DNA of 41,062 nucleotides from positions 1 to 41,062 of IMG/VR virus record IMGVR_UViG_3300045922_000286. The stretch is one strand, 5' to 3'. The translations under genes and the position numbers were made by a program. The number at the start of each line of letters is the position of its first letter. Within the stretch, counting starts at the first letter, position 1. The notes beneath the pieces are model-generated. The model worked only from the letters and a program-made list of their open reading frames with translations. It ran no database searches and was not told where the DNA came from. Origin of the DNA: a virus. Below are positions 1 to 41,062 of the stretch, one piece after another.

Positions 1-16
1 GCGTGTGCGCGCCATT

Positions 17-33
17 CCCCCCCCCCCCCCCCC
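17..33. repeat. Homopolymer tract of 17 C residues
   Basis: An uninterrupted run of C lies 17 nt upstream of the GTG start of the first early gene. It is seen directly. It could be a slippage-prone spacer between promoter and RBS, or an assembly artefact at a contig end. A GTG at 3 is in frame with the gene at 51, so a change in tract length would move that upstream start in or out of frame. Confidence 0.8.
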
Positions 34-50
34 ATCAGCAGGAGAGCAAA

Positions 51-662
51 GTGTCTGAGATTTTCCCGACGAACGTAAGCAATGAGACGTGGCTGCAATT
101 CGTCCGCGAAGCCGCGGCGACGCGGCGCGAGATCGAAGAGGCGACCGGCCGGCATCGCGCCGTGATGAAGCGCGCCAAGGCGGCGGGCTGCAATCCGAAG
201 GTCATCGCCGCGGCGATCACCGCGAAGAAGCAGGACCCGGCCGTGATCGTCTCCGAGGTCCGCGATTCGGTGCGCGTGCTCAACCTCGTGGGCATCGAAC
301 TGGACAGCGGGTCGATCTTCGGCTCGTGGCAGCCGGAGATCACGCAGAAGGCGGCGGAGGAATTCGATCTGCACGTCGCCGAGGAACGCGGGTACGGCGC
401 CGGCAAGGGCGGCGGCGACCGCGATGCGAACCCCTACGAACCGGGCTCGCCGTTCCATGCCGCGTATGACAAGGGCTGGATCGCGGGCCAGCGCGCCATC
501 GCCGAGCAGATGGGTCCGGACAAGAAGCCCGTCGCGGCGAGCCGGGCCCGCCCCGCGCGCACCGAGGCTGGCAAGGACGCGCCGGCCGCGGCGACCAAGC
601 GCCCGCGTGGGCGCCCGCGCAAGGACGGCCAGCCGGCCGGCTCCACCCCGGCGACGCACTGA
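51..662 (+). CDS. RMF-like domain protein with C-terminal AT-hook
   Basis: A 203-residue protein. The GTG at 51 is chosen because AGGAG lies at 40-44; an upstream in-frame GTG at 3 would encode a run of prolines from the C tract. Residues about 10-85 form a charged helical region reminiscent of small alphaproteobacterial nucleoid proteins. Residues 113-149 hold the GYGAG...NPYEPGS...GW pattern of ribosome modulation factor-like domains found in many phage proteins. Residues 183-191 (KRPRGRPRK) are a textbook AT-hook, a minor-groove DNA-binding motif. It is first in the early operon, next to the RuvC-like gene. Inference: an early nucleic-acid-binding protein acting on host ribosomes or DNA. 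The family match is by pattern only. Confidence 0.75.
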   Translation: MSEIFPTNVSNETWLQFVREAAATRREIEEATGRHRAVMKRAKAAGCNPKVIAAAITAKKQDPAVIVSEVRDSVRVLNLVGIELDSGSIFGSWQPEITQKAAEEFDLHVAEERGYGAGKGGGDRDANPYEPGSPFHAAYDKGWIAGQRAIAEQMGPDKKPVAASRARPARTEAGKDAPAAATKRPRGRPRKDGQPAGSTPATH

Positions 663-671
663 GCGCCGACC

Positions 672-1151
672 GTGGCGCGCGTCCTTCTCGCCCTCGACCT
701 CTCGACGCAAGTCGGGTGGGCGGTCGGCCCCATCGGTGGCCGGGCCACGATGTTCGGCACATGGGTCTTGCCGCAGATCGGCGGGGAGGGCGCGCGCTTC
801 GCGTCCTTCGAGAACGTCCTGGCGGATTGCATCGCCGTCCACGATCCGGCGGTGATGGCGGTCGAGGCGCCGTTGCCGTTGCCAGCCATAAACAATCGCG
901 AGGTCGCCTTTCAGCAACTCGGGCTGCGGGCGATGGCTTTGTCGGAAGCCTATCGCGCGTCGGCGTCGGTTCACGAGTCTGACGCCTACTCCGTGCGGCG
1001 CGAAGTCCTCGGGACCGGGCGCTTCGCGAAGGGGCATGTCAAGCGCGCCGTCACGGAGTGGGCGAAGCGCGAGGGCTATGACGCGCCGGATCACAACGCG
1101 GCCGACGCCCTCGTGCTGTGGACCTATTACGCGCGGCGCCTCGGCCGGTGA
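672..1151 (+). CDS. RuvC-like Holliday junction resolvase
   Basis: A 159-residue protein with the RuvC/RNase H-fold layout. An N-terminal LALDLSTQVGWA strand carries Asp9, VEAP carries Glu65, and a C-terminal DHNAADAL helix carries Asp140 and Asp145, matching the acidic metal-binding residues of RuvC. Length is close to bacterial RuvC (about 170). It starts with GTG 9 nt after the stop of the upstream gene and has no strong RBS of its own, so translation is probably coupled. Phage members of this group cut branched DNA before packaging or during recombination. It would act with the RecT system encoded at the other end of the window. Confidence 0.8.
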   Translation: MARVLLALDLSTQVGWAVGPIGGRATMFGTWVLPQIGGEGARFASFENVLADCIAVHDPAVMAVEAPLPLPAINNREVAFQQLGLRAMALSEAYRASASVHESDAYSVRREVLGTGRFAKGHVKRAVTEWAKREGYDAPDHNAADALVLWTYYARRLGR

Positions 1152-1252
1152 TCCGGCGCCGCTCGGGGGGGGCGTGACGAGCCTTGCCACGAGCCCGGCG
1201 CCCGTAGCAAGGTGGGCCCTCCCGGCGCGCCCCTCGGGCCGCCCCGCATCAC

Positions 1253-1260
1253 GGAGAACC
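1253..1260 (+). promoter_or_regulatory. GGAGAACC extended RBS motif
   Basis: Exact copy, 4 nt before the ATG of a 17-codon leader ORF at 1265, whose stop overlaps the start of the replication gene. Confidence 0.75.
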
Positions 1261-1264
1261 GCGC

Positions 1265-1318
1265 ATGCCCGACCCCTCGTCTTCCACGATCTATGGCGCC
1301 GCGGGCGTCGCCGCATGA
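1265..1318 (+). CDS. 17-codon leader peptide coupled to the replication gene
   Basis: A short ORF (MPDPSSSTIYGAAGVAA) that starts 4 nt after an exact GGAGAACC motif. Its TGA (1316-1318) overlaps the ATG (1315-1317) of the DUF1376 gene. The replication gene has no strong RBS of its own, so the good ribosome site seems to belong to this leader. Inference: translational coupling that sets the level of the replication protein. It shares a 13-nt stretch (ATCTATGGCGCCG) with another tiny ORF at 7685-7747 that also follows the motif. Translation cannot be proved from sequence. Confidence 0.45.
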   Translation: MPDPSSSTIYGAAGVAA

Positions 1319-2361
1319 GCGCGCGGGACCACTATATGCGCCTCTATTGGGGCGACTATCTCCGCGACACGACGGACCTCACGGCAACCGAGCATGGCGC
1401 GTATCTGCTCCTGATCGGATCGCTATGGAGCCGTGGCACGCTTCCCTTCGACGAGCGCATCCTCCGGACGATTGCGCGCTGCACGGCGAAGCAATGGAAG
1501 TCGGTCTGGCCGCGCATCGCCGGGTTCTTCGTGATCCACGATGGCGCGATCTCGCAGCCCCGCGTGGATCGCGAACGGCAAGCGGCGGGGTTGGGGAGGA
1601 AGGCCGGGCCGGGCCGGCCGAAGGCGCAACGAGCGCCGGCCGAGCCCCCCGACGAGGCGGCCACGCCCTCCGGAGGGCTCCCGGCGGCGCCCTCTAGAGG
1701 GCTCCCCGGGGAATCCTCACCCCCCACGCAACCCTTTGAAAAAGGCCGAAAGGCCGAAAACAATAACCAGAACCATATCCAGAACCATAAAGAGGTAGAG
1801 AATGTGAGTAGGGGATCTCTCTTCCCTCCACAGTCTCACTCTCGCGCGCGTGCGCGCGCGGCGTCCGAGCCGGAGCCAAGCCTTTTCGGCGAGGCATCGA
1901 CGAGCCCCGAGCCCCAAGCGCGGGAGGCTCCGCCATCCCCTCCGCCCGATGCTCCGCCCCCCGAGCCCGCCGGCAATGTCGTCGCCTTCGCCCCACGAGC
2001 GGTCGCGCTTCGCGAGCCGGCCGGCTTCAACGAATTCTGGAAAATCTACCCGCGCAAGACCTCGAAGGGCGCGGCGCGCACGGCTTGGGAGCGGGCCGTC
2101 CGCAAGGTGACGGCGGGGGAGATCATCGGCGCGCTGCGGGATCGGCTCGCGCATTTTCCGGACGAAGCCCGGTTCGTGCCGCACCCCGCGACGTGGTTGA
2201 ACCAGGAGCGATGGACCGACGAGATCGCATCGCTGCGCGCCATCCGCGAAAGCCGCCCGCCGACGCCCGCGGAGGAAATGCTGGCGGCGAGCGGCATCAC
2301 GAAGTCCGATCTCGACGAAATGTTCGGACCCGCCCCCAGGAGAACCAACCATGGCAACTGA
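1315..2361 (+). CDS. DUF1376 replication protein
   Basis: A 348-residue protein. Residues about 1-90 (YMRLYWGDYLRDT, then LTATEHGAYLLLIGSLW) are a DUF1376 domain, a winged-helix region typical of phage replication proteins that take the place of lambda O. Residues about 95-240 are low-complexity, rich in Pro, Ala and Arg, and are encoded by the origin-like repeat region. Residues about 240-310 carry a FNEFWKIYPRKTSKGAA...HPATWLNQERW domain often found at the C-terminus of such proteins. The start at 1315 overlaps the leader peptide stop (ATGA). The 3' end overlaps the next gene by 11 nt. Role in origin binding or helicase recruitment is inferred from family and position. No phage helicase, primase or polymerase gene is visible, so host enzymes are probably recruited. 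Confidence 0.75.
   Translation: MSARDHYMRLYWGDYLRDTTDLTATEHGAYLLLIGSLWSRGTLPFDERILRTIARCTAKQWKSVWPRIAGFFVIHDGAISQPRVDRERQAAGLGRKAGPGRPKAQRAPAEPPDEAATPSGGLPAAPSRGLPGESSPPTQPFEKGRKAENNNQNHIQNHKEVENVSRGSLFPPQSHSRARARAASEPEPSLFGEASTSPEPQAREAPPSPPPDAPPPEPAGNVVAFAPRAVALREPAGFNEFWKIYPRKTSKGAARTAWERAVRKVTAGEIIGALRDRLAHFPDEARFVPHPATWLNQERWTDEIASLRAIRESRPPTPAEEMLAASGITKSDLDEMFGPAPRRTNHGN
1665..1860. other. Candidate replication origin inside the replication gene
   Basis: Two 18-nt near-identical repeats (GCCCTCYRGAGGGCTCCC at 1665-1682 and 1689-1706) each contain a 14-nt perfect palindrome and lie 24 nt apart. They are followed by AAAGGCCG twice (1741-1756) and CCAGAACCATA twice (1767-1777, 1779-1789). 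The stretch 1730-1805 is clearly less GC-rich than its surroundings. An alternating purine-pyrimidine run follows near 1842-1860. Repeats plus an easily melted region inside a replication gene resemble the lambda O/ori layout. Function is inferred. Confidence 0.5.
2339..2346 (+). promoter_or_regulatory. GGAGAACC extended RBS motif
   Basis: Exact copy, 4 nt before the ATG at 2351. It lies inside the end of the DUF1376 gene and decides the start of the next gene. Confidence 0.75.
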
Positions 2362-3334
2362 CCTCTCGACGATGACTGAGCCCGGCGACGAATTGCGGCG
2401 TCTAGAAGCCCTATTCGCCGACAAAATCGACGCCCGCCGGCTGCTCGAATGGATTCGTCCACTCAATGCCGCATGCTCCCGCCCGGAGAAGGACGAGGAT
2501 GCGTTGCGCGCGCGCGTCGCGGCGATCCTCGGGCTGCTCGGCGATCTGCCCGCGGCGGCGTTCACCCTCGAGAGCGCGCGCCGCGTGCGCGCCGTGGGCT
2601 TCCCTTCGGCGACGGCGATCCGCACCGCGGTCAATCCCGCCGTCAAGGCGATGGCCGACGAGATCGCGCGGGCGAAGCGCGTCGGCGGCGGCGATGCCGA
2701 ACGGCCCCAGGGCTGGGCGGCGCGATGGGCGGCCTACTACCGCGCCCGCATGAACGGTGAGGTCGCGGCGATGCCTCCGCCCAACGAGGCGCATCTGCTC
2801 TCGCTGGTCCGGACGCAATCGCCCGCGGCCTTCGACATGATCGTCGGCGCCGCGGCGGAGGGGATGGGCAACGATGGCGGCAACGGGTGGTGGCGCGAGC
2901 GCATTCGCTCCCGCTTCGAGGATGCGGCGTCGCCGGATTTCCATCGCAACCCCACGATGCGCTGGCGCGAGGCGGAGGGGATGCTTGCCGTCCTCACGCG
3001 CCCCGACGCGCACGTGAAGCAATGGGCGGTGGATCGGCTCGTCGGCATCATGCGGCAGGCTGAGGACGAGGGGGCCGATACGAGCCAGCCCGGCACGCGC
3101 CCGCCGCTCTTCGACATGCGGCGCCCGGCTGCCGGCATCGTGAAGAAGATCGAGGCGGTGCCGTTCTCGGATCGTGGCGCCACGCAAGCCGCTCGCGAAG
3201 CCGCGCTGCCCGCCGCGTCGATCTTCGGCGATCCGGAACCGATGCCGCGCCGCGGCGCCATCAGCGCCGCCGATCTCGCCGCGGCGTATCGCATGGCCGG
3301 GCTGCGAAGCCCGCGGCCGGAGCCGGCGCCGTAG
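2351..3334 (+). CDS. Unknown protein of the replication module
   Basis: A 327-residue soluble protein I do not recognise. The start is fixed by an exact GGAGAACC motif 4 nt upstream. The N-terminus is helical (LRRLEALFADKIDARRLLEW), followed by Ala- and Arg-rich helices. A central WAARWAAYYRARM segment and RNPTMRWREAEGML stand out. No Walker motif, zinc site or membrane segment is visible. It overlaps the DUF1376 gene by 11 nt, so the two are likely co-translated and may act together, for example as a helicase loader or an initiator partner, but that is only a positional guess. Confidence 0.7.
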   Translation: MATDLSTMTEPGDELRRLEALFADKIDARRLLEWIRPLNAACSRPEKDEDALRARVAAILGLLGDLPAAAFTLESARRVRAVGFPSATAIRTAVNPAVKAMADEIARAKRVGGGDAERPQGWAARWAAYYRARMNGEVAAMPPPNEAHLLSLVRTQSPAAFDMIVGAAAEGMGNDGGNGWWRERIRSRFEDAASPDFHRNPTMRWREAEGMLAVLTRPDAHVKQWAVDRLVGIMRQAEDEGADTSQPGTRPPLFDMRRPAAGIVKKIEAVPFSDRGATQAAREAALPAASIFGDPEPMPRRGAISAADLAAAYRMAGLRSPRPEPAP

Positions 3335-3407
3335 GCGGCGCCGTGACGCTTGCGCCGCCCGCCGCGCCATGCCTCAGTGAGCCGCGGCCGCTCGCGCCGC
3401 TATGCCA

Positions 3408-3415
3408 GGAGAACC
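3408..3415 (+). promoter_or_regulatory. GGAGAACC extended RBS motif
   Basis: Exact copy, 4 nt before the ATG at 3420. It selects that start over an in-frame ATG at 3402. Confidence 0.75.
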
Positions 3416-3419
3416 GCCC

Positions 3420-3791
3420 ATGATCGTGAAATGTTGGAAGGTCCTTCGTCTCGCGCGTCCGCGCATCTTCCGCCCGAGGCCCGTCACGAGCGAGGCGGTC
3501 GCGACCGTGGTCCGCCGCCGGCCGCGTCCGGGCCGATGGGCGCTCGTCTGCGTCACGGTGGGCGCGCCCGCGGGCGGCGCCGCGATCTACGGCGGGATGG
3601 CGGCGCTGCCGGCGCTCCCCGGCGGCGCGCCAGCCGAGCCGGTGCCGGCGTGGGTGGCCGAGCGGATCGCGTCGGCCGGCGTTGCCGGGCCTGTGGACGC
3701 AGCAGCGCCCGTTGCGGTGTCCGAGCCGGCTGCGGCTGCCATCCTGCTCGTCGCCCTCGCCTTCCTCGCTCTCGCCAGGCGCAGCGCATGA
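3420..3791 (+). CDS. Small membrane protein with PEP-CTERM-like tail
   Basis: A 123-residue protein. An Arg-rich N-terminus (about residues 7-39) precedes a hydrophobic stretch (WALVCVTVGAPAGGAAIYGG). The C-terminus ends VSEPAAAAILLVALAFLALA followed by RRSA: an acidic-Pro start, one membrane segment and a basic end. This is the layout of PEP-CTERM sorting signals, but with SEP in place of PEP. I infer a small inner-membrane protein. Whether the tail is a real sorting signal is doubtful. Its stop overlaps the gcrA start by 4 nt, so it belongs to the early operon. Confidence 0.65.
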   Translation: MIVKCWKVLRLARPRIFRPRPVTSEAVATVVRRRPRPGRWALVCVTVGAPAGGAAIYGGMAALPALPGGAPAEPVPAWVAERIASAGVAGPVDAAAPVAVSEPAAAAILLVALAFLALARRSA

Positions 3792-4342
3792 GCAAGCGCA
3801 CGATTCCCACCGAGACGATCGAGAAGGCGCGCGCGCTATGGAATGAAGGCCTGCCGGCGCGCGAGATCGGCCAACGCCTCGGCCGCTCCGTGAACTCGGT
3901 GATCGGCATGGCGCACCGCAACGGCTTCCCCACGCGCGGGAGCCGGCCGCGGCCGATGACGGAAGGTGATCGCAAGCGCATCCTCGCGCTGGCCGACGCA
4001 AAGCCGGGATTCGGAATCCGCCGCCGTGTGGTGCCCAAGCAGCCGGAGCGGGATGGTCCCGCCCCGGCGTCGGGAGCGGGCGGCACGCGGCCGAGCGCCG
4101 TGGAACCCCCAACCGCGGACTCCTCTCCGGTCCATCCGCGCGTCATAGCCGCACCGCTCCCGGCGTGGATCAGCGGCGCGAAGCCGGGCTGCTCGTGGCC
4201 GATTGGCGAGCCAGGCACGCCGGGCTTCCGCTACTGCGACGAGCCGCGCGCCGTGCGCTCCTATTGCGCGGAGCATGCGGCCGTCGCTTACCGGAGCCCG
4301 ACCGAGACGGAGGCACGCCTCGTGCGGGTCCGGCGCGCATGA
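3788..4342 (+). CDS. gcrA: GcrA-family cell cycle regulator
   Basis: A 184-residue protein, similar in length to Caulobacter GcrA (about 173). Residues about 7-52 (ARALWNEGLPAREIGQRLG, then SVNSVIGMAHR) form the GcrA HTH domain. Residues about 80-125 are a Pro-rich linker. Residues about 130-170 carry the family's C-terminal signature with CSWPIGEPGTPGFRYCDEP and SYCAEHAAVAY. Host GcrA binds sigma70-RNA polymerase and activates promoters with CcrM-methylated GANTC sites. A phage copy could redirect host cell-cycle transcription or drive phage promoters. No CcrM-type methyltransferase gene is seen here, so it would depend on host methylation. The start ATG overlaps the upstream TGA. Confidence 0.85.
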   Translation: MSKRTIPTETIEKARALWNEGLPAREIGQRLGRSVNSVIGMAHRNGFPTRGSRPRPMTEGDRKRILALADAKPGFGIRRRVVPKQPERDGPAPASGAGGTRPSAVEPPTADSSPVHPRVIAAPLPAWISGAKPGCSWPIGEPGTPGFRYCDEPRAVRSYCAEHAAVAYRSPTETEARLVRVRRA

Positions 4343-4446
4343 CGGCGCGCGCGCTCCGGATGCTCTACCGCGAAGTGCCGGCGATTGATGGGTGCAAGCC
4401 CGCGTGCGGCAAGTGCTGCGGGCCGCCTGTCAGCGGGCCCGCTTAG
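4339..4446 (+). CDS. Tiny cysteine-cluster protein, possibly truncated
   Basis: A 35-residue ORF whose ATG overlaps the gcrA stop. The C-terminal half has CKPACGKCCGPP, a Cys arrangement like the N-terminal metal-binding cluster of YkgJ-family proteins, which are normally 80-250 residues. The ORF ends soon after the cluster, and its last 17 nt overlap the 3' end of the oppositely oriented HNH gene. Inference: either a real mini-protein, or the remnant of a longer gene cut short when the HNH gene arrived. Confidence 0.45.
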   Translation: MTARALRMLYREVPAIDGCKPACGKCCGPPVSGPA

Positions 4447-4837
4447 GCTTCCCGAGCCCGCCATCCAGCCTGTTGGTCTTGCCATTGTGGCAGGGCCAGC
4501 AGAGCGGTTGCAGGTTGGAGCGGGTGAGACGAAGGTCGGGCCGCTCGCGCACGGTGAAGATGTGATCCACCACCTTCGCCCGGCGCACGATCCCCTGCGC
4601 AGCGCATGCCCGGCAATTCGGCTCCGCCGCCAGGACCGCAGCGCGTAGCGCGCGCCATTGAGCATCGTAGCCGCGCTCCGTCTCGGACGGCCGGGCCGGC
4701 GCCGTCTCGGCGTAGCGCGCGCGCCATGCCGCCAGCCGGGCGCGGGCGCTCTCGTCGCGGTCTGGCGCGAACGCCGGGCGAAAGAGGGGAGGCTTGCGGT
4801 TCCGCCCCGCGCCGCCGCGCGCACCCTGGTCCGACAT
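4430..4837 (-). CDS. HNH endonuclease
   Basis: A 135-residue protein. The ATG at 4837 is chosen because GGGAGGGCGAAGGC precedes it; an in-frame ATG at 4927 would give a 165-residue form but lacks a good RBS and would overlap the promoter. The C-terminal domain has two Cys pairs and the HNH pattern (CRACAAQ, then VDHIFTVRERPDLRLT, then NLQPLCWPCHNGKT). The N-terminus is basic. It is the only minus-strand gene among the early plus-strand genes, has its own promoter, and meets the 35-codon Cys-cluster ORF tail to tail. This is typical of a free-standing mobile HNH gene. It does not neighbour the terminase. Confidence 0.8.
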   Translation of the reverse strand: MSDQGARGGAGRNRKPPLFRPAFAPDRDESARARLAAWRARYAETAPARPSETERGYDAQWRALRAAVLAAEPNCRACAAQGIVRRAKVVDHIFTVRERPDLRLTRSNLQPLCWPCHNGKTNRLDGGLGKPKRAR

Positions 4838-4898
4838 GCCTTCGCCCTCCCATCCCGGAATTCCGACTATCTGCGCGCCGCCTCGATATTGCCGTTGG

Positions 4899-4927
4899 CT
4901 CATATTGGGGACCATGCCATATATCAA
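4899..4927 (-). promoter_or_regulatory. Sigma70-type promoter for the HNH gene
   Basis: On the minus strand, TTGATA (-35, 4927-4922) and TATGAG (-10, 4904-4899) are separated by exactly 17 nt. They lie in a notably AT-richer patch of the 146-nt gap between divergent genes. Transcription would start about 4892, some 55 nt before the HNH start codon. Match quality is good for a GC-rich genome, but it is a prediction. Confidence 0.5.
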
Positions 4928-4970
4928 TGGTGTTGCGGCTCACCCCGGCGCGAAGCGCCACCGCCACCAC

Positions 4971-4978
4971 GGAGAACC
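4971..4978 (+). promoter_or_regulatory. GGAGAACC extended RBS motif
   Basis: Exact copy, 5 nt before the ATG at 4984. Confidence 0.75.
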
Positions 4979-4983
4979 AGACG

Positions 4984-5891
4984 ATGCCCCTCGACGCCCT
5001 TCCCTACGCAGACCTGATGGAGCGGCTCGGCTTCATTCCCGCCAACCACCGCGAGGCGCAGCTTTTCGCCGCGGAGACGCGCCCCGTCTACGACGAGCGC
5101 GGCCAGGAAGTCGCCGACTTCCGCCGCATCGTCCGCACCGACAACGACAAGACGCTCGAAGTGGTCGGCGCGAATTACGCCTTCGTCGATCACCGGACGC
5201 TTTTCGAGCAGTTCGAGAGAGCCATCGCGAAGTCGGGGCTGGACGCCTCCGGCATGGTCATCGGCACCGACTACGCGAACGAGGGACGGCGCGTGTTCCG
5301 CCAATACGTCTTCCCGGCGCATTGCTTCTCGGTGAAGGAGGGGGTGCCGCTCGCCTTCCGGATGATCATGCAGAACAGCCTGGACGGGTCCTCGAAAGTC
5401 TCGGGGCGCGCGGGCTTCTTCTCCTTCGTCTGCGCGAACGGCGCGATCATCGGGACGAATGTCGGAGCCTTCGCGCTGCGCCACCAGGGCGAGATCGACC
5501 TGCGCGCCGCCATCGCCGAATTGGTGGCCGGCGCGGACTACCACATCAAGCAGCAGGACCGGCTGCGGGAGTGGCCGCGGATCGGGGTGACCGACCGGAA
5601 GGCGCTCGACCTCATCAACTCGATGACGAAGGCCAGCAAGGCGCAGAAGGACCACCTCGTCCACGCCTACAACTGGGCGCGGCTGGATGACGGCCCGCAG
5701 GGTGGCGCGAACCTCTGGGCCCTGAGCGCCGTGCTGACCGCCTGGCCACCCACGGCGACGACGCCCAGGGCGGGATGGCCGGGCCGGAAGCGCGGCGCAC
5801 ATCCCTGCCGCCCTCGGTGCGCGCCATCCGGGAGGAACAGGTCGCCGAGGTGTTCGAGTGCGAGGAATGGCGGGAACTCGAAGCCGCCTGA
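4984..5891 (+). pseudogene. DUF932 phage/plasmid-like protein with apparent frameshift
   Basis: The first 254 codons (4984-5745) encode a DUF932 protein (GANYAFVDHRTLFEQFE, then VFPAHCFSVKEG, SGRAGFFSFVCANGAIIG). After LTAW near 5745 the frame turns into Arg/Pro-rich nonsense. In the +2 frame the sequence continues as THGDDAQGGMAGPEARR and ends ECEEWRELEAA at the TGA 5889-5891, which fits the usual DUF932 ending (W-x-THG). One missing base in TGGCC (5743-5747) restores the full 302-residue protein. This may be a sequencing error, a real mutation or, less likely, recoding. DUF932 proteins are widespread on phages and plasmids; their role is not settled. The start has an exact GGAGAACC motif. 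Confidence 0.75.
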
Positions 5892-5970
5892 GCCGCGGCC
5901 CCGTCCAGCCAGCCCCCGCGCCAGCAATGGCCGGGGGCGTAGGCGGTAGCGGCGCCATCCCGGGCCGCAT

Positions 5971-5978
5971 GGAGAACC
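5971..5978 (+). promoter_or_regulatory. GGAGAACC extended RBS motif
   Basis: Exact copy, 4 nt before the GTG at 5983. It shows that the motif also serves non-ATG starts. Confidence 0.75.
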
Positions 5979-5982
5979 GCCC

Positions 5983-6252
5983 GTGAAGACCTACACCTTG
6001 CGCTTCCTCGCGAAGCGCGGCGCCCCGATGGGGATCGTCGAGGAAATGGCGCGATATGATGGCGCGAGCATCACCGCCACCGAACGGGACGATGACTGCG
6101 AGCCGGAGCATGTGCGGCAGGCGACTTTCGCGGGCCGCTTCGAGCCGACCATGGCCCGGTGGGCGTCCTTCATGGTCGGCGCGAGGCTCGTGACCGCCAC
6201 CGATCCCGCCGGCATGGAAGCCGCGATGTTCCCGAAGGCGCGCGGATCGTGA
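5983..6252 (+). CDS. Small unknown protein
   Basis: An 89-residue protein starting at a GTG 4 nt after the GGAGAACC motif. It reads MKTYTLRFLAKRGAPMGIVE at the N-terminus, with an alternating beta-like pattern and no membrane segment, Cys cluster or known motif. Its TGA overlaps the next GTG start by 4 nt, making it the first of a run of four overlapping genes (to 7683). Not recognised; function unknown. Confidence 0.65.
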   Translation: MKTYTLRFLAKRGAPMGIVEEMARYDGASITATERDDDCEPEHVRQATFAGRFEPTMARWASFMVGARLVTATDPAGMEAAMFPKARGS

Positions 6253-6338
6253 GCCCGCGGGAGATCGGTCGGGCCATGATCGAAGGCGCCGCCCTCCTGG
6301 CGGCCCTCGCGGCCATCGGCTTGTGGAGCTTCGCATGA
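6249..6338 (+). CDS. 29-residue single-span membrane peptide
   Basis: Starts with GTG overlapping the upstream TGA and ends with a TGA overlapping the next ATG. After a short polar N-terminus (SPREIGRAMIEG) comes one hydrophobic span (AALLAALAAIGLWSFA). Tight coupling on both sides supports it as a real gene. Small phage membrane peptides of this kind often act on host membrane functions, but nothing specific can be said. Confidence 0.5.
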   Translation: MSPREIGRAMIEGAALLAALAAIGLWSFA

Positions 6339-6727
6339 GCCCCCGCATGCGCTCCGGCGCCTTCCGCGCCGCCGCCATAGCCTCCGCGGTGGCCCTTGCG
6401 GGATGCGCCGGGATGGATGCCCACCGGAGCGCATGCGCGGCGCTCCTGGGCCGGCCGGCGGCGGCCCTCGCCGATGACAAGCCGCTCCCCGGCGGCCCGG
6501 CTCCGGCGCCGGAGGGCGCGAAGCCGGCGCCATTGGACCCGGCCGTCGAGCAATGCGCGCAGCGGAGGGCCGATGACGAGCGCGCAGTCGCCGCGGTCGC
6601 GGTCCTCGGCGTCCTTGCCGCCGGCATCGCTGGCGCCGCCTATGGCGCGGGCTCCCGCTCCGCCTACCGGCCCTCGTATCGTCGAGCCTATGCGCCGGCC
6701 TATCGCCCGGCATGGAGGCGCCCGTGA
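6335..6727 (+). CDS. Predicted lipoprotein
   Basis: A 130-residue protein. Residues 1-23 are a signal peptide with basic start, hydrophobic core and the lipobox LAGC (Cys24). The mature part is Pro- and Ala-rich, has a second hydrophobic stretch (VAAVAVLGVLAAGIAGAAYG, about residues 85-105) and ends in Tyr-Arg-Pro-rich repeats (YRPSYRRAYAPAYRP). The ATG at 6335 overlaps the preceding stop; an in-frame ATG 12 nt upstream is less likely. It lies in the early region, away from the lysis cassette, so it is not the spanin subunit. A superinfection-exclusion or surface-modifying role is a reasonable guess only. Confidence 0.7.
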   Translation: MSPRMRSGAFRAAAIASAVALAGCAGMDAHRSACAALLGRPAAALADDKPLPGGPAPAPEGAKPAPLDPAVEQCAQRRADDERAVAAVAVLGVLAAGIAGAAYGAGSRSAYRPSYRRAYAPAYRPAWRRP

Positions 6728-7683
6728 GCGACATGCTGCCGAACCCCGTGCAGATCGAAATGACGGCGGCCGATCTCGCGCCGTGGAATGGCGCGACGGT
6801 TGAGCAAGTCCGGGACGCCTTCCTCGAAGGCCGCGTGGTCGCTATCGCCCTTTCGCCGGGAGAGCAGAAGACCACCGGCCCGATGCTCAAGGCCTGCATC
6901 GAAGATGCGCGTGGCGCGGTCGCCATGGGCCGCCTGATCGACGCCGGCCATCTGCCGAACGCCATCATCAAGGCGGAGGCGGTGCGGGCGAAGCCGCTCG
7001 TCTGCGGCGGCTGGCTCCGCCATCCCTTCGACGATCCCTGGGTGCTCTTCCACACCTGGGAGGAGGGCGCCGCCCCGCTGCTCGTGATCCCCGCGAGCGA
7101 GGACGGCAGGGGCACGGTGAGCTGCGAATTCGTGCCGACCCTGATGCGCGGCGCGCGGATGCTGCTCGTCGGCGATGTTGGGGAATTGACCTCCGGCGTC
7201 CAATCGGACGGCGAACTCGGATTCTTCGCAAACATCCAATGCTCCCCGATGCGCCTGCTGGCGGCGAAGGCAGACGAGCCGGATGACGCGATGAAGCGCG
7301 AGGCGGCGTGCAATCTCGGCGATCCGGTCTGGACCGCCCTCGCCATGCTCGCGACCGATGGCGTCGAGGTCGAGACGATCCCGGCCCCGGAGCGGCTGAA
7401 CAAGCAGCGCGTCGCGAAGGGCAAGCATCCGATCCCCTCGTGGCAGCGCGTCCACTCGAAGCCCTACATCACGGCGCTGCTCGCCCGGCGCTCCGGCGCG
7501 CGGCGCGGCCCCGGCGGCGGGCACCATGCTTCGCCTGTGATGCATGTGCGGCGCGGGCATCTGCGCCGGCTCGAAGATGGCCGGCAGATATGGGTGCGCG
7601 ATTGCATCGTGAATGCCGCGGACGATAGCCCGGTCGTCCGCAGCCACTACGTCATGAAGCCGGGCAAGCAGGAGAACCGCTGA
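6724..7683 (+). CDS. Unknown conserved-looking phage protein
   Basis: A 319-residue protein from the GTG at 6724, which overlaps the lipoprotein stop; an ATG at 6712 is possible. The N-terminal half has GWLRHPFDDPWVLFHTWEEG and long beta-like stretches. The last 70 residues have an RGPGGGHHASPVMHVRRGHL segment, then RQIWVRDCIVN, an ending seen in other phage and plasmid proteins of unknown function. No enzymatic motif recognised. It is followed after 1 nt by a 20-codon ORF with a GGAGAACC site inside its own 3' end. Confidence 0.7.
   Translation: MSDMLPNPVQIEMTAADLAPWNGATVEQVRDAFLEGRVVAIALSPGEQKTTGPMLKACIEDARGAVAMGRLIDAGHLPNAIIKAEAVRAKPLVCGGWLRHPFDDPWVLFHTWEEGAAPLLVIPASEDGRGTVSCEFVPTLMRGARMLLVGDVGELTSGVQSDGELGFFANIQCSPMRLLAAKADEPDDAMKREAACNLGDPVWTALAMLATDGVEVETIPAPERLNKQRVAKGKHPIPSWQRVHSKPYITALLARRSGARRGPGGGHHASPVMHVRRGHLRRLEDGRQIWVRDCIVNAADDSPVVRSHYVMKPGKQENR
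7671..7678 (+). promoter_or_regulatory. GGAGAACC extended RBS motif
   Basis: Exact copy, 6 nt before the ATG at 7685 of a 20-codon ORF. It is the main reason to believe that tiny ORF. Confidence 0.7.
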
Positions 7684-7684
7684 C

Positions 7685-7747
7685 ATGGACCGACACGAAG
7701 AGGACGCCTTGCGGGCGTTCATCTATGGCGCCGAGAGGCTCCGCTAA
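7685..7747 (+). CDS. 20-residue peptide
   Basis: Encodes MDRHEEDALRAFIYGAERLR, a charged amphipathic helix. It starts 6 nt after an exact GGAGAACC motif and 1 nt after the upstream stop. Support comes only from this start signal. It might be a translated regulatory peptide or a decayed gene. Confidence 0.35.
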   Translation: MDRHEEDALRAFIYGAERLR

Positions 7748-7791
7748 GCCGGGCAGGCTCGCGCCCTCGCCCGCCGCGCGGGAGGGCTCGC

Positions 7792-7995
7792 GTGATGGGG
7801 TTCCTGCTCTCGTTCCTGTCGCGCCGCTGGTTGCGCGCGGCCATGGTCGAGCAGTGGCGTCGCAGCCTCTCGCCCGGCGACCGCGCGCGCTTCGATTATT
7901 GGGGCGCGACGGGCAATGCGGCGCACCATCGCTTCGCGTGGGCCGACGAAATACCGCCGAAAGGGTTGCAACACGGGCGGGGCAAGTCTAAGTAG
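7792..7995 (+). CDS. Small unknown protein with hydrophobic N-terminus
   Basis: A 67-residue protein from the GTG at 7792 (or ATG at 7795), with GGAGGG at 7781-7786 as RBS. The N-terminus (GFLLSFLSRRWLRAAM) is a hydrophobic-basic helix that could lie on the membrane. The rest is polar (PGDRARFDYWGATGNAAHHR). Not recognised. Confidence 0.55.
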   Translation: MMGFLLSFLSRRWLRAAMVEQWRRSLSPGDRARFDYWGATGNAAHHRFAWADEIPPKGLQHGRGKSK

Positions 7996-8013
7996 GGCGC
8001 AAGGCTGAGGTGG

Positions 8014-8021
8014 TTCTCCGC
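8014..8021 (-). promoter_or_regulatory. Orphan GGAGAACC motif on the minus strand
   Basis: An exact reverse copy in a non-coding gap with no credible minus-strand start within 12 nt. Either chance or a sign that the motif is not only an RBS. Confidence 0.3.
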
Positions 8022-8033
8022 CGAGTGGGGAGC

Positions 8034-8072
8034 GGCCGGCTTCGTCGAAAGGCGAGCCGGCCGTTCTTCGTT
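8034..8072 (+). terminator. Terminator-like hairpin
   Basis: Perfect 8-bp arms GGCCGGCT (8034-8041) and AGCCGGCC (8055-8062) with a 13-nt loop are followed by a T-richer stretch (GTTCTTCGTT). It lies between two plus-strand genes in a 116-nt gap. The U-tract is broken, so termination may be partial. Confidence 0.4.
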
Positions 8073-8097
8073 CCGCGGCGCCCGCCTCGGCCCCCAT

Positions 8098-8105
8098 GGA
8101 GAACC
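8098..8105 (+). promoter_or_regulatory. GGAGAACC extended RBS motif
   Basis: Exact copy, 6 nt before the ATG at 8112. It excludes an in-frame upstream start at 8010. Confidence 0.75.
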
Positions 8106-8111
8106 AGCCAC

Positions 8112-8420
8112 ATGCGCGCGATTTCGCTCACCCGCGGACACGATCTCTTCTCCGTCCTTCGAGATATGGTCGAGGATGGAATTCCGGACGGGCCGGCCCT
8201 CGTCTATTACGACAGCAAGCCGTGCATGCGGCTCGGCTCCATCCATGCCGCGGCGTGCCTCTCGGTGCGCGAGAGCCCCGGCTGCCGCTTCGTCCCCTAC
8301 GCCCCGCATCCGAAGGCGCCGCCCCTCGGGCCGCGCATGTCCGCGCTGCTGGCCGCGGCCGCGCAGGCGCGGGCGGAGCGGGCTGCGCGCCGGGCTGCGA
8401 AGGCGAAGCGTCATGGTTGA
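8112..8420 (+). CDS. Small unknown protein
   Basis: A 102-residue protein with start fixed by the GGAGAACC motif. A compact N-terminal part (LTRGHDLFSVLRDMVEDGIP, VYYDSKPCMRLGSIHAAACL) is followed by a Pro-rich linker and an Ala/Arg-rich helix (AAAAQARAERAARRAAKAKR). The basic tail suggests nucleic-acid contact. Not recognised. It overlaps the following DUF5131 gene by 8 nt. Confidence 0.65.
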   Translation: MRAISLTRGHDLFSVLRDMVEDGIPDGPALVYYDSKPCMRLGSIHAAACLSVRESPGCRFVPYAPHPKAPPLGPRMSALLAAAAQARAERAARRAAKAKRHG

Positions 8421-9342
8421 GAACACGAAAATCGAGTGGACCGACCACACCTTCAATCCGTGGACGGGCTGCACGCGCGTCTCGCCGGGCTGCGACCACT
8501 GCTATGCGGAGGCCATGTCGAAGCGGAACCCAGGCTCCTTCGGCTCATGGGACCCGGGCGCATCGCGCAAGCGCACTGGCTTGTCCTACTGGCACCAGCC
8601 TCACCGCTGGAACAAGGCAGCCGAGAAGGCGGGGCGCCGGCAGCGCGTGTTCTGCGCGTCGATGGCAGACGTGTTCGACAATAAGGCGCCGGAGGAATGG
8701 CGCGACGATCTGTTCGAGGTCATCCGCTCGACGCCGCACCTCGATTGGCTGCTGCTGACGAAGCGACCGCAGAACATCGCGCGCATGCTGCCTGCCGATT
8801 GGCGGGACGGCTATGCGAATGTCTGGCTCGGGACCACCGTCGAGGACATGGCGCGCGCGCGCCAGCGCATCCCGGTCCTGCAGAGCGTGCCGGCGGTCGT
8901 GCGCTTCCTCTCGTGCGAGCCGCTGCTCGAAGGGCTGGACCTCAACCCCTGGCTGGCGCGCGGCGGGCTGCATTGGGTCATCGCGGGCGGCGAGAGCGGC
9001 CCAGGGTTCCGCGCGGTCGATGCCGATTGGATGCGGTCGCTCCGCTTCCAATGCATGGGCTCCGGCACAGCGTTCTTCGCGAAGCAGATGGCCGGCGCGC
9101 GCAAGCCGCGCGAGGGCACCAAGCAGGAGGCGGTGCTCGCCATGCTCCGCCGCCCCGAGGGCGCGACGGTGGCGCAGATCGCCGAGGCGACCGGCTGGGC
9201 GCCGCACACGGTCCGCGGCTTCTTCGCCGGCCTCAAGAAGCGCCAGGGGATCACGGTCGAGGTCCGGGAGCGGGTGCGCCAGGTCGGCCCCAACAAGGAG
9301 GGCGCCCGCGGCTCCTACACCGTCTACCACCTGCCGGCGTGA
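8413..9342 (+). CDS. DUF5131 (phage Gp37/Gp68) protein fused to DUF3489
   Basis: A 309-residue protein. Residues 1-235 are a DUF5131/Gp37-Gp68 domain: IEWTDHTFNPWTGC opens it, and Cys20, Cys27 and Cys30 form a CX6CX2CYAE site like the metal cluster motif of radical-SAM-like proteins. LLLTKRPQNI, LSCEPLLEGLDL and VIAGGESGPGFR are family hallmarks. Residues 236-309 match DUF3489: a winged-helix part (LRRPEGATVAQIAEATGW, then HTVRGF) and a beta end (SYTVYHL). Gp37/Gp68 proteins are widespread in phages with no firmly established reaction. DUF3489 is normally a separate DNA-binding-like protein, so a cluster-bearing enzyme may be tethered to DNA here. It overlaps the upstream gene by 8 nt. Confidence 0.8.
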   Translation: MVENTKIEWTDHTFNPWTGCTRVSPGCDHCYAEAMSKRNPGSFGSWDPGASRKRTGLSYWHQPHRWNKAAEKAGRRQRVFCASMADVFDNKAPEEWRDDLFEVIRSTPHLDWLLLTKRPQNIARMLPADWRDGYANVWLGTTVEDMARARQRIPVLQSVPAVVRFLSCEPLLEGLDLNPWLARGGLHWVIAGGESGPGFRAVDADWMRSLRFQCMGSGTAFFAKQMAGARKPREGTKQEAVLAMLRRPEGATVAQIAEATGWAPHTVRGFFAGLKKRQGITVEVRERVRQVGPNKEGARGSYTVYHLPA

Positions 9343-9371
9343 CGCGCGCGAACCACCGCGCGAATCGTGCA

Positions 9372-9635
9372 TCACCCGCAGGCAACCCGGCCGCGCAACA
9401 AAGCCAAACAGGAAGCAGACCCATGACGCATGCCATCACTCTCGCGCTCATCGCCATCGGAGCCGCCGTGGCGCTTCTCGCTGTCGCCCTGCTCCTCGAG
9501 GAAGAACGCGCGCCGGTCGATGGGCTCACCCAGGTGCGTCGTCCCGGTGAGGTTGACCCCAGTGGCCGCGCCATGCGGCGTCCGGCCGTCGCGCAGGTTC
9601 AGGATGATGGCGGTGGCGGTGATGCGACCGTCCAC
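9372..9635 (-). CDS. Unknown protein antisense to a small membrane ORF
   Basis: An 87-residue frame from GTG 9635. The first about 55 codons have very high G/C at third positions and read like a real protein (DGRITATAIILNLRDGR, HLGEPIDRRAFFLEE). The last 30 look unnatural. An exact GGAGAACC lies upstream (9655-9648), but the gap to the GTG is 12 nt rather than the usual 4-6. It would be the second gene of a minus-strand pair starting at 10278. It overlaps the plus-strand ORF 9423-9638 almost completely, so at most parts of both are likely real. Confidence 0.35.
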   Translation of the reverse strand: MDGRITATAIILNLRDGRTPHGAATGVNLTGTTHLGEPIDRRAFFLEEQGDSEKRHGGSDGDERESDGMRHGSASCLALLRGRVACG

Positions 9636-9638
9636 TAG
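9423..9638 (+). CDS. Small membrane-anchored ORF
   Basis: A 71-residue ORF with AGGAAG 7 nt before its ATG. Residues 4-25 (AITLALIAIGAAVALLAVAL) form a clean membrane span followed by a charged stretch. The second half is low-complexity with poor third-position G/C and is antisense to the better-looking part of the minus-strand frame. Possibly a real short membrane protein whose 3' part is overprinted. Confidence 0.4.
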   Translation: MTHAITLALIAIGAAVALLAVALLLEEERAPVDGLTQVRRPGEVDPSGRAMRRPAVAQVQDDGGGGDATVH

Positions 9639-9647
9639 CGTGGGTGG

Positions 9648-9655
9648 TTCTCCTG
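9648..9655 (-). promoter_or_regulatory. GGAGAACC motif with unusual spacing
   Basis: Exact reverse copy, but the nearest start on that strand (GTG 9635) is 12 nt away. It may mark a gene whose original start has been lost. Confidence 0.4.
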
Positions 9656-9744
9656 CTGAGATGCGGGATGCGTCTCTACCAGCACGAGCCCCGCCGGCTG
9701 GCGCCGGTCGGGGCCGTGGGCGCGCCAGGGCGCGCGTGTGCGGC

Positions 9745-10278
9745 TTAGTCGACCGCCGGGTTGGCGGCGACCGCCTCCCGCAGCAGGGCGGCGTGGGCGC
9801 GGCGCGCGGCGCAATCCTGCGCCCGGGCGGTGTCCATCCGGCGCGCCCGGCTTGCGAGTGCATCCGGATAGAACCATCCGCTGCATGAAGTGCCGCGGAA
9901 GTCGTCCGCTGTCGCCGTCGCGATCTTCGCCTGCAGGGCCCTCGCCCGCTCGTAGTCCCCGCGCCTCGAAGCGCGCTGAATGTCCGCGCTGAGGGCTTCG
10001 CGGATCGCTGCGCGCGTCGCGTCCTCGATGGTGTGCGCGGGCTTCGATTCCAGCGTGTCTGCGGCGTCCTCCTGGCTGCGTGCGATCCGCATGGCGAAGT
10101 CGTTGCCCGCTTCGGTCCCAATCGGCTGGTGGTTCGCCCCCTGGCATGCTCCGGTGTGCCAGCCCTCGCTCGCGCCGTGGCGCACGTTGTGCGCGCTGAA
10201 CCCGTGGCGCATCAGGAGGCCCGACTTGTTGGTGCGGAAAGTCCCGAGGCAGGCGGGGCAGATGCTCTTGGTCGTCAT
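9745..10278 (-). CDS. Zinc-finger-like phage protein
   Basis: A 177-residue protein. The ATG at 10278 has an exact GGAGAACC motif 5 nt upstream. Residues 6-36 (ICPACLGTFRTNKSGLLMRH, then GFSAHNVRHG) give a C-x2-C...H...H pattern, followed by GWHTGACQG, suggesting a zinc-binding fold. The C-terminal half is helical and charged (DIQRASRRGDYERARALQAK) and contains SGWFYPDALASRARRMD. Orientation is opposite to the flanking early and late genes, so it may act as a regulator at the early/late boundary; this is positional inference. Confidence 0.7.
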   Translation of the reverse strand: MTTKSICPACLGTFRTNKSGLLMRHGFSAHNVRHGASEGWHTGACQGANHQPIGTEAGNDFAMRIARSQEDAADTLESKPAHTIEDATRAAIREALSADIQRASRRGDYERARALQAKIATATADDFRGTSCSGWFYPDALASRARRMDTARAQDCAARRAHAALLREAVAANPAVD

Positions 10279-10283
10279 GGTGT

Positions 10284-10291
10284 GGTTCTCC
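10284..10291 (-). promoter_or_regulatory. GGAGAACC extended RBS motif
   Basis: Exact reverse copy, 5 nt before the minus-strand ATG at 10278. Confidence 0.75.
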
Positions 10292-10320
10292 GTCCGGGCG
10301 ATGCTGCCCGTGGGGCTGTA

Positions 10321-10554
10321 TTGGCGTTCATCAGCCCCACGAGCCAAGCACCATCGCGGAGCGGGAGAAAATGCCGACGCATCTGCCACATCGCCCGCCC
10401 TAACCCCGTCGCGAAAGACAAAGCCTCCATCGGCCACATCATCCCCGTGAGCGCAGGCGGGGTCACGAACCGCAGCAACTGCCGTTTGGAGTGCTTGGAT
10501 TGCAACCGCAAAGCCGGAGCATCCTCGCAAGGCACGCTCTACCTTCCCTTCTAG
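10321..10554 (+). CDS. Small HNH endonuclease next to the terminase
   Basis: About 77 residues if it starts at the TTG 10321; no in-frame ATG is available, so the start is uncertain. The frame carries CRRICH, then GHIIPVSAGGVTNRSNCRLE and CLDCNRKAG, which is an HNH-type fold (HNN variant) with a Cys pair. HNH proteins encoded just upstream of terS are common in HK97-like phages and assist terminase cutting at cos or concatemers, as for HK97 gp74. It diverges from the minus-strand gene at 10278, leaving only 42 nt for control signals. Possibly N-terminally eroded. Confidence 0.6.
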   Translation: MAFISPTSQAPSRSGRKCRRICHIARPNPVAKDKASIGHIIPVSAGGVTNRSNCRLECLDCNRKAGASSQGTLYLPF

Positions 10555-10784
10555 GCGACGGCACTCGCCCCGCTAGGGCTAGGGCAAGGCCCCTCCTGCC
10601 GCTAGACCTAGGGGCCGGCTCGCATGCAGGGGGGCGGGGGGGGGTCAAAGCCTCGCGGAAGCGCCCAAACCGGACGCGCGGACGCGATTTTAGGCGCTCG
10701 GGATATTCGGGAATCGCGGCGGGCGGCGTGTTGCAGCAATGTTCGGCATTGCGAAATGCAACTCACGAAGTCAGATTGCGTCCC
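10555..10784. other. Non-coding gap before terS: candidate cos and late promoter region
   Basis: A 230-nt region without a credible gene. It has four CTAG tetramers within about 40 nt (10572-10611), an inverted repeat with arms GGCCCCT/AGGGGCC (10588-10616), G-runs of 6 and 9 (10629-10644), a GANTC site (10711-10715), and an inverted repeat GCATT-GCGA-AATGC (10746-10759) that includes the 9-mer GAAATGCAA also found at the regulator start near 40,787. A TTGCAG (10733) could be a -35. Position before terS fits a cos site and the late promoter, both inferred. Confidence 0.45.
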
Positions 10785-11321
10785 ATGCGAAAAGGTCGTG
10801 GACGCCCCCCGAAGCCGGTCAAGGCGCATCGCCTAGAAGGCACATTCGAGCCCCACGCGCATGCGCGGCGGGAGATGGCGGAGCCGGAGCCGGTCGGCGA
10901 CCTCTCGCCGGTCCCCCCCGAGTGGCTGTCCGAGACGGGGAAGCGCATCTGGTCGGCGACGCTTCCCTTCCTGATGCGCGGCGTGGTCGGCGCTTCGGAT
11001 TTTCAGGTCCTCGCAGCATTCTGCAATCAGGCGGCGGTCCACGCCCAGGCCGTCCGCGCGCAGGCGACGCTCGACGCGGGCAAGGAAATGCCCTTCCTGA
11101 CGCGCGGCAAGGACGGGACGCCCATCGTCTCGCCCTATATTCGCGTGGCGAGGCAGGCGGCGACCGCCATGACGCAGTTCGCGGCCGAACTCGGATTGAC
11201 CCCGACCGCTCGTGCGCGCATCGGCGCCATGGCGTTCGCGCCCGATGCGCCGACCGTGCCGAGCGCGGAGGACCCGTGGAGTGCGTTCAAGGTCATCGAA
11301 GGCGGGCGACGGAAAGCGTGA
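10785..11321 (+). CDS. terS: Terminase small subunit, P27 family
   Basis: A 178-residue protein. The N-terminus MRKGRGRPPKPVKAHRLEGT matches the P27-family opening (basic GRPPKP then RLxGT) and also resembles an AT-hook, fitting DNA recognition. The middle (PPEWLSETGKRIWSATLPFL, then ASDFQVLAAFCNQ) and the C-terminal SPYIRVARQAATAM and LGLTPTARARI are typical of the family. The small subunit binds the packaging site and hands DNA to TerL. ATG 10785 is used because the P27 signature begins there, though no strong Shine-Dalgarno precedes it. The terL start lies inside its 3' end. Confidence 0.85.
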   Translation: MRKGRGRPPKPVKAHRLEGTFEPHAHARREMAEPEPVGDLSPVPPEWLSETGKRIWSATLPFLMRGVVGASDFQVLAAFCNQAAVHAQAVRAQATLDAGKEMPFLTRGKDGTPIVSPYIRVARQAATAMTQFAAELGLTPTARARIGAMAFAPDAPTVPSAEDPWSAFKVIEGGRRKA

Positions 11322-13023
11322 CGACCGCGCCGGCTGGCCTGCGCTGGTCCTCCGAGGCATCGCCTATGCCGAGCGCGTGGTCTCGGGGGAGATCGTGGCC
11401 GGGCGCTACGTGCGCCTCGCCTGCCACCGCTTCCTCGCCGATCTGAAAGCCGCGGAGCGCGCGCGCGCGACCTGGCGCTTCGACCCGGAGCGCGCCGTCG
11501 AGCCGATGCGGCTCGCCGAATTGCTGCCGAACATCAAGGGGCCGCAAGCTGGCCGGCCGATCCGCCTCATGGATTGGCAATGCTGGATTTTCTCCAACCT
11601 CTTCGGCTTCGTGGACCGCAAGACCGGGGATCGTCGGTTCAGGCAGGCCTGCGTCTATTGCCCGCGCGGCAATGGCAAGACGAGCATGGCGGCCCCTATC
11701 GCGCTCTACCTCACCTTCCTTGAAGGCGAGGGCGGCGCGGAGGGCTACGCCGCGGCGGTCACGCGCGATCAGGCGAAAATCCTGTGGGACGTGGCGAAGG
11801 CGATGGTGGACCGGACCCCGGCCCTCTCGTCGCGCTTCGGCGTCGCGACGAGCAGGAATTCCATCTACCAACCGTCCACGTCCTCGAAATTCGTCAGCAT
11901 CAGCAGCGACGCGAAGGCGCTCGACGGGCTCAACGTGCACGTCGCCGTCTGCGACGAGATCGCGAGCCACCGGACGGCGAATGTCTATGACGTGCTGCTC
12001 ACGGCGCTCGGGAAGCGGGCGCAACCGCTGCTCCTGAGCATCAGCACCGCGACCGGCAACAACGCCGGCATCGGTCGGAAAATCCACGACTACACGCAGA
12101 AGGTGTTGGAGGGCTCGCTCAAGGACGAACGGTTCTTCGGCGTCATCTATGCGGCAGACATGAATGATCCGGTGTGGGAGGAATCGACGTGGATCAAGGC
12201 GAATCCTGGGTGGGGCGTCACGGTCCAGCCTGATGCCATCCGGGCAATCGCCAATCAGGCGCGCGCGTCGCCCGCGCAGGAGATCGCTTTCAAGACGCGA
12301 CACCTCAACCTGTGGACCTCGGCCGACACGAGCCTCTTCCTGATGGAGGCGTGGCACCGATGCCGGAAGCCGAGCCTGCGTCTGGAAGATTTCGAGGGCA
12401 TGGAGTGCTACGCCGGGATCGACCTCTCGTCGAAGATCGACATGACCTCGGCGTGCCTGATCTTCCCGATCCGCACGGCCGGGGAGCCGACCCGCTACGC
12501 CATCTTCTCCCGCTCGTGGCTCCCCGAGGCGACGGTCGAGGGGGCGCGGAACGCCTCCTATCCCGAGTGGGCGAGGACCGGGGCGCTCACCGTCACGGAG
12601 GGCGAGGTCATCGACTTCGATGCCGTCGAATCCTTCCTGCTCGAAGCCGCCGACCGCTTCGATCTCCGGAGCGTCGGATACGATCCATGGAGCGCGAAGC
12701 AACTCGCGCAGCGGATGACGAATGCCGGCGTGCCGATGGTCGAGGTTCGGCAGACGGTGATGAACCTCTCGGAGCCCACGAAGGAACTTGACGCGCTCAT
12801 GCGCTCGGGACGGATCGCCCACGATGGCAATCCGGTGCTCGCCTGGGCGATCTCCTGCGTGATCGGGCGCTATGACGAGAAGGGTAACGTGTTCCCGAAG
12901 AAAGACAGGAACTCCGACAACAAGATCGACGCGGCCATCGCAGCGATCATTGCCGTGGCGATGGCGACGGCGGCGGAGCAAAAGACGGTCCATCTGACGG
13001 AGAGCCCGCTGATGCTGATCTAA
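11281..13023 (+). CDS. terL: Terminase large subunit
   Basis: A 580-residue protein. The GTG at 11281 is chosen because GGAGG lies at 11267-11271; this makes a 41-nt overlap with terS. The ATPase part has a Walker A-like CPRGNGKTS (about residues 127-135) and Walker B VAVCDEI (about 222). The nuclease part has CYAGIDLSSKIDMTSA, VGYDPWSAKQLAQ and DNKIDAAIAAI, which supply acidic metal-binding residues of the RNase H-like nuclease. Sequence fits the Terminase_1 group of HK97-type phages. It is the motor that fills the procapsid and cuts the concatemer. Confidence 0.92.
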   Translation: MRSRSSKAGDGKRDDRAGWPALVLRGIAYAERVVSGEIVAGRYVRLACHRFLADLKAAERARATWRFDPERAVEPMRLAELLPNIKGPQAGRPIRLMDWQCWIFSNLFGFVDRKTGDRRFRQACVYCPRGNGKTSMAAPIALYLTFLEGEGGAEGYAAAVTRDQAKILWDVAKAMVDRTPALSSRFGVATSRNSIYQPSTSSKFVSISSDAKALDGLNVHVAVCDEIASHRTANVYDVLLTALGKRAQPLLLSISTATGNNAGIGRKIHDYTQKVLEGSLKDERFFGVIYAADMNDPVWEESTWIKANPGWGVTVQPDAIRAIANQARASPAQEIAFKTRHLNLWTSADTSLFLMEAWHRCRKPSLRLEDFEGMECYAGIDLSSKIDMTSACLIFPIRTAGEPTRYAIFSRSWLPEATVEGARNASYPEWARTGALTVTEGEVIDFDAVESFLLEAADRFDLRSVGYDPWSAKQLAQRMTNAGVPMVEVRQTVMNLSEPTKELDALMRSGRIAHDGNPVLAWAISCVIGRYDEKGNVFPKKDRNSDNKIDAAIAAIIAVAMATAAEQKTVHLTESPLMLI

Positions 13024-13219
13024 GCCCGGCGCTCGTGCCTATTGCGAGGGCGTGCCGCTTTCCAGTATGACGGCGGGCATGTCCTCGACACGCAACCGGC
13101 CGGGGAAATTGGAGCGTCAGCAGGGGGGGCCGCCCCCGGCGCCCAAGCCCTAGGCCACAGACAAGGCGACGGTGGCGGCATAACCGCGTGAAGCCGGGCC
13201 GCATGGGAGTGCCCTCGCG

Positions 13220-15316
13220 ATGCCCGACGCCCTGCCTCCGTCCTTCGATCCGGTCGCGCTCGCCATCGGTCGCGAGCATAAGGCGACGGCTATCCAGGAC
13301 GCCAAGAACCCGTGGCGCTTCGTCCTCTCGACCGAGAGCGTGGACCGCATGGGCGACATCATCGAGGCTTCGGGCTGGCGCCTCGCAGCGTTCAAGAAGA
13401 ACCCCATCGCCCTATGGGCGCACGACCATCGCTCGCCCATCGGCGTGTGGGAAGATATCGCCGTGCAGGACGGCGTGCTCTCGGCGACGCTCAAGATGGC
13501 GGCGCATGGGACGTCCCCGTTCATCAACACCATCCGCTCACTGATCGAGCAGCGCATCCTGCGCGCCGTCTCGGTCGGCTTCCGTGCAATCAAGGCGGAG
13601 CCCATCGAAGGCTCGAAGGTCGGCGGCATCCGGTTCACCGAGCAGGAACTGCTCGAAGCCTCCGTGGTGAGCGTCCCGGCGAATCCCGAGGCGCTCGCGA
13701 TTGCAAAATCGTTCTCCGTTCCGCCTGCCGATCTGGCGCGGCTCTTCGTCGCATCCGGCCATAAGGCCGCGCCCGTTCCGGCCCGAGCGGCCCCCCCGGC
13801 GCCTCCGCCGGCATCCACCACGAACCCTACGAACCCGACGACCACAGGAACCCGGAACATGAAGATCGCCGAACGTATCGCGCAGATGGAGGCCGACCTG
13901 CTCAGCAAGCGCGACTCCCTCACCGCGCTCACGGCCAAGGACTCGCTCGACGAGAGCGAGACGGTGCAATTCGAGGCGCTCCCCGACGAGATCGCCACCC
14001 TGGAACGCTCCATCGCCTCGTGGAAGAAGGCGCAGTACGCGCTTGCCGCTGCCGCGCAGCCGGCGGGGAGCGAGCCCGGCGCCGGGAGCCACCAGCGCGC
14101 GGCCGAGGGCGCGCTGGCCGCGCCGCGCAGCCATCCGACCGTGCCGGCGCAGCCGCGGCGTGGCCGCGCCGCCGACCTTCTCGTGCAGGCGGCGCTCGTG
14201 TCGCTCCGCTCCCACACCGAGCGCCGCGCAGCCGACGAGATCGTGGAACGCGATTTCGGCGACAGCCGCGAGTTGCAGGCGGTCGTGCGCGCGGCGACCA
14301 ATCCGGCGCAGACCGGCGTGACGGGCTGGGCGGCCGAGCTCATGGAGGAAGTCACGATGGACTTCCAGGACATGCTGATGCCGGAGTCGATCTGGCGTCG
14401 CCTGCCGATGCAGCGCATGTCCTTCGACAACGGCAAGATTCGTCTCCCCGGCCGGTCGGCCCGTGGGCTCGCGGGCGATTTCGTCGCCGAGGGCCAGCCC
14501 ATCCCCGTGAGGCAGACCGCCTTCGCGTCGGTGTCGCTCGAACCCTACAAGATGGCCGTCATCACGGCCCTCACGCGGGAACTCGCCAAGTATTCGAACC
14601 CGCAGGCGATCCCGATCCTGAGGCAGGCGATGATCGACGACACCATCGTCACCCTCGATAGCCTGTTCCTCGACGCGAACGCCGCCGTGGCGACGCTTCG
14701 CCCGGCCGGCTTGCAGGCGACGGCGACCGGCTCGAACACGCGCGTGTCGTCCGGCACCACGCTCGCGAACGTCATCACCGATCTCAAGGCGGCGACGGCG
14801 CAGATGAGCGCGCTGAACATGGGCCGCCGGCCCGTGTGGGTGATGAACACCGTGCGGCTCACGTCGCTCTCGCTGATGCAGAACGCCTCGGGCGGCTTCA
14901 TGTTCAGGGACGAACTCGCCGGCGGCCAGGGCACCCTCGTCGGAATTCCGGTGCTGCACTCGACCACCGTGCCCTCGAACGTGGTGTTCCTGATCGACGC
15001 GAGCGAACTGGCGACCGCCGCTGAGATCACGCCGGAGATCGAGATCAGCACGGAAGCGGCGCTGCACATGGAGAGCACCGCGTCCACCGCGAATGCGGCT
15101 GGCACGGGTGCGACGGCCGGCACCGTGGCGCCCATCGCCTTCCCGGCCGGCGGCGCTCCGGGCGGCACGCCGGGCACGCCCGCCATCGGCGACTACGCGC
15201 AGCCGGTGCGCTCGCTCTTCCAGACCTACAGCCTCGCGCTGCGGATGATCTGGCCGGTCGATTGGACCGTGCGCCGCGCGGGCGCCGTGCAGACGATCAC
15301 GGGCGTCGCGTGGTGA
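13220..15316 (+). CDS. Prohead protease fused to major capsid protein (HK97 fold)
   Basis: A 698-residue fusion. Residues 1-165 are an S78 prohead protease: His68/His70 in WAHDHRSPIG, Ser118 in RAVSVGF, and LLEASVVSVPANPEA near 144-158. Residues 183-213 are a Pro/Thr-rich linker. Residues 214-275 are a coiled-coil delta (scaffold) domain. From about 310 to 698 is the capsid shell protein (PAQTGVTGWAAELME, GLAGDFVAEGQPIPV, LTRELAKYSNPQAIPILRQA). Met214 (ATG 13859) follows AGGAACCCGGAAC and could be an internal start giving the capsid protein alone. Usually protease and capsid are separate genes; fused forms are known and are cleaved during maturation. Confidence 0.9.
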   Translation: MPDALPPSFDPVALAIGREHKATAIQDAKNPWRFVLSTESVDRMGDIIEASGWRLAAFKKNPIALWAHDHRSPIGVWEDIAVQDGVLSATLKMAAHGTSPFINTIRSLIEQRILRAVSVGFRAIKAEPIEGSKVGGIRFTEQELLEASVVSVPANPEALAIAKSFSVPPADLARLFVASGHKAAPVPARAAPPAPPPASTTNPTNPTTTGTRNMKIAERIAQMEADLLSKRDSLTALTAKDSLDESETVQFEALPDEIATLERSIASWKKAQYALAAAAQPAGSEPGAGSHQRAAEGALAAPRSHPTVPAQPRRGRAADLLVQAALVSLRSHTERRAADEIVERDFGDSRELQAVVRAATNPAQTGVTGWAAELMEEVTMDFQDMLMPESIWRRLPMQRMSFDNGKIRLPGRSARGLAGDFVAEGQPIPVRQTAFASVSLEPYKMAVITALTRELAKYSNPQAIPILRQAMIDDTIVTLDSLFLDANAAVATLRPAGLQATATGSNTRVSSGTTLANVITDLKAATAQMSALNMGRRPVWVMNTVRLTSLSLMQNASGGFMFRDELAGGQGTLVGIPVLHSTTVPSNVVFLIDASELATAAEITPEIEISTEAALHMESTASTANAAGTGATAGTVAPIAFPAGGAPGGTPGTPAIGDYAQPVRSLFQTYSLALRMIWPVDWTVRRAGAVQTITGVAW

Positions 15317-15355
15317 TCTGACGCGGGGCGGCGGCACCCCTCCGCTCCGCCGCTT

Positions 15356-15382
15356 GGCCGGCCCGCCACGGGGCCGGCCTTT
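15356..15382 (+). terminator. Rho-independent terminator after the capsid gene
   Basis: Perfect 9-bp stem GGCCGGCCC (15356-15364) and GGGCCGGCC (15371-15379), 6-nt loop, then TTT. It lies 40 nt after the capsid stop within the late operon. It probably acts as a partial terminator that keeps capsid mRNA levels above those of downstream genes. Confidence 0.65.
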
Positions 15383-15411
15383 CGTGCATCGAGCCGTGAA
15401 AGGATCGCCCT

Positions 15412-15909
15412 ATGGCTGCGAGGTTCGCTGACAATTGGCAGGAGGAATTGGGCGGTCAGCCCGGCGCCTTGTGCTTCATTCTCCGCGGCATCAATGCCGG
15501 CCGCATGGTCAACGTAATCGGCACGCCGGCCGAGATCGACGCCGGGCAGACGGCCGGCGATTGGCAGCGCGCTTCCGCCTTCGCGCAGCCTCAATTCGGC
15601 GTCCCGGATGCGTCCGAGCCGAACACCACGATCACCGATCCCATCATCATCACCGGCATCACGCCGGCCACCGTCGAGCCTGGCGCGCCTGTCGCGGTCA
15701 CGATCTCGGGCCTCTACATCCCCGCAACCGCGACTCTCGACACCGAGATTGACTTCACGCTCGGGACGGTCACGAACACGTCCATCATGGCAACGCTCGA
15801 CCTCACCTTGATCGCGGTCGGGACCGTCACCATCGGCGTGCTCGCCGCTGCCGGCGATCCCGAGCCCGTCGCGACGGTGCAACTCGTCATCGCGGAGGGC
15901 GCCTCGTGA
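15412..15909 (+). CDS. Possible capsid decoration protein with Ig-like (IPT/TIG) domain
   Basis: A 165-residue protein with AAAGGA before its ATG. Residues 1-75 include PGALCFILRGINAGRMVNVI and AGQTAGDWQRASAFAQPQF. From about residue 80 the sequence IITGITPATVEPGAPVAVTI, then SGLYI, is the classic beginning of an IPT/TIG immunoglobulin-like domain, continuing in alternating beta strands to the end. Ig-like domains are common on phage capsid and tail surfaces. It follows the capsid gene directly, so a surface decoration role is inferred. Confidence 0.6.
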   Translation: MAARFADNWQEELGGQPGALCFILRGINAGRMVNVIGTPAEIDAGQTAGDWQRASAFAQPQFGVPDASEPNTTITDPIIITGITPATVEPGAPVAVTISGLYIPATATLDTEIDFTLGTVTNTSIMATLDLTLIAVGTVTIGVLAAAGDPEPVATVQLVIAEGAS

Positions 15910-16280
15910 GCCAACCAGAATGGCTGCGCGACATGGCGATCCCGCGCGTGCCGCACATCATCGTGGCCGGTCCCGAGGCGGGCGGCGTGCGTTATCTCGA
16001 CCCGGAGGAAGCGCGCGCCGCGGCGGAGGCTGGCACGGCTATCAGCCTCGAAGGACGCGACATGGCGACATTCGATCTCGAACAGGAGTGCATCGCCCTG
16101 CAGAACCGCATGCTTGAGACGGCGAAGCGGCGTCGCTCGCCCGATGGCGAAGAGCCCAAGCGGACGGCGCCGGATGCGGCCGAAGCCGTGGCCGATGATG
16201 CCGCCAAGCCGAAGCGCGGCGCTCGCGTCGGCATGTATGAGAATCGCGCCATGGTGACGAAGCCTGGCAAGAAGGATTGA
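15906..16280 (+). CDS. Unknown head-region protein
   Basis: A 124-residue protein from a GTG overlapping the upstream stop by 4 nt. N-terminal part PHIIVAGPEAGGVRYLDPEE is followed by a helical segment (FDLEQECIALQNRMLETAKR) and a charged, Lys/Ala-rich tail. No known motif. It is packed between the decoration-like gene and portal, so it is probably virion-related, but no more can be said. Confidence 0.65.
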   Translation: MSQPEWLRDMAIPRVPHIIVAGPEAGGVRYLDPEEARAAAEAGTAISLEGRDMATFDLEQECIALQNRMLETAKRRRSPDGEEPKRTAPDAAEAVADDAAKPKRGARVGMYENRAMVTKPGKKD

Positions 16281-16284
16281 CGCA

Positions 16285-17622
16285 ATGGGCGCTCGTTCGC
16301 GGCGTCGGGGGAGGCGCTCTGCGGCGACGCTCCCGGCTGTCATCGAAAAGTCGGCCCCCCCGCCCGCGTCCTACCCCGTAGGCTGGTGGCAATCCGGCAT
16401 GCGGCTTCCCGAGCATCGCAGCGCCGCGGCCGTCGAAGCGTGCGTGAGCGCGATCTCGCAGACGGTCGCGATGCTCCCGCTATACCACTACCGGGAGCGT
16501 CCGGACGGCGGCATGGAGGTGATCAGGGACTCTCCGGCGGCGCGGGTGCTGCGGAAGCCAAACCACTTCCAGACGCGCGCCGATTTCTTCGTGGCGCTCA
16601 CGCGCTCCGAACTCTTCAAGGGCAATGGGGTCGCCGTCGCGACGCGGGATCGCCGCGGCGAGATCGCAGGCCTGATCCCGGTCCCGCCCGGCGCGGCGCA
16701 TCCCTACGTGGAATCGTCGAGCGGCGAAGTCTTCTACGGCGTTGGCTACTACGATCTGCTCCCCGATCCGCCCGTCGCGAACCTCTGGCCGGCGCGCGAC
16801 GTGCTCCATATCCGGCTGCACACCGGGCATCATCCGCTTATCGGCGTGACTCCCCTCACGGCCGCGGCGATGGCCGTGGCTTCGGCCGGCGCGATCAACA
16901 CCGGCATCGCGGCGTTCATGACGAACCTCGTGCGGCCTTCCGGCTACCTCTCCGTGCCGCAGGGCGTGACGCTCTCGAAGGAAGTGCAGGAGCAACTTCG
17001 GTCTGATTGGACCGACAATGCGACCGGCATCAACGCTGGCCGGCTCGGCGTCCTCTCCCACGGCATCAAGTGGGAGCCGATGAAGATGGACGCCTTCGAC
17101 GAGGCGGTGGTGAAAGCCTACGCCATGAACACCGCTGACATTGCCCGCGTGTTCCGCGTGCCGCTGCCCATCATCAACGAACTCGGCGGCGCGACGTTCA
17201 ACAACGCGGAGACGTTGATCCGGCACTGGCACGCGACCGGGCTCGGCTTCATGCTCGAACACATCGAATTGGCGCTGGACGCGCTCTTCGAACTGCCGCC
17301 CGACGAATTCATCGCCTTCGACGTGGAATACATCATGCGCTCGGACTTCCCGGCGCGCATGGACGCGCTGGCGAAGGGGGTCCTGGGCGGCATCTACGCG
17401 CCGAACGAGGCGCGGCGGAAGGAAGGCCTGCCGGCGGCGAAGGATGGCGACGAGCCGCGGCTGCAAGCCCAGGTCGTGCCTCTCTCGGCGGCGAGCCAGC
17501 CGCCGCCCGCACCGCCCGCGGCGGCCCCTCCCGCCCCGCCGGCTCCGGCCGAGGAAGCGAGCGTAGAGGGAGCGGCGGTGCGGATGCTCGCGCGCATGCG
17601 GAGGATGGCGGATGCCTCGTGA
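16285..17622 (+). CDS. Portal protein, HK97 family
   Basis: A 445-residue protein with family landmarks: AVEACVSAISQTVAMLPLYH (about 50-70), RVLRKPNHFQTRADFF, SELFKGNGVAVA, DVLHIRLHTG, GVTPLTAAAMAV, and RVFRVPLPIINELGGATFNN, then AETLIRHW. The C-terminal 60 residues are Pro/Ala-rich. The portal is the dodecameric ring through which DNA enters. It lies after the capsid gene here, whereas the common order is terL-portal-protease-capsid. Confidence 0.92.
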   Translation: MGARSRRRGRRSAATLPAVIEKSAPPPASYPVGWWQSGMRLPEHRSAAAVEACVSAISQTVAMLPLYHYRERPDGGMEVIRDSPAARVLRKPNHFQTRADFFVALTRSELFKGNGVAVATRDRRGEIAGLIPVPPGAAHPYVESSSGEVFYGVGYYDLLPDPPVANLWPARDVLHIRLHTGHHPLIGVTPLTAAAMAVASAGAINTGIAAFMTNLVRPSGYLSVPQGVTLSKEVQEQLRSDWTDNATGINAGRLGVLSHGIKWEPMKMDAFDEAVVKAYAMNTADIARVFRVPLPIINELGGATFNNAETLIRHWHATGLGFMLEHIELALDALFELPPDEFIAFDVEYIMRSDFPARMDALAKGVLGGIYAPNEARRKEGLPAAKDGDEPRLQAQVVPLSAASQPPPAPPAAAPPAPPAPAEEASVEGAAVRMLARMRRMADAS

Positions 17623-20305
17623 TGGTGAACTTGGTGCGCCCAACGATGCGCTTCTCCTGGCTGTCTCGGCCTTCGTGGTCGAGCGCGTTGGGTTGGCGCA
17701 GGCGGAACTCGCGAAAGCGGGCGCCTCGGCCGAAGCCCGCGCTGCGGCCATCGCGGCTGATCTCCGCGACGCGATCTCGGCGGTCGAAGCGCGCGTCGCG
17801 GCGCTCGCGGCGGAGGAAGGCGCGCGCGCGGAGGGCGAGGGCGAGCGCATCCTTTCCGCCGTCGCGCCCCTCTTCGAGCGCGTCGAAGAGATCGCCGCGC
17901 GGCCGATGCTCACCGAGGCGGAGGTCCGGGCGTGGTTCGCCGAAGAGGCGGCGCGCATCGCGGAAGAGCGGGAGCGGGCGACGGCCGATCTTCGGTCGGC
18001 GGCTCTAGCAACGTGGATCGGCGATCTTGAATCCGTGCGCCGCTTGGAAGCCGATTTGCGCGCCGCGCTTGCCGATATGGCTTCGCGCGTTGCCGCGCTC
18101 CGGGACGGCGTGGACGGGAAAGACGGCGAGCGCGGCCCTGCCGGCCCGGCGGGGCCGCAGGGCGAGCGGGGGGAGCGCGGCCCGATTGGCGACCGAGGCG
18201 ATCCCGGCCCGCAAGGCGAGCGCGGCGAGCGCGGTGAGCCCGGCGAGCGCGGGCCGCCCGGGACTATTGACGCGGTGCCAGTTTGGGAAAGCCGCTGGCA
18301 CGAGGAAGGCGAGACTGTCTTCCATCGCACCGGGATGTGGCGAGCCTCATCAGCGACGGCGGACGAGCCGAGCACCGTAGGCGCTCCGTGGGAACTTTTG
18401 CATCCCGTGATGCATTTTTGCGGCCCTTGGCAGGAAGGGGTTGAATATCGGCCCCTTGCCGTTGCGCTGCACAATCGCTCCGGCTGGCTTCGTAACCATG
18501 AGCCGGAAGACGGGAAGCCGCCGGGCGAATCGGCTTGCTGGAACTTGCTCGCCAAGCAAGGCAAGCCCGGCAAGCAAGGGCCGGCCGGGCCGCCAGGCGA
18601 GCGCGGCGCCCCCGGCGCTCCGGGCGAAGCCGGGCGCGGTATCGCCGGGCTGGCGTCCGAGGGGCATCTTCTCCTTGCGGAGATGACGGACGGCACCGTC
18701 ATATCCGTGGAATTGCCAGAACTCATTCAGGCGCGGGAAGTTCTTCAGTCCGTAACTCGGACCATGAAAGCCGCCGGGCTAGACGGAATCGTCGGCGAAG
18801 ACGATCCGCTGGGCGCGATCATCCGCTTTTTCCGCGGGACGTGGCAGCCGGATGCGGTCTATCGGCGAGGCGATCTCGTCAGGCAGGGCGCGGCTCTATG
18901 GCTCGCGCTTGATGAGCGGGTCACGGAACAGCCGCTTCCGGCTTCTCGCGCTTGGGCACTCGTGCTCCGGAGCGCCGGCGGAGCAGCGGGCGGCGGCTCC
19001 GGCGAGCCGGGGCCGGAAGGTCCTCCTGGCGTTGGAGTGCCCGCCGGCGGGGAAGCCGGCGAGGTTCTGGTCAAAGCCAGCGGCGACGACTTCGACACCG
19101 CTTGGGCGCGGCCATTCACGCAAGATGAGGCGGACACTCGCTATGTTTTGAAGGCCGGCGATACGATGAGCGGGGCGCTGGCTGTCGAAGCCTCGGCTGG
19201 CGGGCCGGCGCTGCGCGTAACTCAGACTGGCGCGGGCGATGCGCTGCTTGTCGAGGATAGCGCAACCCCCGATAGCACCCCATTCGTCGTTAAGGCAGAC
19301 GGCAAGGTCGGCGTCGGCACTCTTTCGCCCTCCGTGCTTTTGCAGGTCGCCGGCGACATTACGGCCAATGGCAATCTCTCTCTGGCGAAAGTCGGCCCGC
19401 AGTTCTTCCTTGATAGCGTAGGGGCGACGGTCGGCGAGGTGGTTTGGCGGCGCGACGGCGTGTTCCGATGGGCCGCGCGTGGATGGACGCAGGCTGATCC
19501 GAGTCTCTACTTCCAACATTTCGACAGCGCCGGCGTGCTTGTCGCAAATGTTATGGAGTTGACTGGCGGCGCCAATGCAGCCGTGGCCGTCCGGAACGCC
19601 AATGCGCCGGGAACCCCCGGGCTGACGTTCGTCGACGATACCGATACCGGGATGTTTCGCGCCGGCGCCGATCAAATCGGCTTTTCGTCCGGCGGCACTC
19701 GGCGCCTGCATCTCACGACGACGGCCTTCAACGTTGAGACCGCGCTCGTCGCGCAGGCGGGGACGGAGGGCGCTCCCGGAATCGCCTTTTCGGGCGATCT
19801 CGATACTGGCGTCCGGCGCACGGCGGCTGATACCGTCGGCATCGTGGCCGGTGGAGCGTCGCGGCTTTCTGTCTCGGCTTCCGGCATCACGGCGACGAAT
19901 CCGATCACATTGCCGGGAGCGCCGACTTCGGCGTCGCATGCTGCGACGAAACAATACGTCGATGCCGCGGCCGCAAAGCCGTTTGCGCTAGCCTTCGACT
20001 TCGGCCCCGGCTGGCTCGATCCGGCCTTGCCCGCTGGCGTCGTGCTCATCGAAGGCGGCACTATTCCGGCCAATTTCAGCGGTTCGTTTGCCCGCTATGG
20101 GGTCGCTGCGACAACTTCCGGCGAGATCGCCATCAAGCGGAATGGCTCGACGATAGCGACTCTCACGTTCACGCCGAGTGCGTGGTCTTTCGGGACGACA
20201 ACCGCTGTCACGCTGGCGGCTGGCGACTATATCGAAGCGGCGCCGGGGGCGCCGGATGCGACTCTCGCCGGCGTCCGTTTTTCCATCAGGGTCGAAAGGA
20301 CATAG
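17612..20305 (+). CDS. Collagen-like fibre with three carbohydrate-binding-like modules
   Basis: An 897-residue protein that overlaps portal by 11 nt. Residues 15-165 are a long Ala/Glu-rich coiled coil. Residues 165-217 and 317-342 are G-x-y collagen-like stretches, with a short one near 463-475. Three modules share a W...G..Y/V...G..V...G..W.A....P....W pattern like CBM5/12 sugar-binding folds (about 224-263, 268-313, 406-452). From about 505 the protein turns into tail-fibre-type beta repeats (TRYVLKAGDTMSGALAV; VDDTDTGMF and SGDLDTGVR repeats; ATKQYVDA). Inference: a trimeric fibre. Its gene is tied to portal rather than to the tail-tip genes, so it could be a head- or neck-attached fibre. 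Confidence 0.8.
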   Translation: MPRDGELGAPNDALLLAVSAFVVERVGLAQAELAKAGASAEARAAAIAADLRDAISAVEARVAALAAEEGARAEGEGERILSAVAPLFERVEEIAARPMLTEAEVRAWFAEEAARIAEERERATADLRSAALATWIGDLESVRRLEADLRAALADMASRVAALRDGVDGKDGERGPAGPAGPQGERGERGPIGDRGDPGPQGERGERGEPGERGPPGTIDAVPVWESRWHEEGETVFHRTGMWRASSATADEPSTVGAPWELLHPVMHFCGPWQEGVEYRPLAVALHNRSGWLRNHEPEDGKPPGESACWNLLAKQGKPGKQGPAGPPGERGAPGAPGEAGRGIAGLASEGHLLLAEMTDGTVISVELPELIQAREVLQSVTRTMKAAGLDGIVGEDDPLGAIIRFFRGTWQPDAVYRRGDLVRQGAALWLALDERVTEQPLPASRAWALVLRSAGGAAGGGSGEPGPEGPPGVGVPAGGEAGEVLVKASGDDFDTAWARPFTQDEADTRYVLKAGDTMSGALAVEASAGGPALRVTQTGAGDALLVEDSATPDSTPFVVKADGKVGVGTLSPSVLLQVAGDITANGNLSLAKVGPQFFLDSVGATVGEVVWRRDGVFRWAARGWTQADPSLYFQHFDSAGVLVANVMELTGGANAAVAVRNANAPGTPGLTFVDDTDTGMFRAGADQIGFSSGGTRRLHLTTTAFNVETALVAQAGTEGAPGIAFSGDLDTGVRRTAADTVGIVAGGASRLSVSASGITATNPITLPGAPTSASHAATKQYVDAAAAKPFALAFDFGPGWLDPALPAGVVLIEGGTIPANFSGSFARYGVAATTSGEIAIKRNGSTIATLTFTPSAWSFGTTTAVTLAAGDYIEAAPGAPDATLAGVRFSIRVERT

Positions 20306-20307
20306 CG

Positions 20308-20778
20308 ATGGCTACGGTGAAGTGGGCGGCTCCCGGATCATGGGCGCCAATGTTCGATTCGGCCGACCTAGCCAGCCTGAGCAATGCCGCGGTTGCGCTT
20401 TCGTCGCTGACGGCGCCCCAGGTGGATACAACGTCTTCAAGGCAACTCTACTTCCAGGCGGAATTCGTCGGCGGCTCGATCAGCCCGGCCAACGGCGGCG
20501 ACGTGGTGCTGATCCTGATTCCGCGCGATTCCGCAGACGCCGCCTATTCGGACGGCGAAGCCGGCGCCACCATCGCCAATCAGCCGGTCTGGATGCAGTT
20601 TCCGCACGTCGTGATAGGCCTGCGCGCCAAGGCTTCAAGCGCCCAACTCGTCGTCAGCGCGGTCGCCCCGCTCCCGCCGAACAAGTATCGCGCGGCGCTG
20701 CTGAATCGCGCCGGCGTCGCGCTCGCCGCCTCCGGCAATCAAGTGAACCTTCGCCTGCTCACCGAGGAAGTGGCCTAG
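20308..20778 (+). CDS. Unknown accessory virion protein
   Basis: A 156-residue protein with GAAAGGA 7-8 nt before ATG 20308. The sequence is beta-rich (QLYFQAEFVGGSISPANGG, VVLILIPRDS) and has no Cys. It follows the fibre gene by 2 nt and precedes a LamG-like gene, so it may be a fibre cap or accessory. Not recognised. Confidence 0.65.
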   Translation: MATVKWAAPGSWAPMFDSADLASLSNAAVALSSLTAPQVDTTSSRQLYFQAEFVGGSISPANGGDVVLILIPRDSADAAYSDGEAGATIANQPVWMQFPHVVIGLRAKASSAQLVVSAVAPLPPNKYRAALLNRAGVALAASGNQVNLRLLTEEVA

Positions 20779-20781
20779 GCG

Positions 20782-21714
20782 ATGCTCATCACGCGGGCGC
20801 GGCCGTTCTCTGGGGCGATGGCCCCGTCGTTCACGCAGAACGGCGCGCGCCTGAATGTCCGCAGCCCATTCTCGCGGCAACTGGCCGGCCTTTTTGTCCC
20901 AGAGGCGCCCGGGGGCATGCTCGGCAGGGTTGCCACTACGGCGCGCGCGGACGTTTTCAATCTTGCCTACGCTTCGCAGCCGGGCATCGGCGTGCAGCCG
21001 CTTGCGTTCTATACGCGCTCGGGATCGGGAGGCGCGGCGAACAAGCCGGACGTTCGGACCGACTCTTTCGGGCCATATTGGGATTTCCCGGACACAGGCC
21101 GGAGGTTCCGCCTCTCGTCCGGAAGCGAGGATATGTGGTGGCGCCCCGGCAACTCAGGCGGGCACGCGCCCGGCACTCTGATGTTCGTCGGGCGACTAAC
21201 TGGCAATACGGGCGGAGTTCAGTGCGCAATCGGGTTCAGCGCGAATAGCGCGAATTATTTCTTCCTTGGTTTCAACAACGGCAACGCATACGCGCAAATT
21301 CGGACGAACACGGAGCGGGCCTTCAATTCTTCTGCGCTGACGGTCGGCAATCCGGTTTGCGTCATCTTCACAACCCGCGCGCACAATGACCACGAGTTGG
21401 TCACCCTCGATCTCCGCACCGGAAGTCGGACTTCAAACAGCGGCACGCTTTCGAGCGGGACCGCCGGAACGGTTCCAGCTAACTACGGCATCGGCTTCAA
21501 TACCGGGACCGGCGATACCCACATCATGAGCCAAGGCCGGATTTACCTCGCGGCAGGATGGGCGCGCGGTATGGCGGCCGACGAGATGATCGCGCTCGCC
21601 TCCGACCCGTGGCAAATCGTGGCGAGCAACCCGCATTTGCGAAGAAGGAGGTATTCGGCGGCGGCGCCTCCGAACCCCGGCGGGTTCCGGCCCCGGGTCA
21701 CAATTCTTGGGTAG
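20782..21714 (+). CDS. LamG/concanavalin-like surface protein
   Basis: A 310-residue protein. A central beta-rich domain (DFPDTGRRFRLSSGSEDMWW, PGTLMFVGRLTG, NYFFLGFNNGNAYAQIRT) followed by GRIYLAAGWARGMAADEMIA and LASDPWQIVASNP is the pattern of concanavalin A-like (LamG) domains with the ending common in phage surface proteins. Such domains bind sugars. Base composition here is less GC-rich than in the core late genes. It may be an adhesion or fibre-associated protein. Confidence 0.65.
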   Translation: MLITRARPFSGAMAPSFTQNGARLNVRSPFSRQLAGLFVPEAPGGMLGRVATTARADVFNLAYASQPGIGVQPLAFYTRSGSGGAANKPDVRTDSFGPYWDFPDTGRRFRLSSGSEDMWWRPGNSGGHAPGTLMFVGRLTGNTGGVQCAIGFSANSANYFFLGFNNGNAYAQIRTNTERAFNSSALTVGNPVCVIFTTRAHNDHELVTLDLRTGSRTSNSGTLSSGTAGTVPANYGIGFNTGTGDTHIMSQGRIYLAAGWARGMAADEMIALASDPWQIVASNPHLRRRRYSAAAPPNPGGFRPRVTILG

Positions 21715-21770
21715 CGCCAAGCGCGCCCAAGCATGGCGTTCGGCAATTCGTAGCCGCGGAGGGCGAAATA

Positions 21771-22163
21771 ATGGTTAAGGCTGTGCAGGATGCGGCCCGC
21801 GTGGTTGCGGAAAACATGATGCTGATCGCGCTCTCGCGCCTTATAATGGCGCTCGGCGTGCCGGTTATACTCGCCTCGGTCTTTTGGGTGTCCCACCAGA
21901 TCGTTGCGCTGGATCGTCGCGTCGCCTTGGTCGAGGATAAAAAGCCCGAGACGGACCGGCGGATTGCCGAAGTGGAACGCCAGAATCAGCGCACTCTAGA
22001 AGATTTGCAGCGCGCGAATGCGCGGCTCGGCGACGAGACGGCACGGATCACGAATCGCTTCGCTTCGATTGAGGCGGGAATCGCTACGCTGATCGCTCAG
22101 CAAGCAGGAACCCAACGGGCCATAGAGCGCCTTGAGCGCACGTTAGACGGTCGGAGGGATTGA
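21771..22163 (+). CDS. Membrane-anchored coiled-coil protein of the lysis region
   Basis: A 130-residue protein with GCGGAGG upstream. Residues about 17-42 (LIALSRLIMALGVPVILASV) form one membrane span. The rest is a continuous coiled coil (IAEVERQNQRTLEDLQRANA). It directly precedes the holin-like gene with a TGATG overlap. It could be a third lysis accessory protein or membrane anchor; its coiled coil resembles inner-membrane spanin subunits, but a better Rz/Rz1 pair follows. Confidence 0.65.
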   Translation: MVKAVQDAARVVAENMMLIALSRLIMALGVPVILASVFWVSHQIVALDRRVALVEDKKPETDRRIAEVERQNQRTLEDLQRANARLGDETARITNRFASIEAGIATLIAQQAGTQRAIERLERTLDGRRD

Positions 22164-22360
22164 TGCCGCACATGGCTGCCGCGAATTCGGCGTTGCTCCC
22201 GGTCGTTCGCCAGATCGTCCAGCATTTGGCCGGCGTGATCCTCGGCGCGGGCGTGCTCACGGAGAACGAAGCCGCCGTGGTGGCTGGCGCCATCGTCGCT
22301 GTCGCGAACCTCGCCTGGATGCTGGCGGCGCGGGCGAAGGCGCAGAAGGCCGGGCCGTGA
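22163..22360 (+). CDS. Putative holin
   Basis: A 65-residue protein, ATG overlapping the upstream TGA. Two hydrophobic segments (HLAGVILGAGVL; AAVVAGAIVAVANLAWMLAA) are separated by a short acidic turn (TENE), with a basic tail. This is the layout of small phage holins such as the Pam3-gp28 type. It sits directly before spanin and endolysin genes. It would form membrane holes that set lysis time. Confidence 0.65.
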   Translation: MPHMAAANSALLPVVRQIVQHLAGVILGAGVLTENEAAVVAGAIVAVANLAWMLAARAKAQKAGP

Positions 22361-22563
22361 GCCTGGAACTCATCCTGGCTGCCGTCGTGGGCGTGGTCAC
22401 GCTCATCGTCGGGGCCTTCATGCGCGGATCGAAGGCAGGTCGCGACGGCGCGGCGGCCGAGGCCGCGCGCAGGCGATCCGAAGCGGAGAAGAGGGGCAAT
22501 GCGGCTGCTGCCGATGCTGGCCGTGACGGCGCTGCTGAGCGCTTGCGGCGCGGCGATTTCTGA
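22357..22563 (+). CDS. Inner-membrane spanin (Rz-like)
   Basis: A 68-residue protein from a GTG overlapping the holin stop. Residues 2-22 (SLELILAAVVGVVTLIVGAF) are a membrane anchor; the rest is a charged helix (AEAARRRSEAEKRGNAAAAD). The following lipoprotein gene begins inside it in another frame, which is the hallmark nested Rz/Rz1 arrangement. It is shorter than lambda Rz (153). Confidence 0.65.
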   Translation: MSLELILAAVVGVVTLIVGAFMRGSKAGRDGAAAEAARRRSEAEKRGNAAAADAGRDGAAERLRRGDF

Positions 22564-22702
22564 CAGGCCCGCCTGCCGGGTCACGGAGTTCCCGCGTGAC
22601 TTGCAGATGCAGGCGGCGGAGGAGCTCCGCACCGCCCCGGCGCTGCGAACCATGATGGACGCCATGGCGCAGGACCGGGCGTTCAACCGGGCGGTGCGCT
22701 GA
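22499..22702 (+). CDS. Outer-membrane spanin lipoprotein (Rz1-like)
   Basis: A 67-residue protein embedded by 65 nt in the Rz-like gene. A signal peptide ends in the lipobox LLSAC (Cys16). The mature part is about 52 residues. With the Rz-like protein it would bridge the periplasm and fuse the inner and outer membranes at lysis. This implies a Gram-negative host. Its TGA overlaps the endolysin ATG. Confidence 0.7.
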   Translation: MRLLPMLAVTALLSACGAAISDRPACRVTEFPRDLQMQAAEELRTAPALRTMMDAMAQDRAFNRAVR

Positions 22703-23415
22703 TGAGCCTCGATCAGCTCCGCGCCCTGTTCGCGCGCCCGCATCCCGTCCATGACGCGGGCATCGCGCAGGGGACGGTGCCGGTCCAGGCGGTGGGGGAG
22801 CCGAACTGGCGCGCCATCCTCGCCGCCGCCGGCATGGTCCGCCCGGAGGCATGGGCGGCCGCCATCGCCGGCCCGGCGGGGCGCTACGCGATCAATAACC
22901 GGCTCCGCGCCTGCGCCTTCGCGGCCACCATCGCGCATGAGAGCGGCGGCGGGGCGCGCATGGTCGAGAGCCTGAACTACCGCCCCGAGGCGCTTCTGGC
23001 GACCTGGCCGCATCGGTTCAGCCCGGAGGATGCGCGGCGCATGGGGCGGCTGGACGGCAAGCCGGCCGATCAGCGCGCCATTGCCGAGCGCGCGTATGGC
23101 GGGCGTATGGGCAACGGGCCGGAGGGCTCGGGCGATGGCTGGCTCTATCGCGGGCGGGGGCTGATCCAACTTACCGGCCGAGATGCCTACCGCCGAGCGA
23201 CGCAGGCGACCGGCCTTCCCCTCGAAAATCATCCCGAACTCGCCGAAGAGGAGGGCGTAGCCGCCGAGGTCGCTTGCTGGACCTGGGGCGCGTGGAAGGG
23301 CTGCAACCCGCTGGCCGACGCCGAGGATGTGGAGGGCTGGCGGCGGGCCATCAACGGCGGGCTGAACGGCCTTGCTGACGTGAAGGCGCGCTACGCGGCG
23401 GCGCTGGCGGCGTGA
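22702..23415 (+). CDS. Endolysin, glycoside hydrolase family 19
   Basis: A 237-residue protein. AFAATIAHESGGGARMVESL (Glu80 catalytic, second acidic residue near 89) and RGRGLIQLTGRDAYRRA are GH19 chitinase/lysozyme-like landmarks found in Gram-negative phage endolysins. WTWGAWKGCNPLAD and INGGLNG complete the fold. No signal peptide, so it depends on the holin. The N-terminal 30 residues are an extension before the usual domain start. Confidence 0.88.
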   Translation: MSLDQLRALFARPHPVHDAGIAQGTVPVQAVGEPNWRAILAAAGMVRPEAWAAAIAGPAGRYAINNRLRACAFAATIAHESGGGARMVESLNYRPEALLATWPHRFSPEDARRMGRLDGKPADQRAIAERAYGGRMGNGPEGSGDGWLYRGRGLIQLTGRDAYRRATQATGLPLENHPELAEEEGVAAEVACWTWGAWKGCNPLADAEDVEGWRRAINGGLNGLADVKARYAAALAA

Positions 23416-23525
23416 TGCTGGAAGCCTTTGCCGGGGCGCTGGTCTGGGAGCTTTTGCTTCTCGTCGTGGTGCTGGTGGCGGCGGCGTTCGGAGCGGGAGT
23501 GCTTATGGGTAGGCGCATGCGTTGA
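23415..23525 (+). CDS. 36-residue membrane peptide after the endolysin
   Basis: The ATG overlaps the endolysin TGA. It has a single long hydrophobic span (LVWELLLLVVVLVAAAFGAG) and a basic end (MGRRMR). It could be an antiholin or second holin. It ends 1 nt before the tRNA gene. Confidence 0.5.
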   Translation: MLEAFAGALVWELLLLVVVLVAAAFGAGVLMGRRMR

Positions 23526-23596
23526 TGGTGCGTAGCCAAGCGGTAAGGCAGCGGGCTTTGATCCCGTCATCCGAGGTTCGAATCCTCGCGCACCAG
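23526..23596 (+). tRNA. tRNA-Gln (anticodon TTG)
   Basis: A full cloverleaf: acceptor TGGTGCG (23526-23532) with CGCACCA (23589-23595); a D-arm with GCC/GGC; anticodon stem GCGGG/CCCGT around the loop CTTTGAT (anticodon TTG); T-arm CGAGG-TTCGAAT-CCTCG. The discriminator base is G, and the CCA end is not encoded (CCG follows). It lies inside the late operon. A complete tRNA rather than a 3' fragment argues for translation use, not an att site. Confidence 0.92.
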
Positions 23597-23634
23597 CCGC
23601 GCAGATGCGGCGCTTAGGAAGGGTGTGGGGAGCG

Positions 23635-23781
23635 ATGGATTGCAACCGCTTCGAGCAATACGGCGACGAGGCATGGATGCTTTGGGCGGAGCGCCGGGCG
23701 CGTCGGCGCCTCGGCTTGGCGCTGCTCGCCGCGGGGATATCCCTGGCTCTTCTGGCCGGGATGCTTGTTCTGGCGGATTGA
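23635..23781 (+). CDS. 48-residue membrane protein
   Basis: GGGGAG lies 4 nt upstream of the ATG. A charged N-terminus (CNRFEQYGDEAWMLWAERRA) precedes one membrane span (LGLALLAAGISLALLAGMLV). Position after the tRNA suggests a lysis- or membrane-related accessory gene. Confidence 0.5.
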   Translation: MDCNRFEQYGDEAWMLWAERRARRRLGLALLAAGISLALLAGMLVLAD

Positions 23782-23876
23782 AGGCTTCTTTACGTTTCTG
23801 TTGGCGGAAAGTAAGCCGACGCGCTATCGCCTTCATAGTGCCTTTCGGCATCGCCGTTTGGGAAGGTATGCGCGCC

Positions 23877-24581
23877 ATGTTCCCCGATTCCTCCATTCAG
23901 GCTCCGGCGCCGGACCCGAGCGAGCCGCTAATCGCGGTGGACGATCTTGCGGCGCTTCTCGGCTTGACGCTTCCGCTGGGGCCGCCGCTGGATACGCAGG
24001 TCGTCTTTGCCGCGCGGGCAGTCGCCGCCGCGATCCGGTCGTATTGCGGGCGCCAGATCGTCCGCGGCGAGTATGCCGAACGATTCATTGGCGGCTTGCC
24101 GGTGGAGCGAGAGGGCGAAGGCGGGCCGCTCTATTGGCGGCTGACGCTGACGGAACGGCCGGTCGGAGAAATTGTCGAAATAAAGTCCGGATCGCGGCTC
24201 CTCAACCCGGAACTGGCGGTCATTCACGGCACGCTCGGGGTCGTCCTTGTCCCGGTTTCCCTGGCCGGCGCGGCGTCGCCAATCGACGTGACTTATCTAG
24301 GCGGCTTCGACCCGCTTCCTGGCGATCTCGCGGCGCTCTACGTCGATCTTTGCCGGCGCCAGTTGGTCACCATGGGCGCGCCCGTGACCGGCGGCTCCGG
24401 CGCGCCGGTCAAGGCCGTGACGGTCGGGGCGCTCAAGATCGACTACGCCGTGAACAGCGTCGATGCCGCCGGCGCACTGGTGGGCGGGCCGATGCCGCTC
24501 ACGGCCGATGCGCTCGCGGCCTACGATCCGATCCTGGGGCAATACAAGTCCGTTCGGATGCTCGCCGCGACGATCTGCTGA
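23877..24581 (+). CDS. Head-tail connector protein (gp6-like)
   Basis: A 234-residue protein. ATG 23877 is chosen because GGAAGG lies about 10 nt upstream; a nearer ATG at 23868 is too close to it. IAVDDLAALLGLTLPLGPPL, VAAAIRSYCGRQI and LTERPVGEIVEI are typical of gp6-like adaptor proteins that form a ring under the portal. SPIDVTYLGGFDPLPGDLAA also fits this family. Confidence 0.8.
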   Translation: MFPDSSIQAPAPDPSEPLIAVDDLAALLGLTLPLGPPLDTQVVFAARAVAAAIRSYCGRQIVRGEYAERFIGGLPVEREGEGGPLYWRLTLTERPVGEIVEIKSGSRLLNPELAVIHGTLGVVLVPVSLAGAASPIDVTYLGGFDPLPGDLAALYVDLCRRQLVTMGAPVTGGSGAPVKAVTVGALKIDYAVNSVDAAGALVGGPMPLTADALAAYDPILGQYKSVRMLAATIC

Positions 24582-24593
24582 CGGGAGGCGGCC

Positions 24594-24920
24594 ATGTCGT
24601 TCACGATACCGGGTGACTTCGCCACCATCATCAAGGCCACGATCCAGGGGGCCGGTGAGGACGTGGTGTGGACGCGGCAGGCGACCGGCGTGGAAACCAC
24701 GATCCGCGCGTCTGTCCAGCGGCCGGGCTCTTCGCTGCTCGTCGGCGATGCCTTGCAGGAGGGCTTCATCGTCTTCACGGCCGGCGATGCCTTCGGCGCC
24801 GTCGAGCCCGTGCGCTTCGACCGCCTTACGATCTCGGGAGAGGACCGCGCCATCGAAGAGGCGTTGCCGATCCAGGCCGGCGGCGTCATCCATGCGTGGC
24901 AGTTGCGGGTCTTGGGCTGA
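24594..24920 (+). CDS. Head closure (stopper)-like protein
   Basis: A 108-residue beta-rich protein with GGGAGG before its ATG. It lies between the connector and the tail terminator, the normal place for the stopper protein. Its strands (GEDVVWTRQATGVETTIRAS, VGDALQEGFIVFT) fit the small barrel expected there. Assignment is mostly by position. Confidence 0.6.
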   Translation: MSFTIPGDFATIIKATIQGAGEDVVWTRQATGVETTIRASVQRPGSSLLVGDALQEGFIVFTAGDAFGAVEPVRFDRLTISGEDRAIEEALPIQAGGVIHAWQLRVLG

Positions 24921-24944
24921 TCCGCCGGAAGGGGAGGCGCCGCC

Positions 24945-25376
24945 ATGGCATCCTACGGGCTTCGGGCCGCGCTCTATGCGGCGTGGCCGATCAAGACGCC
25001 GGCCATCCGCTACATTCAGACGGAGAACCGCGATCTCCCGCGGACGCCGCCGCTCCCCCTCCCTGACGTGTGGGGGACGCTCGCCTTCGAGGTCACGGGG
25101 CGGCGCATCCTCACGATGGGCCGCCAGCCTTGGATCGAAGAGCAGGGGCAAGCCATTTTCGTGATCTGCGCGCGCTCGGGACACGGAGATCAGCCTGGCG
25201 TCGAAGCCGCCTCGGCGCTCATGCGCGCTTGGGACGGATGGCGGCACTCCGACGGCATGATGTGGTTCCAGAACGTGGGCGCGCCGCGGAAACTCTCCGT
25301 CGAAGCGGAAGGCGAGTGGTTCCTCTACTCCGTGCCCGCAGAATATCGGGTGCAAGAGCGACCCGTTCTGCCGTAG
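24945..25376 (+). CDS. Tail terminator/completion protein
   Basis: A 143-residue protein located just before the tail tube gene. Sequence features (RAALYAAWPIKTPAIRYIQT, TLAFEVTGRRILTMG, EGEWFLYSVPAEYRVQE) fit an alpha/beta tail terminator that caps the tube and joins it to the head. An exact GGAGAACC at 25022-25029 lies inside this gene with no start after it and is taken as chance. Confidence 0.6.
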   Translation: MASYGLRAALYAAWPIKTPAIRYIQTENRDLPRTPPLPLPDVWGTLAFEVTGRRILTMGRQPWIEEQGQAIFVICARSGHGDQPGVEAASALMRAWDGWRHSDGMMWFQNVGAPRKLSVEAEGEWFLYSVPAEYRVQERPVLP

Positions 25377-25462
25377 AGAATGCTGCGTGATCCGCCGCCC
25401 TTCGAGCGCCTAGGGACGGCGCAGGCCTGCATGGCGCTCCGGCCACGAAAGGGGACGCTGCG

Positions 25463-26146
25463 ATGGCACGCGAATCGACGATCAAACTCATGTTCGACCT
25501 GTCCGGGAGGACGTGGATCACCTCGACTTTGGATGCCATCACGAATGGCGCCACCACCATCATCACCATGGATGCGCTCGACGCCGGCATGGCCGCCACG
25601 CCCATCGCCTACGCGAAGAACGGCTACCTGTGGATCGACGGCACCGGATGGGAGTCTCTTGACGGGAAACTGCACGTCATCAGCGCCGCGGACGGCACGG
25701 CCAGGACCGTGACCATCAGCACCGATACCTCCGCCGAGACGGCTCCGCTCCCCGCGAGCCTCACGGGGGTGACCGTGAAATACACCACCTGGACGGACGT
25801 GTGCTTGTCGGAATTCACGCCGAACCCGGCCACGCCGTCCGAGATCGACGCCACGACCATGTGCGATACGGAGCGGGTGAACCTCCCCGGCCTGCCGGGC
25901 GCCGGCACCGCCTCGTTCACGGGCATGTTCGATCTCGACGATCCCGGCATGATCGCGCTGCGCGACGCCCAGGCCGATGCGGTCGAGCGGTGGCTCGTCG
26001 CCAAAACTCGCGGCGGGCAACTCGCGATGTTCTTCGGGGTTGTCTCGTCCTTCACCATGGGCGCGCTCGGGATTGAGCAGGCCATTCCGTTCACGGGCAC
26101 GATGACCCTCAAGAAGTCGCCGACCTACGGCCGGACGGTGCCGTGA
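25463..26146 (+). CDS. Major tail (tube) protein
   Basis: A 227-residue protein with AAAGGGGA upstream. It lies directly before the tail chaperone genes. The C-terminal half (VCLSEFTPNPATPSEIDATT, MCDTERVNLPGLPGAGTASF, GIEQAIPFTGTMTLKKSPTY) is typical of siphovirus tube proteins. The N-terminal part includes ITMDALDAGMAATPIAYAKN. A long gap of 86 nt precedes it with no gene. Confidence 0.8.
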   Translation: MARESTIKLMFDLSGRTWITSTLDAITNGATTIITMDALDAGMAATPIAYAKNGYLWIDGTGWESLDGKLHVISAADGTARTVTISTDTSAETAPLPASLTGVTVKYTTWTDVCLSEFTPNPATPSEIDATTMCDTERVNLPGLPGAGTASFTGMFDLDDPGMIALRDAQADAVERWLVAKTRGGQLAMFFGVVSSFTMGALGIEQAIPFTGTMTLKKSPTYGRTVP

Positions 26147-26460
26147 TGGCGATCCTTCCTGTGCTGCGGGAGATCGAAGTCTCGGCCCCCGCGTGGTCGG
26201 ACAAGCCCGTGCGGATGCGGGAACCGACGATCAAGGCATGGCGCGAGGCGTCGCGCGCGGGAGACGATCAGGATCGGACGATTGCGCTGCTCGGCTTCGT
26301 GGTGCTCGACGAGAACGGCAAGCCCGTTGGCGTCGCGGCCATCGAAGCGGCGCCCCTCGCGGCGTTCGGGCAGTTGGCGAAGCATCTTCCTGTCCTGATC
26401 GGCGAGGCGGAGGAAGAGCCCGGCCCTTTGACCCCCACGAGCGGTTCGTCCACCGCCTAG
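26146..26460 (+). CDS. Tail assembly chaperone, short form (gpG-like)
   Basis: A 104-residue product of the zero frame, starting at ATG 26146 (overlapping the tube stop; GTG 26143 also possible). It has VSAPAWSDKPVRMREPTIKA and AFGQLAKHLPVLIGEAEEEP. It ends shortly after a CCCTTTG slippery site, as expected for the short member of a G/GT pair. Confidence 0.75.
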   Translation: MAILPVLREIEVSAPAWSDKPVRMREPTIKAWREASRAGDDQDRTIALLGFVVLDENGKPVGVAAIEAAPLAAFGQLAKHLPVLIGEAEEEPGPLTPTSGSSTA

Positions 26461-26783
26461 CCCTTTCCCTCGGCGGCATGACCGTCGCGGAAATGGAGGC
26501 ACGAATGTCGGTGGCCGAATTGCAGCGGTGGTCGCGCTTCGAGCGCGAAGAGCCGTTCCTCGGCGAGCGCGTCGAACTCATGGGGGGCATCATGTCCTCC
26601 GTGATCGCGAACGTGCATCGGGGCAAGAACGCGCCGCCATACGATGCGCTCGACTTCATGCCCATCGTCTCGCGCGAGCATCATCGTGCTGACGAGGCGG
26701 CGAAGCGGGCTCGGCACGGGATGCCGGAGCCCGTGAGCGAAGAGGACGCGATCCTCCAACGGCTGGTGCTGGCCTATGGCTGA
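26146..26783 (+). CDS. Tail assembly chaperone, -1 frameshift product (gpGT-like)
   Basis: A -1 shift on CCCTTTG (26424-26430) joins the G frame to the overlapping frame that continues PFDPHERFVHRLALSLGGMT and ends QRLVLAYG, giving about 212 residues. The extension has MSVAELQRWSRFEREEPFLG and APPYDALDFMPI, typical of T-domain extensions (DUF4035-like). No RBS-start pair serves the downstream frame alone. The fusion form normally bridges the tape measure and tube subunits during assembly. Confidence 0.75.
26424..26430 (+). promoter_or_regulatory. Programmed -1 frameshift slippery site
   Basis: CCCTTTG is read as C-CCT-TTG in the zero frame, so it fits X-XXY-YYZ. After a -1 slip the codons are CCC-TTT-GAC. 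It lies 28 nt before the zero-frame stop. Confidence 0.7.
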
Positions 26784-27303
26784 CGGGGAAGTCACGGGCA
26801 TCACCGAACTGATCCAGCGGTTCGACACGCTGCCGACCCGCTTGAAGCAGCGCGTGCTGCGCGGATGGGCCACGGCGCAAGGCAATCGGATGGCGGCCAT
26901 GATGCGGCCAGGCATCCAGGCGGTTGCCTTCAAGACGGGGCGGCTCGTCGGCTCCATCCGCGGCAAGGCGGTGCGCGCGCCGAAGGCATTGTCGATTTTC
27001 GGCGCCATCGCTCGCGCCATCGCCTACTCGTCATCGAAGCACGGCGGCTATGCCTTCAACCCGCTGAATGCCGGGACGAAGCCGCGCTACACGAAGGGCG
27101 GCATCGCGCGGGATCGCCGGGGGCGGTTCTCGGTCGCCGGGAGCATCCAGCGCGCCGTGGGCGCGCGGGCCTACCGCGGGCGCGTCACGCCTCGACGCTT
27201 CATCGCCGGCATGGCTCCGCACATTCACGCCATGGTCGGTCCCGTGGCCGAGGAAGATCTGGCGAAGCGCATCGAGCGTGCGCTCGCGAAGAACGGAGGA
27301 TAG
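26776..27303 (+). CDS. HK97 gp10-like minor tail/neck protein
   Basis: A 175-residue protein that overlaps the chaperone extension by 8 nt. EVTGITELIQRFDTLPTRLK, then VAFKTGRLVGSIRG and SKHGGYAFNPLNAGTKPRYT, resemble HK97 gp10-type proteins. Those are usually encoded before the tail tube gene, not between chaperone and tape measure, so the family call is tentative. The C-terminal part is basic. Confidence 0.55.
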   Translation: MADGEVTGITELIQRFDTLPTRLKQRVLRGWATAQGNRMAAMMRPGIQAVAFKTGRLVGSIRGKAVRAPKALSIFGAIARAIAYSSSKHGGYAFNPLNAGTKPRYTKGGIARDRRGRFSVAGSIQRAVGARAYRGRVTPRRFIAGMAPHIHAMVGPVAEEDLAKRIERALAKNGG

Positions 27304-27308
27304 CCCCC

Positions 27309-29819
27309 GTGGCCAGCGCCGATCTCGCAATCACGCTCTCCGTCCGGATGGGCAACCTCGAAGCGGGGTTGAACAAGGCGAACAGCGCGTTGCGCGCGAT
27401 GGAGCGGCAGTCGAAAGAGACGGGCCGCGCCGTCGCGGGGATCGGGCAGTCCTTCCGCGCGATGGAGGCGCCGGCCACGGCGGCCTTCGGCGCCATCCGG
27501 GCGTCCATCGCGGGCGTCATCGCGCTCGTGGCCGGCGGCGGCCTCGTGGCGGGTATCTCCGCTGCCCTCTCGCGCGTGAATGCGCTCGCCGATGCCGCGG
27601 CTCAGGTCGGCGTCGAGGTCGAGGCGCTGCAAACGATCCAGATCGGCTTCGAGGAAGCGGGCTCGTCGGCGCAGACGGCTGCAATGGGCCTGGGCCGGCT
27701 CGGCGCGCTGATCGGCGATGCCGTGCGCGGCGGGAAGGAAGCGCAGGAGACCTTCGTGAGACTCGGCGTGTCCTTCCGGAACGTCGATGGCTCTGCGCGC
27801 ACCACGGTCCAGGCCTTCAACGATCTCCGGGCGAGGATCGCGGGCGCTTCGTCGGAGCAGGAGAAACTAAGCATTGCGGCCGAGGTCTTCGGCGCGAGGG
27901 GCGCGCGCGCCGCCGTCGCGGCGATGGCGGAAATGGGCGACAGCGTGGAAGCCCTCACGGCGCGCTACTCGGCGATGGGCCTCGTGGTCAGCGGCGAGAC
28001 GGCGACGGCGCTCGACAACATCGGCACGTCCTTCGCCAACCTCGGGCGCGCGATCTCCGTGGTGCTGGCCGACTCGCTCGCCGCAGTCGCGCCAACGATC
28101 CAGGCGGTGGTCGATGGCGCGCGCCGCGCCTTCACGTCCATCGGCCCGCAGATCGTCCAGGGCTTCACCGAGGTCACGGCATCCATCGTGGCCTTCGTCC
28201 AGAAGGCGGTGGAGGAGTTCCGCCCGCTCTGGGACGCCTTCGCGGGCGTGGTGCGCGAACTCGCTCCCGTGGTCGCGGCCATCGTGCGGCTGGTCGGCCA
28301 GTCGTTCTACAAGGTCGCGCAAGACCTCCAACCCATCGCTGTGTGGATCATCAACACGCTGCGGACGATCATCGGGTGGGTCACGGAGGCGCTGAAAGCC
28401 CTCGGCATCATGGAGCGCAGCGCGCTCGAAGTGGCCGAACGCGGGTTCTCGGCGGCATCCGAGGCGGCGACGCGCGCGACGAACAGCCTCATGCAAGCCG
28501 AGGAACGGCTGGCGAATGCCCGCCGCGTGAATGGGTCGCTCGTCGCGATCCGCTCGGCGGAGGCGGAGGTCGCGCGGCTCCGGGAGCAGGCGGCGAGGGC
28601 GACGGCCGCGCAGGCAACAGCGCAGGAGGAATTGAACCGCGTGCGGGCGAGCCAGCCCGGGCAAGGGACCGTGCCCACGGCGCCCACGGTGGCGGCGCCG
28701 CCGCAGCCGGCGGGAGCCCCGCCCCGCGTGACGGCAGGCGGCGCACAGCGGGAGACGGAAGCGCAGCGCGAGGCGAACCGGCTGCTCCGCGAATCCTATC
28801 GGGACCTGATGAAAATTCAGGAGGCTTCGCTTGATCCACAGACGCGGATGGTGGCGTCGCTCGGCGAGGTCACGACCGCGCTGCGGGAGCAGGATCGGGC
28901 GTTCCAGGCCTATATGGCGGCCTATGGCCGGGCCCCCGCGAACATTGAGCCCGTGCGCCTCTCGCTCGAAGCCCTCACCATGCATGCGGAGACGGCGGCC
29001 GAACGGATGATGCGGTCGGCCGAGGCGCTCGGGCAGCCGGCCGAGCAGATCATGGAGCAGATCAGCGCGGCGGTGCGCGCCTATGCCGAGGAACTCGCAC
29101 GCGCCGGCCGAATCACCACCGATCAGATCGACCGCATGGTCGCGGCTGCGCAGAACGCGGCGAACCGCGTGCAATCGACCGGCTTCATGGCCGGGTTCCG
29201 CTCCGGCGCAGGGGTCGATCTCACGAAGCCGGCGCCCGACTTTATGACGGAGATCGGCCGAGGCTTCGGGCAGATCAGCACGCAGGTGTTCGACGATCTC
29301 GCCTCGTCGCTCGACAAGGTGGCCTCCGGCGCCATGACGGCGGGAGAAGCCATGAGCCGCTTTGCGCTGGACTTCGTGAAGGCCGTGGCAATGATGATCG
29401 CGAAGGCGGCGGCGCTCGCGGCAATCCAGTTTCTGATTCGGTCGATCTTCGGCACGCCATCCATGGGCGGAGCGGCAAATGGCTCCGGTGCTGCGTCCTT
29501 CGGCGGCTTCCGTGCCGCGGGCGGCCCGGTATCGGGCGGGCGCGCCTACATCGTCGGCGAGAGGGGACCTGAACTCTTCGTGCCTTCGGGCTCCGGGCGG
29601 ATCGTCCCGAACGGCGCAGGGGGCCCCACCGTGCAGATCGTGAACAACGCGCCGGGCGTCGTGGTCGAGCAGGCCCGCCGGGACGATCAGATCGTGGCGA
29701 TTGCCGTGAACCTCTCCCGGCAGCGCGTCGCGACCGACTTCGCGGAGAGCACGCGCACCGGCTACGGGACGTTCGCCGAGTCCATGTCCTCGCGTTACGC
29801 ACTGAGGCGCCGGGTATGA
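27309..29819 (+). CDS. Tape measure protein
   Basis: An 836-residue protein from GTG 27309 with CGGAGGA upstream. It has an N-terminal LAITLSVRMGNLEAGLNKAN, hydrophobic segments (SIAGVIALVAGGGLVAGISA near 80), long helices, a coiled coil (about 385-440), and a C-terminal GGPVSGGRAYIVGERGPELF motif common in tape measures. Length sets tail length; at about 1.5 angstrom per residue the tail would be about 125 nm. No lytic domain is evident. Confidence 0.9.
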   Translation: MASADLAITLSVRMGNLEAGLNKANSALRAMERQSKETGRAVAGIGQSFRAMEAPATAAFGAIRASIAGVIALVAGGGLVAGISAALSRVNALADAAAQVGVEVEALQTIQIGFEEAGSSAQTAAMGLGRLGALIGDAVRGGKEAQETFVRLGVSFRNVDGSARTTVQAFNDLRARIAGASSEQEKLSIAAEVFGARGARAAVAAMAEMGDSVEALTARYSAMGLVVSGETATALDNIGTSFANLGRAISVVLADSLAAVAPTIQAVVDGARRAFTSIGPQIVQGFTEVTASIVAFVQKAVEEFRPLWDAFAGVVRELAPVVAAIVRLVGQSFYKVAQDLQPIAVWIINTLRTIIGWVTEALKALGIMERSALEVAERGFSAASEAATRATNSLMQAEERLANARRVNGSLVAIRSAEAEVARLREQAARATAAQATAQEELNRVRASQPGQGTVPTAPTVAAPPQPAGAPPRVTAGGAQRETEAQREANRLLRESYRDLMKIQEASLDPQTRMVASLGEVTTALREQDRAFQAYMAAYGRAPANIEPVRLSLEALTMHAETAAERMMRSAEALGQPAEQIMEQISAAVRAYAEELARAGRITTDQIDRMVAAAQNAANRVQSTGFMAGFRSGAGVDLTKPAPDFMTEIGRGFGQISTQVFDDLASSLDKVASGAMTAGEAMSRFALDFVKAVAMMIAKAAALAAIQFLIRSIFGTPSMGGAANGSGAASFGGFRAAGGPVSGGRAYIVGERGPELFVPSGSGRIVPNGAGGPTVQIVNNAPGVVVEQARRDDQIVAIAVNLSRQRVATDFAESTRTGYGTFAESMSSRYALRRRV

Positions 29820-30202
29820 GGACGACCAGCATCGAATGGCCCGAGGCGGCTCTCGGCTGCCCGCTCCGCGGTTCCTTCCGGGCGCTCGTGCAATCGCGCT
29901 TCGCCGCGGCATCGCTCAACCCTGGGATCGGCACCTACGGCGCGGATCGCATGGAGGAAGTGCGCGTGCACGAAGTCGGCTTCGTGTGGTCGCTCGCGCA
30001 ACTCGCGGACTTCGAGGAATTCCACGATGTGACCCTCTCGCGCGGCATGCGCTGGTTCATGTTCAAGGTTCCCGTCGCCGGGCTCGTGGTGCCGACCTAC
30101 TCGCACATCGAAGGCGGCTACCGCGTGACCGATACCGATGGCTGGACCGCCGTGAACTTCACGATCCAATCCTTTCGCCGCGTGGGGAATCAGACGACAT
30201 GA
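29816..30202 (+). CDS. Minor tail protein, first of a related tandem pair
   Basis: A 128-residue protein, ATG overlapping the tape measure stop. Its opening (WPEAALGCPLRGSFRA) is very close to that of the next gene (WPAALGCPLRAAYAG). Middle part VGFVWSLAQLADFEEFHDVT and MRWFMFKVPVAG look like a tail tip beta domain. It sits where distal tail-type proteins are encoded. Confidence 0.7.
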   Translation: MRTTSIEWPEAALGCPLRGSFRALVQSRFAAASLNPGIGTYGADRMEEVRVHEVGFVWSLAQLADFEEFHDVTLSRGMRWFMFKVPVAGLVVPTYSHIEGGYRVTDTDGWTAVNFTIQSFRRVGNQTT

Positions 30203-30720
30203 GCGGGTCGTTGGGCACATGGCCGGCCGCGCTCGGCTGCCCGCTCCGGGCGGCCTATGCCGGGCAGGCCGATGCGGCGTTCTCAACCGTCGAAGTCGCG
30301 GACGGGCCGCCTCGGCATCGGCTGATCACCGACATGGATCGGCGGCGCTGGACGGTCGAGTTCGCGTGGACCGACACGCAAGTGCAGGTCTTCGAGTCGT
30401 GGGTGGCCGCTGACCTCGGGATGGGCCTCTCGTGGTTCCGCATGCCGCAACTCACCGGGGCGGGCATGACGGAGCACTTCTGCCATCTCGTCGGCGACTA
30501 CACGATTGAACGCCTTTCGGATTCCGTGACGCATTGGCGTTGCGCCTTCGAGGTCGAGGCGATTGCAACGTGGCCTGGCACGATCCCGCCCATTGAATTC
30601 CTCGCCGACTACGATGCGCGCCGCGCGCCAGATGCGCTGCCGACCGACATTGTGGATGCCATGAGCGCGGCGAGCACGCCGCCCGCGGATCGTATCGACG
30701 CCCTCGTGCCGGGAGCCTGA
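30199..30720 (+). CDS. Minor tail protein, second of the tandem pair
   Basis: A 173-residue protein, ATG overlapping the previous stop. The shared N-terminal signature is followed by WTVEFAWTDTQVQVFESWVA and LSWFRMPQLTGAG, which align in layout with the upstream protein, plus a C-terminal extension of about 45 residues. Probably a duplication that diverged to occupy two positions in the tail tip. Confidence 0.7.
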   Translation: MSGSLGTWPAALGCPLRAAYAGQADAAFSTVEVADGPPRHRLITDMDRRRWTVEFAWTDTQVQVFESWVAADLGMGLSWFRMPQLTGAGMTEHFCHLVGDYTIERLSDSVTHWRCAFEVEAIATWPGTIPPIEFLADYDARRAPDALPTDIVDAMSAASTPPADRIDALVPGA

Positions 30721-30721
30721 C

Positions 30722-31240
30722 ATGCCGACCAGCAGCGCAGACGATGACTATGCCCGGTGGCTCGCGACGCCGGCCCCGACCGGCCAATATGTCGAGACGC
30801 TCGAATTCGTCGGCGGGATCATGGGCAGCGGCATCCGCATCTGCAACCGGCGCCGCGTGGCGCTACAGGCCTTCGACGAGAGCGGCGTGCCGCGGACCTT
30901 CCTCCCGATCCCGTTCACGATCTCGAAGCCGGCCATACGCAACTCGTCCGAAGTGCGCGTGGACGCGCGGATCGACGCGTTGGATGGCTCGCTGCTCGCG
31001 CTCCTCGGCCGCGCGCGCGCCATCGACCTGAACCAGCAGATCACGGTGTCCTTGCGTGCCTATCTCGACCCAACGATCCTCGACCGGCCGCTATGGCGCG
31101 TGCCCTTCCGCTTCCGGGTCGAAAGCATGAAGGCGTCGCTCGACGTGATCGAGGTCGTCATGGTCGGCGGGCGGCTGCCGAACAAGCGGGCCGGCATCCA
31201 CTACGGCATCGACCGGTTCGTCGGGCTCCGGCCCTTCTGA
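30722..31240 (+). CDS. DUF1833-type tail protein
   Basis: A 172-residue protein starting 1 nt after the upstream stop. It has YARWLATPAPTGQYVETLEF, LPIPFTISKPAIRNSSE, and VRVDARIDALDGSLLALLGR. This pattern and the position before an NlpC/P60 gene fit DUF1833 phage tail proteins. Exact role in the tip complex is unknown. Confidence 0.65.
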   Translation: MPTSSADDDYARWLATPAPTGQYVETLEFVGGIMGSGIRICNRRRVALQAFDESGVPRTFLPIPFTISKPAIRNSSEVRVDARIDALDGSLLALLGRARAIDLNQQITVSLRAYLDPTILDRPLWRVPFRFRVESMKASLDVIEVVMVGGRLPNKRAGIHYGIDRFVGLRPF

Positions 31241-31614
31241 TGCGCTCGCGGTGGTTCGCCCTCGTCGGCCGGCCCTACGGCTTCCCGAGCCGCCCGCCGG
31301 AGACGTTCGACTGCTGGACCCTCGTGAAGTATGTGCGAACGGCGGAGGGGCTTCCTTGCCCGCTCCCCTTCGATGATCAGGCAGCATGGTGCGTGCCGGG
31401 CAATCTCGCCCGCGCCACGGCCGAAGCGCGCGCCATGTGGCGCCCCCGCGCGCCGGGCCACGATCTGGACGTGGTCGTGCTTGAGCCAGCGCATGTCGGG
31501 GTCGCCCTCGGCGGCGGCGTGCTCCATGCGCTCGCGCGCAATTCAGGCGTGGTATGGACTTCTCCCGCTGTCTTGCGGCGGCATTGGCCAGCAGCCGAAT
31601 GGTGGACCGTATGA
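31240..31614 (+). CDS. NlpC/P60-type peptidase of the tail tip
   Basis: A 124-residue protein overlapping its neighbours on both sides by 1-4 nt. Cys25 in FDCWTLVKY is the nucleophile, and HVGVALGGGVLHAL (about 85-98) carries the His positions. Such peptidases in tail tips (lambda K-like) cut peptidoglycan peptides during DNA entry or aid tip assembly. Confidence 0.78.
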   Translation: MRSRWFALVGRPYGFPSRPPETFDCWTLVKYVRTAEGLPCPLPFDDQAAWCVPGNLARATAEARAMWRPRAPGHDLDVVVLEPAHVGVALGGGVLHALARNSGVVWTSPAVLRRHWPAAEWWTV

Positions 31615-34600
31615 ACGCCCTCACCGCGATCCGCACATGCCGGATCATCGTCACCGATCCCTTCGAGCAGCGGCAGGACGTGCACGATGTGGCGCCGGGC
31701 GGGACGCTCGCCGATGCACTCATGTCGATTTCGCCGGGTCGGTGGGGCGGCGCGCACATCGAACTCTATGACGGCGCGGTCACGGCGGCGTCCGAGATTC
31801 CGCTCGACGATGCCCGCGCGATCCTTCTGGAACCGGGCCGCGTCTATCACGTCATCGCCGTGCCGGCGGAGGCCTATTCGATCTCGGCGGCGGTGATCGC
31901 CGCAGTCGGCGTCTCGGCCACATCGGCGGCCGGCGTCGCAATCACCATCGCCGTCTACATCGCCATCATGGCCGTGACGATGGCGATCTCCTACTTGGTC
32001 ACGATGCTCCTGGCGCCGGGCAAGCAGGCGAACAAGGCTCTCTCGCCCGAGGATCAGCCGTCCGCGCTGAACTCGCTTTCTCCGCCGCGCAACATGTTCC
32101 GCCTCGGCGCGCGCGTGCCCGAGATTTACGGGCGCATCCGCTTCTGGCCGGACCTGATCTTCGCGGCCACGGCGCAATGGTTCCCGGTGCAATGGACGGC
32201 GAACATCGCACCGAGCGTGAACGAGAACACGGTCCCAACATCGCGCCAGGAAGTCTCTGCGGTCTATTGCCTCGGGCGCGGCCACTTCGAGACGACCGAC
32301 TTCCGATTCGGCGACAGCCCCGTGTCGAATGCCAACGGGATCGTCACGGTCTATCCGCCTGGCGTCACGCTGCCATCGTGGCTCACGGCCTCCTATGCCG
32401 CGGCCGATCTCTCCCGCTTCGAACTCGGCGGCCTCGGCTCGCCCACGATGTGGTCCCCGTGGTTCACGATCCCGGCCGACGAGATCGACCGCATCGACGT
32501 TCAACTCTCATTCCCGCACGGCCTGATCCATCTCGCGTCGGGCCGCAAGGTCCCGCCCGGCTACAACTCGGAATCGCTGGCCATCATCATCCTGGAAGGC
32601 CAGCGTCTGGATGAAGATGACAACGTGATCCAGACGATCAGCCACACCGAGATTTATCGCGCGCGCACGAGGAACGAACTCCGGGTCACGATGACTCGCG
32701 CTCTGCCGCGCGGCCGGTGGCGCTTCCGCGTCGCGGAGACGCTCGACTGGACCCCGTATCCGAACGGCAACGTCTATACGAACATCAACAAGACCGTGCT
32801 CGAAGGCATGGTTGGGCATCGCTACCTCACGCCCGAAGAACGCACCTTCGCGCACGAGACGTGCATCATCGTGAAGGCGAGCAACGTCAACAATCCGGCC
32901 TTGCAGAATCTCGAAGCGTTCAACCTCATGGCGGCGCGCGTGCTTCCGACCCAGGACGTGCCCGGCGTGATGACGGCGCCTCGCGCCGACGCGCGCTGGA
33001 TCACGGCGGCGATCAACACGCTGACCGATCCCTTCATCTGCAACTACGCGATGGACGAAGTGGATTGGCCGTCGCTCCATGCCGTGCAGGCCTCGCTTGA
33101 GTCCTACCCGGACGGCTTCGACGAGGGCGAATTCAACGGCGCGCTCGACCGCCAGATGACCGCCGACGAGCAACTCATGCTCGTGGCACGCAAGGCTCGC
33201 GCCTATGTCTTCCCCTCGGGCGGCAAGATGACGTTCGTCCGTGACGAGCGGCGCACGGCGATCTCCGCGCTGTTCAATCGGCGCAACCGCCTTGCCGGCC
33301 GCGGCGAGGTCGGGCTCGGGCTGCAATTCGCGCAGCGCGACGATCCGGATGGCGTGACGATCTCGTTCATCAACGCGCTCAAAGGCTACCGCCAGGACAC
33401 TTACACCTATCCCGAGGGCGTGACGCCGATCGCTCCGCTGTCGATTGATCTCGTCGGCGCGGTCTATCCTCACGAGGTCTGCCGGCGCGCGCGCTTTGAA
33501 ATGGCGCAGATCAGGTATCGTCGCCGCTCCATGCCGCTCCGCGTCACGGAGGAAGGGCAGTTGCTGATGCCGATGGATCGCGTCGGCGTGGTGATGCCGT
33601 GGTCTGAGGGAGCCATCGACGGCGAGGTTCTGGAAGTCGATGGCATGGACCTTCGGATGGACCGGCCGATCCCAACGCTCACGGCCGACGCAAGAATTCG
33701 CATTCGGCGTGAGGACGGCCGCGCGACGCAACTTCTCTCGCTCACGAACTCGGTGCGCGGGCCGGAGTGGGTGACGCTCGCGGGGGTGAGCGGCGACCTC
33801 GAATTTCCTGTCTTCGCTCCGTCCGACACGCGGCAGATCGGGACGCTCTACAACATCACCACGTCCGATGCCTTCGATCAGCAGACCTTTTGGTTCGTCA
33901 CCGGCGCACAGATCGATGATTCGGGCGTCACCCTCTCGCTCGCGAACGATGCCGACGAGGTATACCAACTCTCGGACGACCTCTTGATCCCGTGCGTCGA
34001 TCCGCCGGCCTTCGCCTTCTCGCTCCTGAGCGATGGGGGCAACGATGGCTCGGTCTTCGGCGGCAGCCTCACCATGACGGTGCCGCAATGCGATCCCGGC
34101 GACATTCTGTTCGCCGTCCTCGGCAGCTCCGGGCCCTACTACGACCCTCCCGCGGGATGGACCGTCATCGACCGCGTGGATGATCCCACGACCACCCTCG
34201 GCGGGCGACGCAACATCCTGGCGTGCTACCGCATTGCGACCGAGTCAGAGCCGGCTACCTACACCTTCCCTCGAAGCGGCGGCTCCCTCTCGGGCGGCCA
34301 GATCACGCGCATCGGCTGCAATCGGCACGTTGGCTCGCTCGTCTATGGCGGCAAGGCGACCCATATCGCCCCGACCGCAACCGGGCGCGTCGTCACGCAT
34401 CCCGGCATTGCGGTGGACCAGCCGAAGTCGATCATCATCGTCGGAACGGTGATCGGCGCGACGGTCTATGCCGACCCGTGGCCGCAACTCGCCGCGGCCG
34501 ATGCGCCGGGCGTGTGGGTCAAGCAGACCCATATGTCGTGGGTTCCGGGGGCGCAGCCGGTTTATGCGGCCACGGTCCATTGCCTTACGCCGCCGCCCGA

Positions 34601-34736
34601 CTTCGTGGGGCACACCGGGCAGATCACGATGGAGATTCCGGCGAACTCGAACCCGGCGAACAACAACGTGTTCATGTTCTCCGTCTTCCGCTTCTACTAC
34701 GACGCTTCGACCGGCGGGACGCTCACGCCGAAATGA
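31611..34736 (+). CDS. Central tail tip / host specificity protein (J-like)
   Basis: A 1041-residue protein; ATG 31611 overlaps the peptidase stop. Near residues 85-130 a hydrophobic double segment (ITIAVYIAIMAVTMAISYLV) is seen, as in other J-like proteins. SALNSLSPPRNMFRLGARVP, EIYGRIRFWPDLIF and FALGRG-like CLGRGHFETTDFRFGDSPVS are typical. From about 810 (SLLSDGGNDGSVFGGSLTMT) an extra C-terminal domain with PGDILFAVLGSSGPYYDPPA is appended and may carry host-range function. Confidence 0.85.
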   Translation: MNALTAIRTCRIIVTDPFEQRQDVHDVAPGGTLADALMSISPGRWGGAHIELYDGAVTAASEIPLDDARAILLEPGRVYHVIAVPAEAYSISAAVIAAVGVSATSAAGVAITIAVYIAIMAVTMAISYLVTMLLAPGKQANKALSPEDQPSALNSLSPPRNMFRLGARVPEIYGRIRFWPDLIFAATAQWFPVQWTANIAPSVNENTVPTSRQEVSAVYCLGRGHFETTDFRFGDSPVSNANGIVTVYPPGVTLPSWLTASYAAADLSRFELGGLGSPTMWSPWFTIPADEIDRIDVQLSFPHGLIHLASGRKVPPGYNSESLAIIILEGQRLDEDDNVIQTISHTEIYRARTRNELRVTMTRALPRGRWRFRVAETLDWTPYPNGNVYTNINKTVLEGMVGHRYLTPEERTFAHETCIIVKASNVNNPALQNLEAFNLMAARVLPTQDVPGVMTAPRADARWITAAINTLTDPFICNYAMDEVDWPSLHAVQASLESYPDGFDEGEFNGALDRQMTADEQLMLVARKARAYVFPSGGKMTFVRDERRTAISALFNRRNRLAGRGEVGLGLQFAQRDDPDGVTISFINALKGYRQDTYTYPEGVTPIAPLSIDLVGAVYPHEVCRRARFEMAQIRYRRRSMPLRVTEEGQLLMPMDRVGVVMPWSEGAIDGEVLEVDGMDLRMDRPIPTLTADARIRIRREDGRATQLLSLTNSVRGPEWVTLAGVSGDLEFPVFAPSDTRQIGTLYNITTSDAFDQQTFWFVTGAQIDDSGVTLSLANDADEVYQLSDDLLIPCVDPPAFAFSLLSDGGNDGSVFGGSLTMTVPQCDPGDILFAVLGSSGPYYDPPAGWTVIDRVDDPTTTLGGRRNILACYRIATESEPATYTFPRSGGSLSGGQITRIGCNRHVGSLVYGGKATHIAPTATGRVVTHPGIAVDQPKSIIIVGTVIGATVYADPWPQLAAADAPGVWVKQTHMSWVPGAQPVYAATVHCLTPPPDFVGHTGQITMEIPANSNPANNNVFMFSVFRFYYDASTGGTLTPK

Positions 34737-34754
34737 CCCACGGAGGCTAGAGCC

Positions 34755-35915
34755 ATGGCGACCGAATTCAGGAGGATGCAGCAGCGGCGCGGCACCGCGG
34801 CCGAATGGGCGGCGAACAACATCGTGCTGCTGGCCGGCGAGATCGCCTTGCAGACCGGCCCCGGCGCGGGCGAGGCGCGCGCCAAGATCGGCGACGGCGT
34901 GACCCCGTTCGGATCGCTCCCGTGGGTCTTTGAGGTAGATCAAACGGCGCGCAATGGCGTCGCTTCCCTCACGCTCTCAGTCACGAGCCTCGACACGCGC
35001 GTCGATGCGCTCGAAGCCGCGACCGGCTCCGGCGGCGCGCTCGACGATCTCACGGCCGCTGTTGCGCAGAACACGGCTGATATTCTGGCCCGGCAGATGA
35101 TCCTCCCGGTCGGCACCAACCCAGGCGACCTGCTCTTCTGGTCCGGCACGGACTATGCCGCCACCGCCTTCGCTCCGGCTATGGAGCATGGCAGCATGTT
35201 TTTCTGGAACGCGACCGCGGGCGAATATGCGCGCGTGCCGAACGGCGCGGTCGGGCAAGCCCTCATTCTTCGGCCCGGCGGCGTGCCCGGATGGGGCAAC
35301 CCGTCCAGCATCACGGTCACGCTCGAAAACACGTCGATTCCGCTCGCCGGCGGCGCGAGCGTCGAGGCGGCCTTCAATGCCGCAGCCCCGACCATCGCGG
35401 CCAATGCGATCACGACGGTGACGTGGGAGGGGCAGGCCTTCCACTATGTCGGCGCTCCCGGCACGGCCATCACCACGGCGACCGCCGCGGACTTCGCGTT
35501 GATCGGCTACACGACCTCCGGCATCGCCGACGCCCCATCGGACGGCAAGACCTACGGCCGGAAGGATGCGGCGTGGAGCGAAGTGAAGCCGACGAACACC
35601 GCCGAGCCAGTCAGCGTCCCCGGCACGACCATGACCCTCGCTCTGGCCGATGCCGGCCGATACCTCGCATTCACCGACCCCGCGGGCTGCGCGATCACGT
35701 TTCCGACCGACGCTGCCGTGCCCATCCCCATCGGGACGATCATCCGGTTTGAGCAGGCCGGCGGCGGCTCAGCCCCGCTCACCTTCGTGGGCGATACCGG
35801 CGTCACCATCCGCAAGCGGTCCACCAAGACGGCCGCGACTGCGGAGGATGGCGCCGTGGTCCACGCCATCAAGACGGGCGAGAACGAATGGACGATTTGG
35901 GGCGATCTCGCATGA
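34755..35915 (+). CDS. Tail fibre protein
   Basis: A 386-residue protein. The N-terminus FRRMQQRRGTAAEWAANNIV, LLAGEIALQT and KIGDGVTPFGSLPW is the tail-attachment module shared by many phage fibre and hyaluronidase-like proteins. A coiled coil (LTLSVTSLDTRVDALEAATG) follows, then beta-rich repeats (GMADAPSDGKTYGRKDAAW-like segment near 255-275) and a C-terminal domain. Last plus-strand structural gene; it converges with the minus-strand operon, stops only 3 nt apart. Confidence 0.8.
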   Translation: MATEFRRMQQRRGTAAEWAANNIVLLAGEIALQTGPGAGEARAKIGDGVTPFGSLPWVFEVDQTARNGVASLTLSVTSLDTRVDALEAATGSGGALDDLTAAVAQNTADILARQMILPVGTNPGDLLFWSGTDYAATAFAPAMEHGSMFFWNATAGEYARVPNGAVGQALILRPGGVPGWGNPSSITVTLENTSIPLAGGASVEAAFNAAAPTIAANAITTVTWEGQAFHYVGAPGTAITTATAADFALIGYTTSGIADAPSDGKTYGRKDAAWSEVKPTNTAEPVSVPGTTMTLALADAGRYLAFTDPAGCAITFPTDAAVPIPIGTIIRFEQAGGGSAPLTFVGDTGVTIRKRSTKTAATAEDGAVVHAIKTGENEWTIWGDLA

Positions 35916-35918
35916 TCG

Positions 35919-36119
35919 TCAGAGAAGAGCGGCGGCGAGCCCTCTGAGCGCCATCGCGCGCTTCACGAGTGGCTCACGCGACGGATGGCCGCGGCGAAGC
36001 GTCGCGACGTGCTGCTCTATCAGGAGGGCGCGGTCAATCAGCGCCTCTCCCACGGTGCGGCCGAGCCCGGCGGGGATCGTGATCGTGATGGGCTCGGGCT
36101 TCGACATGGGCCTGATCAT
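35919..36119 (-). CDS. Small unknown protein, end of the recombination operon
   Basis: A 66-residue protein; ATG 36119 overlaps the upstream stop. EPITITIPAGLGRTVGEALI begins it, and a helical part (LLIEQHVATLRRGHPSREPL) follows. Not recognised. An internal ATG at 36107 is an alternative start. Confidence 0.6.
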   Translation of the reverse strand: MIRPMSKPEPITITIPAGLGRTVGEALIDRALLIEQHVATLRRGHPSREPLVKRAMALRGLAAALL

Positions 36120-36436
36120 CGGGCGGCTTCCTCTTCCTCGCCCTCCTGGGCGGCTACGCGATCCCGGAGCGCGCGCGGGAGAACGTGCGCCCCGAGATCG
36201 AAGGTGAGCGAGATCGACAAGCGGCCGGCGTGGCGCACGATCACCGCCCGCTCGGGGCTCACGAGATCGCCGAAATCGCGCCACCCGACGAGCGGGCCGC
36301 ACCATGCCCGTAGGCCGGCGCCGAAGCCCTCTTCCCAACGGGGCGGCCCATGGATCGTGCTGACCGGCCGGGCTTCGTCGGCAGGATCGAGCCAGAACAG
36401 GTCGATCTGCCGTGCATCTGGCTCGACTTCGCTCAT
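36116..36436 (-). CDS. Unknown acidic-tailed protein
   Basis: A 106-residue protein; the start is supported by CGAGAACC (36448-36441) 4 nt upstream, a near copy of the window's extended RBS, and by the ATGA overlap with the upstream gene. It has RQIDLFWLDPADEARPVSTI, LVGWRDFGDLVSPERAVIVR and a Glu-rich end. Not recognised. Confidence 0.65.
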   Translation of the reverse strand: MSEVEPDARQIDLFWLDPADEARPVSTIHGPPRWEEGFGAGLRAWCGPLVGWRDFGDLVSPERAVIVRHAGRLSISLTFDLGAHVLPRALRDRVAAQEGEEEEAAR

Positions 36437-36747
36437 GTGTGGTTCTCGTCAGAGCCGTTGAACATCGCGGCGAGGCGCGCCTGCATGGCGCGGCCCTTGT
36501 CGGAGAGGCGGTAGGAGGCGGAGGCGCCGCCGATGCGCTCGACGAGCCCGAGGCTTCGCATGCGAGCCATGGTGTTCGACGTCTCGGGCGGCGCGCAGCC
36601 GAAGGCTTCCGTGAGCGCCGCGTTCGGGACGGGCTCCGGGTCGGCGGCTTCGATCATCGCGAGGGCGAGCGTGATGCGGCTGGAATACCGCATCACGTCC
36701 TCGCTCCGCAGCCGGTGAAGAAGCCGGAAGGGACGCGCGGGCATCAT
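36433..36747 (-). CDS. Winged-helix transcription regulator-like protein
   Basis: A 104-residue protein (ATG 36747 or 36744; GAGG upstream). Residues about 25-85 (TLALAMIEAADPEPVPNAAL, SNTMARMRSLGLVERIGG, YRLSDKGRAMQARLAAM) show the helix-turn-helix and wing of MarR/Rrf2-like folds. It lies 1 nt downstream of recT in the same operon. It could regulate this operon or the divergent control region; target unknown. Confidence 0.65.
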   Translation of the reverse strand: MMPARPFRLLHRLRSEDVMRYSSRITLALAMIEAADPEPVPNAALTEAFGCAPPETSNTMARMRSLGLVERIGGASASYRLSDKGRAMQARLAAMFNGSDENHT

Positions 36748-36748
36748 G

Positions 36749-38356
36749 TCAGCCTCGCGGGTTCAGCCGCGCGGCGAACGCGGCTTCGACCTTGGCGCCG
36801 AGGTCCGGGCGCTCGGCCTTGATGCGCTGGACTCGCGCTCGGATGGACCCGTTGTTCACGTAGTTGGTCCGCAAGTCCTCAAGCGTGGCCTTGGCGGCAT
36901 CTTCGAGCAGATCGGCGACCCACTTCTCGTCCGGGTCCATCGGCTGCGGAGCCGAAGGTTCCGGGCCGGGCTGCGCGGCGCCCGCTGGCTCGTCTGGCTC
37001 TGCTGCTTCGGCGAGAATCTCCGCAGCTGCGGCATTCTCGTAGGCTTCGGCAAGCCCATCCGCATTGAAGTCCGCGAGCGCCTCCCGCTTGGCCGGATCA
37101 TCCGCGGCCTGCCACAGAGCGACGTAGCCCTGCGCGAACTCGACGGGGCCGGCGCACGGATTGCCCTCGGCAGGATCGCCATACGCATCGACGAGCGCAT
37201 GTGGAAAGACCGGCGGCGGGGGCTCCGGCGCGCGGGAGGGCTTGCGGGAGCGCGGGGCCGCTTCGCGCGCGCGCTCCTGGGCCGGCGGGGGAGGCGGGGG
37301 CGGAGGCTCCGGAGCCGCAGAAGGCGGATCGAAGACGGCGCCGGGGAACGCCTGCCGCTGGCGCCCTTCGTCCGGAGCCGGGCCGGCGGCATAGCCATCG
37401 TCATCGTCATCCGGCGCCGAAGCGGCGGTTACCGCGGCGGCCACATAGTCGCCATCGGAGGCGTCGATCACGGTGCCCCATTCGATGTCGCGGCGCCGCT
37501 CTTGCGCCTCGTCGATCTCGATCACCGACGCCAACTCGACGGAGCGCGGCAGCCACTTCGAGCCGGCGCGGAACGCGGTCTTGCGGGCCATCGCGATCTC
37601 ATGCTTGACCCACGGCGCTTCCGTCCACGCGGCGGGCAGCCGGCGTCCCTGGCTTTCCGCCTCCTCTTTCATCGAGAGGGCGAGGCGGTAGGCTTGCGAA
37701 TTGTCGCGGATCGCAAGCACGTCCTCATAGGGCATAACCTCGAACGCAAACCCGTCCTTCAGCTTCGCCATCATGTAGGCATGCGTGGGACGAGCGCCGC
37801 GCGCCGCGGCGGCGCCCTTCGGGCGGTGCCGAAGATGCGCGTCGGTGCCGTATTCGAACGAGAAGTCGTCCCCGGCGAACACGACATTGGCCGAGATCGA
37901 AGTGACGAGCGGCGAGCGATAGGAGAGGTCGAGCAAGCCGGGATACCCGAAGATCAACTGCACTTCGACGCCGGCTTCCTCCCGCCTCCGCGTCTGCGGG
38001 TTCCACTTGGTCCGTTTGAACGGGATCAGGTGGACGTGTTGCAGCGGCGTGTTCGGCTCAAGCCCGACCTGCGAGCAGGTCAAGAACGCGCCGATCAGGC
38101 TGCGAATGTCGGCCTTGGCGAGCAGCGGCGCGCGCTGGATTGCGCCGGCCATCATGCGGAGCATGCGGTCAGGAGTCATGTGGCGCGGGAGCGATTCGGC
38201 GACGCGCGTGCGGAACTCCGCGTTCTTGAACAGCTGGTCGAGCGTCGCGACCTGCTTCAACGGCAGATGCGAGAGGCGCGCCGCGTGCGGCGCGGCGAGG
38301 TTCGTCCGCGGCGGCGGATGCTCGCCCGGCCGCGGGTGTTGCGGTGTCGTGTTCAT
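36749..38356 (-). CDS. recT: RecT-family single-strand annealing recombinase, long form
   Basis: A 535-residue protein. Residues about 20-300 are RecT: MTPDRMLRMMAGAIQR, LIGAFLTCSQVGLEPNTPLQ, VHLIPFKR, VEVQLIFGYPGLLDLSYRSP, ISANVVFAGDDFSFEYG. Residues about 320-400 are a Pro-rich linker, and the last 130 form an acidic helical domain ending DEKWVADLLEDAAKATLEDL. Typical RecT is 270-330 residues, so this form is extended. CGAGGACC-AACG precedes the ATG, close to the extended RBS. RecT anneals strands during recombination and usually works with an exonuclease, which is not recognised nearby. Confidence 0.88.
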   Translation of the reverse strand: MNTTPQHPRPGEHPPPRTNLAAPHAARLSHLPLKQVATLDQLFKNAEFRTRVAESLPRHMTPDRMLRMMAGAIQRAPLLAKADIRSLIGAFLTCSQVGLEPNTPLQHVHLIPFKRTKWNPQTRRREEAGVEVQLIFGYPGLLDLSYRSPLVTSISANVVFAGDDFSFEYGTDAHLRHRPKGAAAARGARPTHAYMMAKLKDGFAFEVMPYEDVLAIRDNSQAYRLALSMKEEAESQGRRLPAAWTEAPWVKHEIAMARKTAFRAGSKWLPRSVELASVIEIDEAQERRRDIEWGTVIDASDGDYVAAAVTAASAPDDDDDGYAAGPAPDEGRQRQAFPGAVFDPPSAAPEPPPPPPPPAQERAREAAPRSRKPSRAPEPPPPVFPHALVDAYGDPAEGNPCAGPVEFAQGYVALWQAADDPAKREALADFNADGLAEAYENAAAAEILAEAAEPDEPAGAAQPGPEPSAPQPMDPDEKWVADLLEDAAKATLEDLRTNYVNNGSIRARVQRIKAERPDLGAKVEAAFAARLNPRG

Positions 38357-38523
38357 CGTTGGTCCTCGTGAGGGGGACGGGGAAGAGTGGCGGCGCGCCT
38401 CACATCGGCCGCTCCGGCGGAGCCCGGCGCCGCGGCAAGAGCCGCGACGTCAGGCTGATCTTCATCATCAGCGTCCGCGGCGTCCGGCGCTCCGGCGGCC
38501 ACATCAGGGCGGGCCGTGGTCAT
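38353..38523 (-). CDS. Small acidic protein before recT
   Basis: A 56-residue protein coupled at both ends by ATGA overlaps (upstream stop 38520-38522; its own stop overlaps the recT start). The sequence is Ala/Asp-rich (DAADADDEDQPDVAALAAAP). No known motif. Support comes from the exact overlaps. Confidence 0.5.
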   Translation of the reverse strand: MTTARPDVAAGAPDAADADDEDQPDVAALAAAPGSAGAADVRRAATLPRPPHEDQR

Positions 38524-38750
38524 CGGCCGACCCCCAAGACGAACGCCGCGCTCGCCACGCCCGCGACGAACCCGAAGATTTCGCTCGGCGTGAAGGGCCG
38601 GGCGAAGCCGCACCGCCACGCGAAATAGACGAGCGCGGAGGTCGCGAGCGCCTTCGCCAAGGCGCCGGTCACGAGCATCGCGCCGAAGGTCACGAGCCCG
38701 ATCAGCACGGCGATGCAGGCGAGGGGCTCTGCCGGATGGCGCGCACTCAC
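38520..38750 (-). CDS. Small membrane protein
   Basis: A 76-residue protein from GTG 38750 overlapping the upstream stop. Two or three hydrophobic segments (LACIAVLIGLVTFGAMLVTG, ATSALVYFAWRCGFA, EIFGFVAGVASAAFVLGV). Placement inside a recombination operon is odd; it may be an exclusion or membrane-sensing protein. Confidence 0.6.
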   Translation of the reverse strand: MSARHPAEPLACIAVLIGLVTFGAMLVTGALAKALATSALVYFAWRCGFARPFTPSEIFGFVAGVASAAFVLGVGR

Positions 38751-39574
38751 CGGACCAGCGCCTTCGTCACGATGGTGATCCGCACGCCGGGGATCGGCTG
38801 CTGCGGCGGCTGCGCTTCGAGCCTGCGGCGCAACTCCGCCTTGGCTTCCGGCGTCGCGAACATCGCCCGGAGCGCCGCGCGGATGCGGCTGTGATCGACC
38901 ACGAGGTATTCGCGCGGGATGGATGCCTCGTCCACGACCTCGAATTCCAGCGTTTCCTTCGCCGTGGCGACCGTGCCGAGATCGGAGTGCGTCCGCACGA
39001 GATCGGCCGGCGATCCGGCGGCCGTGTCCTCAGCACGGCCGGCGCGCGCGGCGGCGCGCTGCGCCTTGGCGACGGCATCCTCGGCGTCCTCCGAGGGCGC
39101 ATCCGAGAACACGGTCGCGGCGGCGGCGGCGGCGGCGCGGGCGGCTTCCTCGCGCGCCCTCCGCGCGGCTTCCTCTGCCGCCTTTCGCTTCTCCGCGGCG
39201 ACGCGCGCCTGGTAGGCGTCGAGCACGCGCTGAATGGCGGCCATGGGCGCGCCGAGCGGCTCCATGAGTTCGCGGAACCACCCGTCGATCTCGCGCCCGC
39301 CGTCGAGGAACGGCGCCTTGGCTTCCTTGCGACGATCCTCGGCGGTGCGGCTCGCGGCCTTCGCCATCCGAAGGTTGTCCGCGAATGCCAGCATCTGCTC
39401 TTCGGTGTCGATCTGCGGCACGGCCGCGATCTGCTCGGCAAGGGCGCGCGCCAACTCGCCGACGCGCTCACGGAGGGACGCGAACTCGAAATCGAGCCAC
39501 GCCCGGATTTGCTCGGCGTCGAGCGGACGAGGCGGGGGCGGCGCGTTGTGGCCGAAAATGGACGAGCCGCTCAT
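38747..39574 (-). CDS. RecT-operon coiled-coil protein
   Basis: A 275-residue protein; ATG 39574 overlaps the upstream stop. N-terminal SGSSIFGHNAPPPPRPLDAE, then helices with DNLRMAKAASRTAEDRRKEA and KAPFLDGGREIDGWFREL, a long coiled coil of Arg/Ala/Glu (about 125-165), and a C-terminal domain (ASIPREYLVVDHSRIRAAL, PIPGVRITIVTKALVR). The layout resembles proteins often encoded next to recT in phages (DUF1351-like). Role unknown; possibly partner or nuclease-control factor for RecT. Confidence 0.7.
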   Translation of the reverse strand: MSGSSIFGHNAPPPPRPLDAEQIRAWLDFEFASLRERVGELARALAEQIAAVPQIDTEEQMLAFADNLRMAKAASRTAEDRRKEAKAPFLDGGREIDGWFRELMEPLGAPMAAIQRVLDAYQARVAAEKRKAAEEAARRAREEAARAAAAAAATVFSDAPSEDAEDAVAKAQRAAARAGRAEDTAAGSPADLVRTHSDLGTVATAKETLEFEVVDEASIPREYLVVDHSRIRAALRAMFATPEAKAELRRRLEAQPPQQPIPGVRITIVTKALVR

Positions 39575-39942
39575 TCGTAGAGGCTCCTGAAAAGGCGGGT
39601 GACGGAATCGGGGACGGAGATCGGACGCAGACGCATTGGGTCGATGCGCCGCCGCGGGTGCAGGCACGGATGATCCGGGTAGGCCTGCTTCGCCCAAGTC
39701 TTGAGGGCCAGGAGGTCGGCGTACTGCCACGCTTCGATCCGCTCGCCGTAGAGCCAGACGCGGAACACGCCGGCTTCCACCGGGTCGATGTGGCTCGTCT
39801 CCTGCTCGTCGATGATGGCGGTCCACTTGCCGGTCTGCTCGTCCTCGCCGATGGCGCACGGGACCGCCCATCCGCCTTTGACGAGCCGGAGGCGGAAGTA
39901 GCCGGGCTGCGGCCGGTCGATCCTGCGGGGCTCTTCGCTCAT
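39571..39942 (-). CDS. Unknown conserved-looking phage protein
   Basis: A 123-residue protein; ATG 39942 overlaps the upstream stop. It reads PQPGYFRLRLVKGGWAVPCA, WTAIIDEQETSHIDPVEAGV and FRVWLYGERIEAWQYADLLA, a pattern common to small alphaproteobacterial phage proteins of unknown role. No catalytic motif seen. Confidence 0.7.
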   Translation of the reverse strand: MSEEPRRIDRPQPGYFRLRLVKGGWAVPCAIGEDEQTGKWTAIIDEQETSHIDPVEAGVFRVWLYGERIEAWQYADLLALKTWAKQAYPDHPCLHPRRRIDPMRLRPISVPDSVTRLFRSLYE

Positions 39943-40223
39943 GACGCGGCGGCGGCGCGGTTCAGCATGTGGGCCGCGACGGCCTCGTTCCGGCGCTCCG
40001 CCCAGGTATCGCCCCACGCGCGATCCTGCCGCGCGATCTCCTGCCGCACGGCAGCGCGCGCACGGAGCGCTGCCGGGCTTTCGAGCATTTCGCGAATTCG
40101 CGGCGGCGGCATCGTGCCATCCTGCCGGCAGTCATAGTTGAATTCGCCGCAAAGGTTCTCGACCATTTCCGTGATCCTGTTCGTTGGTGCGGCGGTCAAG
40201 AGAACGGGGGTAGGCTTTTCCAT
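39939..40223 (-). CDS. Small unknown protein
   Basis: A 94-residue protein. ATG 40223 is preceded by AAGGAACC (40238-40231), a degenerate form of the extended RBS. Helical sequence with NRITEMVENLCGEFNYDCRQ and RQDRAWGDTWAERRNEAVAA. Its start lies inside the end of the HNH gene (28-nt overlap). Confidence 0.6.
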   Translation of the reverse strand: MEKPTPVLLTAAPTNRITEMVENLCGEFNYDCRQDGTMPPPRIREMLESPAALRARAAVRQEIARQDRAWGDTWAERRNEAVAAHMLNRAAAAS

Positions 40224-40672
40224 GTTCGTCGGTTCCTTGCTTGCGATATGCACGAGGGGCTTACGCCGTAGCGCGCAGCCAATTCGACCGAGCGCGACGA
40301 TGACGCGCGGATTTCCGCCACGGCTTCGGCCGTGAGCCGCGGGCCGCCGCCACCGGCAGCGGTGCCATGGCGGGTCGCGTCGCGCCGATTGGCGGAGCGC
40401 GTGCCCCATCGAAGATTGACGATGCGGTTGTCGCCACGATCTCCGTTAGCGTGGCATGCCTCGTGGTTCTTCGGCGGCGGCCCGCGGAACGCGTGAAGCA
40501 CCATGCGGTGCACATAGAAATGGCGGCCCCGCACACGGACCTCGCGATAGCCGATGTGCTTGTTCTGCGATGCCGGCACGATCCGCCCTGCGCGCATCAC
40601 GCGGCCAAGGCTCGACACCTGCACATCGGGCAAGCCGGGCATGCATCGCCATTCCTCGGCGGGGCTTTCCAT
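40196..40672 (-). CDS. NUMOD4/HNH endonuclease with C-terminal HTH
   Basis: A 158-residue protein. Residues 5-30 (EEWRCMPGLPDVQVSSLGRV) are NUMOD4-like. Residues about 50-100 (FYVHRMVLHAFRGPPPKNHE, then CHANGDRGDNRIVNLRWGT) form an HNH_3 nuclease. Residues 110-155 (LTAEAVAEIRASSSRSVELA, ARYGVSPSCISQARN) are an HTH DNA-binding part. This is the layout of free-standing homing endonucleases. Its start has an exact GGAGAACC motif, so it is well integrated into phage expression at the head of the operon. Confidence 0.82.
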   Translation of the reverse strand: MESPAEEWRCMPGLPDVQVSSLGRVMRAGRIVPASQNKHIGYREVRVRGRHFYVHRMVLHAFRGPPPKNHEACHANGDRGDNRIVNLRWGTRSANRRDATRHGTAAGGGGPRLTAEAVAEIRASSSRSVELAARYGVSPSCISQARNRRTWKSLPPFS

Positions 40673-40676
40673 GGGC

Positions 40677-40684
40677 GGTTCTCC
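40677..40684 (-). promoter_or_regulatory. GGAGAACC extended RBS motif
   Basis: Exact reverse copy, 4 nt before the minus-strand ATG at 40672. It decides that start against an in-frame ATG at 40795. Confidence 0.75.
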
Positions 40685-40765
40685 TACGCCGGTTTCGGCG
40701 GGCCGGCCAATCCAGTAAGCCCCCAACGCCGCCCTCGCGCAAGGCATTTTCGGGGGGATTTTTCG

Positions 40766-40802
40766 TTGACACGGAGCATAGCGGCTGAAATGCAATATGC
40801 AT
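40766..40802 (+). promoter_or_regulatory. Regulator promoter and palindromic operator candidate
   Basis: A consensus -35 TTGACA (40766-40771) lies 29 nt before the ATG at 40801; the -10 is not clear (AATGCA or CAATAT). A 13-nt palindrome ATGCAATATGCAT (40790-40802) covers the start codon. No Shine-Dalgarno is present, so the mRNA may be leaderless, as for lambda cI from PRM. The 9-mer GAAATGCAA (40787-40795) recurs before terS. Confidence 0.45.
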
Positions 40803-41052
40803 GACGAGCGATCCGGCCGACCGGCCGTTTTATTCGCTTCTGGCGAACTTCCCCGATCTGCGGTCGCTGTCGGATCGGCTCGGCTTGCCCTACGCGACCG
40901 TGGCCGCGTGGAAGCGCCGTGACTCCATTCCCGAACGCTACTGGCGCGAGATCGCGAAGGCGGCCAGAAGCCTCCGCGTGACCGGGGTATCCTACGACCA
41001 TCTGTCGCGCGCGTCGGCCGCGAAAAGGAATCCGCGGCGCGCCGGAGCGTGA
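40801..41052 (+). CDS. HTH regulator (Cro/CI-like)
   Basis: An 83-residue protein. Residues 16-50 (FPDLRSLSDRLGLPYATVAA, then WKRRDSIPERYWREIAKA) are a compact HTH of the type common in alphaproteobacterial phages, followed by VTGVSYDHL and a basic tail. It is divergent from the HNH-recT operon and, on a circular or terminally joined map, reads into the early genes at 51. Too short for a self-cleaving CI, so Cro-like is the better guess. Confidence 0.75.
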   Translation: MTSDPADRPFYSLLANFPDLRSLSDRLGLPYATVAAWKRRDSIPERYWREIAKAARSLRVTGVSYDHLSRASAAKRNPRRAGA

Positions 41053-41062
41053 GCGCGCGCTT

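Follow-up and report, generated by a model that had tools for sequence, protein, structure and literature searches.

A portal-coupled gene for a collagen and CBM5/12-type fibre in a virus genome: a candidate neck-anchored fibre

The virus record IMGVR_UViG_3300045922_000286, whose 41,062 nt were analysed as a whole (here called the window), contains an ORF on the plus strand (17612-20305) that codes for an 897-aa fibre with collagen repeats and CBM5/12-type modules and overlaps the gene for the portal protein. The gene more probably encodes a trimeric fibre anchored at the portal or neck, comparable to the collar spikes of phage XM1, than a tail-tip fibre. Portal coupling is not an oddity of one genome, since the same arrangement is found in many genomes, together with natural fusions to the portal; the use of this coupling as a clue to location, which had been proposed from the sequence alone, is strengthened by these data.

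The portal protein, 445 aa long (16285..17622), is identified by Pfam Phage_portal (E 1.4e-70) and phrog_12 (E 2.5e-75); this gene and all the features described below lie on the plus strand. The 11-nt overlap between portal and fibre gene that the sequence-only reading had reported is borne out (17612-17622). The fibre gene has its own ribosome-binding site, a GGAGG read from the sequence within the portal gene (17600..17604) and separated by 7 nt from the fibre ATG. A programmed frameshift from portal to fibre was considered for the window and set aside, since the fibre frame is open for just 18 codons before the portal stop; among 73 genome loci the length of this open stretch differs widely.

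The protein starts with a helical N-terminal region (aa 1-165, 17612..18106), a putative anchor that aligns partly with other portal-coupled proteins; the coiled coil proposed for it is a reading of the sequence. A first collagen run of 18 triplets follows (aa 166-219, 18107..18268), detected by Pfam and by a shuffle test, and then a weak CBM5/12-like module 1 (aa 229-262, 18296..18397) and a CBM5/12-like module 2 (aa 265-320, 18404..18571), the latter matching also as a model. The second collagen run, with nine triplets (aa 317-343, 18560..18640), comes from the shuffle test, and the end motif of the portal-coupled family (aa 341-373, 18632..18730) from the alignment, in which relatives end at this point or at most 9 residues away. 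Beyond it are module 3, with a CBM5/12 fold (aa 405-453, 18824..18970), a marginal third collagen run of five triplets (aa 461-475, 18992..19036; shuffle test) and a distal part resembling tail fibres by its PHROG matches (aa 476-897, 19037..20302).

The collagen control consisted of 2000 shuffles scored for their longest G-x-y run: the longest had 6 triplets (2 of 2000) and 57 of 2000 reached at least 5. Runs 1 and 2 are therefore real and run 3 is marginal. The G-x-y repeats also exceed the Pfam PF01391 Collagen cut-off (42.1 versus 27.2 bits), while a Pfam scan of the whole fibre at E 0.1 gave no domain besides Collagen, and so no MuF domain. An HMM from which the window rows had been left out scored modules 1, 2 and 3 at 7.6, 28.6 and 26.5 bits, respectively; the top domain scores among 1000 shuffled proteins were 9.5, 6.7 and 5.8, so that modules 2 and 3 are clear and module 1, exceeded by one shuffle in 1000, is weak. 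A chance origin of collagen runs 1-2 and of modules 2-3 is ruled out by these shuffles. The alternation of G-x-y stretches with three modules, as first described, thus stands for two collagen runs and modules 2 and 3, module 1 being the doubtful element. At E 0.05 the module HMM found no module in the remaining ORFs of the window.

Structure prediction, which had been suggested as a check on the modules, agrees with the proposed fold: the AlphaFold2 model of module 3 has a pLDDT of 92 and in a fold search matches ChiB with Z 7.7 over 47 residues at 1.8 A. The Pfam PF02839 profile does not match module 3 of the window; 25 of 36 modules match it with E values of 1 or lower, down to 1.4e-5, and four family members scanned one by one are all below the 26.2-bit cut-off. 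An adjacent aromatic pair is a feature of chitin binding in CBM5/12 modules, and the chitinase module 2rts has such a pair, Tyr-Trp; compared with 2rts, none of the 36 phage modules has an aromatic residue at either position. Hence the modules are sugar-binding-like in their predicted fold, but the attachment to chitin or mucus supposed for them is not supported, and a chitin/mucus adhesin was not adopted. Fold searches also place related modules in fibres of phages A-1(L), Milano and 7-7-1; the structures listed as matches include none from a portal-coupled member, which says nothing on absence.

The repeats noticed at the end of the protein are indeed fibre-like: over its last 528 residues it matches a number of tail-fibre PHROGs, phrog_18345, 28766 and 21722 among them, with a best E of 2e-10. 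Judged by sequence, the window protein is composed of the family part plus a gain of about 520 tail-fibre-like residues. Residues 1-373 align end to end, at 32-36% identity, with short proteins encoded directly after related portals (L026, L030, L031 and L027). In the IMG/VR search no confirmed relative was found for aa 1-168, nor a confirmed match for the last 119 residues. The full-length search returned 24 loci, mostly matching the distal fibre, none of which matched an HK97-type portal HMM; one of them (L004) adjoins a Mu-type portal.

IMG/VR provided 77 portal relatives that could be assessed; 69 of them have a portal-adjacent ORF with the module, collagen or both, and eight have no such gene. 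Conversely, when genome loci are seeded with the module, the portal lies upstream in 73 of 80 and is directly adjacent in 69 of these 73; portal distances in this survey were taken from the start nearest the portal stop and are biased to small values. Four genome loci contain the module without a portal (L167 and L189-L191). In at least 60 of 76 cases a head-tail adaptor (phrog_442) comes next. Of 19 annotated phage records present in both match lists nine were examined, and in all nine the gene follows the portal or is fused to it; annotated starts in nine records give portal overlaps of 20, 8, 4, 4, 4, 4, 4, 1 and -4 nt. In the window the adaptor (23625..24581; phrog_442, E 8e-11) is not directly after the fibre gene, but about 3.3 kb away, with two ORFs and then a lysis stretch in between. 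No confirmed IMG/VR relative was found for the gene at 20782, which codes for 310 aa.

In public annotation the family is named 'portal protein' (PHROG 1289) or hypothetical. The window fibre matches PHROG 1289 weakly (E 0.0015, aa 216-373), this group is not among the best 25 PHROG matches listed for the full-length protein, and the closest relatives of the window fibre match phrog_22633 better. Members of PHROG 1289 and PHROG 2271 named 'portal protein', such as PAJU2 gp07 and JLK-2012 gp62, are encoded, like the window fibre family, directly after the portal and before the adaptor, those of PHROG 2271 in one chain with the portal. They share with the window fibre collagen or helical repeats and a CBM5/12-type module, which is C-terminal in them; they differ in the absence of the 520-residue distal fibre and in their label as packaging proteins.

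Some E. coli prophages carry the portal and the family protein in a single 861-aa CDS, in which the family protein is joined to the portal C-terminus. One extra G distinguishes the fused from the split form, and both states of the G-run at the junction, fused and separate, are observed. Of 5426 complete E. coli genomes, 1233 contain the junction between portal and family protein. RefSeq flags the split forms examined as frameshifted; should both forms be functional, that label would be misleading. When the fused protein was searched against the PDB, it matched portals only. These fusions give a defined anchor at a unique vertex.

In the proposed model, residues 1 to about 370 would comprise, in order, a helical stalk, a first collagen run, two beads of CBM5/12 type, a second collagen run and the end motif; this part would be made from the portal message and would join either the portal itself or the adaptor ring below. 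The last 520 residues or so, a third bead and tail-fibre repeats, would represent an added distal fibre. Three chains would associate through a collagen triple helix: with one copy per portal chain, twelve chains would give four trimeric neck fibres, while an adaptor ring as anchor could allow six trimers. The distal part most likely makes contact with the surface of the host, supplementing the usual fibre at the tail tip. Collagen, modules of phage-fibre type and tail-fibre repeats suggest an exposed part of the virion, and gene position and fusions are what would place it at the neck; for no family member was virion proteomics or a structure found.

The C-terminus of portal proteins probably lies in the crown, within the capsid. 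Since it would then face the interior, fusion at this end is not enough to put the fibre outside, and a portal-bound protein within the capsid, on the lumenal end of the portal and packaged or ejected with the DNA, is a serious rival, although we consider it unlikely. The E. coli fusions would fit it, as would SPP1 gp7: encoded near the portal gene, it binds the portal gp6 and is described as entering the procapsid interior and aiding the start of infection (PMC6316719). However, exposed fibres are where collagen, CBM-type beads and tail-fibre repeats are usually found, Collagen is the only Pfam domain of the window protein, and an 897-aa fibre would be hard to accommodate in a packed head.

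Lysis genes often come after tail fibres, and downstream of the fibre gene the window runs into a lysis stretch; together with the PHROG matches of the distal 528 residues, this would suit an ordinary receptor-binding protein at the tail tip, whose place after the portal reflects genome history only. Such an origin seems more unlikely still, because short relatives without the distal fibre hold the same place in many genomes, natural portal fusions exist and another fibre-like gene already lies behind the tail-tip gene (34755..35915; phrog matches, with Mtd_N at E 1.4e-5, slightly under the cut-off), where fibre genes had rightly been expected. A role in portal folding or in starting procapsid assembly, with no stable place in the virion, would suit the coupling and the one-chain fusion, but is very improbable, since a collagen fibre of 897 aa would make an unusual chaperone and some portal relatives manage without the gene.

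Neck fibres of this kind have precedents. To our knowledge, T4 fibritin (wac) is not coupled to the portal. Its whiskers are neck-attached trimeric fibres, as proposed here (PMC10491603). Vibrio phage XM1 gp40 is reported as a trimeric collar spike borne on the neck, a long tailspike-like protein present besides the baseplate parts; differently from the window fibre, it is anchored by an Ig-like domain on gp4/gp5, and the account available describes neither collagen nor CBM5/12 in it (PMC10457771). SPP1 gp7 and MuF proteins resemble the window fibre as products of portal-neighbour genes that bind the portal, but are described as internal and without collagen or fibre parts, while SPP1 gp12, a collagen-like trimer on the phage head, has 64 aa, lies on the capsid surface and is encoded before the major capsid protein (PMC6316719). 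The EHEC prophage proteins EPclA-D also combine phage collagen with a coiled coil; their tail-fibre architectures with PfN/PfC domains speak against placing the window fibre in that family, and the text available never mentions the word portal (PMC3368898). Virion proteomics of AH14a was set aside as evidence, because the post-portal gene there is reported to be a head morphogenesis gene (PMC4936722).

In open PMC papers, no portal-coupled or portal-fused collagen/CBM protein was found described. A broader and quite tentative reading is that portal-tethered collagen fibres could be a widespread, unrecognised part of virions under the name 'portal protein', that the E. coli G-run may toggle between fused and separate chains, with the number of fibres per particle possibly set by slippage or phase variation, and that in phages of the window type a longer fibre may serve at the neck as a second organ of host contact. 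For annotation, the family labelled as a second 'portal protein' would no longer count as part of the packaging machinery but as a fibre, or else as an unexpected partner of the portal inside the capsid.

The portal gene (16285-17622) and the ORF at 17612-20305 (+), coding for an 897-aa product, overlap by 11 nt, as the sequence-only reading had claimed, and the ATG of this fibre gene is preceded at 7 nt by GGAGG (17600-17604). The same reading had described G-x-y stretches alternating with three modules. Two collagen runs (18 and 9 triplets) are longer than anything obtained in 2000 shuffles, where the maximum was 6 triplets, while the third one, of 5 triplets, lies within the shuffle range. 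An HMM built with 33 modules taken from other phages gave 7.6, 28.6 and 26.5 bits for modules 1 (aa 229-262), 2 (aa 265-320) and 3 (aa 405-453), respectively; the top domain score in 1000 shuffled copies of the protein was 9.5 and the second 6.7. From these scores, modules 2 and 3 can be predicted with certainty, while module 1 is only probable.

Residues 1-373 align at 32-36% identity with the portal-coupled proteins of four closer portal relatives, sharing collagen, module 2, a second collagen stretch and an end motif. The relatives stop at this motif or no more than 9 residues past it, whereas the window protein is about 520 residues longer, and this extra part matches tail-fibre PHROGs. 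By alignment, the window protein is thus a member of the portal-coupled family, extended into what is predicted to be a full fibre. The N-terminal 168 residues alone found no confirmed relative in the search; at this search's level of detection, therefore, the proposed anchor shows no conservation.

The family is widespread. A portal-seeded search kept 80 loci, 77 of them assessable; the ORF at the portal stop has module, collagen or both in 69 (module in 61, collagen in 62, both in 54) and neither in 8, while 10 module or collagen ORFs lie elsewhere within these loci. Since 33 of the loci fed the HMM and several contigs are near-duplicates, these counts are a description and not an independent test. 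A single module-seeded scan of genome contigs used A2, an alignment derived from portal-coupled proteins, yet was blind to neighbouring genes. It kept 80 loci, which their titles assign mainly to Alpha-, Beta- and Gammaproteobacteria, plus a few other MAGs. A portal lies upstream in 73, directly adjacent in 69 of them; in three others (L142, L159, L161) the contig starts at most 426 bases from the match, leaving little or no room, and four (L167, L189-L191) have no portal. The next ORF, set in 76 loci, matches the head-tail adaptor families phrog_442 in 60 and phrog_40 in 55. One family member has matches in 21 INPHARED records, of which 19 are also among the portal matches listed and two are unannotated faecal contigs. 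In all nine of the 19 that were inspected the gene follows the portal or is fused to it, under the names 'portal protein', 'putative portal protein' or hypothetical. The 'portal protein' label is also carried by the collagen/CBM5-12 protein in PHROG 1289, PHROG 2271 and GenBank entries beside a true portal; it seems to have spread to a protein that is no portal.

In portal relatives lacking collagen, another short protein takes the place after the portal (L034:5739-6137, L050:3563-3934), with a short end motif and, in L050, Pro/Val-rich repeats. At L004:3409-6990 a collagen tail-fibre gene (699 aa) begins 15 nt downstream of a Mu-type portal (Pfam Portal_Mu, E 1e-29); the arrangement is alike but the portal is unrelated, which suggests that the pairing of portal and collagen fibre arose more than once.

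Natural fusions are found in E. coli. In Escherichia phage vB_EcoS-783R2 portal and module occupy one ORF, the sole such ORF among the loci then gathered, and comparison with phage JLK-2012 shows a single-G difference in a G-run at the joint. Among 5426 complete E. coli genomes, 1233 contain the joint, and coordinates give a one-base-longer span in 19 among the 40 matches listed. Six of the listed joints were inspected. The ST131 one, with six G, lies in an uninterrupted CDS of 861 aa; four with five G carry a RefSeq frameshift mark; the last, with another sequence at the run, has two CDS, both named 'phage portal protein'. The extra G may be a sequencing matter in some records, but its occurrence in separate E. 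coli assemblies speaks for a real allele. The PHROG 2271 profile (859 positions) has the same layout, with matches to portals in front and to family members behind. Across these E. coli prophages and phages (L197-L202, L192, L194) the pair is either one CDS with six G or two overlapping ORFs with five G.

Portal and fibre protein would thus be made together, as neighbours in many genomes and sometimes as one chain, and the simplest reading is that the fibre protein assembles with the portal or the adaptor. Since collagen and fibre repeats point outward, an external neck fibre has slightly better than an even chance; XM1 gp40 is a neck-held precedent (PMC10457771). The earlier proposal of a head- or neck-attached fibre is borne out as to the coupling, which is conserved and includes fusions, while the external site stays a proposal with an internal rival. 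Portal C-termini probably lie inside the head, which favours a protein located there. SPP1 gp7 is a portal neighbour that goes inside (PMC6316719); however, the outward-pointing repeats of the window protein make an internal location unlikely. A tail-tip fibre appears improbable: fibres normally follow the tail-tip gene, as the sequence-only reading stated, and here the tail-tip protein (31554-34736) is followed by a second fibre-like gene (34755-35915), so the phage also has one in the usual place. An assembly role, which the coupling would also suit, is very improbable. Neck fibres and phage collagens are already known, while the literature searched yielded no description of a collagen/CBM5-12 family coupled, and at times fused, to the portal; to this family the neck-fibre candidate of the window adds a member grown into a full fibre.

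The structure model of module 3 (pLDDT 92, pTM 0.76) best matches the cyanophage A-1(L) tail fibre (Z 8.1, 55 residues, 2.6 A), followed by Serratia ChiB (Z 7.7, 47 residues, 1.8 A); other chitinase modules, phage Milano and an Anabaena injection system also match. Z values near 8 are middling, and the fold matches are consistent with those of sequence. The model of modules 1-2 is weaker (mean pLDDT 77.6, module 2 about 90), and A-1(L) (Z 7.2) and ChiB (Z 6.1) recur among the matches of module 2. As modelled, the phage module shares the CBM5/12 fold with chitinase modules, which upholds that part of the sugar-module claim. The chitinase module 2rts has an adjacent Tyr-Trp pair, which has a role in chitin binding. 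Where this pair aligns, the phage module has polar or small residues, and Phe, Tyr and Trp are absent from both positions in all 36 modules. Chitin binding by the corresponding face is thus unlikely.

In the window, a 41,062-base IMG/VR virus record, the terminase large subunit (11212-13023) precedes an ORF fusing prohead protease and major capsid protein (13220-15316), then two small ORFs and the portal, which lies after the capsid gene instead of before it. In most relatives the adaptor directly follows the fibre position, whereas here ORFs of 156 aa (from 20308) and 310 aa (from 20782), neither of which has a family match, and a lysis stretch ending with the endolysin (22702-23415) intervene (20308-23415). 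A tRNA-Gln (TTG; 23526-23598), which may be a tRNA of the phage or a former attachment site, comes next, and then head-tail adaptor, tail terminator, major tail protein and tape measure, in that order, ahead of the tail-tip gene. A GcrA cell-cycle-regulator-like domain (3350-4339), which we take to suggest an alphaproteobacterial host, and a DUF5131 + DUF3489 protein (8176-9342) are also encoded.
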